From assembly GCA_033439255.1 (NCBI GenBank), contig CM065880.1, positions 1,302,001 through 1,366,000 on the forward strand: a DNA stretch of 64,000 bases. The letters run 5' to 3'. The position numbers and the translations under genes were made by a program. This document shows positions 1 to 64,000 of this stretch, piece after piece; the first letter of the stretch is position 1, and the number at the start of each line of letters is the position of its first letter. Under the pieces are notes generated by a model. That model was not told the origin of the DNA. It saw only the letters and a program-made list of their open reading frames with translations, and searched no databases. The DNA comes from Hericium rajendrae. Lineage: Eukaryota; Basidiomycota; Agaricomycetes; Russulales; Hericiaceae.

Positions 1-3000
1 AAACAGACCTGGAGAGCATACGCGGATCCGATCTCCATGCTGAACACGATAAATGAGAGGTGAACCATTATAATCTGAGCTAAGCAGCATACCTAAGCGC
101 AATATTTCCGTTCATAGCAAATGACATAGCATTCATGAATTCCGTGGTGTTCGGGACCAGTGCAAAAAGAGTTACGCCCAGGAACTTCTCATTGATTCCT
201 GACCCTTCCAGCACAACATCCACTACGTCAACCAGCAGTTCTAGATAAAAGCGGTCACCGTAAGCATCAGCAGAAACAATGGGCTGACGTACCTGCGATG
301 ATGGCATATAGGGCAGTGCATCCTAGTAAAACACTTGCGCTGGTTAGCCTACTCCACGACGGTCCATCATGGCCACCATGTCCAGCTAATTCCTCCCCTT
401 CGATGTTGCCATCACCATGCCGTAAACGGCCTGCATGAGAATGAATCTGTTGATGGCGAAGAGCACTGACGGTTGCAGCAGCGACGGCTCTAGTGAAGTC
501 CTCGGTAGTCATATTGTCTATCAAACTGGTAGGATGGAGACCGGTGTTCTGAATGGCGTGATCGACGCTCTCGAATAATGGAGTATAAGTCATTCCAACA
601 GACGGCATTGGCATTGTCGCTGGCACGGAAGAAAGTCGTTTCGCAGAGGCGCCTGTATCTTGTGGTGTATCTCCAGATACTGCGGTGTTGGGCTGAAAAG
701 TCAATCCTTGGCCATAGCGCCGATGCGGTACAGGCGTCTGACTACGGGAGTGGCTGTCTTCTTCATCTCCAGAAAAGCCAGTCTTATGGTCGGGTCTCTC
801 TTCGGTGGCATGCAGAGCTCCGGGGCCGACAGCAGACTGTGTTGACACTCTGGGATAGAAAGATACGCGAGGGTGATCCTGAGATTGCAGCAATTGCTGA
901 GGATTTTGCCATATCTGGGAGGCGTGAGTACGAAGCGAGAACCACAATCCAACCAAATATGACTGGGCGAAAGATCGTCAAAAGTTGTTCCTGAGCAGAA
1001 GAGGAAGACGCACAAACAATAGAACCCCAGCACAAAGATACATCAAGCTTTTCACTGTGGATTGATAGAACGGGTCTTCCACAGGGTCCGGATGTCTGTA
1101 GGAACAATGTTGACATGTCCATGTTGCATTGCCAGGGTTGGTGTCTGAACATCTATCACAGGCTAGCTGAAACTGTAGAGGTGTAAGTAGTCGGATATTG
1201 ATGTGACGATAACGATACGCACGTTACCGAACGTCTGGTAAAACAACGTCGGGGTCATCGTCCCAATGATCGCCATTATGAGCATCGTGCTTGTTACACC
1301 CGCACTCTTCGCATTAAACTTCTGTTCTTTTCGTCGAATTGCACCGCTGCACATGCTTGACCCGGGCATCAAAAGGACTCCAGCCAGTAGACTTCCGACT
1401 ATTGACCCTTCCACAAGGCGGCCCTTGCCTTGAGTCAAAGCGATCGCGTATAGCAGTACCTCGACGATGGAACCGAAAGAAGCGTTAATCACAGCACCCA
1501 TGCCAATGGACGACTGCGCCGAGATGGACGCGACTGCCATCCCAATGAAGTATGAAAGGGGGATGACACTTAAAAGGCTCAACAAAAAGACCAAGACGCG
1601 CGATCCAAGAAGCGCGACAATACCAGGAACATGCCGTCCCACTTGCTCTCGACGCTCGATGAAAGGCAGAATTACAAATCCGTCAAAGATGACGAAGAAA
1701 ACGACGGGAAGGAGGTTGATGAAGAAGATATTGACACCGCCCACAGTGTACTTGAAGTACTGCCAGTCGCCAGCGCGATAGATGCAGAGCAAAACAGTTG
1801 AAGTGGGGGACCCGAAGGGTGCGACTTGACCCGGTGCGAGTCGCGTGCGCTCGACGGCGGCGGGAATTTCTGGAACAATGGCATCGTCGTCCAATACACT
1901 TCCCTGAGCAGATGTAAAATGCGCGGATGGGACAAGAACAGCGGAGGGGGCGGAGCAAAAGCGGATGCTAGTTGGATGCTGGATTAGGTGCTTTAAAAGA
2001 GCCCAGTTTAACTTTGCCATGGGGATGGCGACAATCAGGCCCCAGCATACCAGACTGACCAGTAGCATCAGAGGCACGATTACTGTCAGTAAGGCGAGCC
2101 AAAAACAGAGCTTTCCCAGCCACTCGTCGGCGACCATCCCCTTCGTGGCGCTTGCATTACGGCGAGGACTGGAAGTGGCACCGTAGGATCTTGATGGCCC
2201 ATGTAAAGTAGTACCAGCCTTTGCTGGCCTTAACAAAGTGGATGTCTCTGTGAAGATGGGATGAGTTCTGGGATTGTGGCGCACTTCAGACGGGAGCGCG
2301 GAGGTCTCTTCGTCCTCTTGGTAAAGTGTCGCGTCATGATGAGAAGGATCTTCATCAAACAATTGAGGCCTCTCTTCATCGGCCTGGGGAAAATCGTCCT
2401 TCGTGAGATCGCCTTCAACGTATTTACCGAACGGCCAGGCGAGATACCAGCCTAAGCCGAAAACCAGGGTCGAATAATTCCGGCCGCCGTACGGAATGAC
2501 AAAGAGGATACCTGCGATCACGAAACAGATAACAGCAAGCCACCATCCGAAGCACAGCGTCCATAAGACGTTTCCTGGAAGAAGGTGACGTTCCGCCTGC
2601 GCCGATGGAATGGAATGGAGTGCCTGGTCAGCGTTGCGAGTCACAGTCCGCGATTTCTTGTACAATGCGGGCTTCCAGATAGGGAGACCAAACGGGTGTT
2701 CGACATTGATGAGGGATTGACGGTCCCTCACAGTAATTGGATCGTCCTCCTTGGTAGTGTCGTCCACGTCTTCGCCGTCGCTGTCCTGAGCATCTGGGGA
2801 CTCGTCAAGATGGGCTTCCTGACCATGTCTCACATCGCTCCCATATGCATCCTCTTCATCATCTTCACTCAACAGATCGGCTTCATCATGACGACCTTTT
2901 CCGTGAGGTCGGGCATCGCTTGCTGTCCGAGAACCGGTGAGAGATAGACTTCTAGCCAACGCAGGACGCTGGTGACCAGGGCTGGGGGAACTGGGCCTCC

Positions 3001-3130
3001 GAGGTTGAGAGAAGTAGGATGTACCTACGTTGTGGCGCTGCGGTGTATCGGAGGTGGAGGACTGGTAGCCACTTGTACTTCGATGAAGAGGGAGACGAGG
3101 GCCGGGAGGAGTATTGGGTATCATTGACAA
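1..3130 (-). CDS. Vnx1-type vacuolar cation/H+ exchanger (CAX superfamily), 3' end cut by window
   Basis: A membrane exchanger of the calcium/cation antiporter superfamily, most like fungal Vnx1 (vacuolar Na+,K+/H+ exchange). Exons read 3130-1223, 1172-1014, 962-293, 240-93 and 39-1, with introns of 50-53 nt; all phases agree and about 974 residues are present. The start at 3130 is the first ATG. The N-terminus is Ser/Pro-rich with an acidic stretch, followed by several hydrophobic segments. The first CAX repeat near residue 545 has GMGAVINASFGSIVE, then GSIVGSLLAGVLL; exon 2 has a cysteine-rich luminal-type loop with CDRC and CQHC; exon 4 has the second repeat, FALVPNTTEFMNAM. The two glutamates expected in the CAX repeats are present. 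The protein ends off the window after exon 5 (MEIGSAYALQVC). It diverges from the helicase gene to its right. Family is secure; ion specificity is inferred. Confidence 0.9.
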
Positions 3131-3563
3131 GCTCGACTAGTCAGCAGAATGAGAGATGGGACAAAGTCTGACGTTATCGTCAGCAAGTTTAAGGAGTCGT
3201 TGGATGTTGTTAAATGCAAGGCTTAGCCAGAAAAGTCCTGACCAAGTTCATCCGGTGCAGGCGACAGCTCATGAAGACGGTCACGACCAATGAACGAACC
3301 GCATGATCAACGATTCCCAAGTCGCGGCCTTTGATTACGTACTGTCACTGCGCAAGTGGCGAAATGACTAAACTGGTCTCACCGCGACGCGCAAGGTTCA
3401 TTTCGAAAGCTATCCTCTTCAGTGTTCACCATCTCCACCGCCGACCTGCCTCGTCAGAACTTCTTGACCATAACAATATCCGGCGACATTCTTTCGTAGT
3501 GAGCATGTACTCTGTTGTCTTTTCTCGGTTTGCTCATCACTGCGCCTCAGAAGCCACCTGCAT
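3131..3563. promoter_or_regulatory. Divergent intergenic promoter region between exchanger and helicase genes
   Basis: This 433-base gap separates the two start codons of oppositely oriented housekeeping genes and must hold both promoters. I see no convincing TATA box; there are pyrimidine-rich runs upstream of the helicase ATG. No open frame in it looks like a gene. Confidence 0.6.
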
Positions 3564-6500
3564 ATGAACGATTCCTCAAATGACCGCAAGAAAGTCAGTG
3601 CACTCCTTTCAGCCCTCCGTAATGAGCCTGTGGACTCAGAGGGTGCTACCGACGATGTAATGAGCCCTCTATATCAATTTCTGATGGGTGTACCTCCCTT
3701 GGATGGTACATTTCATTGGTTCTGTGATCACGCGGACAAAGTAACGACAGAGGCTGCAACATTTCTCCTACGATTGTTCGCATACAACTCAGCGCGCGTT
3801 GAAAGCTGGAAGACGCGTCTTAAATCAATTTTGGCGAGCTGCTGTGCGTGTGTCAAAGGAATGCAAGAGGCCAAAAGGACATCCCAGACTACGTAAGTAC
3901 ATTGCTTCACGTAGAATAGTGAAGGCTTGATACTTATCCCTGTTTTCCATTTTTTTTTCCATTTCACTTAGATATCTCTCTGCTTTCCCAGAGGCGACGA
4001 TCAAGCATTTCATGAGTGTCTTCGATGAATGGGAACTCAGTCTGATCCTTGATGGTCTTTCACAAGCACGGACTACCTTCAAGCCTTCACCTCATATATC
4101 CAATCAAAATTGGACGCTTCTGGATGCACCTTCTGCCATGGTCTATCACATGGTGTCAAATTTACAAATCTTGAACAACCGGCACATCCAAGCTATTCTC
4201 GAAGCGAATGTTTCTCAAATTGTTATGACGGGCTGGCCATCGGGCCCTCCTGCCGCTGGCATTCTTCTCCTTCTATCTCATAGCAACGTTGATGTCCGTC
4301 GCTGGGCAAAATTGCATCTCGCAGAGAGCCCAGCTTCTCCCATCCCAGATGACGACCAGTTTGTGGTGCCGTACTCGACCGTTCTAGAACACACAATATG
4401 TTCTATGGTCTCACTTGACCGTTCCGATTCATCTCTCTCTGGGTCTATGGCATGCATCGGAAGTGACCTTTCTGGGATTGCATTCTCAACGGATCCTGTC
4501 ATTGTATGGGCTGCCTTCGACTCAACGTTGCCATTCATCCCAACTGCGTTACTAAGACCAGGGAATACTTTCCGTTTTGACGTGACACATGTGGTGGCAG
4601 GACATCTCCACGACAGTGGGCCGGGTTAGTCCTATGTTATGTTTCTACTCTTCTTGCTAATCTCAATATATTCATTGCCTCATAATAGAGTTCCCGAACA
4701 TCCTTCGTGGCTTTTTATTACTTCTCAAGCGACTAGGTTCGGATTTGTGGACGTGTCATGAATCGAATTACCCCCAAATCGTTTTTGATTCGATCAAGGA
4801 CAATATCTCTTATTCGCAATTTCTGCAATCCTTTAATTCAATGGAAGAAAGACCCTGGCTACTCTTCTGGTTCGCAGAGTATCTCCAAAGTATTTGGACC
4901 TTGGGCAGTTTTGGTGATGTGCTCGCAAAAATGGCAGACTTTCTATGCGAGGAACTACAGCACGAGCGCTTCCAAGCTGCGCGCCCTATCGTCATGGTCG
5001 CGGCGACGACTGTCAGTTCTTCCATTTGTTCTCAACATGCGTTTATTGATTGACAGTTATTGATTCATCTTTGTTAGCTCTTTCGAGGAATTCTCAGGAA
5101 GGCCTCTGTTGAAGAGAATTCGGTGCAGCAACAGGCACTCACCACTGTCTTGGACATACACACCGACCGACTCATTTCAATCGCATTTTCCCGCCCTTTC
5201 ATGGGCACGAATTGGTGTAAGGCGCGGGCGGCGGTGCGCGACCTGGTGATGACTACGTTGCGGAAGGATGTGCAGGATGTCTCTACTGCGATTAACAGCC
5301 TGTCGCGGGCTCTTTCTCAACAGGGAATAACGACTCGCACTCCCAACATTCGCAGGCAAATGTGGAGGAAAGCGTATGAGAATATTCAAGCGGATGATCC
5401 TGACTCCATGGCAGCCATGTTATCCGTGGTTGCCATGTCTGCTCATCAGGACACATTGACTAGAAAAGCGTTCTCCAATATCCTCGAACCAAAAAGCTCC
5501 GGCCCAGCGATCTCTCAAGCCACGATGACATTCAATGAAGTCAATCAGTCCTTGCTTAGCTTCCGCGACGGATTGTCCGACGCCATGTCAAACTTTGTGG
5601 ACCACAACTCCGCGACAGCAAGCCGTGATCTGCTGCGGCGACCTGGCTTGCTGACAGATGTCATGGCGTTAATGCTATGCCCTGCTGGTACCATTCAATT
5701 GGCCGCTCAGACACTTGTTGGCCAAGCCTTCGACGTTGACATGCGATTAGACTGCTTCCGTGCACTTCTGCAAAATTTTCCCGACGAGTCCTTGCGTTGC
5801 ATCTCTATCTTCATCCAGACTTTCTGTGACTATGCAGCCGCTGTTCCAGAAGCGTGCAGTCTCTCCAAGTCTCTGGTGCGTTGCTTGACAGATGTCATAG
5901 AAGTCCTATGCACCGTTCCCGATGGATTAATGCACGACGAGCTTTTCTTGGGGCGTAGCGACGGGTCAGGCCCTCAAGGTGAATTGCCTCATCTTTGGAC
6001 CCTCATGACTCGAGCCAATGCGGTCATTTTCAAGAAGACACCTTCCTGGTCCAATTACTTTGAGGCTGAGGATATGGTCGTTTGGATGCGAGATGCTTTG
6101 ATCTTCGCACGCGATATGCTGGCCCAGTGGAGAGTCTTTGAGAATGCGGCTTCCCGCGGTGTAGAATCACGCCATCTTCATCACCCGTCTTCCTCTTCCA
6201 AACTGTCCAAAGTCGCTAAACGAATGATCAACGATCTACAGCTTGTGCTTCCAGAGCTTGCCCGATGGCTGCGCCTTACCGATGAAGAGCTACTTCATCA
6301 GTCTTTTGCATTGTTGCAATCATTGTTAGAATGCTTTTTGGAAGCGAAGATCATGCCGTCCGAGGCTGGGCTTACAAAACTTCAAAGGCATGTTCGGGAT
6401 GCGCGGACGATAGACACGAGTCGAAAAAGACCTCAAACGCGCCTGGATTCATCTCGTGTAGCCAAACTCGAGGGGATCTTGTCTTCCTTTGAGGAAGGTT

Positions 6501-9500
6501 CTGGCGAAGGAGGGACGCTTCCTCCGTCCACACGACCGCAAGGCCGGATCCGGCAGCCGATGGGTGGAAGTCGCTCGCTGCCATTGACAAATGATCGAGG
6601 TCAGTCACTGATGCCACTGAAGCCATCCCGGTTTTAACTCGTTTTACTTGTGCTGTGCAGATAGAAGCAAGCTTGGGGGAGCGCTTTCAATCCCCAAACC
6701 AGCAAAATTTGCGTCGGGCAAGGCAGGGGTGGTACCCAAAGTTGTTTCCAGCCGGACTCCGTCGGAATCAAGAATATCGGAAAATGACAGCGATTCTTCC
6801 CGCGAAGGCTCAGAGGGCGATGGTAGTGACAATGATGAGGGGTTGGCCACGCTCGAGAAACTACAACGTACCCCGCAAATCAAGAGGACCGTAAACCGTC
6901 GCCAGGTCAAAGTCCTAGATTTGCCTGGAGATGCTAGGAACTCTGCTCAGCACAGACTACGTGCTCGAGAGGACGCCCGAAGGACTGCTCTTCGCTTGCG
7001 ACCTGACATTTCGGAGCTCCATAAGATTTTGCTCTCTTGGCCGTATGACCATACCAGCCCGGATCTACCACCAAGTCTCGCGAGAAAAACATTTGTCCGA
7101 GTTCCAGATCGCTTTCAAGACTACAATCATTATCGAAACGTATTCGAGCCATTATTACTTCTCGAGTGCTGGGCGCAAATAATGCAATCCAAAGAGGAAA
7201 AGCAGGATGCGTACGGTTGCAAGATCGTCTCGCGTCAGTTCATTGATGACTGGATGGACTTGGATATCACTATCACTGAATCATTAAAGAAGGGCTGGTT
7301 CCTTTCCGAAACTGATATAGTCCTTCTTCGGCATCCTTCTGGAAACAAATGTATTTTGGCAAAGACGCAGGCTTTCAAAAGTGCTTCACATGGTATGCAA
7401 AGTGTGCAGGCCTCAATGCGTTGTTTTCCAGTTGGTTCTGGTGATCCTGGTCTCCAAATCAACACAACATGGCAGATCTCCAAAGTCATGAGGTGTGCTC
7501 ATTTTTCTAGCACAAGTTCTTGACTGCATGTTGAACTGTCGTGATCCCAGTTTGAGCACCCTCCACCGTGAATTCGGTGCATTGAAAGCAATGCAATACT
7601 ATGACGAGGTCGATACTATCCTGCAACCAAAGCTATCGACAAGCACATCGATAAGTCAAGGCGAAGCTCGCCGAATTTCACAGATTTACAATGTCAACGA
7701 GCCGCAGGCTATTGCAATCGCTAGTGTGATGACAACTGAGGGGTTTTCTTTGATACAAGGGTGCGTCCATAGTCTGCTCCTGACAACTACGGCTGAAGAG
7801 CTTCCTACACAGGCCGCCTGGTACTGGAAAAACCTCGACAATATGTGGGCTTGTTCAAGCATTACTATCAGATCGGCGTGGACGCGCAGCTCCAGTCCAT
7901 GTCGGTAATCCAGTTCCGGGAAACAAGGCTCCCGGGAAGAAAGTACTTCTATGTGCCCCTAGCAATGCCGCCATCGATCAACTTGCCTATAGACTAAAGG
8001 AAGGCTTCACTGGTCCAGGACGACGCGGTGCAGATTTCAAGATAGTCCGAGTAGGCTCAGACAAGGCCGTTAACATCACTGTCAAGGATATATCCTTAGA
8101 CAATCTGGTCGACCAGAAACTAGAAGGTGCATCTACGGGATTATCGAGAGACTCGAGCAGTGAGATTACCTCGTTGCGCACCGAGCTCGAATCGGTCCGG
8201 CGAATGAAGCAACAAAAGCAAGCCGAATTGATGGAAACCCATCAAGATGTTGCGAAGAGCTTTGCTTTGGAGGAAGAGATCAAAAAACTCAATTCTCGGC
8301 GCGTCGGGCTGACCCAACAAGTAGATCAGATGAAAGACAAGCAAAAATCGGACCATCGGACATTAGATGCCACTCGTCGCAGGTTTCGTAGCGAAGTCCT
8401 GTCCGAAGCTGACGTCATCTGCAGTACCCTATCGGGAAGTGGCCATGATATTCTCGAACAACTTGACTTCGACACGATCATTATCGACGAGGCAGCGCAA
8501 GCGGTAGAGTTGAGCTCTTTAATTCCTTTAAAATATCGCTGCAGGCGCTGTGTGATGGTCGGAGGTGAGCTGAACCGCTCTCCGGTCTGAAGTGAGCTAA
8601 CGTTCTTCTTTAGATCCGCAGCAGTTACCCCCAACGGTCATCTCGCAAGAGGTAGGGCTATCGTATTCTAAGATATGGATCATTACTGATGTATAAAAAC
8701 GCAGGCAAATCGTTACATGTATAATCAGTCCTTATTTGTTCGCTTACAAAAGCATAGCCCGGATGCAGTGCATCTGCTAAGGTTTTTGTTTTTTACTTTA
8801 CCCTTGCTAATGTAACCTGCTTCTGACCGCTTCCTGCATCCCAGTATCCAATATCGAATGCATCCTGAAATAAGTCGTCTTCCAAGCGCTTTGTTCTATG
8901 ACGGACAATTACAAGATGGGCCTCAAATGTTGGAGAAAACCAAACAACAATGGCATATCAGTGCTCAGTTTGGTCCTTACCGATTTTTCAATGTGCCTCA
9001 TGGACAGGAGTCGCCTGGACCTTACCGTTCCATCCGCAATACTTCCGAAGTTCAGATTGCTGCATCATTGTTCGGCCGGCTCCGTCAAGAATTCTCGTCG
9101 TTCGATTTCGCCTTTCGCGTAGGAGTCGTTTCCATGTATCGAGCACAGATTCAGGAGTTGCGTCGCGTTTTCGAGGAGCGTTTTGGAAGTGATGTTACCG
9201 GAACAGTGGACTTCAATACCGTGGACGGCTTTCAGGGACAGGAAAAGGATATTATCATTTTGTCCTGCGTACGTGCTGGCCCTGGACTCCAGTCGATTGG
9301 CTTCCTTTCTGGTGACTATTTTTAGTTTTTAATGACTGCAATGTGTGACCTTTTTACCTTTTAGATGTTCGTCGGATCAATGTGGCTTTAACTCGTGCTC
9401 GATCTTCAGTTTTCGTGCTGGGTCATGCACCAACACTTGAGAGAAGTGATGTGACTTGGCGAAAAATCATTGAAGATGCGCGATCACGATCATGCTTTAT

Positions 9501-10180
9501 TAATGTATGTTAACAGTGCAATTGCTTTCACTTGCTAACAATTTATACTATAGGTCAATCCTACCTATTTTACATCAAGCACTATGGCAATATCAACTTC
9601 AAGTAGTATTAAGACTACTGGTTCTTTTTCAGTTACAAATTTTTCTGATTCAACAAAATCTCAGAGTTTGAGATCTATATCTAGCAGCTCATCAACTGTT
9701 TCAACTTCTGAGCTCAAATCATCTCATCTAGCAACTCCACAAGCACATAAAGCATCAACTCTTATAAAGCAAGCATCAGAAGTCAAATCAATACCACAGG
9801 TCAACAGTACTGAAATTATACAATCACTCACATCTCAAGATCACAATTCTCATAGAGGTCAGAAGAGACCTCATCCTGCAGATAATGATGCTTCTGAAGG
9901 ATCTAGCTCTAAAAATCAATTTAAAAAATCACTTCCTACAAAAAGAAAAAAACAAGCAATCAATCTCTTCATTCCAAAGAATGTTAAAAAAGTATGTGTA
10001 TACTTTTGCATAATTGATAAATATTTGTATCTAATAAATCAATTGAAAGTGAATAAATTTATTTGCACATTACAGCTATTTGTAAAGAGCATAACAGTAA
10101 CTCATATCTTTTTGATAAAAGAGACAGAGCATAGTGATTGTAGTATCATACATCTTACAAGTTTTCTGCTCTTTACTTGA
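3564..10180 (+). CDS. SEN1: SEN1-type superfamily 1 RNA/DNA helicase
   Basis: A Sen1/senataxin helicase, which unwinds RNA-DNA hybrids in transcription termination and genome maintenance in the nucleus. Twelve exons fit: 3564-3892, 3972-4624, 4689-5011, 5078-6599, 6661-7492, 7551-7760, 7813-8564, 8614-8651, 8705-8781, 8845-9311, 9365-9504 and 9554-10180; the total is divisible by three (1,989 codons). The N-terminal half is a helical Sen1 N-terminal region. Helicase motifs follow in order: GPPGTGKT across the exon 6/7 junction (about residue 1290), IIIDEAAQA (about 1515), GDPQQLPP, YRMHPEIS (about 1582), VDGFQGQEKDIIILS (about 1708) and VALTRAR (about 1742). A coiled-coil-like insert precedes motif II. 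The last exon is AT-rich and low-complexity (Ser/Thr, then Lys) and ends in a basic stretch; its extent is the least certain part. An optional in-frame intron 9992-10075 is possible. Confidence 0.92.
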
Positions 10181-10509
10181 TAATCTCTTATCATATTAGT
10201 AGCATTTTTCAAAGGAAAACAAGAGTATAGATGAAGGATAGCTCTAGATCATGTAAGAAAGTAAACATGTAATGGGACAGCTAAAGCACATGATCAATGC
10301 AATGTCATAATGACATAAAAGAAGGTAGAGAAAAAGGAGCAATTTATAACATCACCTCCTTTCAAAGATACATTTTTACTTGAAGTGCATGATAAGCATG
10401 AACAGGTTCAAGGTAGGTGAGTCTGCAAAGATTGGAGGCTTTAAGTATTTTTTATTTGGATGTCATGTATAAAAGTCAATGAGAATGCTATGAGCATTAA
10501 AAAAAAGGT
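10181..10509. other. AT-rich spacer between SEN1 and a decayed retrotransposon
   Basis: No gene, RNA or clear repeat is visible here. The sequence is AT-rich and probably decayed transposon DNA lying downstream of the chromodomain of the adjacent gypsy relic. Confidence 0.4.
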
Positions 10510-11310
10510 GCATGAAAGCTACTAATTTTTAGAATCAGGATAGCCTATCTATTTGATAAAATATTTAATACCATGTTTGTTCTGGGTAAGATGAGCATCA
10601 AGGACAGACTCAACTTCATATTCTTCCTCGCCCTCCACAAGGTCAGCTAGTGGTATAGGAAAGTGGGACTATGAGCATCGGTTTCCTTGTAAGAGGATAA
10701 CAGAGATGTGTGGAATACTGGATGGATATGCCAGGTGGGTAGCAGCTTTAGTTGATAAGAAACTGGGCCCAGGACATTAGTGATTTTGAAAGGTCCTAAG
10801 CATCGATCAGAAGCTTAGCTTTGGGCTGTATGGTCTTGATGTTCTTGCTATTGAGCCAGACCTTATCACTAACCTAGAAGTGGATGGTGTCATGCATATG
10901 GTCTTAGTTGTTGTGTTTCATGAGGTCAGCAGCTGTTTGAAGGCTGGCCTGAATCTCAGTACAAAGCTGTTCAAGATGATAGAAGTGATCCTCAACAGTA
11001 GGTGTAGACAATGTGGGGTTGACAGTGGGGATGACAGTGGAAATATAGCCAAGTAGCATTTCAAATGGAGCTCAGTTAGTGGTGCTGTGGATACAGTGAT
11101 TGTGCGAGAACTCAGTGTAAGGGAGCCATTGGACTCAATCATCCTGATGGTAGTTGCAGACAGTGCGAAGGAACTGCTCGAGTTCTTGATTGATGCGTTC
11201 AGACTTGCCATCAGTCTGTGGATGATAAGCAGTGCTGAGAGAAGACTTGATACCAAGTTTGTCAAAGATGCTACACATGAGCATCAAGAAAAATCGGAGT
11301 TTTGCTAAAT
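10510..11310 (-). pseudogene. Decayed Ty3/gypsy polyprotein: integrase C-terminal half and chromodomain
   Basis: Read on the minus strand this is the end of a Ty3/gypsy polyprotein. The stretch [19 protein letters not shown] near 11240-11190 is the conserved integrase C-terminal motif, followed by a WLP-TEFSHN segment. Around 10850-10560 comes VWLNSKNI, a GPFKI-like barrel start and FHTSLLSSY, then a chromodomain-like tail with YEVESVLDAHL near 10620 and IGYPDSKN. It is broken by frameshifts and stops. Several stops sit where a tryptophan is expected (TGG changed to TGA or TAG), for example in QDDW and in KWIGYP. No LTRs are recognisable. This is dead retrotransposon DNA next to the last host gene. 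Confidence 0.85.
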
Positions 11311-11572
11311 CAGGTGATGTGCCTACAGAAGCACTGATGTGCCTGTAGAAGCACTGATGGTAACTACTGGTGTTCTCTAGTAGATACTGTAGCTCATATC
11401 ATTCTATGGTAGCCTTTTATAGCTCTCTGTAGTTATACTTTATTTTTAATTCATTATATTCCTTGAATGTTTCTGAAAAATAAGTTGTACTTGTGTTCAT
11501 CATTACGATTCCTTAGAATCATTTACTCTATACCACCTTTTCATAGTGAAAACGACATGCAAATGATGACTA

Positions 11573-11660
11573 TGCCCATTAGGCAGTTGGCTTATATAAT
11601 CACACATCTTCAATCTGACAAGTTTGTAGGTTCAATTCCAGCTCTGGCCAGACTTTTTCT
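11573..11660 (+). other. tRNA-like sequence with A/B-box motifs and T-run, possible SINE relic
   Basis: The segment has an A-box-like TAGGCAGTTGG at 11580, a good B-box match GGTTCAATTCC about 48 bases further on, and a run of five T shortly after (11653), which would suit a pol III terminator. An anticodon-like loop lies between. The acceptor and D stems do not pair properly, so this is not a functional tRNA. A tRNA-derived SINE or tRNA relic is the best reading, but chance is possible. Confidence 0.25.
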
Positions 11661-11679
11661 TTTACACTTTGTTTACTGT

Positions 11680-12187
11680 AACTTGGTCAGTTCTTGACCA
11701 ATTCACTCATTCTCAGATGCACCAGAATCTACTCATTTATCACTTTCTAGCCATATATTATGCATCTTGATCCATGCAGATCTTGGCAAAGCATTCCTAT
11801 ATTTTTCCCCCTAGTATGCTTGATCCTCAGCTAGCTCAGTCAGTTCTTGACCAATTCACTCATTCTTAGATGTATCAGAATTTACTCATTCATTGCTTTC
11901 TAGTCATATCTTATGCATTTTGGTCCATGCAGAACTCGTAGAACACAAAGCATCTCTGTATTTTTCCTCCTAGTATGTGTGATTCTTAGTTATCTCAGTC
12001 AATTCTCCACCGATTCACTCATTCTCAAGTGGAGCAAATCCTACTCATTTATAGCTTTCAAATCATATTTTATGCATTTTGATCCATGCAGAACTCATAG
12101 AATGCAAAGCACTTCTGTATTTTTCCTCTTAGTATACTTGATCCTGAGCTATCTCAGTCAATTATCCACTAATTCACTTGTTCTCAA
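11680..12187 (+). repeat. Tandem repeat, period about 153-159 bp, about 3.3 copies
   Basis: Successive units carry the same order of motifs: CAGTCAATT(C), GATTCACTCATTCTCA, TATGCATTTTGATCCATGCAGAACTC, then a T-rich stretch TATTTTTCCTC. Starts of CTCAGT-type landmarks fall near 11682, 11835, 11994 and 12153. The unit resembles the tandem repeat at 39060-40080 inside element E (compare the AACTC-TGGAATGC and ATATCTCAGTCAATT segments), so this is probably the leftover of an E-like element into which element A inserted. Confidence 0.7.
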
Positions 12188-13912
12188 CATCTGAGAAATT
12201 AGAAATTTATATAGCTCAGTACTAAAGTATGTGTCCTAGGATAATGCTATGAGGTCTATGTAGCCATCCTTGCACCTATGTTGAGCTATGCACCTTATCA
12301 TAGCCTTCATAGCAGCAGGCAGAAGGTATATAGTCCTATGTAGCTGTAAGCCATTACTATCAGAGCTATGTACCATCATAGCCTTGCTATGGATTCTATC
12401 AGCCTTATGTCAAATATGGTAGACTTCATAAACACAAGTCAAATTCTCAATTTTTTAAAGAGGGACTTCCATTTTCAAAAATAGTTTCTGGTATATACAG
12501 CCAAACTAGTTGTAATTATAAATATAACTAGGGTAGCATTGCATGCATGTAGATCACGGCCATGCACATCATATAGCAGTCACACGCGGGCTGCTGACAT
12601 CGCGTGCAGCCCACTGACATTGTGCGCACGACATCGATACCCTGTATACGACAGCAGGGTTGCACGCGGGGCATTGCCTGCTGCGCTGTCTTAAGGTGGC
12701 TGCTGGGGCCCGTACACGTGGTGTTACGGTCACGCATATGTGTTGACAATGCACGCGAGGTGCAGCAGAGGGCAGAGAGGTGGTGTGGATAGCGCGGACA
12801 TGGCGTGGATGGCGCGGACATGGTGCGGACGCAGCGCAGATAGCGTGGAGGCGGCGCAGAATGCATAGAGGCGGTGGGGAATGGCGAAGGTGGCGGGGAG
12901 TGGGCGAAGGCAGCGGGGAGGGCGTTGACATGGCAGGGAGGGTGTTGACATGGCGGGGAGGGCATTGACATGGTGGAGAGAGCGCGGATGTGGCAGGGAG
13001 GGCATTGATGTGGCGGGAAGGGTGTTGATGCAGTGGAGAGAGCACGGACGCGGCGGGGAGCATGGTGATGGGGCGGGGAGGGCGGTGACAGGGCAGGGAG
13101 GGCGTTGGCAGGACGGAGAGGGCGTTGACGCAGCACAGAGGGCGTTAACGCAGCACAGAGGGCATTGATGTGGCGGGAAGGGCGCAGACACAGCGCGGAG
13201 GGCATAGACGAGGCACAGAGGATGGGGACGTGGTAGAGAGGGCAGGAAGGCTTGTCGGGAGCGTGGGCACTCGTTCTCCACTGTCAAGACCACGCACGAC
13301 CCACGCAGTTGGGGGCATGGAGGCACGCAACTGGGCGTGAGTAGACGGGCAGACACAGATGCGCACAGCTGGGGTCGTGCACGGGCACAGGCATATGCCA
13401 TCGAGGACGTACGTGCTTGTCTGCACTCGTGCAGGAACGGGCGGGACGAGTACCACGAGTCCAGTTGCCATGGCAACGGAACTCGACGTTCATTGTGTCG
13501 TGGTGCCGCAGCTTGTCGTGGCCATATCGGGGGGTGGTGAGGTGGGGTGTAGGCTTCCGCAGTGGTGCAGAAGGCGCGAGGGATGGCGCAGGCTGTTGAA
13601 GCTATGCGCGGGATGTTGGGGTGAGCCACGGGGCGTTGGAGGCATGCGCAGAGAGTTGCGACACAGCAGCGATGTGGGAGGTGGATGCGACGAAGATGCA
13701 AGGAGGACGGGAATGGGGAAAGGGTGGTGATGGGGGTGTGGAGGCACGAAAGAACGAGTAACAATGAGAGTATTGCTCGTTATCCGAGCGATACTCTCGG
13801 AATTAGTATGAGAAGCACAAATACAGATGTTTCTTTACTTACCTTGAGCCCTCTGAGCCTCCTACCAATCCTGCTGATCTTTGGGATGACAAAAAGCAAG
13901 GGCAAGGAGGAG

Positions 13913-16812
13913 CATCTGAGAAAACTGAATTTTATATAGCTGCAGGTTATATTATAGGTGCTATCATTAAGCTATAGAAGCTATGTAGCTTGCCTATCTA
14001 GCTATGTAGAGCTATGAGAGCTTCCATAGCTTTCATAGCTAGTAGTGTCAGTTATATAATGCTACCATAGCTTCCATAGCCAGCAGTTTGAGATATATAG
14101 CACTATCACACTTGGTAAGGTAAGCTATGACTACTATCAGTACTATCAATACTATGTCGAGTCGAATAGGTACCAAGGTACCAGATATTCAAAGTCAAAA
14201 TCAATTATATTCAACATAACTACTACTACAGACAAGTACACTACAATACAAATACCACAGGCACGCGCGCACTGGCAGGATACACATGTGCACGAGGCAC
14301 GGCATGATGCAGCAGTCGTGGGCAAGGTACGGCGGGAGCGTGCGAGAGGCGCGTGGGGGGAGAACGAGGGACGATGAGGTATCGGTGGGCAAGTAGAGGC
14401 GCCGCGAGGTGCTCGGGGCAGCGGAGCGTGCACGCGAGGCGCGGGGCGTGCACATGAGGCACGAGATCAGGCGGGAGGCATCGAAGGCGGCATGAGGTGA
14501 GGGCCGGCGGCGGGCCCACGCGCAAGGCGCGGGAGGCGGGCTTGCAGGGCATGCGCGATGCGGCAGGCCCGCACGCCGGAGGTGGGAGGCGCTGGAAATG
14601 TGCGAGGCACGGCGAGCGTGCGCGAGGCATCAGTATATGACGGGCCCGTGAACGAGACGTCAGCAGGCCGCGCGAGACTTGCGGGGCGGCGCAAGGCCCG
14701 CGGTGGGTGCACAGGCCCGCAGGGCGTGCGTGAAGCGTCGGGAGCGGGCTCTGTGCACGAAGCGCGGGGGATACGCGCGACGCGGCAGGCCCGAGCGTGA
14801 CGCGGAAAGCCCGCATGCCGGAATCGCAAGGCGCAGGGACGTGTTTGAGGCACGGAGGCGCGCGCGAGGCACAGAGGGGGACGTATGCGAGTCGTCGTGC
14901 TGCCGCGGGCCCGTGCACGACAGGCAAGCCTGCGCACGCGAGAGAGCGGCGCGGGACGCGAGATGCAGGGCCCGCGTGCGAGGCGTCGCGGTGGGGCGCG
15001 CCTGGGTATTGAACGTATGTGTCCGGGCGTTGTGCGCTTGTCCGAAGTGTTGTGCGCGTGTCTCCGAGGCGTGGGGGCGTTGCGCGAGTGCGACGAGCGC
15101 GCGGGATGCGGGGCTTGAGGCGTGGCGAGACGTCCGAGTCTCGTTGCCACGGCAACGGGACTCTACGGCGCGCGCTGAGGGATGACGTGGCGAGTGCGCG
15201 CACGTCATTTATGGCACACAGACGGTGCGGAACGACGTCCGTGCGTCGTCCGTGGCCGTGCGCACAAAAGGGGGGGATCGGAGTGCGGGTGGTTTGGGCG
15301 CGGGGTGTTGGGGTTGCGTGCGGGCAGCGGAGGGCGGCGGTGGCGTCGTTGAGAGCGCGGAGGGAGACGGTTGAAGGCGAAGGGGGGACGGAGACGCGGG
15401 AGAGGAGATGGGAGGCGTGGGGGTGTCGAAAGAACGAGTGTCGCTCGAGGACGAGCGACACTCTGCGTTAGTATGAATGAACACGAAAGAATAGCTTTTT
15501 TTACTCACCTGCAGCCCTCCAGCGAACAAAACCCCGCTTGATCCGTCTTGATTGTCGATAGAAGGAGGAGTGAAGCGAGGCGAGCCAGAGAGGGACGGAC
15601 AGAGTAAGGGCAGAGGTGAAGACTGAGCAAGTGAGAAGTCTCGACGCGACTTCGGTGCTTCAGGAACCGAACGAGCGAGTCAAAGTTTCTCGCGACGTCG
15701 CAAATCGAATAAAATGCCTATAATTATAAAACAAAGTACAGTATTATAAAATAGTAATCTACATGGATTGAATGGGCCGATTATCTACATAATGCAGCAC
15801 ACAAGACCGGACGGCAGAGTCAAAGTTATCACGTCTGCCACTTAGCCTCTGACACGGCGCTCGGCTTCGCCCGGCAGCCACGATTCTCGGCTTCGCCCGG
15901 GATTCGTATATAAGGCTTGCGCGACGCGCGTTACCTCTTGCTCCTAAACCCCCACCATCCTTGTTGCCACGTCATCCTCGACGTCGTTGCTCCGTCCCTC
16001 GTCGTCGTCGCTACCTGTCTTGTCATCGTCGGTGCCTCTCTCGTCGTTGTCGGTGCCTCTCTCATCGTCGTCGGTCTTTATCGCTCGTTGTCATTGTTCT
16101 TTTTTCTTATCATTTCTCTTTTCTTATCGTTGTTCTCTCTTAAGGTAAGTTTCTATTCTTCGTCTATCATGCCTGATACTAATGTTTGTATACTTGTTAT
16201 ACAGTACTTTTGTATGCTTACTAGATAAGCAGTGTTATGTCTACATACTCTTGTAAGTTTTCGCTTTTGTGTTAGTTTGGTAAGCTTCTATGTTATCTTT
16301 ATCATCTTCTAATATTAATGTCTTTGTCTTATTTATATTTTCGCTTTTTATAGGTGTTATATGCTTGTTATCTTTTGTAGTTAGATAGTGATCTTTGTAG
16401 CTAGTAGTGTCATATAATAAAATTATATGAAAAATATAATAATTTTCAAGCTTTTAATATTTGTGATTAAGATATATCAAATTGTCGAGCTAATAATTTT
16501 TTCAACATGCTAGAACTACATATTTGATAGAAGTGATATAGTGTGAATAGCAATCTTACTAGCTAGATATAATATGACAATGGTGATATAGTATATAGTT
16601 GATATAGCTTCTCTAGCTATTTTATACTATAATAAATATGACAGCTATGATATCTTAGACCATATGCTATGGTAGCTATGGTCAGCTATGATAGCTATGC
16701 ATAGATTACTTGACTGCTATGAGACTGCTATGTAGAAAAGAGGACAGCTATGGACCTAGGAAAGCTATATAGCCTACATAGTGTTATATACCAGTAGTAA
16801 ATTTCTCAGATG
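13913..16812 (+). mobile_element. Element B: complete 2.9 kb CATC-ended TIR element nested in A
   Basis: The termini are CATCTGAGAAAA on the left and TTTCTCAGATG on the right, flanked by the duplicated dinucleotide AG (13911-13912 and 16813-16814). Layout: an AGCTATAG-rich left arm; a GC-rich block (14240-15470); a near-palindrome at 15136-15163; a hairpin at 15433-15461; a CTTACCT signal; a spacer; a promoter-like segment with CGGCTTCGCCCGG repeated twice and a TATA box (15907-15913); a pyrimidine-rich leader; splice-donor-like GTAAG after 16145 and acceptor-like TTTTCGCTTTTTATAG near 16345; then an AT-rich right arm. No protein-coding gene is credible. It is the most intact copy beside D. 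Confidence 0.8.
15907..15913 (+). promoter_or_regulatory. TATA box of element B, reading toward its right end
   Basis: TATATAA sits in GATTCGTATATAAGGC, about 95 bases downstream of the CTTAGCCTCTG motif. The same placement is seen in A (17157), C (TATAAGG at 19010) and D (32270), which supports a conserved element promoter directed toward the right terminus. Confidence 0.6.
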
Positions 16813-17254
16813 AGGAAAACAGGGTACAGGTGCAAAGACAAGGGGGAGCTATCGAGGAATTGAGTGAGAACAAGGACAAGTCGAACGACGCGTCTTAGTG
16901 CTTGAGCGTGAGTGATCGAAAGTGCGAGTTCAAACATTTCAAACTTCATAATAATCAAATCAAATTGTTATAATTCAGAAAAAAAGATAGTACATATAAT
17001 TTTCTCATACTATTCGATTGTATGTGCTACTTGTCTAACTAACGTACTGTATGCTACTGAGCAACAAACACAAGTTAACAAAATCTATCACTTAGCCTCT
17101 GGTGCAGTGCTCAGTAGCGCCCAGCAGCCATGATTCTTGGCTTCGCTCGGGATTCGTATATAAGGCTCACGCGATGCTGATGTGTGGACCCTGGGAATGG
17201 AGGCGGCAGCCAAAACCAAAACCAACAGAGTACCGGGGGGTGCGAGGGGACCAA

Positions 17255-19834
17255 CATCAGGGAAATTGGAATTCTACATAGCCCAGTGTTGGGTTATGTG
17301 TCCTATCAGAGTGCTATGAGGTCTATGTAGCTATCCTTCTTAGCTATGTAGGGCTATGAGACCTATCATAGCTTCCATAGCAGTAGGTGGAAGCTATATA
17401 GTGCTATATACTTCTGAGGGGCAGGTATATAAACTTGTCAGCTTGCTATGGTCCCTATAGCTCCTATGGCCCCTACATTTAGTGAGCTAGACTCCATAAC
17501 CATCCAGTCAAAATTTTCATATTGCACACTCGAAAGCATGGCAAAAATTATATATTTATTAACTCCTACTAAATGACATTGTAGCTACAACACAGAAGTA
17601 AATACAGTAGTGAATGCTATATGTGCACGAGGTGCACGGACTCTGCACGACACGGCACAGCCATGCACAAGGCGAGGCGGCTGTACACACGTGCGAAATG
17701 CGAGGGCCGTGAGCGACACAGCGAAGCCCTGCACGCGTCACGAGGGCCATGTCAGGACAGCGGGATCACGCGAGTCGGCGGGGGTACATGCGAGGTGCGG
17801 GAGCCATGCATGAAGCAAGGCGGCATCACGCACGAAACATAAGGGCCGTCGCGACGCAACAAAGCCTCTCGCGCGTCGCGGGGGACGTGCGCGAAGCACG
17901 GAGGGCGTGCGAGCAGCACGAGGGTGTGCGCAGTCAGCTGGGCCACGCACGAGTCGCGCGTGATGTGCGCGTGACAGCAGGACCACGCATGCGACGGTGG
18001 GGTCACGCGCGCGATGGTAGGGGCATGTACGCGGCGATGGGGTCACAAGCGTGGCCATGGGTGCATACATGGGTGCCTTTGGGCACTCGGGGGCGTGCGT
18101 GGGCACGGGCATGCCTGTCGGGGGTCATCCGAGGCCGTAAGTGTGCAGCCGGAGGCAGGCGCGGGCGGAGTGTCGGAACCCGTGAGCAGGCAGGTGGAGG
18201 CGGAGAGGTGGGCAGGCAGGCGGAGGCAGAGGCGTGAGCAGGCAGGCGGAGGCGCAATCGCAGGCTTGCCTGTGCTGTCAACGCTGTGCGCTGAAGCACT
18301 GTTGGCGGCGCGGGCTATGTGTGCGCTGTGGGGCCATGCGCGGGCATGCACGGACTGCTGGGGCCGTCACACGTGTCGCATTGCACTTGCTCGAGCCTCA
18401 TTGCCACGGCAATGAGGCTCGACGAGGTGGGCAGCGTTGAGTCGGTGGCGTTGTCGGGGAGATGTGGTAGCGGGCGCAGCGGGGTCATAGTCGAGGGGAA
18501 TGGGGCGGTGTGGGGTACGAAGATACAAACACGCGAGTATCGCTCGTGTAAACGAGCGATACTCGCTTTGTTAGTACGAAAAGATAAAGAATATTGTAAT
18601 TACTTACCTAACACGACCCTCCCCACATCTACTAGCCCATCGGAGTGTCGAACGACGCCTTGCGTCGTGTGTTGACTCTTGAGCGAGGTTGAGTGAAGGA
18701 AGGCGAGAGTGGAGAGAGGAAAGTGAGGAAGTCGTGCCTAAGTCCCTCAGCCACAGAGCACTTGACGCGAGCCCAGCTTTCTTCGACATCAGAAAGTCAA
18801 ATAAAATCGTGATAAATCCAGAAAAAAGGGAGCTTCTACATATTATTCGTAAGACCAGAATCAATGAGCTAACTAGATATCTAACGGACAGTACGCTCGC
18901 GACCCGGGAAGTCAACTTAACCAAGTCTAATTCCTAGCCTTTCTTGCGGCTCTCGGCAGCGCCCGGCAGCCACATTTGCGGCTCCGACCAGGCACGTCCG
19001 GGCTCAGCCTTATAAGGCGCGCGTGACGTGTCGTCTCTTTCCTCCCAACCACAACAATCTCTTCTGCCACGTCGTCATCTCTGCTCGTCGTTGTCTGCTC
19101 ATCGTTGTCTGCTCGTTGTTATCTCTGCTCGTCATTCTCAATGGTACAGTTGCTATTGTTTTCTTTCTTATTCTTATACTAATGCTAAGTATTATCTTAA
19201 TAGATTTTCGCTTTTCTAATGCTTTGGTAAGTTCACCTTGCAGTCTTTGGTTGTTGTGTCACTCACTAGTGTGTGTATACTTATTAGATTTTCGCTTTTT
19301 TGTCACTTAGGGTAAGTTTGTTTGTGATCTTTTGTATTGACTTTAGCTAATGCTTATCTTTTGTAGTGTTTGTATTTAAAATTTCATAGCTTTATGTAAT
19401 GTTTATTAGTTCTATTATGTTGTAGTTAAATAGAGTAAATAAATGAAATTATGTTTTGATCAATAATGTGATTGATTTCAGGCTATTGATGTGATCTTTT
19501 ATTAAATATATAGAATTCTGTTTGTTATTTAATTGTAGATTGGATAGTGTAAATAGAGTCTATTGCTTGTATAGATATATCAAGTCTATCTTGTGAATAT
19601 AGCTTACATCAATGATATAGCTTTCATAGCTTCTATAGCTACGTATCCTATTATAGCTGTATAATCAGCTATGATAGCTATGATAGCACTTCATAGCATC
19701 TCCCTTGATCTCTATAGCACTATATAGCATTCCTCCTTAGCTATATAGGCTATGGAGTAAAGGGCAATGCTATGGCTCTAGGAACTCTATATAACTCTGA
19801 TAGAGCTATGTAGCATCTCTACATTTTCCTGATG
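17255..19834 (+). mobile_element. Element C: complete 2.6 kb CATC-ended TIR element
   Basis: The left end CATCAGGGAAATTGG and right end ATTTTCCTGATG are flanked by a duplicated AA (17253-17254 and 19835-19836). The internal order matches A, B and D: AGCTATAG-rich arm, GC-rich block 17600-18560, near-palindrome 18392-18421 centred on ATTGCCACGGCAAT, hairpin 18536-18563, CTTACCT at about 18603, CGGCAGCGCCCGGCAGCC-like segment, TATAAGG at 19010, pyrimidine-rich leader, two TTTTCGCTTTT tracts (19206 and 19290) each followed within 30 bases by GTAAGTT, then an AT-rich arm with AGCTATAG repeats. No transposase is visible. It interrupts sequence just after the broken end of element A. Confidence 0.8.
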
Positions 19835-21240
19835 AAGTATCTCAAGAGGGGAGTGCCGGGATGTGTAGCTGACGGGTGACCGTACTACGGGTGGGGGAGC
19901 AAGATCACAGAGGGCGGGCTTGCTGCGTGCGGACGACTTCTGACACGGTTCTGCTAGGGACGATGACAGTACGACAAGACTCACGGGTCTTAGGTGATAT
20001 GGCTTGTAGATAACGGCGTGACGACGAATATGATGAATACGATGAGCGGGACGAGAAAGTGAGAAAGACTATGTCTGAGACGTGCTTAGAAGCTGGCTGT
20101 GAGAACATCAAACGATGGGCTTTGTGAAATCTGAGCTCTGAGGGGAAAAGGGCAGACTCCGTTCTGATTCTCCAAGTCTGTAGCTATGGTACAAATGGGC
20201 AAGGCCGCCTCAGGCAGCCCGGCGTGACTTTCTATGACAACCTCCTGCTGACTGACCCAATCTCCAATTCCTTCCTGATCCTGCCTGCTCTGGGTCCCTT
20301 GGCGAGTGGAGTCATTGCGGCTCGGCCCGTGCAGGGCAGAGGGCATGAGCGTGGTATGAGCGAATCAAAGGCGCTGCCTTACAACGCCGCCCGGGGCATG
20401 CGTCGGGAATGGCAGGCACGTCGAGCTGGAATGGCTGGGATGACGTCAGTAGCGCACTGTCGCGGGTGCCGCTCGTGATCCGGGGGCATGTGGGCATTCG
20501 AGGGCACGTTGATTGAGCCGGTTGGTTCTCTGAGCGCGCTTCTGTTCCTGTGCTGCTGACTCATCCGGTCGGTTGATCTCCGGCCCGTTCAGTGCATCGG
20601 ACCACGGGACACCGGCTTTAGTCTGACCCGGTTGGTCCCAAACCTGTGGGGGTGCTTGTCACTGCGGGCAAGGTCCAGTGTAAGCCAGAGATCCATTGAT
20701 ATTGCATTTCAGTTCCCTGGATAACTTACGCAAGAAGAGCTCGTTGGGCAAATGATGGTCAAAATGAGTATATTCTCAGTAGTGAGACCGTCATTTGGTG
20801 CACGCGAACATGGCCATGTGATCGCAGAGTACATGCCGAACATGCATGTAATCAGAATGCGATCAGCGTGATGCTGAACGGGCCTATGTCGAGACCATTG
20901 CAGAGGGCATAGACAGTGCTAAACAAATGTTTTTGTATAACTCATGTCTTCCGCTTTGTCCAGGAAACTACAACAATATAGCCATGTCCTCAAAGCTCCC
21001 ACGAGGCCTTGCCCGCAGTGTGTCCTGTGCAGGGAGCAATGTCGCAGTGGGCAGACTTGGTGCGGCTGAGGTGAAGTGGAGCGGGACGGGCAAGGAAGCG
21101 GGGAGTGGGCAATGCCGTTGCAAGGCACGCTAAGGGGTGCATCATTCTCCCCCTAACTGAAAATTTAGACTCTCCGTAGTCTAATCTGGAGCCCCACGAG
21201 AGATTCGGGTGCAGGCATGCGTGAATCTAATTGCACCCTG
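19835..21240. other. Unassigned transposon-like sequence
   Basis: Short open frames on both strands are visible but none has a motif I recognise. A CTCCCCCTAACTGAAAAT motif at 21147-21164 recurs at 45925 near the Cys-cluster gene, so this may be the flank or long terminal repeat of another mobile element. I cannot support any gene call. Confidence 0.35.
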
Positions 21241-21262
21241 GGCAGGTGTGCTGCAGTGAGCC

Positions 21263-21269
21263 TATAAAA
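21263..21269 (+). promoter_or_regulatory. TATA box upstream of a frameshifted transposon-like gene
   Basis: TATAAAA in GCCTATAAAAGGC lies 65 bases upstream of the ATG at 21334, a spacing suitable for a core promoter. Confidence 0.5.
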
Positions 21270-21333
21270 GGCAGCTACGCCCCGGGAGGGCACTCAACTC
21301 CGAGCCATCTTCGCACCCAGCAGTCTTGTCCCA

Positions 21334-22042
21334 ATGAACACCTTTCTTGATCAAGTCTTCTGCCAGAAAGTGACCTGGCTCCTTGCGGAGTGCTCTGGAC
21401 CCCGCTTGATGCGTCCACGCTGTCCAAGCGTGACGCGGTCATCCGAGAACGTGAGATCTGGGGTCGAGACCTCATGGTTGCCGTAGTACGTCCAAGCTCG
21501 CTTGCGGTGTTGTTGCATACCTGCTAATCTTGGGACTCCAGAAGGACTACCAGCGCTATGCCGGCACCATCGACGTGGGTCTGCAGGATGACATCACGCA
21601 GATGTCAGACCACTTCCTGTCCGAGGCTGCCCGCGCGTCCAGGAAAGTCCACCGTTGGCTCGACTGGGGTTGGTACCTCATGCCGTCACTGAAGCGCGAG
21701 TGGCTCGATTCCCTGGAGCATCATCAGGTAGATGCCATGGACCGCCTGTCTGTGGTCGAGTCCGAGCTGTGGGAGACGCGCTGCACGGTGGCCCTGGAGG
21801 AAATCGATATCACCTGCCGCAAGTACCAGTATGACATCATAGATGCGGAGGCCTGCAAGTGGGCTCTGGAGCCGTTGTTCGCCAGGCTGCATCAAGCGGT
21901 CTCTGCGCCGGAGTTGCCGTGGGAAGATGCCAGGGGGGGAGGTGAGCGAGGATCCGCACGAGATAGAGATGATGCACCGCCTAGTGGCAGAGGCACTCGA
22001 CCTGGCCAAGCTGCTGCGGCTTCCGCCCTACTAAGCAGATGA
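21334..22042 (+). pseudogene. Frameshifted hypothetical protein of a mobile element
   Basis: A TATA-driven reading frame starts with MNTFLDQVFCQK at 21334, probably splices out an intron ending near CTCCAG at about 21540, and continues as a helical, Trp- and Glu-rich protein (RKVHRWLDWGWYLMPSLKR, then LEEIDITCRKYQYDIIDAE). Near 21932 a run of seven G separates the two best frames: the continuation EVSEDPHEIEMMHRLVAEAL is in another frame and ends at 22034, while the original frame becomes low-complexity and ends at 22042. A one-base slip in the G run explains this. I do not recognise the family; helical accessory or Gag-like protein of a mobile element is a guess. Confidence 0.5.
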
Positions 22043-22171
22043 GGAGGGTGCCTGCAACAGGGTCACGGGAGGGGCCGCAGATTAGTATAGTACGATGTAT
22101 GCCGATGGCAAGCATGCCTCGCCGCTCAATTGAACTATTCTGGTGCCGAAGCGCAGGGACGTCAGTTGGTA

Positions 22172-22802
22172 AGATTGATCCAACCCATAAGTTGTAAGGG
22201 GTTATGGATTGATCCAACCCACAAGTTCTAAGGCAGTTACCTACCCTATACAAATGTCATCCGATACATATAGAGAGGTATCCATTGTTACAATCTCATG
22301 TAATCCAATCCAATCATATCCAATATTCTGCACACATTATCAATCTTAGGGCAGTCAAAATATAATAGATTAATCCAATCCAATCCAATCCAATCTGAGT
22401 ACCATAAACTATATACAATCTACTCCCATAGATCAGTCCAATCCAATTCTAAGTCACAATCTGATCCTATATGCTTGCAAACAATCCATTAATCTGACTT
22501 GCACGATCCAAACGAATCCGAACTCATACAAACGAATCTGACAGCATCCGATTCTCTACCACCCCATCCAATCCAATACCAGGCCTCCTGACTCAATCCG
22601 ACCATATCCGAACACAAGCCATCTCATCCGTAGCCATCCAATCCAATGACATCCCATCTGACTTTATTGAATCCGACTTCATCGAATCCGACATCATCGA
22701 ATCTGACTCCATCCAATCCGACTTCATCGAATCGGACTCCATCCAATCTGACTTCATCGAATCGGACGTCATCGAATCCCATCCAATATTAACCAATATC
22801 AT
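22172..22802 (+). repeat. Left terminal inverted repeat of the giant KDZ element
   Basis: Contains, from outside in, two GGATTGATCCAACCCA-type direct repeats, a TACCCTATACAAATGTCATCC block, ATCCAATCCAATCC microsatellite-like runs, and an inner minisatellite of about 20 bp units (GAATCCGACTTCATC variants, 22670-22780). The inverted partner is 42861-43435. The left copy is longer because it has more minisatellite units. The transposase stop codon lies at its inner edge (22799-22801). Confidence 0.85.
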
Positions 22803-25800
22803 CCACCTTCATAACCATAATCAGTGACAGCTAATGAGCAATCTCGTTCTAGCACAAGACATACATCAGCGAATTTAGCCTTTTTAAGTGCACTTGCATG
22901 GAAAGTAGCTGCATCCTGGGCCAGACGCTCGTAGATCGACCTGTGCTTGTGGGCGTATGCTTCAGCGCTGCATGTCGTTGCCTCAGAGGCCAAGACCATC
23001 CACGCCTTGCTCATTGTCATGTGCAAACGTTGAGTGTTTATGAATTCTTGATCAGTTATGTCAATTTCTTCTCGCCAGCGTTGACAGTCTGCTCGATCGC
23101 GGAACCATTTGACACGTTCACCTGATGCATATCGCATCAGTGTCAAGATAGGGAAGGATGCAAAAACATGAACTTAGCGTACTCTCCATGCTCCATTCGG
23201 CTTGCTCTTCCTCAGTCAGCGCTGATGGACCAATTACTGTCCAGAACCAAGGATCTGGCTTCACTGTATCACCTAATTGCAAAGTCAGGACAATGTAGCT
23301 TATGATCCAACATGTCACTTACCAATCTGCCGAGGTCGAGTGGTGTCTTTCATCCAAAGGTCCTCGTTGTGTAATGGCTGCAACACCACATCATCCCCGG
23401 CCAGACCCAAACTCACTAGCGCAGCACGAGCACGACGATATTTGTCAGCTGCGCTGACTTGATCACGTTTGAGGTCACAAAGGAATGCCTGAGCTCATGT
23501 TGTTGGACCCTGGTTGAAGATGTTGGACTTCTTGAACTTGAGATTGTAATTGAACATCTTGATCGCATGTCGGACATCACGGAGGGCGTCGTGAGCTTGG
23601 CCAACATGTAAGTCGTACTCCACCGACCCTGCATCACCAAGGCCTTGAGCCTTCCGAGTAGGCTCATTGAAAGACGACATTGAGGAAAGTACGAAGGCTT
23701 GAAAACATCATCAGTTGACGCTGCTGCCAACGATCAAGCTCGTTACGGAACTTGAGTCGGCCTACATCTAAACACTCCTGTTCCGCAGGCATGCGGACTT
23801 TGATTGATGCCAATACCTGCAGATGTGCTCTGCCGGACATTAGAACAGAGGAATAATGATAGAAGTTCTGCACTCACTGTTCTGCTTCAAGACGTAACCC
23901 ATCATTGATCATCGCAACTACTCCTGCAGCCCCCTGATCACTAAGAGTGCGAACAGTCTCATCTTGGAGTAGTTCTTGAAGTTTCGAGAACTGTGTTGGT
24001 GGACCTAACGTGTCCGTCAGGCCACTCGACAAAGATGAGAAAAATTGCAAGGAAGACATACCTTTTCTTGCCTTCGATGCATAAACACTGGTCACTTTCC
24101 CATTGACAACTACTGGCTTGCAGTCCATGGCAGACCACTGGGCAACCAGCGCCTGTCCGTGTCGTGCGCAGAGTGCCTTGAACGTAGTATTATTCTGATG
24201 AAACATTGCCGCTGCATTTGTGTGACACTGATACAGGGACCGAGCTAAATCAATATGAGATATGGTATTCGTTCTTGGAACTACAAGAACGTACTCATCG
24301 AGATAACCTTCTGCCAGTTCCAGTACCCATGGAAATCATCTAAGATGTCATGTCGATGACCGGCATTCATCTCCTTGGTACTTCCTGCCGTCTGATTGCC
24401 TTCAGCCCATGCCGTTTCAATCATCTCCCCAAATGTTCTGCCAACGTGGGAGGTCGTATTGAAAGAGAATTGTAATTGGCAGTCTTCAGTGTGGCCCATG
24501 ATATGCAACTTCAGCACAAGTCCTTCGATCCGTGCGGCGATATCTTTCATCTCTGGGAAATGGGCATCTACACGCTTGAGGAGCTTAACTTTATACTGAC
24601 AAAAGATGTTGTAGCTGAACTTGATGTAAGGAATACTGCTGGACTCGATCAAGGCAGACATCAACGCATAGTCGGTGTTACAGAATCTGGGGTGAGCGAA
24701 TGTCAACAATGACAACACTGGGGTCAACCAGGAGTATAAGTCATACCTTTCACCTTTCTGCAAATCAACCATGCCCTGAGGCCAAAAGAAACTATGCCGC
24801 ACACACTGAACACCGTCCACCCCACTCACAACTGTATGCTTAAACTTCAGAAGGTTTTGCAGACGGACGACATTCAGACGGGCACATGTGGATCTCTGCT
24901 CATATGTCAGCATTGAGCGGGGGTACTATAAGTAATGGTAAGATGACCTCGTTGTCTGTTGCGATTCCCATCTTCTTGAGATATTCGTTGTATGCTCGTG
25001 TCTCGACAAAATAAGCATTGCCTTGCAGTAGCTCCACATCATCGGGATCGTCGATTTTGACTTTGCATTGAAGTCTGAAGTTGCCATCGGCAGACAGAAA
25101 TAAGGTATATCTATGCCTGGGACGGACAATTCAGCTCGTCTCACTCACATATGCATGCAAAAGATTACATACATGTCTTCAGGTGAGATGTTTTCCAGTT
25201 CTTCCAGGCTCACATTGACACTGGGTTTGATGCATGCAGGACATCTCACTGTATAAGAGCCCTGTCGTCGCAGTGTCAAAACCTTGTCGATGCCATGGGC
25301 TTGTCCTGAACGACGAATCATCGCGAGGGCACGCCAAACACGCCCGACTCGCTGAAACTCTCGACGGCGATCCTAGTGATGCGGATCAAAATTATAGAAG
25401 TCAATTTGCTCGATTCAGATTGCTCACAGGGGTGTTATTGGGGAACACATTGTCTGTGTGCCATTGCAATGCAGCATAATGGTCGTATGCAGATTTCTTG
25501 GAAGCTAGAGTGTGAAGATGGAAGTCATCAAGGACATGGAAGGTAAAAGCAGTCTGGGGTAGATCCATGGTTGCCGGAAAGAGGCCCTGACCCAATAATT
25601 GAAATGCTTCTGAGGTGGCACCACGGCAGCGGCAGTAGTCGACTTTGATATGATGAATGCCACTGGTATCGACGATGACTAAATCCTGCCCTCGCGAAGT
25701 TGAGGCACGATTCGGACAGCGATGGCCGTGGTGCCCTAGGCCGACGATCAACCCTAGGTCCTTCAGCGAAGAGCGCTCAAAAAAAAGGCCGTTCCACTTC

Positions 25801-26288
25801 TGGATTCTGTGGAAGGGAGAGTATTCATGACTAGATGTCATGCATGCGTGACAGGAGGGACGGCGCTGCCAGCAGTCAACGCAGCGATAAGTGGCTGGCG
25901 GTGCCTCTGGACTGCAGGTGCAGCGGTGTTCGACTGCGAGGTCAAATTCACGACCAAGGATAGTATCTTGAATGGCAACCATGTTGTCGATAAAAGATTT
26001 CATGAAGGTGCTCGCACCCTAAGGTAAATAAGTGAGCTGCGTCTCGAGGTAATTGACAATCAGACGTACCTGTGGTCATTTCGTTTCTTTGCATGCCTTT
26101 TCAGGCTCCGTCGTCACCAACGTTCTCCCCGCCGTCATCGATGGAGGTTTCCGCTTCCTCGGAGAAACGACCTTATGGAAAGTTCTTTTGGCGCCGTGAT
26201 TCCGACTGTAGTTCAAGCCAATCTCGATTTCGTTGTCTTCTTCTGAGTCGCTATCTATGCAGCCCGTGACGCGTGATCGTTTCGGCAT
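22799..26288 (-). CDS. KDZ-family DDE transposase with CxC2 cysteine cluster (copy 1)
   Basis: Transposase of the KDZ superfamily, presumably mobilising the giant element. It starts with MPKRSRVTGC and a basic, acidic-patch N-terminus (26288-26079). The CxC2-like zinc cluster on 26018-25428 has CTCSPEAPPATYRCVDCWQR and HACM. Best exons thereafter: 25372-25173, 25116-24948, 24895-24747, 24686-24295, 24244-24060, then less certain ones to 22799. Typical landmarks are VRCPACIKP, RYTLFLSADGNF, SFFWPQGMVDLQKGER, CNTDYALMSAL, FSYNIFCQY, LKLHIMGHTEDCQ and GRTFGEMIETAW. Two oddities: the first exon runs into a TGA just before its apparent splice donor, and the position that is Asp in the second copy (SYDIACQ) is Asn here. 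Activity is therefore doubtful. Family assignment is firm, exon ends at the 3' side are approximate. Confidence 0.85.
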
Positions 26289-26731
26289 AACAAGGGAAAT
26301 TGGAGTCTCAAACTGTAAGCTGGGAGGCAAGATAGTAGGGGCGTACAAGATGGAGATGTGGCAAACAGAAACTGTCAGGGTAGTTGGGGAACTTGTATAT
26401 ATTGCAAATAATAAGAATACGAAAAGCGACTGTGGCCTACTCCGACTATTGTGGCTCGGCACGGCAAGACACGACACAACGTCCGATCCCCCGCGCATTG
26501 TTCGCTATGTGGCAAATCGTTGTGGACTCGCAGCTCCACATTGTGTACCACAACACCGCGACATGGCGGCGAAAGATGATTGCAGGGGGAAACAACGATT
26601 AAATAACAATAAAGAAAATAGTAAACTATAACACTTACCGGTCTCCTCTAAAAGCAGCAGCGCAGGCTGATGAATATTGAAGGGTCGAAGAGAGTACACG
26701 AACAGTTCCTTGCGGGTCAAAGTCCATCGTA
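26289..26731. other. Intergenic spacer between transposase and captured host-gene fragments
   Basis: No gene is supported. The spacer presumably holds the transposase promoter, since its ATG lies at 26288 on the minus strand. Short frames on either strand lack recognisable motifs. Confidence 0.5.
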
Positions 26732-27058
26732 TCACTTCGCAGCCTTCACGTCGAACGCATGCTCAGAACCTGTCGTCTCGTCCATGGATACCGGTGCTGA
26801 CTCTTCCTTCATAAAGTCATCAGCGACGATAGGCTCGAGACTGCCATCACCAAGGGTGGAGGCGAGAGCTTCGAGTTCGTCAATGCGCTACTGGATGCGA
26901 GCCTCTACAAAGTGATTGCGCTCAGCGAGGCTTTGATGTGGATCAAGGCCAGCCGGCATAATGGAGGGTATGAATAAGCGCTGCAGATGACTAGCAAAAA
27001 CGGAGGGGTTCGAGCCTGCAACATGCTTGATGTAGGTGAAGGGATCCACGTAGGAGTT
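26732..27058 (-). pseudogene. Captured fragment of a SNF2-type chromatin-remodelling ATPase (N-terminal region)
   Basis: On the minus strand the translation runs YVDPFTYIKHVAGSNPSVFA, then LFIPSIMPAGLDPHQSLAER, NHFVEARIQ, a stop, RIDELEALASTLGDGSLE and an acidic tail to TGA at 26732. This order (hydrophobic QLQ-like segment, LxPSxxPxGLDP, xERxxFxEARIxxRIxELExL) is what I know from the region before the HSA domain in fungal Snf2/Sth1 proteins. The in-frame TAG at 26888-26890 stands where glutamine is expected (CAG to TAG). Neither the helicase domain nor the bromodomain is present, so this is a fragment, joined in the same direction to an RFC1 fragment. Identification is by memory of the family and needs a homology search. 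Confidence 0.6.
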
Positions 27059-27248
27059 CACAGGAAAGCCAGCGAGTCAACATCCTCCTCTGATAGAGAT
27101 AATTTCGGCACTTCATCGTTCTGGCTCATGTCTTCAGTCTTCAATGCGGCGCCCTCGATGGAACAGGGGTGGGCAAAGAAGTGGATGCGAGAGGGATGGG
27201 TGGTGCATCGCCTGGTTCTTTTTGCACCTTGCCCTTGGCCTAGTGGCC

Positions 27249-28185
27249 CTGACATTATGATAGCATGGAAGACATTCATGCCAGTTTTCCCTGGTCTCTT
27301 GAAGCCAGACTTGAGACTATTGGACCTAGAACGACGAAGCTCAGTTTACAAATGTCTGCTTGCAAAAATGAATCAACAAACCAGTCATCCAACCACGTCT
27401 GTAGCTTCTCGGCCTGCCCTTTATTCCCACATATCTCCTTCAAGGTCTGCGGTGCGTATTTGTCTGACGGCCTTCCTACTAGCATGATAAATAAAATTGA
27501 CCCCACGCATATATTGAGATCAACGACGTACCTTCCAGGTTTGCCAAAGCCTGCTTTCGCAGCTTCGGTCTTCTTGTGTTTCTCCATTTCCTGAGCGCTG
27601 TCTCGGATTGCCTGCATCTCCTTCTCCATCTTCTTCTTTGTCGTTTCATCCAGGCCTTCTCCACTTCCGAGACCTTTCTGCATAGCGATCAGCTCCAAGA
27701 ACTCGTCCTCAGACAATGCAGCAAGGTTCTGCTTCTTGATCGCAGCGAGCTTCGCAGGACCTGCACCCTCTGCGAGCACAACCAATGATGTCTTGGATGA
27801 CGGCTGGCCCGCAACACGACTGAAACCCCATCAGCCCTCTCGAACGACCAATAGAAGATACATAGCACATACCCACCAAATCGCTTCGCGAGATCGACAG
27901 CCTCCTCGCAAGACAAACTCGAAAGCTCGCCTGGAAAACTGAATGCAAGCCCTGCTAGACAGTCTGGATCAGCTGGATCAGCATTTTCCGGAATCGCTTT
28001 GGACCCGGGTGCGCTGGGCCCCGCTGCCTTCGCTGACCTTGCCACAGATCAACTACGTATCGGTAAGTAGAACGAATCATTGGAGCGACGGCTTGCACGT
28101 ACTTGAATTTCTTGGGCTTCTCGTCCACCTCCTTGGCGTCATCCTTTGCAACGGTCTTGACCTTAGGTTCCGAAATCAGCCTCAT
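27249..28185 (-). pseudogene. RFC1: Captured fragment of replication factor C large subunit (BRCT domain and start of AAA+)
   Basis: Rfc1 loads the PCNA clamp at replication forks. Minus-strand exons 28185-28103, 28052-27874, 27819-27532, 27479-27382 and 27325-27249 splice at GT-AG sites and give, in Rfc1 order: EKPKKFN; PDCLAGLAFSFPGELSSLS and AVDLAKRFGG (BRCT); RVAGQPSSKTSLVVLAEGAG and PAKLAAIKKQNL (BRCT); a Lys/Glu linker with KKKMEKEMQAIRDSAQEMEK; DKYAPQTLKEICGNKGQ; and LKSGFKRPGKTGMNVFHAII. The sequence stops matching at the Walker A loop (SGP, then unrelated residues), so ATP binding is lost. At 28049-28051 a TGA replaces the expected tryptophan after KKFN. Conserved introns show that genomic DNA, not cDNA, was captured. 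It lies inside the KDZ element. Confidence 0.8.
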
Positions 28186-28245
28186 TCAAAGCGATGTCAG
28201 TGATGAACTTATGGCTGGACGGTCATAGCACGCATTCCGTATGAT

Positions 28246-29258
28246 ATGCACCCAGGAGTGAGGGATTGTGCCAATCAATGGGCCCTCATGGTGGACAAAC
28301 GTTGTCTGACCGCGAGGGTTGTCCACCGAAGTGACAGAGAATCGAGTCCGCGACACAGGAGACGGAACACGACAGCAAAAGCAAAAGACCAAAGTAAGGT
28401 AAAAAAAAAAGTGTCGATCCCCTTGATGGCACGCAGCAAGTCGTGCTCACGAAGACCCAAAAGGGTTGGAGCAACAGGTGAGTTGTGCGCCAGGGAATCG
28501 ACACAGGAAGGAGAAAAAAAAGAAGGCCGAAATGCACCCAGGAGTGAGGGATTGTGCCAATTGATGGGCCTTCACGGTGGACAAACGTTGTCTGACCGTG
28601 AAGGTTGTCCACCAAAGTGACAGGAGGCGAGCCTGGGAGAGGTGGGGGGATTGGAAGTTGAGGCCTATAGCAGAGAATTAGCAGGAACGGATGAAGGAGA
28701 TAGACTTACCTTGCGACGCGAACCGGTGTTGCCGCCTACCCTAACCCGGACAAGTCGATCTTGCTAGTTGCTTATGTCATGGTGGCTTGCTAGTTGCTTA
28801 TGTCAGGCATTCGCTCTTCCACTTCGACATGCCACGTAGTCCTTACCTCCGTCAAGCGGTACATACTACTGGAGCAGCAAGACCATTTGCAAAGTAAGTC
28901 CATTCGTTTCTTGGTCCTTAGCAGCTTAACTTTGATTTCAGGTTGTTATCACCTCATTCTCCACTTCCCCCACCCCCCCGGGCTCGATTCTTTGTCACTT
29001 CCGTGGACCACCCTCGCGGTTAGACAACGTTTGTCTGCCGTGAGGGCCTATAGATTGGCACAATCCCTCACTCTTGGGTGCATTTCGGCCATTTTTTTTC
29101 TCTTTCCTGTGTTGATTCCCTGGCGCGCAGCTCACCTGTCGCTCCAACCCTTTCGGGTCTTCATGAGCACAACTTGCTGTGTGCCATCAAGGGGATAGAC
29201 ACCTTTTTACCTTACTTTGGTCTTTTGCTTCTGCTGTCGTGTCCCCTGTCTTACGGCC
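28246..29258. repeat. Imperfect 0.28 kb inverted repeat with an extra direct copy, between divergent cargo genes
   Basis: The segment 28350-28645 is repeated in inverted orientation at 28982-29258, with conserved blocks such as ATGCACCCAGGAGTGAGGG, GACAAACGTTGTCT and TTGATGGCAC. A third, direct copy of the ATGCACCC...GAAGTGACA part lies at 28246-28345. The repeat separates the minus-strand RFC1 fragment from the plus-strand gene starting at 29284, so it could be a duplicated promoter. The 0.3 kb spacer has no gene. Confidence 0.7.
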
Positions 29259-31639
29259 ACCCTCAGGATTTTGTGCGCTCAACATGGCTCATCCATCATC
29301 TTCTCGGCGTCCTAAGGTACGTTGCATGCTTCATTTATTTTTAATGGTATTTGATCAATGTCTGATGACGGGAATCATGCATTCGTAGGCCTTCTCCTTT
29401 CCCTACTCAGCCTGGACACCGCTACAGTCTTCGGGGGAACTTATCACCGCAGCAAATACACGGATGATCCCCACGCCGTTGGACGGTTCTGCGACGCCTC
29501 AACTCCAGTTAGACGGGTTATGGGGCATGCATGAATGGACTCGGTTTCCACAGATTTTTGATCCCTCTGCTCCGTTTCTAGCATATATTCCTGTATTGTT
29601 CTTGAGCTCAAGTGAGCGCCATGCCGTCCTCGGACGTGCTGTGTCGAAGGAGATATGGACACCACACCCTAGTGATCGCCAGAAGCATGTTGCCCAGCCG
29701 TCCGTCCTTAGTGCCCTTCGTGAAGAATGGGAATGGGCGACCGCGATGACAACACGGGTTTTCCCTGCCATCCAGGCCACAAAGGGCATGGAACACATCG
29801 CGCTGCCCCACACTGCATGTGCACGTGCTCTGGATTGCTACGAACTCCTCAAGCATGGCATTCGTGCCTGGCGCGAGTTCGTCATCATTTTCCGCCATCT
29901 GCAGTGTTGTCTTCTGGAACTGGTAGCCTTCGATGAGTGGTGGTCAGACTGTCATATCCCCGAATCCATACGAAAAGATAGTCATGCTGTTCGGGAGCAT
30001 CAGGGGAGATGTCGGGGTGTCTACGCGCCGGATCTTGTTGTCTATTCAGGTTTAGCCAAGTCGGGGGTTGCTGTGTATATCATTCTTAAGGCCGATGAAT
30101 GGACTCTGGACTCGGACAAAATCACTCGAATGACACAGCGGGATGTTCGATGCAAGCTTGCTCCGTGGCCTGAGGCGATGCTCAAGCACAACGGACCCCA
30201 TTGGTGGTACCCAGAAACTTCGAGCCTGCCGCGCGGGGGACTGCTCCTCGGGATGATCACTTCAATCCTACGGATGAGTACAAGGGAGTTCTAAAGAAGC
30301 GAGAGGAGACATCGAAAGGTAAGTTTCTGATTTAGCTTATGTGGTGCATTTAGGCTCATTTTCGTGCAGCACACATCTGAGAAAATGGTTTTTTATATAG
30401 CTGCAGGTTATTTTATAGGTGCTATGGGTGTGCTATGGGAGCTATAAATCTTTCATATCTAGCTATGTAGAACTATGAGACCTATCATAGCCTCCATAGC
30501 TAATAGTGCCAGCTATATAGTGTCATCATAGCCTTCATAGCCAGCAGTTTGAGATATATAGCACTATCATACTTGAAGAGGTAGCCTATGGCTACTATGG
30601 TTACTATTGTCATTATGCTAAGTCAGCACTAGTATTAAAGATCCCAAGTCAAAATTCTTTATTTATAATCGGAGACTACTATAAACAAGTTTACTACAAT
30701 GTACTACTAAAGATAATTAGATTTGAAGAGTCCCTCTGCCTGTGCTGCAGATGATGCGGCATGCGCACGCGCACGAGGCGCGGAGCGCGTGTGCAACACG
30801 GCGCGCATGCGCACGAGCGTGTGCAACGCAGCGGGCACGCGCATGAGGCGCACAGCGGCCTTGCGCGATAAAACGGCATGCGCACAAGGCACGGATGCCG
30901 TACGTGACACGGCAGGCCCGCGTGCGAGGTGCGGATCCGCACCTGCCGCGCGCGGGAGCGAGGCGCGAGGTTCGCGGGCCGTGTGCGAGGCGTCGGGCTG
31001 CGGCGGGGCCTGCATACGAGCGCGGGGTCGTGCGTTGGCGTGTGCTGGCTTGCATGCACTACCGTGCGTGAATGCGGCCATATCTCCGCTCGCACGGCCG
31101 TGTGCAGGGCAGCACAGCCAGGCGCAATGTAGGCGGGGCAGACCGCGAGGCCACGCGCGGAACGGCGGGCCCGTGCACGACAAGCAGCAGCCATGCGTGG
31201 CCGCCTCCGCACGTTGCGGGGCAGTGCGTCGCCCCCGGCATGCGGTCAGTGTGCTGATGAGCCCTGCCAGCGCACTTGCAGTCCGTACGTGGCTACGGTC
31301 GTGCATGCGCTGACCTGACCGTACGCAGGGGCACTGGCGTCATCGCGGGGCCGTGTCCGTCCGTCCGGGCGCTGGCGCGGGCCTGCGAGGCTGTGCATGC
31401 ACCCATGGGGCCGTGCACGGGCAAACCAGGGCGGGTGCAGGTGCACTGGCAGCCCTATGCGGGCATTGCAGCGACGCACGGCGCTGGTGACGTGTCGGGT
31501 GCGGCGGGGGCGCGAGGATGGCGACGGGATGCGGTGGGGTGTGGAAATGGCGGCGGCAGGGACGGGGTGGGCAGAACAGTGGGTGCGGGCTGTTGGAGCT
31601 ACGCGGCGATGTGCAGGAGGCGGAGCGAGGCACGCTGAA

Positions 31640-31669
31640 CGAGTCTCGTTGCCATGGCAACGAGACTCG
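31640..31669. repeat. Perfect 30-bp palindrome in element D
   Basis: The arms are exact complements around the centre GTTGCCATGGCAAC. Related near-palindromes occupy the same place in A (13456-13485), B (15136-15163) and C (18392-18421), about 110-270 bp before a second hairpin that ends the GC-rich block. Conservation across four copies suggests function for the element, such as protein binding or an RNA hairpin. Confidence 0.7.
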
Positions 31670-32269
31670 ACGACGTTGTCGTCTGCGTTGTCGAGGGAAT
31701 GAGGCAGGTGTGGGGCAGAGATCGTCGGCGCGGGGTATCGTAGCATGTCGTGTGGGAGTGGAGGGTATTGGCCCGAAGGCAAAGAAATAAAAGAAAATGA
31801 GTATCACTCATGCAGAGCACGAGCGATACTCGTTTTATTAGCACGGTACATAAATAAGAAAGACTGTGCATACTTACCTGAAGGCCCTCAGCACAGTTCT
31901 TAGCCCTTCTGCAAGGCGACGCGAAGCGTCGAGTGTGTGGAGAGGGAGGTATGCGGTTGGAGACGAGAGAGGAGGGAGTGATCAGGTCGAAAGCGCAAGT
32001 TGCACTTCAGCCACAGGACTCGACTTGCGCGGTTGAGTTCTTTCGAGCACAACAAATTGAATAAATCGATTGTAAATCAGAAAAAAAGACTCGTAGTACA
32101 AAATATACATAATCCAACATTACATGAGAAACAATCCTAGATATTGTACCGTAGGCCACTGACCAGCGACGACAACTTACTCAGATCTGGCACTTAGCCT
32201 CTGTTGCGGAGCCCGGCAACCTTCGGCCCGGCTCTCGGCAGCCACGTTTCGGGCCCCGCTCGCAACGCC

Positions 32270-32276
32270 TATATAA
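32270..32276 (+). promoter_or_regulatory. TATA box of element D, reading toward the downstream cargo exon
   Basis: TATATAA in CGCCTATATAAGGC, followed 30-60 bases later by a CT-rich start region. It points at the right terminus and at the interrupted gene beyond. Confidence 0.6.
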
Positions 32277-34025
32277 GGCATGCGCGACGCGCGTCCTCTC
32301 TCTCTCTTTAACCCCCACCATCTCCCGCTTTTATGGCCTTTTGCTCTTGTTTTCTAAGCCTTTAAGGTAAAGTCTCTTATGTTTCTTATGTTTCTTATAC
32401 TGATCTTCTTATGTTTCTAGTTGATTTTGCTTTTTTGTAGTCACAGTAGGCCTTGGAAGGTAAGTTTTCTTATCTTTATTATTTTCGTAGCCTGATGTTT
32501 TTATATCTGTAGTTCATTTTCGCTTTTTGTAATCTTGGTATATTTTTCTTGTTATCTTATCTCTTTTTTTTTATCTTATCTTATCTTATCTTCTTATCTC
32601 TATCATAGATTATAAATTTGTATTAGATTATATATTAATATAGTCACTTGTATAGTTTATATTATTGTTATAAATGTTTAATAAGATTCACATTGCTTTG
32701 CTCTTTTTGTTGATTTAATTGTGCTATAATATCAAGTATAATTTGAGATAATTCAGATAAATAAAATATAGTGTAGAAAGTTGACATAGTCTTGATAATC
32801 TGAGATAAGATAACTAGTATTCATATAGTTTATAGTATGAATAGTACATATATAATATATAGTTAGCATAGCTCTCATAGCTACTTTATACTATGATAGC
32901 TATGATAGCTCTCTATAGCTGTCCTATTTGGCTCTATAGCTCTATATAGATGACCTTATAACTATATAGAGGTATGAAGAAAAGGAGACAGCTATGGAGC
33001 TATTAGAACTATGTAGTCAATATAGTCATATATAGCTGTAACAGTTTTCTCAGATGCAGTCTCGAGAGCCAAAGCCGGACATCCCGCATAACGAGTGGCG
33101 ACGGTGGTACAATACTTCTGATCCGCCATCTTGGATGCGTCGGCCCGTCGAAATCTATCGAAATGCCATGTACATGGTGAACCCCCACACGATGAAGGAC
33201 ATCGGCACCTCGTGCCCCTTCCAAGTCCCTCTCTTCCATTTATTTTGGGGCGCTACTCCTGAGAATCAAACCGTCTTCTTCTGACACACTCTGCTCTTAT
33301 GACATGCGTTAGACAAACGGTTTGCTCGCAATGCACTTGGTCTCAATACGCGCGACTGGAAGCGTATCCTCGGAGACTCGTATTGGCATTGCCAATGGCC
33401 TATTGTAGGTGACACATTCGACGCTGCTGTCGACCCTGCGTATGACTCGTATCATTTTTGGGTGTATGGAGGCTCTGTCATCTTTGGCCCCGATAACGAC
33501 ACCATCATTGTTAATCCGGACGAAGCAATTTCGCCCCTAGACTGTGGCTGTCCCGTTGACAATGATGCTGCGAACGACCCGGATATTCGCTATGCTGTAT
33601 TATATCACTTGGTCTGCCAGACGATTCAGTCAGATTTTGACGCGATGCATGCGAAATGCATCAATCCCTCATCCACATCCATCTCAAACAATGATCTGCG
33701 CAGAGCTATCAAAACTTTTCTTGGGTTGACAAGCGATGGGCGTGAGGCTCTGTACGAGCTGGAGTGGACGAGGTGCATTGGATGGGTGGCGGCGTTGAAA
33801 GACATCTTGCAGCATTGGCCGGGCTTTGATCAGCAAAAATGGCAAAGAGTCTCCCGTATGCGAGATGTGCGCTTGAGCGCATTGGATGAACAGTCATTCC
33901 AGAGTGTGGAGCGCCAATTACTGACGTTCTATGTACAGACTTTCATCGATCACCTAGGATATCTGCCGGCACCCCTACTCCCCGCTCCTCCCTTCCAGGA
34001 GATTTGTTGCCAATGTCATCGATAA

Positions 34026-34340
34026 ATCTCAGCAGTTTGTATCTTGTATCACAGTAGTGTTTGGTATCTTGATTTTCTATGATTGAGGTCGTAATCTGTC
34101 TGCCCTCCCAGTGCCCCTTAGCACAAGCGACATGTCTCTTGAGCCACCATTGTGAGGCGAGTCCACATGTCTTATGTCAAAGCGACGAGTACAGTGGTCC
34201 GAGCTAAGTCATTTCATTGTCTTAATTGTTGGAAACAGGCGCTCACCGCCAGAACACAGGATAAGGTTACCTCGCGGGTCGTTGGTTTTATATTGGTGGT
34301 AGAGCACGCGAAATATTACCGTCTCTGCTCTCATCTCGCC
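34026..34340. other. Intergenic spacer in the giant element
   Basis: Between two plus-strand cargo genes. It should contain the 3' end of one and the promoter of the next; I see no clear TATA box, RNA gene or repeat. Confidence 0.5.
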
Positions 34341-35600
34341 ATGCCGAAAGCTTCCTGCCCCCTCGTCACTGCGCCCACCCCTTACACGCCCACGTGACGT
34401 CAAGCAGGCCCGAAGCTTGCACACCGCCTTGACCCGACTACCCCCAAAGCTAACTCGGACTTGACCTTGATTGGCACGAAGACCGAGAAGCGGAAGGAAA
34501 ACCAGAGACGCATTCGCAATGGCCTGGAGGTCCTAGCTGCGAAACCTCCAATCGCTGTCAAACACACACATTCAGGTTATAGGACTACTGGTCCTCGTCT
34601 CGCTGTGGGAGATACAGATATCCTGGATGCTGGGCGTTGGTATCGACTTGTAAGTAACGCATTTTGGAATCCTTCTTCAATCCCTAACATCTTTGATAGT
34701 GTATTCCTATCAGCAGTAAAGGGCCACGATGCTGCTTTGAGTGGCTTATGCCATGCCTATCACCAGACCTCGTTCTTCGCACCGAACCACTCGCATCTTG
34801 GTGGCTCATCAAGAATGAACTGAAGCCAAAGGCGCGGGATCACCAAGCCTCAACAACCACTTCCTATGGCGCTATGGGACACACATCCCTGACGAAGAAT
34901 GATGATAGTGACACGGAAATGGAGTTTTGTGATACGCTGTCAACCGTACGTGTGAAGCTGGACGATAGGCACCATCGGAAGGCTGCTGATCAGGAAGCTT
35001 TAATTGAGATTTCCGACAGTGAAGACGAGGGTTTGTCACTCGGTGACGTATGCACTGTCACATCAAGCTCAAGCGTACCGGTACCTCGCAACGCAGAGAA
35101 GATGTCCACCCGATTGGTACGCGCATCCAAGTCTCCTGACCTGGACGACAATGTGGTAGTCACTGTAATGGCATGGTATTCTGTGAGTTGACTGTTTGAA
35201 TTTTCCGCTTCCTCGCACTGATGAAATTCAGGATGTTAATTCTCCGTCAATGGAAGCCTTGTGCGCCCGACAGGGTAAACGTCTTGTTCTCACTGATCAC
35301 AAGTTGGCTTTGGGAGCAATAGGACTAGACGGACCTGTCAAGCGGTACGCGGAGTCTACGCGGAAATGGCTGGCCTTGCGGTGGGATACCCCAGTAGCCG
35401 TGGTCGATGGAGGATTGGTGCTATTGCGCGCTTGGGGCGTAAGGCACATGATCGATTGGGAGGACCATTCACAGCATATTTTGGATGAAGGAGCATCCCG
35501 GGGTATGCGTGCCTCAGCCCATATGGCAGGGCCTTCCTCAGATTTCAGATCGTCCTCCCCTCCCCTGCTATCTTCTCCAACGGATAGGATTCGTCATTAA
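34341..35600 (+). pseudogene. KDZ-associated cargo gene of unknown function with an early stop
   Basis: ATG at 34341 (MPKASCPLVTAPTPYTPT) runs into a TGA at 34395-34397; read through it, the frame continues without a break into LTLIGTKTEKRKENQRRIRN and GRWYRL. The context ACGTGACG suggests a CGA to TGA change at a CpG. Introns at about 34651-34700 (GTAAGT...GATAG) and 35184-35231 (GTGAGT...TTCAG) fit. The middle part has an acidic SUMO-interaction-like patch (EIEIS-type, LIEISDSEDEG), the end a conserved-looking segment WLALRWDTPVAVVDGGLVLL. The product may be a nuclear protein, but no family is recognised. Confidence 0.55.
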
Positions 35601-36170
35601 TTGATTTTATTTTCATATATTGACTTCAATTCATTTGTATTTTACTGTACGCTTTTACGATTGTCACAATATGCATCACTAGTGCCCCGCAGTCCGAGTT
35701 CATGGAAACAAAAGGATTGACTAATTTGTTCGAGAGCAGGTCGTCGCCGGTCATTCACTGCCTCTCCCATGCGGCAAAATAGTGATGAATAGAATCGGTT
35801 AGCGGATAATCGGATTGGTGGACCAAAGCGCTCTGCCTCGTTGGCCAAGTGGACTTGGGATCAGTCGGATTGGCTCCAGATGAATTGTCTTCGACAATGG
35901 TACGCAACAATTGTTCAACATGCTGCGGATTTATCCTTTTGTAGTGCGCAGATCATGGAGCAGGCTGCGTCGTAAGCGTCATGGATTGACATGAATACAA
36001 GAACAATCGTATGTTGCCACCTTATTCAAACAATAGAGTCGTACTTATCTATATAAGCAGTGCCTCGCTATAGTGTGCGCGCTTTCCCCGCCCCTTGACT
36101 ATCGTCCATTTCCGAAAGTACCGTTATTGCCCCCCTGTCTACTCTCCATTGCTTAACGCACATCGGTCCC
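35601..36170. promoter_or_regulatory. Intergenic region with a TATA box before the homeodomain-like cargo gene
   Basis: A TATATAAGC at 36051-36059 lies about 115 bases upstream of the ATG at 36171, followed by a pyrimidine-containing start region. No other feature is evident. Confidence 0.5.
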
Positions 36171-37839
36171 ATGGCTTCAGTCACCATCGATGATGGCAGT
36201 GTCGCGAAGGCAGGCTCCCTTACGGATGAACAAAAGCAATGGCTCCGAACAAAGTATCTCCCCAACTTTCTTGCGTTGCAAGATAATACACTTGCGAAGG
36301 GAGACCAGTCTAATTGGGTAAGGCAGACAGTCCTCGATGACTTCCACAACCACTTCATGAAAACCACGAGCCGTACGGAAGTTTTTGAGGTATGTCTTAA
36401 TTACTGATGTTCGCCTTGATCATATTTCTCATACATCTTCTGTGTACAGAAAATCAAGCGATGGTTCTATAATCAAGGGTCCAAAGCTGGGAAAATCAGG
36501 CCTCTGATGGTGAAGCCACCGAAGAAGCCAAGGCAGATGAACGGCAAATTCTTGTTTCATCTTGCGGAGGCCGTTCAAATCCGTGATGGAATGCAAGATC
36601 TCCGTGAGAAGACTGGCGAGCAAGACAACCTCAAGTTGTGGAGGCAAGCGGCAAGGAATAGTTGGCTGGAGCTCACGCCAGATGAGCAAACGGAGTGGCA
36701 TGCGAAGGCTGGGCAATAGAACGAAGAGCGCAACAAGCCTCCGCCTGTGAAACACATTTACGAGTGAGTAGAATCTTTGTTGAATGTCGTTGGGATGTAA
36801 CTAATCGCTCACTTCGTCATTTAGCAACCAACCTGGTGTTCTCCCTGCTGTTGTAGGGGCACTTGCACCATTGTGCGGGTACGATTGGAACCAATATGGC
36901 GACGTGGTTTTTTTTGTTCAAGGCGCATTCAGAAATGCCGAGGGGCGAATTAAGACATTCCAGTGCATACCGTTTTATCATGCTGCAGCTTTCGAATGCT
37001 AACTCATGTGCCATGGTGTATGCAGCACCTCGGTGCAAGATGGTCCTATGGGTTTCAGGGCAGATAAGATTGATGATTATAAAACCGGGTTCCGACGGCA
37101 GTTCAAGGAATGGGCAGAGGAAGTTCTTCCAAGTATGTATCATGCCTTGCCTGTCATCCTTTCGGCACTGATCATGCTGCCAGTACGGGAAAGCGAAGAG
37201 TCCAAAGATGATACACATGGTAGTATTCAATTCGATTCAAGCGGGTGCCTGATACTTCCTCCCTTGCAAATGGAAACCATCACACCCCTCGATCTAGGCA
37301 AAGTTCTTCAGGAAGTGTTTAAAGCGCTATGGGGTATGTACTACATTCTTCGCATTCAATTCAATTCAATTGATTAAAATATTCTGCTCCCTAGCTCGTT
37401 GTGCACCGAATGGAGCAGCGTACAGAAAGGTCCCATGGGCGCTCATTAACGAACACAGAGCCACCTTCATCAGAAATGCAAAAGAGTTTAGCCATTTCAA
37501 CATCAGTACTCTTACAAACTATCTGGCCATACCTGATTGCACCTGGGAGCAACATTCAGACACATCAGGCAATCATGCAGGGTATAGTACCACAGATACA
37601 ATCAGATTTATATCTGGTCTCAGATTTTACTTCTGATCTCAGATTTATGCCTGGCTCCAGATTTTATGTCTAGCTCCAGATTTCATATCTGCTTCAGATT
37701 TCATGTCTGGCCTCAGATTTAAAGCTGATAGCAGCTTTAAACCTGATAGCAATTTTAAATCTGATATCATACATTGAATTTATGCTTTTCAATCAATTAA
37801 TATATCTATAGACTACACAAACATCATATCAACCACATA

Positions 37840-38061
37840 CATCAGGAACCCTACAAACTTTCTGCTGTGTCTGATGTATCTGATTGTATCTGATTGTTCT
37901 TATAAATCTGAAATCTTATAAGTTATTTCTGATTATTTCTGACAGATGACACCCGTCTTAGGCGTCTGACTACCTGATGAATCTGAATGTTGTTATCAGT
38001 TTCTCCAGATTTCAATCAGATTTTATAAGATTTTATAAGATAGTTTGTAGGGTTCCTGATG
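37840..38061. mobile_element. MITE5: 222-bp CATC-ended MITE inside element E
   Basis: Ends are CATCAGGAACCCTACAAACT and GTTTGTAGGGTTCCTGATG, with TA duplicated on both sides. It is noncoding and younger than element E, into which it inserted. Confidence 0.8.
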
Positions 38062-38081
38062 TAAGTAATCATTCTAATCTC

Positions 38082-39000
38082 AACTACAAAAAAAAAGCAA
38101 AAAGGCTTCAAATATAACAACATCAGGCTGAAAAACATAACAAAGATTATAAGACTTATCTTAGAACTACCAAAAAAGTAAAACAAACTACAAAAATAAC
38201 AACATTACAAAGATAAGAAAAAGCGAAAATTGATTAAAAAGATAACAACACTTACCTTATAATGACTACAAAAAAGCAAAAATAAATCTGAAAGACTACA
38301 ACTTTATTAGTCTTAACAAGATAACAAAGATAACAAAACTTATCTTAGAAGTGTAGTCAAGACTACAAAAAGCGAAAATATACAAAAAAGATAACAATAT
38401 AGATGTAAGGAACATAAGAAAGATAACAAAGCTTACCTTAAAAGTATACCAAAGTGTACAAAAAGCGAAAATGTAAGAAAACATAACAAAACATAACTTA
38501 CAATGATAAGAAAGACTACAAAAAAGCGAAATATAGTGAAAAGGTTACAATATTAGTGTAAGCAACATAAGAAAGATAACAAATCATACCTAAGAAGTAT
38601 AACAAAGACTACAAAAAAGCGAAAATGAACTAGAAAGATAACAACATCAGTTGTAATAAGATAACAAAGATAACAAAACTTACTTTAACAATGTAACAAA
38701 CACTACAAAAAGCAAAAAGATAACAACTTAAAAGGTAACAAACCTTACCTTACAGTTATAGCAATGACTACAAAAAAGCGAAAAGTGTACAAAAAGATAA
38801 CAACATTAGTTGTAGTAAGATAACAAAGATAACAAATGCTTACCTTAGAAGTGTAGCAACACTACAAAAAAGCGAAAATAGATCAGAAAGATAACAAAGT
38901 CAACAATACTTATCTTAGGAGTAGTAGTCACATAACTACAAAAAAACGAAAATGAAGTCAAAGGTAACAAAGATAACAAACTTACCTTCAAGAGCAGAGA
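38082..39000 (-). repeat. Tandem array of donor/acceptor-like units (candidate microexon array) in element E
   Basis: On the minus strand the motif TTTTCGCTTTTTTGTAG, or close variants, recurs about eleven times (near 38940, 38868, 38773, 38703, 38612, 38520, 38460, 38364, 38272, 38215 and 38090 in plus coordinates). In most units it is followed after 17-24 bases by an AAG/GTAAG or AAG/GTATG donor-like word (for example near 38985, 38840, 38748, 38590 and 38432). Intron-like stretches of 45-75 bases rich in TTGTTATC lie between. The unit length is 60-100 bp. No open frame spans it. Confidence 0.7.
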
Positions 39001-39059
39001 TGATGGTGGTTGCAGAGAGAGAGGTATTTCGGAGCAAACTCGTCTGATATGTCTTTTAA

Positions 39060-40080
39060 TCGGAGTTTAAATCAGCCACATAGCCACAATTGAACAAAGA
39101 CATATGATCTGGCACTTGTAGCTCGCTCAATTCGTATCCGATTTCGACGTTCTTAGATGCGTTCGAAAGGTCTTTTTAACCGCTTTCCAACGAGCCTTTA
39201 TATGCCATGTTATGTGCAAAACTCGTGGAACGCGGTGCATTTTTGTTTTGGAAGAAGATTGATTGATATCTCAGTCAATTCTGGGCGCTTTTTCTCGATC
39301 TTGGATGCATTGGAAAGGGATGAATAATCGCTTTCCAATAATACCTCATAGACTGTGTCATGTGAAAAATTCATAAGATGCAATTCATTTTTGTTTTCGA
39401 TCTTCTGAGAAGAAGATAGAGGGGTACCTTGCTCAATTTGTATCCGATTTCGACGTTCTTAGATGCATCGGAAAGGTCTTGTCAGCTGCTTTCCAGCAAG
39501 CCTTTATACACTATGTTATGTGCCGAACTCATGGAATGCAATGCATTTTTGTTTTGAAGGAAGATTAAATGATATCTTAGTCAATTTTGGATGCTTTTTC
39601 TCGATCTTAGATGCATCAGAAAGGTGTGAAAAATAGCTTTCCAACAAGCCTTCATAGACTATGTCATGTTCAAAATTCATAGGATGCAATCCATTTTTGC
39701 TTTTGATCTTCTAAGAAGAAGATAGAGCAGTATCTCATTCAATTCACATCTGCATCTGATTTCAATGTTCTTAGATGTTTTCAAAAGATATCTTCAATGG
39801 CTTTCCAACAAGCCTTTATATGCTATGTTATGTGCAAAACTCATGGAATGTGATGTAGTTTTATTTTGAAAGAAGATTGAATAATATCTTAGTCAATTTT
39901 AAGTGTTTTGTCTAATCTTAGATGCATTGAAAAGGTCTGATTTACTGTATTTCAATAAGATCTTGTACAGTCTGATACCTGCAAAACTCATTTGTGCAGG
40001 ACCATTTCTGCTTTTGATCTTAAACTAGAGATCTTGATTTATCTCAATTAGTTTTTGTCGAAAGCCCTATGTAATTGCTT
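39060..40080. repeat. Tandem repeat, period about 150-160 bp, about six copies, in element E
   Basis: The landmark GAAAGGT...GCTTTCCAACAAGCC occurs near 39166, 39314, 39471, 39620 and 39783, with a more diverged copy near 39930; each is followed by a TATGTTATGTGCAAAACTCATGG and T-rich GTTTTGAAAGAAGATT stretch. It resembles the shorter array at 11680-12187. Confidence 0.75.
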
Positions 40081-42123
40081 TTCAATAAGCTCTTATGTAT
40101 TATATTGTACTATTTTGACCATAGTTTCACTGGAAGTAATCTGTGACCTTAGTCTACTAATCTAGAGGAAGTTTACAGCTAAAGGTGATCTACTTGAACC
40201 TTGAGTTTGTAATAACTTTGTCAATCACTTTCTATATCAGCAAATGCCTAGTACATGAATTGGAGCAATTTTTAGTTTACTTTGATTTATCAAAAACCTT
40301 CAAAACTTTTTATTTGACCTGCAAGACATTTGACAATATCTAATTGTATCTGCATGACCTATAGCAGTTGCATCAGATACTAACATGCCTTGCAAGTTGG
40401 CACCTGCACTTGTTAATTTTTGATTATTCTGCTTGATTTGATATTGAGCTAAAATTTAAATGTAAGTTGATATCTGACTATGTCTGAGAGATTACACCTG
40501 TCTGGCTAAACTGACAAAAAAAATTAATCTAATAAACATTCAGAATCTGAAAAATATTCAAAATCTGACTGTGTCAAGATTATACCCTGCCTGATCTGTC
40601 TGACAACAAAAAATCTGAAAGATATCCAAAATCTAAATGTGTCTGAGAGACTACACCCTGCCTGGCTGACCTGACAAGAAAAAAAAATCTGATTAACATC
40701 CAAAATCTGGAGAACATCCAAAATCTGAACAACATTCAAAATCTGACTGTATCTGGGAGACTACACCCTGCCTGATCTGTCTGACAGTAGAAGATATTTC
40801 AAATCTGATTAGATCTGAGTGTAAATACATATCTGATAAAATCTGACTCTACCTGACTTGCCTGATTTTGTTTGTGACCAGGAATGAACAATCTGTCAGG
40901 TATATAAGGTGATCAGACAAGATCAGACAGAATAAGTTCCAGCAGAAAGTTTGTAAGAGTACTGATGAAGACTCTGGAACCAACAAAAATGAATCCGCGC
41001 AACGTTTTCGAGCTCACTGACATCATTCAAAATGTGAGTGCAGACGAGCCATACCCCTTTGCATTCATCATGGAGAATGAGGGGCATCAGCTTCTGGGCC
41101 TAGGTACTGGTGTTCGGGAGGACAGTCCCGGGACTGATCGCCCGCCCTCACAGCCACTCTCTCCAACACCACCCCCACCTCCTCACCCACGTCCCGTACC
41201 GGTTCCTGCCCGGAAGCCTCAACCCGTGAAGATGACTGTGACATCACAGTCTGCACCGCCCGATGATGCTCTGCGAACTCCAGTTCGTGGCGGAATATCT
41301 ACGAGGCAAGATACAACTCCAGTGCAGCAACCACTATGGGCACCAGGTCTTTCGCAAGCATCTCGAGTGCGTACACCTGTGCCTATTGCCAGTATTTCCA
41401 CGATGCCTGCTGTGCGTTGTGCGGAATCTGCAAGCGAAGACATTGGACCTTCTGAGGCTGAGAACTCTGCGCTGGAGGTCGAGTCGGCATTGGAGACAGA
41501 CGAATTAGTATCGTCACAAAACCAGACTGAGGAGCCGAGGCCCACGTCGCCCCCGAATGCTGCCGCTGCTGCCGCCGACGACGATGACGAGGGTGACGAT
41601 GACACTGATCAGGACTCCGCTGCCGCTGATACCGACACCGGCCGACACTCGGACAGGATGCCGCCAAGAAGACGGCATGTTAACCAGGCTAGCAAGTCTT
41701 CCAGCCATCAAGGCAAAGACGACCAGCCATCAGACAAACGACGTCAGTGCGCCGTATCGGGGAAACACACGGAAGCAGTGGCAGAGAGGCGGTCTTCGAC
41801 TCGCGGAGCCGTGAAGCGCAAGGCAGACGAAGAGCAGCCAGTCACCGTACAACCTGCAAGATCGAAGCGAGTCACAAAGCAGAAGGCTCAGGAAGAGAAG
41901 CTAGCTCTTGTGCAACCTTCAAAACCGAAGCGAGGGGCAAAGCGCAAGGTTGATGAAGATGACTTGGTCACCGAAGAGCCCGTGAAGCGAAAGAGAGGGC
42001 AAGAAATGTACGTACTCCTTTTGTTACTTACTATAGACTGATGCTGACATTGTTCTAGTGCAACGAGCAATGCAAGGAAGCCTGTGACACGCATGAGTGC
42101 CAAGAACAACAATACACAGGCCG

Positions 42124-42704
42124 CATCAGGAAGGTTGACAACTTTCTGATTGACCTGACAATTTCTAACCCTACTGACAGCTTCTGATTGACCTGATCCA
42201 CCTGAAAGCAATCTTGGAAAGCAAATATCTGATCAGACTTTTACATTCAAGAGAAGACATTTATTGTCAGATATATATGTTTTTAATCTCTAACTAATAG
42301 ATATATCAAAATCTTTGATATCTGAAATTTTTGAAAATCTGAGAGTGTCTGATTTCAAATCTGGAGGTCAAATATCAGTCAGATGGATCAGACAGTGTCA
42401 GACACCATCAGATGCTCTCAGACAGTTGCAGATAAATTTCAGATATTTGACCTCCAGATTTGAAAAAATTCTCAGATCAGACACTCTCAGATTTAGAAAA
42501 TTTCAGATATCAGAAATTTTGTTATATCTATTAGTTAGAGATTACAAACTTATATATCTGACAATAAATGTCTTTACTTAAATGTAAAAGTTTGATCAGA
42601 TATTTGCCTGTTAAGATTGCTTTCAGGTGGATCAGGTCAATCAGGAGCTGTCAGTAGGGTTAAAAATTGTCAGGTCAATCAGAAAGTTGTCAACCTTCCT
42701 GATG
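42124..42704. mobile_element. MITE1: 581-bp foldback MITE
   Basis: Nearly the whole length folds back on itself: CATCAGGAAGGTTGACAACT at the left is repeated inverted at the right, with arms of about 255 bp around a short asymmetric centre (GATGGATCAGACAGTGTCAG). It interrupts the last exon of the homeodomain-like cargo gene. The flanking dinucleotides are CG and TG, so no perfect duplication is left. MITE2 and MITE3 are close copies. Confidence 0.88.
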
Positions 42705-42860
42705 TGGCACCTCTGCCCCTCATCGGTCAACACGGTTAGTATCAGACTTATAACTACATGATCTTATCTGATGGTATATCTTCAGCACGAAATAAGGCTT
42801 ACGAGGGTTCTGCAGGGTCATATAGTATTTCTTGCCAACATGTATGTACTGTTTGATCAG

Positions 42861-43435
42861 ATGATATTGGTTAATATTGGATGGGATTCGATGATGTCAG
42901 ATTCGATGATGTCGGATTCGATGAAGTCGGATTCGATAAAGTCGGATGGGATGTCATTGGAAAGTTGGATGGCTACGGATGAGATGGCTTGTGTTCGGAT
43001 ATGGTCAGATTGAGTCAGGAGGCTTGGTATTGGATTGGATGGGGTTGTAGAGAATCGGATGCTGTCAGATTCGTTTGTATGAGTTCGGATTTGTTTGGAT
43101 CGTGCAAGTCAGATTAGTGGATTGTTTGCAAGCATATAGGATCGGATTGTGACTTAGGATTGGATTGGACTGATCTATGGGAGTAGATTGTATATAGTTT
43201 ACGGTACTCAGATTGGATTGGATTGGATTGGATTGTTCTATTATATTTTGACTGCCCTAAGATTGATAATGTGTGCAGAATATTGGATATGATTGGATTG
43301 GATTACATGAGATTGTAACAATGGATACCTCTCTATATGTATTGGATGACATTTGTATAGGGTAAGTAACTGCCTTAGAACTTGTGGGTTGGATCAATCC
43401 ATAACCCCTTACAACTTATGGGTTGGATTAATCCT
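42861..43435 (-). repeat. Right terminal inverted repeat of the giant KDZ element
   Basis: Inverted partner of 22172-22802. It has fewer inner GATTCGATGAAGTCG-type minisatellite units but the same outer blocks, including ACTTGTGGGTTGGATCAATCC and the terminal CAACTTATGGGTTGGATTA. Confidence 0.85.
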
Positions 43436-43688
43436 ATGATATGCATAAGGTGCGAAGCGCACTATGCTGTCTGTGGGACTTGCCCGTCGCTGAATAGGCT
43501 TTCTGTTCGCGAGACGTGGCTGAAATGACAAATGGGCACCAATCAGGGCCTGAGATCCTGATTGAGTCCGAAGCGACAACTGTTTTGGCTGGGTGCCCAC
43601 ATCGTGGGCTTCTGCGCAAAGCTACCTGTATGCGGGGGCTTCTTTGGAGGCAATTCGCCAGGCACTTCTGTCTTGTCGCAGAGTCCTT

Positions 43689-45497
43689 ATGAACACTGAG
43701 TTGCAAGGCGACTCACTCCTCAGCACCTCATCTTCCATGGCTCGCGTGTACATCGACAACCACCCCAAGGGCATTCAGGCTCTCGAATGCCTCTTCGGGT
43801 CAGGCCACCCATGTGAAGGCGACCCTGGCAAGGTCTGGGCAGAGTGGATCACCCAGGTTGCCACTTGCTTGGTGAGTCCGCTGGCGCACGTTTTGCTTCT
43901 GTCCCCACTGACCACTACTCCTGACAGGGCCCTCTCTTGAGGTCGAATTCGGCCCACCTCGACAACGATTTCTTCCGCCGCGGGATCACCGATGCCCGTG
44001 TAGTCTTCAGCTGCCTCGAGCTGAAGTCCGACTGCAAGTGGGGTGCCAAGGTGCTCGATGTCTTTGAGCCCCCCAAAGACCCGACTGAGACAGAGGACCA
44101 GAAGACTGACGAGCTCGAGGAGAGTGACGACGACACCCCACTCGTGGCCGTGACACCCAAGGGCAAGGGGCCCGTGCAGGTCGCGCCTGTTTCAATGTGC
44201 AAGACAGGGCCCCCTAAGGGCAAAAAGGTGGTCGCGCCAACCAACGAGACCCCGCAGGCCTCGTCTTCCACGCGCACCAGGGCTCCGTCGCCGCCCCGCT
44301 TGCAGACCGGTGAGCAAGACCGCCTCGAAGTCGCCTCCCTGTTGACTGCCACCAGTGTCATAGATGCGTCTGCCGAGCAGGGTGTAGACCCAGCTCTGGA
44401 CGCTCCAGTGTCCGCCGCGACTTGCGCGGCCAAGCGCAAGGCCGTGGCACCTGTCGAGGAGGAGGAGGCAGGGGACGAGATTGTCGAGGTGCCCCTGCTG
44501 ACAAAGAGGGCGTGTACGGGACCGGCTGGTGCCATCGCTGCGAACAAGGGGAAAGGGAAGGCCAAGGCCAAGGAGCCCGATGAGAAGTGGGGTCTGGTAA
44601 GTACCCATCCACTCCACCTGTGCTCGACGCTAATTTTCTGTTTGCATAGTGCCTGCCCGAGCAGTGGTGCACCGCGTGCATCAATGAGGGCAAGGAGTGC
44701 CTCTGCCGGGTCCTCCCTGCAAAGAACGTCGGGCGCGCGAAGCACGAGCGGTGCTTCAAGTGCAGTGACAAGCGCACCTCCTGCCTCACCTGCGTTGACC
44801 TCAACGCACATCTGACGCAGATGGGTGTGCCCATCGTGGATCCCATTGCCGCGCGTGCTGCCGCGGCTTCTTCTGGTCTCGACCAGGTGGTCGACTCCCC
44901 TGTGGTCTTGCCGGGGATACCAGACCCCGCGGGTGCGCTCCGTAAGTCTCTACCCTGCTGTTGCTATGCGTTTGCTGACTGGGTGACCATCCTACAGCCC
45001 CGCTCGAGGCGCTCACATCTTGCCTTCCGTTCCCGGTCTCCGACAGCTTCCGTCCAGGGGCCTGGGACTACGTCGACCCCTACGCATGCATTCCGCGTGA
45101 TTTGTCGCTCCGTCGCACCCTGCTCGTGGAGACTGAGCGGCAGCTCGTCAGTTTGTACCTCCAGCGCATGTCAAACCACGGCCAGATCCTTGCCGTCAAG
45201 AGGCTCGTCATGGCCCTCTATACGGGCACGCACGGCGAGTATATCGCGGCAGAGGTGGATGAAGAGGGCAAGGTCACCAAGGATGAGCCTGCAGATGCTG
45301 CTAGCGACGCAGAGGGGGAGGCCGTGGCGAGTCCCACTGCGGGTCTGTCTTTGTGCCCGCTTGCGAGGGAGTCCCCCGTTCCTTCGGTCGAAGGTCCTGG
45401 TGAGCCGTTGGAACTGGCGGTGGCTCCTGTCATTGGTGGTGAGGCTGCTGTCGCTGAGGTGGCCGCGTCGGAGGAAGTTGTGCCAGCTGACTCCTGA
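43689..45497 (+). CDS. Hypothetical protein with a cysteine cluster, probably from a mobile element
   Basis: Four exons, 43689-43871, 43928-44596, 44650-44941 and 44998-45497, join with correct phases to an intact protein of about 547 residues. The N-terminal exon is compact (GIQALECLFGSGHPCEG); the second holds a disordered, charged linker with KGKGKAKAKEP; the third holds a cysteine cluster WCTACINEGKECLC, then CFKCSDKRTSCLTC, which may bind zinc. The last exon has a helical segment LLVETERQLVSLYLQRMSNH and an acidic tail. It lies just outside the right end of the giant KDZ element. I do not recognise the family; a Gag-like or transposon accessory protein is possible because a CTCCCCCTAACTGAAAA motif found near it (45925) also occurs at 21147 on the other side of the KDZ element. 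Confidence 0.65.
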
Positions 45498-46370
45498 TGA
45501 GCAGGGCTGTCATTTTGCACAGGGAGGGAAAGACCCTCCCCTTTAAATTTGCTATCTTGTTTTGTCATCGTGGAAGTTGTTGCATACGTTTTCTGTTGCC
45601 CAGGCCTTAGGCCCAGCTTTTTACTATAGGTTGCTCGTAATCGGGATGCCAAGTCCTACTGTATCATTGCTCCTGCTGAATGGGAGCCCATCTTGAAGTC
45701 TGAACCTGCGTGAATCTAAAGGGGAAAACCAGAAAGAAACAAGGTCACCCCAGGCGATCTTGTCAGGGCCTATACAATTGGTGAAGGTAAAGTCTGAGTG
45801 GTGGATGGTATGAAGATCGCCCAAGGCGAGTTTGTCGAAAGGCAAGTAACAATAGATTTATTTCGTGCGTGTGGGTATTGGTGGGGCATCCAAGGTCGTC
45901 AACATGCTTGACTGATGGCCTCTACTCCCCCTAACTGAAAAATGGACTGCCCTCAGTCCTCCTCACTAGTCGAGTGGGCAGAGGATGCTGCGGGCAAACT
46001 TGGTCGGGACCCAACTGTAGGGGTCTGTAAAGTATACTATAGTACTGATATAATAGCAAAGCCTAGTGAAAATAGCAGTTGAGTGGTGATTCCTGCTATT
46101 ATAGTAGTGTGATAGTATTTTGCTGACACTGCTGCATGTAGTAGTATTTTCACTCTAGTCAATAGCAATGTAGTAGTAATCTGAGCTCTAGAGGTACTGG
46201 CCAGCTATTGCCTGCATTTTCACTATAGTGAAATAGGCACAGAAAGTGGAGCCGAGGTGGTCCCAGTACTAGTAACTATACCCCTACAATTGCAGCAAAC
46301 CATAGTGGATTCGGCAGTTAGATAGTGTTTAGTACTACTATTGCTGCAATTGCAGTCTACTATAGTGTTG
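45498..46370. other. Noncoding region with CACTATAGTG-type palindromes
   Basis: Many TTTCACTATAGTGAAAT and ACTATAGTA words occur from 46030 on, suggesting a MITE-like or foldback element. There is no gene. Confidence 0.45.
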
Positions 46371-46645
46371 CTGTGCTGCAGGCCTGTAGTAGTATTTTGG
46401 GCCTTCTATTACAGGGTTCAGTAGTATTCTGGTGGGAGCACCACCCTGCTGGTGATTTCTGACATTTCACTATAGTAAACATTGCTATTTACTATAGTGA
46501 AATACCTGCTGTGCTGCAGGCCTGTAGTAGTATTTTGGGCCTTCTATTACCAGGGTCAGTAGTATTCTGGTGGGAGCACCACTCTGCTGGTGATTTCCGG
46601 CATTTCACTATAGTAAAAGTCGCTGTTTACTATAGTAAAATACCA
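46371..46645 (+). repeat. Two tandem copies of a 0.13 kb unit with ACTATAGT palindromes
   Basis: The unit GTGCTGCAGGCCTGTAGTAG through TTTACTATAGTGAAATA occurs at about 46371-46503 and again at about 46508-46645 with few differences. Confidence 0.75.
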
Positions 46646-47632
46646 CTGCTCACCGGGAGCGGCCCGTGGCTTCCGGGCTCGGGTTCCGAACGCTGTTTTC
46701 GGTACTTCCCGAACCTCGGCTTCGGGCTTTGGCCATCCCTACGCCCGTTGTGGCTGCCGGTCGTGGCTGCTCACGGGCGCTTATACCCTCTTCTCCCTGC
46801 TCCCTGCTCCCTCCTTGCTGCTCCCCCCTTCCCGCCCTCCTGTCCACCCTACGAGCCCCGTTTCGACCACAGCACTGACGCGACCACCTCCAGGCATCGC
46901 ATACCATTCATTTTCCCCTACGCTGCCGTTCGCTGGCCATTTCGCGAGCCCCCGTTCACCCTATCTGGGCCCCTCTGTCCCCAGTCCTGCCGTCCGCGCT
47001 CGTGCGCCCGCCATGCCAGCTTGGTTCCACCTCGTCGTCTACCATTCATTCCTCCCGGTGCTGCAGTTTGCTGGCCATTTCACGAGCCCGCCTGTTCACC
47101 CTGGCCGGGCGCCCCTCTTTCCCTGGTCCCGCCATCCGCGCTCATGCGCTCGTGCGCTCGTGCGCTCGTGCGCTCATGCGCTCGTGCGCTCATGCGCCCG
47201 CCACGCCCGCCATGCCCGCTTCGATCCACCCGCACGACCCAGGTGCCCTTTTCGCCCGCCCTACCGTTCGTATGCGTCCACCCGGCATGCCAGCTTCGCC
47301 CTGCGTTCCCTCCGCACCAGCTCTCGTATCGTGGATTTGGGAGGTTGGGTCAGAGCCAGGAGTATCTCCACGTTTAGTGCGTATTTCACTGTGCATCGAC
47401 ATCCTATCCACATGCTTATGATATCCAGCACTTTCAGTGTGCCCTGCCAGTCCCATCCATCCATTCACCCTGTCGTTCTTACATAGCAACCTGCTGTCCA
47501 GCCATTAGCACTTCCGTTTTTCTTCACTTATCCCCCAAGTTGTATACGCCTTGCATGTCATTAGTTATTTTGAAATCAAATACCCTCCCTGTACCAGCCT
47601 TGCACTCCACGACTGCCATTCTGCTGTTACTA
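46646..47632. other. C/T-rich low-complexity region with a short minisatellite
   Basis: Long open frames on several frames reflect composition (Pro, Arg, Ala, Ser) and not a gene. At about 47145-47205 the units CGCTCGTG and CGCTCATG repeat in tandem. Near 46855-47110 a CGAGCCC...CCATTTCGCGAGCC pattern recurs in diverged form. Confidence 0.5.
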
Positions 47633-48213
47633 CATCAGGAAGGTTGACAACTTTCTGATTGACCTGACAATTTCTAACCCTACTGACAGCTTCTGATTGA
47701 CCTGATCCACCTGAAAGCAATCTTGAGAAGCAAATATCTGATCAGACTTTTACATTCAAGAAAAGACATTTATTGTCAGATATATAAGTTTTTAATCTCT
47801 AACTAATAGATATATCAAAATCTTTGATATCTGAAATTTTTGAAAATCTGAGAGTGTCTGATTTCAAATCTGGAGGTCAAATATCAGTCAGATGGATCAG
47901 ACAGTGTCAGACACCATCAGATGCTCTCAGACAGTTGCAGATAATTTTCAGATATTTGACCTCCAGATTTGAAAAAATTCTCAGATCAGACACTCTCAGA
48001 TTTAGAAAATTTTAAATATTAGAGATTTTGATATATCTATTAGTTAGAGATTAAAAACTTATATATCTGACAATAAATGTTTTTACTTAAATGTAAAAGT
48101 TTGGTCAGATATTTGCCTGTTAAGATTACTTTCAGGTGGATCAGGTCAATTAGGAGCTGTCAGTAGGGTTAGAAATTGTCAGATCAATCAGAAAGTTGTC
48201 AACCTTCCTGATG
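47633..48213. mobile_element. MITE2: 581-bp foldback MITE
   Basis: A near-identical copy of MITE1 in the same orientation, with TA duplicated at both sides (47631-47632 and 48214-48215). It lies just left of the second KDZ transposase. Confidence 0.9.
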
Positions 48214-48418
48214 TATTGACTAGTAAGAGCTTTGAAGAACAATCACGTGACTCTTCGACTTAAAAAAATTCTAGTTCAGGAGCTTTCGAGGTGTCCAGTC
48301 TGAATTTGTCCCGGACAATGTCGCGGCGATATCACGTGATTCCATAATTTGACTTCGTCGAAATTTCGACTCCATCCAGACAAGTCCTATAGTGTTACTG
48401 TAAAGTAGAATATTTTAT
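48214..48418. other. Short spacer beyond the second KDZ transposase, possible terminal region
   Basis: In the first KDZ copy the transposase stop codon lies in the terminal repeat. By analogy this 205-base stretch, with two CACGTGA words and GTCGAAATTTCGAC, may be terminal sequence of the second element. I found no inverted partner in the window. Confidence 0.35.
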
Positions 48419-51400
48419 CTAGTCTAGTACAACATCATCCCATTGTGTTGCTTCAGTAGGCTCAGTGGGGTCAGTGTCCGAGTTAGAGCTCTCACTCTCG
48501 CTCTCCGATTCTGATAAAGTGATGTCCCTTGAGATCACCGCGGCCACCAAGGTATCCACTTCATCGAAAGTGACTCCATCCAAATTGTTTGGTGTGGCCG
48601 CCGGCATACCTTGCGTGTCTAAGGGACCTGCAGGAGATTGAATAGGAGATGGCCAATCAATAGTTAGGTGAAGCTGTCCGAGTACAGGCGTCCATTGCAC
48701 CTTGAATGATGCGCCAAGGCCGATATACATAGCCTTTTGTCGCAATGCGTATGCATTGACACCGCTTTGAATATCGCTGGGGAGCGTCGGTCGGAGGTTC
48801 TTGCGTCCGTCCCATTCATCAGCTTTCGTATACATGAGTGCCACGACCCGCCGCATTTCCTCCAACCGAAAAGCAATGTCTTCTTTCCAGCGGCGGACCC
48901 TTGCATGGCTTTTCGCATATGTTACATGCATACCTGTCAGGATGTCAAATTTAGCTGTCACCTTAGCATGAGAAGCTAGAGAGCTTACTGTCGTGTATTT
49001 CGTCCACCGTCATCTCACGTTGTTGGGCGTCAGGTAAGTCACGCGCGTCGGGGCGGAAGACTCTCCATATCCATGGCACTTCTCTCCGCCCCTCACCCAA
49101 ATTTGGATGTGATTTCTTTTTGCGAAGGGTGTCTGGGTCGTCGTCGTCATCATCACCGCCTGAAGGATCAAGCAGGTCCGCTTTCTTGAGAGGTAATAAC
49201 TTGAGTCGCCATGGAGCTTCCTCGTCGGGTTCTAGTGACTCAACCGCTCGATGAGCATCTTGATATCGCTCGAACTGACGATCGCGCTTGGCCACCAATT
49301 TCTTCAAGAGGGTGTGAGCCCAAGTATGTCGTTTCTGGCTGGGTCCATCAACGTGTGTTTTCTTGTAGTGACGCAGGTTCATGCGGACATGAATAAGTCG
49401 TCGGATTTCATGGAGGGCATCCTCGGCTTGTGCTTCCCGGAGGCGGGCTTCCTTGGCAGCAAGCCCATTAGCAAGCGCGTTTCGGAGCGAAGGATCAACA
49501 TCAGGAAGGTTGACAACTTTCTGATTGACCTGACAATTTCTAACCCTACTGACAGCTCCTGATTGACCTGATCTACCTGAAAGCAATCTTAACAGGCAAA
49601 TATCTGATCAAACTTTTACATTTAAGTAAAGACATTTATTGTCAGATATATAAGTTTGTAATCTCTAACTAATAGATATAACAAAATCTCTGATATCTGA
49701 AATTTTCTAAATCTGAGAGTGTCTGATCTGAGATTTTTTCAAATCTGGAGGTCAAATATCTGAAAATTATCTGCAACTGTCTGAGAGCATCTGATGGTGC
49801 CTGACACTGTCTGATCCATCTGACTGATATTTGACCTCCAGATTTGAAATCAGACACTCTCAGATTTTCAAAAATTTTAGATATCAAAGATTTTGATATA
49901 TCTATTAGTTAGAGATTAAAAACTCTTATATCTGACAATAAATGTCTTTTCTTGAATGTAAAAGTCTGATCAGATATTTGCTTCTCAAGATTGCTTTCAG
50001 GTGGATCAGGTCAATCAGAAGCTATCAGTAGGGTTAGAAATTGTCAGGTCAATCAGAAAGTTGTCAACCTTCCTGATGAACTTGAGATGGGAGCCACAGC
50101 TTCTCGAATTCAGGTTTCGGGGTGTCGTGTTTAGAAGGTGGGCTGGAATCGGACGACGAGGCAGAGGCGATGATAGAAGATATGATGGGCATATAGATTA
50201 GTTGTATGCTTCGCCACGCCTGTATGCGATGCTGTAATGCGTTGCGTCTGTCTTGCAAGGAAAGCTTCTTCTTCGTGGTATCACTGGTATCGCCACCCTC
50301 CTTTGCACGTAACAACCGCCTAGAATAATGATTAGTGTAGCAATTTAAAGGGTCAGCCTAATGGAGCACGTACTGTTGCTCTTCCAGTTCCATTCCGACA
50401 CTCAGAAATGTACTTTCAGTCATCTCATGAAGGGAAACAAGACCTTGCGCAACTTGCTGCGCTTCTTCTCGCACAAGGTCCAAGCGCACATCTGCGAGCG
50501 ACGTTTCTGGAAATCGAAACTGAGACGTGCAGACAATGCCTGATACCGACCTTGCACGGGCTCTTCATAAGGATTCGGATTCGACTTATTTCGGTCCCAC
50601 GCCATGATCATTTGATCCCAGCGCTGAATGACATCTTCCGGAAACAGATGTTTTAAGTCTTCAAGGAGCGGCTGCTGCTTCGCAAGCATGAAGACAGCAT
50701 CTTTTAGTGCGCAGGACAGGTGTTTCCCTTTCGAGCATCCGTCAGCTGAAGCAACACTCATACAGCGCGGGGACTTACCCATGGAAAGTGTCTTGCGCCA
50801 GTTCATCGCGCTGAAGATATCGTTCAGCATTTCATGCCGGGCACCCGGTGACATTTCGCGTGTGCTCAAGGCAGCGCCATTAGTTTCTGACCAGTTCGCC
50901 ATGACACCTTCACCACAAGTGCGTCCAACACCTTCTGTAAAGTTGAACGAGTACTTGACCTGACAGCTTGAGCCATGAGCAGCCAGATGGAATTTTGGGA
51001 CCAGGAAAATGACTTGAGTGGTGATGATATCAACAGCCAATCCTGGCGAGAACTTGCCCATACGGATCGGGAACTTCTTGTGATATTGACAAGCAATGTC
51101 ATACGAAACAATGAGACATATCCAAGTAGCGGCCATCATAGCAAGTGTCATGACCAAGATGAAATCAACATTCGCGTATCTAGGTTCTAATAAGCATGTG
51201 AGAATACATAGAAAGACAGAGCTCGACATACCGCTCGCCTCACTGCAGGTCACAAACACCATTTGGAAGAAAGAAAGAATGTCTGCCGCAAATCACGGCG
51301 GCCACGCCATTGACACAAAATCGTTTCTGGCCCGGCGTATTTGCATGATCTACGGCGGCAAAGGTAGAGTTGCATGTTTTCATCTATACATTACAGGTGA

Positions 51401-52980
51401 GCTTTTGTATCATAAAGGTGAGCTTGGATAGTGATGCGTGCCTCGGTCTCATCCTGATAATCTGCGAGATAACTTTGAAAAAGATTTTCGGGAACGAAGT
51501 ATGCCCACCCAGGTGATAACTCCAGATCGACGTAGCCATGGTTCTTCAGTTTGAGCTTGAAGTTGGCATCGATCGCGACGAACATATTGTAGAGAAACCT
51601 ACATGACTGGTTAATCAAAAGACCAGGACGAGACTCATAAAATGGACATACCGAAGGTGAGGTTGCGCGTTCTCCCACCCATCTGGTATGTTACATCCGG
51701 GATGAGGGCACGCAGGACATTCTACCACTTGACTACCAAGTGATGTCTCCACGATGCTGCCTGGATCGTGACCTCGACCTCCTCGCTTCATCATTCGGAT
51801 ATGGCAGAAGCATCGAGCGGCTCTCATGAACTCATGGTAGCGACTCTGAAGATCCTGTAAATGAATCACGAGAACAAACACAAGATGAACCAAATCTACG
51901 AACCTTCAGAAGATCAAGCCCAGTACCATTTGTGATTTGCACGAGTGTATGGTAGAAGTCATACGCATTCGTTTTCGCCTGAATGGACAAGGCATGGAAC
52001 ATCTTGAGCGTACGTATTGTGACAACGGTCTGAGGTCGTTGCAAGGTCACTGGCCACCATTGGGCCCGCAAGAGCTGGATGTATGGCCGTGCAGATCTGA
52101 TCAGTGCACAATCGCAATAGCGCACAGAAACGTCGTGAATTCCTGTGAGGTCGATGACTTTGAGAGAATTGGAGGTGGCATGAGGGTGCGGACAATCGGT
52201 GCCGTCATGGCCAAGCTGTACAACTAGGCCGGCATCTTTCAAGGTGTGTCGCTCATAATGAGTGCCATTCCACCGCTGAAGGATTGGCCAATTACTACGC
52301 TGGACAGGATTTTGACAAGGATAACTCACCTGAAGCCTATGCAAAGGTATATGCGCATGTCGTTTGGTGATGCAAGCACCGCATTTCAGACTAGAGAATA
52401 TGCAATCGATGCACGTAAGGTCCGCGTCGGCCATAGAATTGCAAGTCGCACATGGCACCGGGAACACCTGATCCTTTAGCCCAGAATGCCGCAAGATCTC
52501 ATCCAGGAATGTCTGTCGAACCTCCACGAATTCTTGAAGGTGGTCGATCTAAGATCGTCTGGTGAGATAGTTGCAAGCTCGGCGCATAACAAAATGACTA
52601 ACTCGTCTTTTTCTCTGTCGACCGCCCCGTCGTTTTCGCTTCCTGTGAGTTTGTGCGGTATGTTCAGCGGTGACCACCACAATCTTGGCTTCGGTAGATA
52701 CTGGTTCAGCGGAGAGGTCATCCAAGGGCATTGCATCCTCTGGATCACCACTCGCAGCCACAAGGGACGGGGAAGAGGGAAGCGCGGATGGGCGTGATAT
52801 GTCGATGAGGCTCTCAGTTCCGTCTACAGTATCCTTGATATGCTTGAGCTTGGCCTTGGCCTTGCGGTGCCGAGGAACGGCCACAGTGGTGTGTCGAGCA
52901 GCGGAGACTGTTTCATCATCATCGTCGCTGATGTATGTGGCCCGCGAGCCTTTTCTGCACTTGCATTTACGGGGCGGCAT
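48419..52980 (-). CDS. KDZ-family DDE transposase with CxC2 cysteine cluster (copy 2), interrupted by MITE3
   Basis: Start MPPRKCKCRKGSRATYISDD at 52980. The CxC2-like cluster has CATCNSMADADLTCIDC and KCGACITKRHAHIPLHRLQ (about 52420-52330). KDZ landmarks then follow: RWNGTHYERHTLKDAGLVVQ, RGHDPGSIVETSLGSQVVEC and CPACPHPGCNIPDGW, FLYNMFVAIDANFKLKLKNH, STFAAVDHANTPGQKRF, NGVCDLQ, YANVDFILVM, SYDIACQYHKKFPIRM, VPKFHLAAHGSSC, GRTCGEGVMANW, and the C-terminal helical part KEARLREAQAEDALHEIRR and RRWKEDIAFRLEEMRRVVAL, ending at 48419. Many short introns separate these. MITE3 lies in the C-terminal coding part; without it the frame is continuous. The GExxE glutamate seen in copy 1 (GEMIETAW) is replaced here (GEGVMANW), so activity is uncertain. 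Confidence 0.85.
49499..50078. mobile_element. MITE3: 580-bp foldback MITE inside the second KDZ transposase
   Basis: Same family as MITE1 and MITE2, opposite orientation, with AA duplicated on both sides (49497-49498 and 50079-50080). Deleting it with one AA restores LPSQVDPSLRNALANG in frame on the minus strand. Confidence 0.92.
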
Positions 52981-53187
52981 CGCGGGGGCACAGTGACAAT
53001 CGTGAGAAGACCAAACACACTATAAGTGACAAGACAAAAAAAACGCTCCACGTGATGACAATTCAGAATACTACTGTACTCGACATTGCAGACAGAGCGA
53101 CCATAAACCCTCCTGCTGCCCCGGTCAGAAATCATATGATGCGCGAAAAGCCAATCTGTCTATGCTACACAGAGTCAGCTCCAGAAA

Positions 53188-53562
53188 TCATGTCGAACCT
53201 TCTGAATTACTATACCTGCATCCAAGAAATACAAGCGCGTGTTCTCCGATAGCCTGTAATCGAATGAAATGACCTTGACGCACTAATTCGACCTCTTGAT
53301 AGAGTCCAGCGATCGTGCGGCGAAGACCATGTAAACGTTCCAGAGCGTTGCATTTGGGCAATACATCGTGCTGGTTCAAAGTGCTGCGAGCTTCACTCAG
53401 ATATTCCTCCTTCATCTTGTCAATGGTATCACAGTAACGGTCGACGAGCTTGGCCTCGGAAGTTGTCGTCGTTGTAGCAGAATCAGAAAGGCCTGTTAGG
53501 TCGAAAGTCTCCCGATATAACTGACAGCAAAGCTCCCATAGAGTGGCCTCTTTCTGAGCCAT
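53188..53562 (-). CDS. Small hypothetical protein upstream of the second KDZ transposase
   Basis: The frame MAQKEATLWELCCQLYRETF starts at 53562 and gives a helical protein of about 124 residues (KLVDRYCDTIDKMKEEYLSE; LERLHGLRRTIAGLYQEVEL). A donor-like CAG/GTATAG near 53216 suggests that the last residues belong to an intron and that a further exon may follow. It points in the same direction as the transposase and lies about 200 bases upstream of it. No family is recognised; it resembles an accessory or N-terminal module of the KDZ element. Confidence 0.5.
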   Translation of the reverse strand: MAQKEATLWELCCQLYRETFDLTGLSDSATTTTTSEAKLVDRYCDTIDKMKEEYLSEARSTLNQHDVLPKCNALERLHGLRRTIAGLYQEVELVRQGHFIRLQAIGEHALVFLGCRYSNSEGST

Positions 53563-54304
53563 GTCGCTAGTTCGATTGACGTCGAGCCGGCGGTGGCTAC
53601 GGACAAGGGTATTTAGGTAGGATCTATCATCGCGTTAACGGCACGTTGGTGACCTCAAAAGACATGAACTTACTTCCTTGCCCCATTAACCATCCCCTCT
53701 CGCAAGTTCTCCTCCATTTGTCGTTCTTTTTTACTCACTTTCCTGCATCCTATGCACTTGATCTTGGTATACCTGCGCTGATATTCCAGGCGGTCCTCGC
53801 GATGCCTGTTCACAAGATGAATGAGCACATATTTATGTGTGTATGTAAATCACAGGACTGACCGTTCGTAATATCTGTGCTTGTTGGACACCTTGCGAGC
53901 CATTGCTGATGACTGACAATAATGGATGTGGAAGCAAGTGCAGCAAGACACGCGTGAGATGACTGTTGCCGCATTGTGCCCCGCTGCGTCCTGTCCATTT
54001 CAACAAGCCTCACGAAACATTTCTCATTTCCTGTTTATCCTCGTGCTTTCTCATTTCATCTACACCTGTATCTCAATGGGGCATCTACTCAGGGCTGTTC
54101 AGCATCATTCAGAATTATTTTTATGTAGAGGAAGAATCTAAAACTGATAGATGTTGTGTTTTCAAGGCCAAATGCACATTCTACTGTTGAGATCTTCGAT
54201 TTCAAGCTCTCATGTTCAGAAGTTCAAAGAAAGGCACATTGCATAAGAGATTGGTTTCCATACTGCTCGAACAATAACTATCGAGGCTACGACGGCTACT
54301 TCTA
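53563..54304. other. Intergenic region with no gene
   Basis: Mixed-composition spacer; pyrimidine-rich around 53690-53770 and 53990-54060. Nothing is supported beyond possible promoter function for the minus-strand gene at 53562. Confidence 0.4.
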
Positions 54305-55203
54305 CTACACGAGGTAAACATTGCGGGCGAACCACTCGGCAGCAGTGTCGAGTGACTGGCATACCGTGTACATGCTAACACCGTCATTCGCGAAGTGGCC
54401 AAACAGGTGCTGACTAGAACTGAGTTAGTTACAAGCTTTCTTTGGAGGTTCGGAGCGACTTACGTGGGATTGAAGAATATCGCAGGATATTCCCCTGACA
54501 CAACACACAGATACGTGTTGAACTTCGGGGCACCGGTCGTCCCATCGTTCGAAGAGGATGCAGCGTCCTCGGGCAACCGAGCTTGCATTTGAGTGATGAT
54601 TTGTTCGAGGGGTTGCTCCTTCGGAGTCGTCTGCGTGCCGCCCTCATGATGGCCGAAGAGCGGCTGGCCTTTGATCGCATTGGAAAGGAGATGAGGGGCA
54701 GGCGGTGCTGCTGATGTCGAGGCGCTAGGCTGCTTCGTCGGGTTTGAGGCGGCGGGCTGCTTCGTCGACTTTGAGGTGGCGGGCTGCTTCGTAGATGTCT
54801 TGGTGACAGACTTCTTACGGACGAGGTTCTAGGCCAGAATCAATAAATCAGTCACACCAGCAGACATGAGGACACAGTGTGGGCTTACTTCGATCACTAC
54901 CTTCACATTGAGATCCCTCGCAAACGGCAAGTGCTCGAACGGAATTCGAACCCAAAAGCTGTTATTGTCTGCGGACAAAATCTTGTCCGGCTCCTCCTCA
55001 GAGCTACTGATTGAGATGACACTGCTGGCGTCTCCTTCGCTTTTCACCGGAAGGCGTTGACTGTCGCTGGCCATGTCGTGGTCATGCTCTTTGTCCAGGT
55101 CGATGCTGTTGGTGACACTACCACGCTCGGGGGACGAATCTTCGACCGACCTTTTGGGAGTCTTGGTGGACTGGCGAGAGCGAGGCGAGGTGAAATGTTT
55201 CAT
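54305..55203 (-). CDS. Hypothetical disordered protein with a conserved C-terminal segment
   Basis: From ATG at 55203 (MKHFTSPRSRQSTKTPKRS) the protein has a Ser/Glu acidic patch (VISISSSEEEPDKI, a SUMO-interaction-like motif), then FWVRIPFEHLPFARDLNVKV. An intron (about 54889-54830) leads to a Lys/Thr/Pro repeat with three TSTKQPA-like units, FNTYLCVVSGEYPAIFFNPT, and after a last intron HLFGHFANDGVSMYTVCQSL and a Trp-Phe end at 54305. The YxCVVSGExPAIFFN segment is weakly reminiscent of RNase H1 N-terminal (viroplasmin-like) domains, but that is a guess. It is a probable cargo gene of the KDZ region. Confidence 0.5.
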
Positions 55204-55554
55204 GCCTGTGGTGTGCATGAGTGGCATGAAGGCAACAATGTGGGAATGGTGCTTACTGGCAGGAAAAGTATTGGCGCTGCGAGACGGTGGATACCAAAGT
55301 GAGCACCAAGAGCGCGACAATGCTCGGTCGGACTTCAAAAAAAACTGTAACTGCTGCCCAAACACTAGCAAAGTCGAAAGATACTACTATGTCCTGCCGT
55401 TACAGCGATGAACGAAGGCGGGCATTGCACGTGGGGTGGTTTTCGTGGCCGTTGCCGACGTTCCTCTTTTAGAAATGCTGCGCCGAGGGCACGTTCAGCG
55501 CTCAACACCCCTTCGAGGCTTCGATTTCGAACCTACCTACTGCTACAGCGCCCA

Positions 55555-55850
55555 ATGTGGACCACTCCGGAACAATTGGTTTACTTAGAGAGCCTCCTTC
55601 TAGCATTTCGAATGCGCTGGGAGCAGCGTAGCCTCACCGAGTTTTGGCATCTTGCATTTGCCGGCTGGTCAACACGATGGCCCGATGCCAGTGAGGCTGA
55701 GCTGTCACACCTATACAGGGTCAGTACTTCAGTAATGAGGACGACATTCTCTGCAATAACTTAACTTTTTCCTACTAGAGAATTAGACACTGGTTTCATA
55801 ATCGAACACGGGCTGACACCTTGAGACGACGACGCACCGTGCGCCACTAA
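55555..55850 (+). CDS. Short homeodomain-like protein
   Basis: Two exons, 55555-55719 and 55779-55850, give 78 residues: MWTTPEQLVYLESLLLAFRM, FWHLAFAGWSTRWPD, then RIRHWFHNRTRADTLRRRR and a stop. The spacing of helices and the WFxNR motif followed by arginines resemble a homeodomain with its recognition helix, and the intron before RIRHWF is at the same place in the related genes at 36171 and 56484. Compared with those, it ends right after the DNA-binding-like part, so it is either a truncated copy or a minimal version. Confidence 0.6.
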
Positions 55851-56014
55851 TGCCCAAATGCGGCGAAGTCGAGAAATACTACTTTGCCTGTGGCCACAGT
55901 GATGAGGGAGGGGTGGGCTGAGGAATGTGGGGCTGTGCACGTGCAATAATCTATGTCAATTTTGAGCCGTAGAGTGTGACACCATTTTTGGAATAGCCAC
56001 AAGCACGCCTACTG

Positions 56015-56415
56015 CATCAGGAACCTTCAAAACTTTCTGATGGATCCTGCAGAGTCTGATCAACTGCAAGACCTGATCCAGCTGCAGGCTCTAATTAGAG
56101 GTCAATTTTTGATCAGAGATTTTATATTTTGAAGTCAATAACTATTGGCAGATATAGTAGTCATCCAACTCTAATCATTAGATGCAACAAAGTTTTCAAT
56201 ATCTAAATTTTACATAAATCTGAGCAGTTCTGATCAGTCTGTGAGCATTCTGCATTGATACTTTTTTGAATCTTAAGGTCAAATATTCTGCAGCTAGCTG
56301 AGAGTAGCTGATGTTGTCTGAGAGTATCTGATGTGTCTGATGCAACTGCTGCAGGTCATGCAGACACTGTCAGATGCCTTGCAGGTCAAACAGAAAGTTT
56401 TGAAGGTTCCTGATG
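56015..56415. mobile_element. MITE4: 401-bp CATC-ended foldback MITE
   Basis: Ends are CATCAGGAACCTTCAAAACT and AGTTTTGAAGGTTCCTGATG with TG duplicated on both sides (56013-56014 and 56416-56417). It lies 70 bases upstream of the homeodomain-like gene at 56484 and so may affect its promoter. The body is related to, but clearly different from, the 580-bp MITEs. Confidence 0.88.
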
Positions 56416-56483
56416 TGTATAGTTCACTATCCACCATCCATCCAGAGCACTTTTCACTCCTCATCTGCTTCCGATAGTGATCA

Positions 56484-58956
56484 ATGTGGACCACGAAGGA
56501 GCAATTAAAATGGCTGGAGGAATGGCTTCCCGAATACCAAAAGCGCCAGGCGCAGGGTACCACGACCGACATCTGGCCTCAAGTCTATGCCGGTTGGTTC
56601 GGGCAATGGCCAGACGACCCTAAAAAGCCAGATTATCGAAAGGTCAGTCGTAGCAATGGTATTCCCTCTTTGACTTATCTTTTTCCTTCCAGAGAATCAA
56701 GGAATGGTTTAACAATCGGACGCGAGGTAAATGGCGGATGAAGCGGGCGCCAACTTCTGGATCTATTGGGCAAGAAGACTTGAAAGCTGCCAGACTATCA
56801 AGTCTACTGCAAGCTGTACTGGGAAGAGAAGTTGCGCGACATTATCAACCCCGCCTACGAGAAGTACCTCGCAGCCCAGAAACCGGGCGATGAGGTCACG
56901 AATGTGATGGTCTTTCGGAACTGCATGTGCCGCGAACTGTTGGCTGAGGAGAGCGAAGCGATCAAGAAGGCGGTGCGGAGGGCGCAGTTGAAAGGAGGCG
57001 ACGACGACGACGACGAGACGATGACGACAAGAACAACAGCAACGACGGCGGCAGCAATGATGACGAGGGGCAGGGCCAGACGACCAGCAAGAAGAAAGAG
57101 CGGACGCCCACAGCTGACGACGCGAAACGAAAGTCAGAGCAGCTTGACAGGTGAGTACAAACAAGACTTACCGTTGTACATCGCTTGATCATTCGGCATC
57201 AGAAATATCGAGGCCCTGCCGTTGACATTGCGGGTCTTGGTGTGCGAGATCATGGAACAGACAGGTTTTGTCTGTACAATTGTGGTCGAAAAGTGCATAA
57301 AGGGTACAATCGAGTCGTTCACGTAAGTTCCGTATCGGCCATGATGGTCGGCGACTTACCAGCTTAGCAGCTTTGATACCGAACTGGAAAATAAAGCCAC
57401 CTTCTCGTCTAGCTATCCCGGATACCACAAGCACGTCAAAAAACCATGGATAGAATATCTAAAGAAGATTTTTCGTGAGTGCCAAAACATGAATTATAAG
57501 GATGATCGGCCCTACTTACCTGAGCGATCATAGCTAAAGAGAGTCAGGACGATACCTCGGGAAAGGAGGCCAACAAACCTGACATCGTCGCACATCCACA
57601 AGCGGAAACTACAATTGCACCTACATCCACAGCAGTGACGCCAGATAGCCCAGCCAACTCCCATCCATGCACGCCGATGGGGCCAGACGAGGCCGACGCT
57701 GAGGAGGCCGAGAGTGAGGTACCAGCCCACCATCCAACCGGCAAGAAGAAAAAATCGAAGGGCCTGAGCCCGTACGAACTTGAGCGCCAGGCTTGCATCG
57801 AGGACAACTTAGCCAAAGCAAAGGCATTGGAGATCAACGTCTTCAAGATGCCCTGGAAAGAGTTCCAAGCGCATTTAGAAAAACAGAAGAAGGAAGCCAA
57901 ATGAACGAAACCCACCAAAGCGATGCCGACAACAGCAGATGCCCAAGAGACCGAGAAGTCAGCCAACGAGCCGGGGGGAGCGTTTGCGACGGGACAGGAC
58001 TCTGCTGAGGCCGAGAAGACATCCGATCAGGACCACATGTCTGTCGACACGGCCAACCAGGGCACCAAGACATCTGCAAGGGACATCCTAGGACCGATGA
58101 CTCCATCCACAGGCGCGAGCGCGCCGGACCCGTCCTCAAGAGATGAGAGCCAGCCGGCTCATGGTGACGTTCCAGGGCATGTTGCGTCTAAGACGGCTGG
58201 CCGCGCCACATCCCCTGTCGCCACTACAGTTAACATGATCGCTGAGAAGCTGGGATCAGACCTCGCGATGGCGCTGAGAAGGCTGGAGCTGCTAGTGCAG
58301 AACTATCCAGTCAGACAGAAAGCCAAAACGAGACTGAAGAAGCTGACCATATGGATGAAGATGGAGCTGGAGCCGGCGATCCTACCTGGATTGCAGATAC
58401 TATCAAATTCTTGCAAGCGGGGTCCAAGAATCAGGCTTGGAAGGATGCCGTTGCTTCATGGCGCAAGATCGCGCTGATTTTTGGCGATGTAGATCCGGCG
58501 GTAAGTCGTTTCAAAGGTTCACATTGCACAAACTCCCGCTGATCCCTATCGAAGAATCGCAAACACTGGTTCAGTGCGACAAATCGTCCGGATAAAGTCG
58601 GCAGCTGGATCCAGAGAAAGCGTATATTTGAGAACATACCGGACTTGGGTGATATATCGGTCTTCGCCGCATTGTGGAGGAAGTGGTGGGCGGGAGCGCA
58701 GCCGGACTGGAGGAAGGATGAAACGGCCGAGTGGCCTCTCAAGCGCGTTGGCGGTCAGAACGAAACATGGCCGAATGTCACGAAGGGAGGCAAGAGTGGA
58801 GTTGTAATGGTGCTGCTGCCGCTCGTGTGGTGGCACAAGCGTATGTCCACTGAGGCAGATGCACGAGAGCTTCAATCGGCAATCGAGGACGTCAGGTTTG
58901 CTTTGGGCGAGGTCGAGCGAGCGCTGGCATCCATCAGTAAACATCAAATTTACTGA
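56484..58956 (+). pseudogene. Homeodomain-like KDZ cargo gene with frameshifts and a stop
   Basis: Begins MWTTKEQLKWLEEWLPEYQK, splices (GTCAGT...TTCCAG, about 56643-56692) to RIKEWFNNRTRGKWRMKRAP, a homeodomain-like recognition helix. The next module, YQVYCKLYWEEKLRDIINPA, is in a shifted frame. Further exons give IEALPLTLRVLVCEIMEQTG (57208-57320), a Lys-rich SPYELERQACIEDNLAKAK module ending in TGA at 57902-57904, and in the same frame a disordered stretch. After another shift the C-terminal module reads WIADTIKFLQAGSKNQAWKD, then NRKHWFSATNRPDKVGSWIQ, WRKWWAGAQPDW, GGKSGVVMVLLPLVWW, and ends at 58956. All modules belong together in a large KDZ-associated family as I remember it. The TGA context (AAATGAACG) allows a CGA to TGA origin. 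Confidence 0.6.
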
Positions 58957-60153
58957 CTTGTCTGAGATTTGTCTGAAATGTATCTAATTTTATCTAATTT
59001 TATCTAAATTTAGGTTGTCAGATAGTCAGACAATCCTACGAGTGTCTATCGTCCAGATACTATCAGATACTTTCAGATAAACTGTTCTGATGTCAGAAAA
59101 AAGTCTGACTATCAGATCAGAAGTCTGACATCAGAAAAATCTCTAATATTAGACTAAAGTCTGATTATCAGATCAGAAGTCTGATATTAGACAAATCTCT
59201 AACATCAGACTAAACTCTGATCATCAGAAATTTGTCTGACATCAGATTTCTAATCTAATAGTCAGACTTTAGTCTAATGTTAGATTTTAAAACTGATAGT
59301 CAGACATATTCTGACATCAGATATTTGTCTGATGTCAGATTTATCCATCTAATTTCAGAAAATTGTCTGACTATCAGATTGTAGTCTGATTATCAGACAT
59401 ACTCTGACTTCAGAATAGAATCTAATGTCAGTCATTTTCAGTAAGTCAGATAGAGTCTATGATTATTTACAAGCAAGCTTCAATAGCTTAGAGTTGTTAA
59501 AGTGCAAGTCTATATTGATATTTAATATGATTGAAGTACCATTAGATCAATCAGACATCTCAGAACTTTGCAAGATAAAAAATCAGATAAGATCAGACTT
59601 ATTACAGTCAGTTCAGATATATTTCATGTTATATCAGATACAAGTTAGTTATATTTTCAGAATAGTCAGAAGTGATTTCAGACTCTTCAAAAGCACTTTC
59701 AGCTCAAAATTAGATCTCTCAGACTAATATTCAGACACCCAGAATCACACCAAAATGTCAAAACCACTGCACTCTAAAATTATGCAGGTAGATCAACTAA
59801 AACGCCCAATGCAACACAAACCCAAAAAAGTAGGCCATAGATGAAAGTAAATTAACAGTAAAGTAAATCATTAAGATCATTAAAAGAGTCAGATGTATCA
59901 GCAGAGCTAAATCAGGAGTTAGCTCAGAACAATCAGACAAAATTAGATACACTTACATAAAATCAAGAAGCTTCAGATTCTATTCAGAAAAAAGAGTTAA
60001 GAGTCAGCTCAGAACAAAAATCAAACAAATTAGACAAACTCAGACAAAATCCAAAGAGTCAGGTCCTACATAAGATTAAGTCAGAATAAACTCAGATAAA
60101 AAATTGAAACACAAACTAGGAGAATTTTCAATTTAATCTCTAAAAAGCTCAAG
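58957..60153. repeat. AT-rich region of short interspersed inverted TCAGA/TCTGA words
   Basis: From 58960 to about 60100 the words TCAGA, TCTGA and ATCAGA occur dozens of times on both strands, with clear inverted repeats such as AGTCTGATTATCAGATCAGAAGT near 59157. A similar word set fills the ends of element E and the MITEs, so this is probably a subterminal region of a related element, with its termini not identified. No gene is supported. Confidence 0.5.
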
Positions 60154-63100
60154 TCAGATCATTATGCAGACAGAGAGTAGAAACACAAACTCTTCATCTG
60201 CACTCATATAGTCTAAGAGTGCTGTTCTTCTAAGGCTACTAGCATCTGGTACCTGAGACTCAATCCCAGGTAGCCTTTTGCCCCTGGAAGAGCTAACCTC
60301 CAGAACAAGCTCCATGATACCTTCCCACTTCTTATCAGAAAGCTCATTAATGGCCTTCATATAGTGCATGCAAGCTGCACCCCAGTTACGAGAGCTGAAC
60401 TTCCTACCAGGAAGATCTCTAAGATGAAGAGGAAGCTCTGGAGTAGGTAAGATCCTGAACAAAGCACGTTCAACCTACACAAAGTCAGCAACAACAATTA
60501 AAAAAATTTAGAAGAACTTACAGCCACCACAGCCAGGCAAAGAGCAGCCTTAGGCCAGCCTTTCTGCATGAAACCAGCAGGAATCTGAGAGATAGAAGAA
60601 TTATGGGCATATGCAAGAGTCTTGATAATCATGGAGTTCCTGAACATGCCAGAAACACTCTGCAAAATTTATTAGCAAAAGAAACAGAGAAAACAAAGAA
60701 CATACTGAGCCTCCACCCTCCTTTAGCTCAAAGTCAAGGAAGATAAATGGATAGGATCCACTATCCTCAGCATCATCATCCTCAGCACGAGTGGGAGTCT
60801 CCCACTCCCGTCCAAGGTGAAAGCATGCAGCAGCAAGGATACGATTCGGCTCATGCTTCTCATGCTTCTCGAAGGTCAGATTGGTGACCCAGTGGTCTGG
60901 CAGATAGTCGCGCACAACATGGATAGCCGTCTTACCAAAATGCTTTTGCCAGTCGTACGTGCGCTGCAAAACCTGCCAAAGAAATGATTATCAAAAATAA
61001 GAAACAAAAGACAGCAACTCACCAGACGATAAGCACGATCCTTTTTATGATATTGATGAGGGTCGTCAGGAAAGCACCTGTCGTACAATTCTTGCACAAG
61101 ATCAACCATCTTGGGAATGTTGAAGGGATCCGGAAATGTGCCACACATGTCACGCCAAAGCGGAATGAAAAAATCATTCCACTGTGGCAGTGGCACGGGT
61201 GCATCATCATTGGTGCCACCACGGCGGCGACTAGATGTCGACTGGCCGTCGACATCCGTCGCGCCGTCCGAAGAGTCCTACAATTAATTCAGTAACATAC
61301 GAGAATGAAATAAGTAGATACGCACTGAGTCATCCTCTGTTGTGCCAGAAGGAGTACGACTCTAACAGAACAAAAGAATATAAGCTAATAACAATAATCG
61401 ACAAAATTTGATACTTTACCATGTTTCTTAGAGTCTTCGAGCCCGATGATGCATGGCACGAGGCAGAGGGAGTCTTCACAGGAGTTTTGCTTATAGAGGA
61501 GATCTTCGCAGGAGTCTTGGGCACAGAGGAAGACTTCGCAGGAGTCTTGGGTGCAGAGGAAGACTTCGCAGGAGTCTTGGGCGCAGAGGAAGACTTTGCA
61601 GAAGTCTTGAGTGCAGATCGAGGAGGCCTAGGGGTAGTAGGGGGATCCAAAGGTGCAGTCTGCACCTCAGCGTGCGGGGCAATAGCATCCTCAAACATAT
61701 GAGCAATCCTCGCATGCACATTCTCCTCAGGCTCGATATCGCTGCTCTCGACTTGCTGCGCAACGAGGCTCCCTTGCGCGGTGTCGACGGGGACTTCGTC
61801 ATTGTCCTCGGGCTCCGTGTTGCTGCCTTCGCCTTGTGCGGTATCGATGGGGATGTCCTCGTCGTCCTCGGGCTCGGTGTCACTGCCCTCGACTTGCCGC
61901 GAAATGATGGTGCCCACTCGCACGGTGTCGACGGGGATGTCCTCGTCATCCTCAGGCTCGGTGTCACTGCCCTTGTCTTGCCGCGTACTGACAATGCCCC
62001 CTCGCATGGTGGGGATGTCCTCGTCGTCCTCGGGCTCGGTGTCACTGCCCTTGTCTTGCCGCATAACGGTGATGCCCCTGCGCACGGTGTCGACGGGGAT
62101 GTCCTCATCGTCCTCGGGCTCGGTGTCGCTGCTCTTGTCTTGCCGCGAAACGACGCCCCCTTGCACGGTGTCGACAGGGACTTCTTCATCGTCCTCGGGC
62201 TCGGTGTCGCTGCCCTTGTCTTGCCGCGTAACGGTGATGCCCACTCGCACGGTGTCGACGGGGATGTCCTCGTCATCCTCAGGCTCGGTGTCGCTCCCTT
62301 CGACTTGCTGCGTAACGTGGTCTCTCTGTGCGGTGCCGACGGGGACTTCCTCGTTGTCCTCGGGTTCAGTGTCACTACCTTCAGCTTGCGGCGGATCGGA
62401 ATCTGGGCGAGCATTGTGCACACGAGCCTCCTGCTCAGTCTCCACCTCTATCATGCTAGGAGCAGGGCGGTGGGGCTGAATCACGTAGATCGAGTGAATA
62501 GAACAGTTAGTGATGTAGTATTGTACGAAAAGACTTGAAACCCACCTTAGGTGTCGTACTCTGTTTCTTGCTGGAGCTTGATCCTTTCGTGATAGTGGGA
62601 AGAGGTGGCTGCACCTGCAAGGATACATATTTACAATAGATGTTAGCGCGCACACATAGGAAATAACAAAATTACATACTTGAAGCTTCCCTGCCCCTCG
62701 AGTAGGATTACCGTGAGTTAGCTTCGTCGTCGAACGAGGGAGCGTCGAGGACTTGGAGTTGGAGGCCGACGCCTTCGACGTGCTGGACGTGCTGGCGGTT
62801 GGCACCTTCGACGTGCTGGCACCCGATACCTTGGTGATAATTTCGACGGGTGGAGGTGGAAGGACACGCTAAATCACACAAATCGTTAGCACATGGACAG
62901 GAGATACCACAAACAACGACGTACCTTCGATTTCGCAGCCCCTCGCACAGAGGCTGCTTCGAGCTCGTCATCCTCGTCGTCCTCGAAAGCCCCCGCCTCT
63001 GCATCCTTGCGTCCACGGCCAGCGCGTTTCGTCGAGGAAGGCTGCGTTGACTTGCCGGGGGTCGAGATCTTCGACTTGGAGCTGCCTGGCAGCGTGTCGC

Positions 63101-64000
63101 GCCATTCCGGCCATATTCCGTGGGGTCTGTTGAATAGAAAATTAGTAACCGAACCCAACATGATAGAAGAGGAATCAAGATATCGAGTGAACGCGAGAGG
63201 CGAAAGATGAGGAGCACGAACGAAACGTGCAGAGCAGAAACGAATGAGGTGAGTGTTAAGGTGAGCGCCACCAACGATCAACGAGCGCCCATCCGTCGAA
63301 AACTTAGAGGTAAACATCGCACAACTTACTCTTCGCTGAAGCTTACTCGTTTGATCAGCTTCCCCTTCCCCTTCGCATTCGTCTTTGCTCTGGCCTCTTC
63401 GCTGCCCACTTCGAACCTCGTGTTATCCTCCGACCCGTCTCCTGACTCAATTCCGACATCCGCAACGTTCGTTTTTTCGAATCGGGGCCCACTTTCGCGA
63501 AGTTTGGAAGTCGACTTGCGCGAACGATCGGTGCGATCGGTGCGATCGGTGCGATCGTCTTCGAGAGGAGCTGCAGGGCATCATCAGAAGGTATGTTTAT
63601 GATTCTTTCGAACTTGATGATGATTACTGACCTTGATCGGCATCCATCGCATCCTCGACTCTCGCTCCTCGTCGGCCTCACTTGACACCACTCCCTATAT
63701 CTCCCGCCTGCCTCTCGGCACCCTCATCGTCTCCCATCCCCTCGCCAACATCCAATGCGGACTTGCGCCGTTTACGACCATCCTGCAGAGTTGCGGGGCC
63801 ATCCTCCCCATCTGTTTCCCCCTCCGTTCGCGCGCGCTTCGGGGCCATCTTGCCCTTGGACTTGGAGGACACCGGTATCACAACTTCGGCCCGGCCTTGC
63901 GAGCTGTTGCGAGCCCGGCCTCTCTGCTGAGAGGATCTAGCTGGTGCTGTTTGATAACGGCATTAGGTGAGTGCAACATTATGATGATATATAATTATTG
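60154..64000 (-). CDS. Transposon-associated protein, possibly DUF6532-like, with acidic tandem repeats; 5' end beyond window
   Basis: Minus-strand exons run from the window edge to 60154. N-terminal exons are basic and disordered (KMAPKRARTEGETDGEDG; GIWPEWRDTLPGSSKSKI; repeated PKTPAKSSSA). Between 62400 and 61740 a unit of about 25 residues, GSDTEPEDDEDIPVDTV, is repeated eight to nine times. The folded C-terminal part reads WNDFFIPLWRDMCGTFPDPF, then LYDRCFPDDPHQYHKKDRAY, VLQRTYDWQKHFGKTAIHVV, RILAAACFHLG, FIFLDFELKEGG, GFMQKGWPKAALCLAVVAVE and RALFRILPTPELPLHLRDLP, with introns between. The order (P-x-W, helix, FPD, LAVVAVERAL) is like the DUF6532 family of Agaricomycetes, a tentative memory-based call. 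The first exon shown has a possible acceptor near 63949, so the gene begins outside the window. Confidence 0.55.
61740..62400 (-). repeat. In-frame tandem repeat encoding SDTEPEDDED units
   Basis: Eight to nine units of 69-75 bp, each with the CTCGTCGTCCTCGGGCTCGG core on the plus strand. All are multiples of three bases or nearly so, keeping the coding frame. Because of the strong periodicity the opposite strand also has a 361-codon open frame, which I regard as a shadow. Confidence 0.85.
63526..63556. repeat. Short tandem repeat of a 9-bp unit
   Basis: The unit GATCGGTGC is repeated about 3.5 times; it lies near a probable intron/exon boundary of the minus-strand gene. Confidence 0.8.

Follow-up and report, generated by a model that had tools for sequence, protein, structure and literature searches.

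Introduction

Non-autonomous DNA transposons are usually regarded as a pair of ends with filler between them. The window considered here (the whole analysed stretch of 64,000 nucleotides of the Hericium rajendrae genome) raises the question of what else such an element may contain: between positions 12,188 and 33,056 it carries four related elements, A to D, in which promoter-like, splice-like and hairpin signals recur in a fixed order with no recognisable transposase. We consider it reasonably probable (about 0.6), judging from the sequence, that A–D are non-autonomous cut-and-paste elements of a PlavakaB-like kind (CMCT clade), in which a noncoding transcription unit, divergent and probably spliced, has been conserved.

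Results

Three of the elements are complete, with matching terminal inverted repeats (TIR) and 2-bp target duplications, as the preliminary description had stated: B (13913..16812, plus strand, 2900 bp, duplication AG), C (17255..19834, plus strand, 2580 bp, duplication AA, ends CATCAGGG/CATCAGGA) and D (30374..33056, plus strand, 2683 bp, duplication CA), the last lying between two open reading frames. Element A is split. Its left part (12188..13912, plus strand) includes the left end CATCTGAGAAA, an arm with 69–77% identity to the arms of six other copies, a GC block, hairpins and minus-strand intron signals; its continuation, recognised from the sequence (16813..17177, plus strand), extends to a TATA box and is cut there by repeat X, an LTR-like high-copy repeat of about 1 kb (a 301-bp piece of it is matched at least 40 times). 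The boundary of X at about 17178 follows from copies L002–L005 and L039. The right part of A was not found; thus neither a leader nor a TTTTCGC tract is visible in it. Since B lies inside A, X cuts A and C lies inside X, A must have been in place before B and X arrived, and X before C.

Present in these elements are AGCTATAG-rich arms, which are also rich in TAGCTATG words, a 1-kb GC block, two hairpins, CTTACCT words, a promoter-like segment, a CT-rich leader and GTAAG/TTTTCGC words. This agrees with the list of parts proposed earlier except for the exact word TTTTCGCTTTTTTGTAG, which is absent from A–D and has shorter forms in B–D. The GC-rich blocks, to which no strand is assigned, occupy 12600..13730 in A (with 20-bp tandem repeats at 12865-13244), 14250..15430 in B (CpG-rich, no Pfam match), 17650..18500 in C (no codon periodicity in the comparison with copy L069) and 30720..31760 in D. 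In B, 951 bp of the block match another place on contig C3 at 99%.

The preliminary description suggested a single transcript running outward through one terminus. The signals form instead two divergent sets, one on either side of a central unit and each facing away from it. The leftward set consists of a CT-rich stretch, GGTRAGT..TACTAAC and a hairpin; the CTTACCT word of the plus strand, when read on the minus strand, has the form of a 5' splice site. An exact pattern from the 5' splice site through the branch point to the first arm of hairpin 2 places this module, on the minus strand, at 13786..13843 (A), 15453..15509 (B), 18554..18608 (C) and 31821..31878 (D). The rightward set consists of TATATAAGG, the CT leader and GTAAG..TTTTCGC units. 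Its promoter-like segment CACTTAGCCTCTG..TATATAAGG is found on the plus strand by exact pattern at 17089..17165 (A), 15839..15915 (B) and 32191..32278 (D), and a diverged form is recognised from the sequence at 18934..19017 (C). From TATATAAGG, itself diverged in C, the order continues through the CT-rich leader to GTAAG words and TTTTCGCTTTT tracts; intron-like units GGTAAG..TTTTCGCTTTT match the exact pattern on the plus strand at 16279..16348 (B), 19226..19299 (C) and 32459..32527 (D).

The order of these pieces was counted on contigs C1–C3, for which the sets of matches are complete, a loss of co-linearity having been named earlier as the observation that would speak against the family. 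The divergent module lies upstream of 20 of the 27 promoters, on the opposite strand, with 369–412 bp between the listed starts; a module arranged otherwise within 100–700 bp occurs at none of the 27. A module is faced at 1299–1826 bp by 28 of the 52 left ends, with two arranged otherwise. Of the 91 modules only 28 could be tied to an exact left end; the others presumably belong to subfamilies whose ends have diverged, or are fragments. Where they could be compared, promoter, module and ends are co-linear, also across diverged subfamilies, and the promoter and splicing anatomy described earlier is strongly supported at the level of sequence. This suggests that the elements make spliced noncoding RNAs, although shared ancestry may account for part of the conservation of the signals.

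Word counts in the right third of 11 elements exceed the expected numbers for GGTRAGY (20 vs 1.1 expected) and for TTTTCGCTTTT (19 vs 0.02 expected). The word CTAAY shows no enrichment there (22 vs 34 expected), so rightward branch points as a class are unsupported.

In all 14 elements examined (A–D, L039, L040, L042, L044, L056 and L065–L069) the minus strand carries GGTRAGT, a branch site TRCTRAY and then directly a hairpin. This hairpin 2, GAGTATCGCTC..GAGCGATACTC or a variant of it (imperfect in L042), lies on the minus strand at 13766..13798 (A), 15435..15464 (B), 18531..18568 (C) and 31795..31835 (D), as indicated by a hairpin scan, covariation and folding energy, the latter being 6 to 8 standard deviations below shuffles in A–D. 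An alignment was made of 17 of the 18 sequences found (L031, in which the hairpin is present and the branch site is not in place, was omitted), and none of its invariant columns lies outside the 5' splice site, branch site and stem. In the 13-pair stem 96.3% of the cells are paired, vs at most 45% once the partners are slid. Stem cells changed on both sides number 16 vs 5.2 in shuffles, a value reached by none of the 500 shuffles. Two further measures do not beat the shuffles: the number of pairs with double changes (5 vs 3.5; 68/500 as high) and of further pair types (8 vs 7.8; 316/500 as high).

Hairpin 1, with no strand assigned, lies at 13456..13485 in A, where an X-box-like palindrome around GTTGCCATGGCAAC was read by eye, at 15136..15163 in B and 31639..31670 in D (hairpin scan and palindrome pattern), and at 18390..18423 in C (hairpin scan). 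Its folding energy is 3.4 (B) and 5.6 (D) standard deviations below shuffles. It was seen in 7 of the 14 elements; the imperfect hairpin 1 of A was missed by the scan, so other copies may be missed as well. An Rfam search of 12000-33200 gave two hits, both far under the gathering scores.

Copy numbers were obtained with exact patterns over the whole 46.8-Mb genome (19 contigs), with the reversed patterns as controls. There are 181 ends of the CATCTGAG type (CATCTGAGAAA type), 61 of the CATCAGGG type (CATCAGGGAAA type), 67 promoter segments and 340 leftward splice-site/branch-point/hairpin modules, each with 0 in the control, and 275 rightward intron-like units with 1 in the control; this abundance is above chance. 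The X-box palindrome occurs 54 times among the matches listed, six sites being counted on both strands (control 0). The ends of the family, about 11 bp, can be written at the sequence level as CATCWGRGAAA.

Fifteen complete copies were read (B, C, D, L039, L040, L042, L056 and L065–L072), and 14 of them have identical 2-bp flanks. The clean duplications are, in copy order, AG, AA, CA, TG, AT, TC, GA, TT, TA, GA, AT, CT, TC and AG. The exception, L056, has no clean 2-bp duplication; its empty site is seen in the paralogous copies L058 and L059. Three copies on contig C12 (L070–L072, 2831–2833 bp) are 99.96–100% identical besides single-base gaps and have unrelated flanks, which indicates very recent movement. 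Complete copies without nested inserts measure 2578–2991 bp. The longest end pairs read are nested: L065 (5.9 kb) contains, on the opposite strand, a second module and palindrome of the same family, and L039 (4.4 kb) contains repeat X; a further 5.9-kb end pair lies at C7:1307987-1313865. This is a large and recently mobile transposon family, in which hundreds of genomic sites keep the splicing and hairpin signals.

The GC block was considered as a possible coding region and rejected as such: long open reading frames exist in it, yet they differ between copies and show no coding signal. The 8 frames tested had no Pfam match. Among five chosen copy pairs only 24 of the 105 indels have a length divisible by three, and no codon phase consistently stands out in the substitutions (evenly spread in four pairs, unevenly in L068 vs L070, 98/78/61). 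When the spliced leftward RNA is modelled, the frame opened by the first ATG varies between copies. The earlier proposal of a family of TIR elements without a transposase is strongly supported.

Identity within the pairs is 56–78% in the stretch from 40% to 84% of the length, which includes the GC block, and 84–97% in the terminal 300 nt of the right arm. For C vs L069 the ends are 88–94% identical, the interior is 47–68% identical in most steps of 150 nt, and the GC blocks give no BLAST alignment. A captured host gene, as in Pack-type elements, was considered as a source of the interior: the block of B matched at least 59 pieces (40 of the 69 candidates were scored), and those compared by eye adjoin features of the family. 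The observed/expected CpG ratio is 0.96–1.35 in the GC blocks (1.35 in B, 14250-15470), 0.95 in the genes at 1-9300, and 0.21 and 0.29 in the arms of B; a CpG-island contrast between the GC blocks and host genes is weak.

Affiliation of the family

PlavakaB, a group of Plavaka in the CMCT clade (Kojima 2025), has 2- or 3-bp duplications and CATCA..TGATG ends (PMC12730594). The family shares the 2-bp duplication; the ends are matched exactly by C and the 61 ends of the CATCAGGG type, and B, D and the 181 ends of the CATCTGAG type have CATCT. Domain pieces of Plavaka are present in the same genome (at least 132, with 123 of the 166 candidates scored) and in none of the 14 control genomes. The family differs from PlavakaB in the lack of a transposase and in the central unit of divergent promoter, intron and hairpin. 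KDZ transposase domains are also present in the genome.

A larger coding relative with the same ends, which the preliminary description proposed to search for, was not found: on contigs C1–C7 none of the 59 Plavaka pieces is enclosed by exact-pattern ends that face each other within 12 kb, and no coding copy with TAGCTATG arms was seen in the parts read of Plavaka loci L045–L063, in the facing end pairs or beside one Transposase_21 gene. We therefore call the elements PlavakaB-like only. One end was read at each of several Plavaka-coding loci. At L053 and L057 it is CATCAGGAA (CATCAGGAAGAG and CATCAGGAACCC), and the arms there have TCTGA words, whereas the family has TAGCTATG words. At L056/L058/L059 it is ..CCAGATG / ..CTTTTTCCAGATG, and at L060/L061 it is CATCAGTAATTT, where the few dozen terminal bases examined do not include the word TAGCTA. 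The stretches examined of L053–L055 and L057–L059 contain no TTTTCGC words; L060/L061 has one, without a matching leader around it.

Other known groups were considered. EnSpm/CACTA elements and their non-autonomous derivatives resemble the family in the short TIR, the many subterminal repeat words and the possibility of movement in trans, whereas the soybean element described (PMC2613891) has CACTA termini and a 3-bp duplication; with CATC termini and 2 bp, the family does not belong there. Tc1/mariner is rejected on the duplications, 13 of the 14 clean ones being other than TA (only L067 has TA). Like MITEs, the elements are free of protein, numerous and presumably moved in trans, but MITEs measure a few hundred base pairs, and the family is mostly 2.6–3.0 kb long with an ordered internal unit; the complete copies of 2578–2991 bp exceed the MITE limit of about 0.8 kb.

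As to whether such an arrangement is known from described fungal elements, a point raised in the preliminary description, the ends and the 2-bp duplications correspond to PlavakaB (PMC12730594), and the internal divergent splice/hairpin unit was not met in the mainly open-access literature, chiefly titles and abstracts, including PMC12730594, PMC9674265 and PMC4457147. Within that literature we judge the internal unit to be new and the non-autonomous transposon itself to be of a known kind.

Discussion

We presume that a Plavaka-type transposase made elsewhere would bind the ends and arms and move the elements. In CACTA elements a protein encoded by the element, which can also act when supplied in trans, binds the subterminal repeats (PMC2613891); by analogy, the TAGCTATG arms probably serve as binding sites for the transposase. 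The conserved and co-linear signals suggest a central region of about 0.4 kb from which two divergent Pol II transcripts would start. The rightward one would begin after TATATAAGG, continue through the CT-rich leader and lose at least one short intron (GTAAG..TTTTCGCTTTT..AG) within the right arm. The transcript to the left would have a CT-rich first exon, lose an intron of about 45–55 nt (GGTRAGT..TACTAAC..AG) and then enter the GC-rich block, with the hairpin directly at the 3' splice site. The weakest step concerns the likeliest role: transcription might keep the element open for the transposase, and introns with a strong consensus might spare its RNA from treatment as aberrant transposon RNA. 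The latter is a speculation that draws on Cryptococcus, where transposon RNA enters the silencing pathway when it is poorly spliced (PMC5851062, a review).

Alternatively, the whole unit might be a relic: the elements would be deletion derivatives of a coding transposon that have retained, from the old transposase gene, a promoter, leader introns and a hairpin which have no role of their own and are copied because the ends work. Such derivatives are common among non-autonomous DNA transposons, and the signals are placed where a 5' UTR would be. We consider this rather unlikely: a coding relative with these signals was not found in the Plavaka stretches examined (L053–L055, L057–L061), the order of promoter, module and ends persists over diverged subfamilies, while the interiors of C and L069, whose ends are similar, have largely diverged, and the pairing of hairpin 2 has been kept through double changes well above the shuffled number. 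An assignment to another superfamily with 2-bp duplications (another CMCT group or an ISL2EU-like one) and its own transposase seems very unlikely to us. It would agree with the failure to find a coding copy with the same ends and with the presence of Transposase_21 genes (29 matches over the cut-off in the genome); yet the combination of CATCA..TGATG with a 2-bp duplication is the published PlavakaB signature (PMC12730594), Plavaka-coding loci of this genome have CATCAGGAA ends, and in the only case where a Transposase_21 gene adjoining a copy was read, a B-like element has inserted into that gene.

Compatible with any of these readings is the view that hairpins 1 and 2 are DNA sites for a dimeric protein and not RNA structures, which we hold to be quite possible, though short of probable. 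Hairpin 1, which presumably resembles the RFX X-box, has a fixed centre and no loop in the pattern searched. Wobble pairs give no reason to place hairpin 2 in the minus-strand RNA: the mismatches (A.C in 8 cells, G.U in 4) favour neither strand, so the pairing could equally act in the other strand or in DNA. On the other hand, the arms of hairpin 2 are 2–9 nt apart, depending on the copy, which speaks against a rigid dimer site, such variation being rarely tolerated there; and in the 340 pattern matches the hairpin lies 2–8 nt past the branch site.

Returning to the PlavakaB-like elements with a divergent noncoding unit, many diverged copies in one fungal genome keep this ordered unit. Others hardly differ from one another, so the system may still be active and can be tested. 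If the signals work, the success of a transposon would be tied to promoter and splicing signals with no need for a protein; the way in which the genome defence of fungi interprets introns in the RNA of transposons would be concerned as well, and the host genome would be strewn with hundreds of splice and promoter-like signals that face outward. A bolder proposal, which we regard as a long shot, is that these are protein-free transposons with an RNA cargo: the divergent noncoding pair, one member having a covarying hairpin at its 3' splice site, would be kept by selection as acting for the element, for example through spliceosome-coupled release of a structured RNA or escape from splicing-linked silencing, and in a related element the same strategy would have led to an array of short introns and micro-exons.

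This related element, E, lies in the same window (37501..40967, minus strand) and has a 20-bp TIR CATCAGTACTCTTACAAACT, the duplication TT and TCTGA-type arms. It resembles A–D in the PlavakaB-type ends, the 2-bp duplication, a leader like the CT leader of the family and the TTTTCGCTTTT intron-like units. It differs in the arms, in that no GC block was seen, and in that the intron-like units follow the leader as a tandem array with short spacers. The exact word TTTTCGCTTTTTTGTAG is present in E. Four spacers were matched exactly (18, 19, 19 and 10 nt), and the same or nearly the same spacers occur at eight further genomic places. Short Plavaka-type MITEs also exist, one of 222 bp in the window and one of 211 bp in locus L054.

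Distribution and insertion of the elements

All five pairs of facing ends of the C-type (copies with ends like those of element C) sized 2831–2834 bp are located on one contig, C12, and the three of them whose sequences were read are nearly or wholly identical; this suggests local hopping of C-type elements on this contig. At C3:1631200–1633200 (stretch L073), a Transposase_21 gene, of the CACTA type, is interrupted by an inserted B-like element, and C2:4510991 may be a second B-like insertion into such a gene, as judged from compared positions only. Within the window there are two genes for KDZ transposases, with cysteine clusters of the CxC2/CxC1 type (23874–26018 and 50420–52548, both on the minus strand).

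Hairpin 1 of A, B, C and D, GTTGCCAYGGCAAC, resembles the RFX X-box palindrome. Its extended form has 54 listed matches in the genome (six sites appear among them on both strands) versus 0 for the reversed control.

Nesting and surroundings

Element A is cut by repeat X, a high-copy, LTR-like sequence of about 1 kb (17178–17254, 19835–20664 and 21021–21144) with at least 40 genomic matches; X is in turn interrupted by C and by a segment of about 357 bp. Element D lies between two open frames, 29389–30294 and 33303–34025, neither of which has a Pfam match; beyond one of them there is an intron-like 3' splice site, TTTTCGTGCAG, with D just after it and the second frame on the far side of D.

A fifth element, E (37501–40967, minus strand), has a perfect 20-bp TIR and a 2-bp duplication TT. 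It contains a tandem array of intron-like units, the spacers of which are mostly 18–19 nt long and recur, identical or nearly so, at eight further places in the genome, and a nested 222-bp MITE (37840–38061; ends CATCAGGAACCCTACAAACT, duplication TA). A similar MITE of 211 bp occurs at 5606–5816 of the Plavaka locus L054.

The host genes include those for a sodium/calcium-exchanger-like membrane protein (1163–3136, minus strand) and a SEN1-type protein (3474–9325, plus strand). Among other repeats, an element of about 580 bp with inverted arms of about 213 bp is present in three copies (42124–42708, 47626–48220 and 49499–50078), and the segments 22170–22803 and 42860–43436, about 20 kb apart, form an inverted repeat that is 97% complementary over 472 bp.
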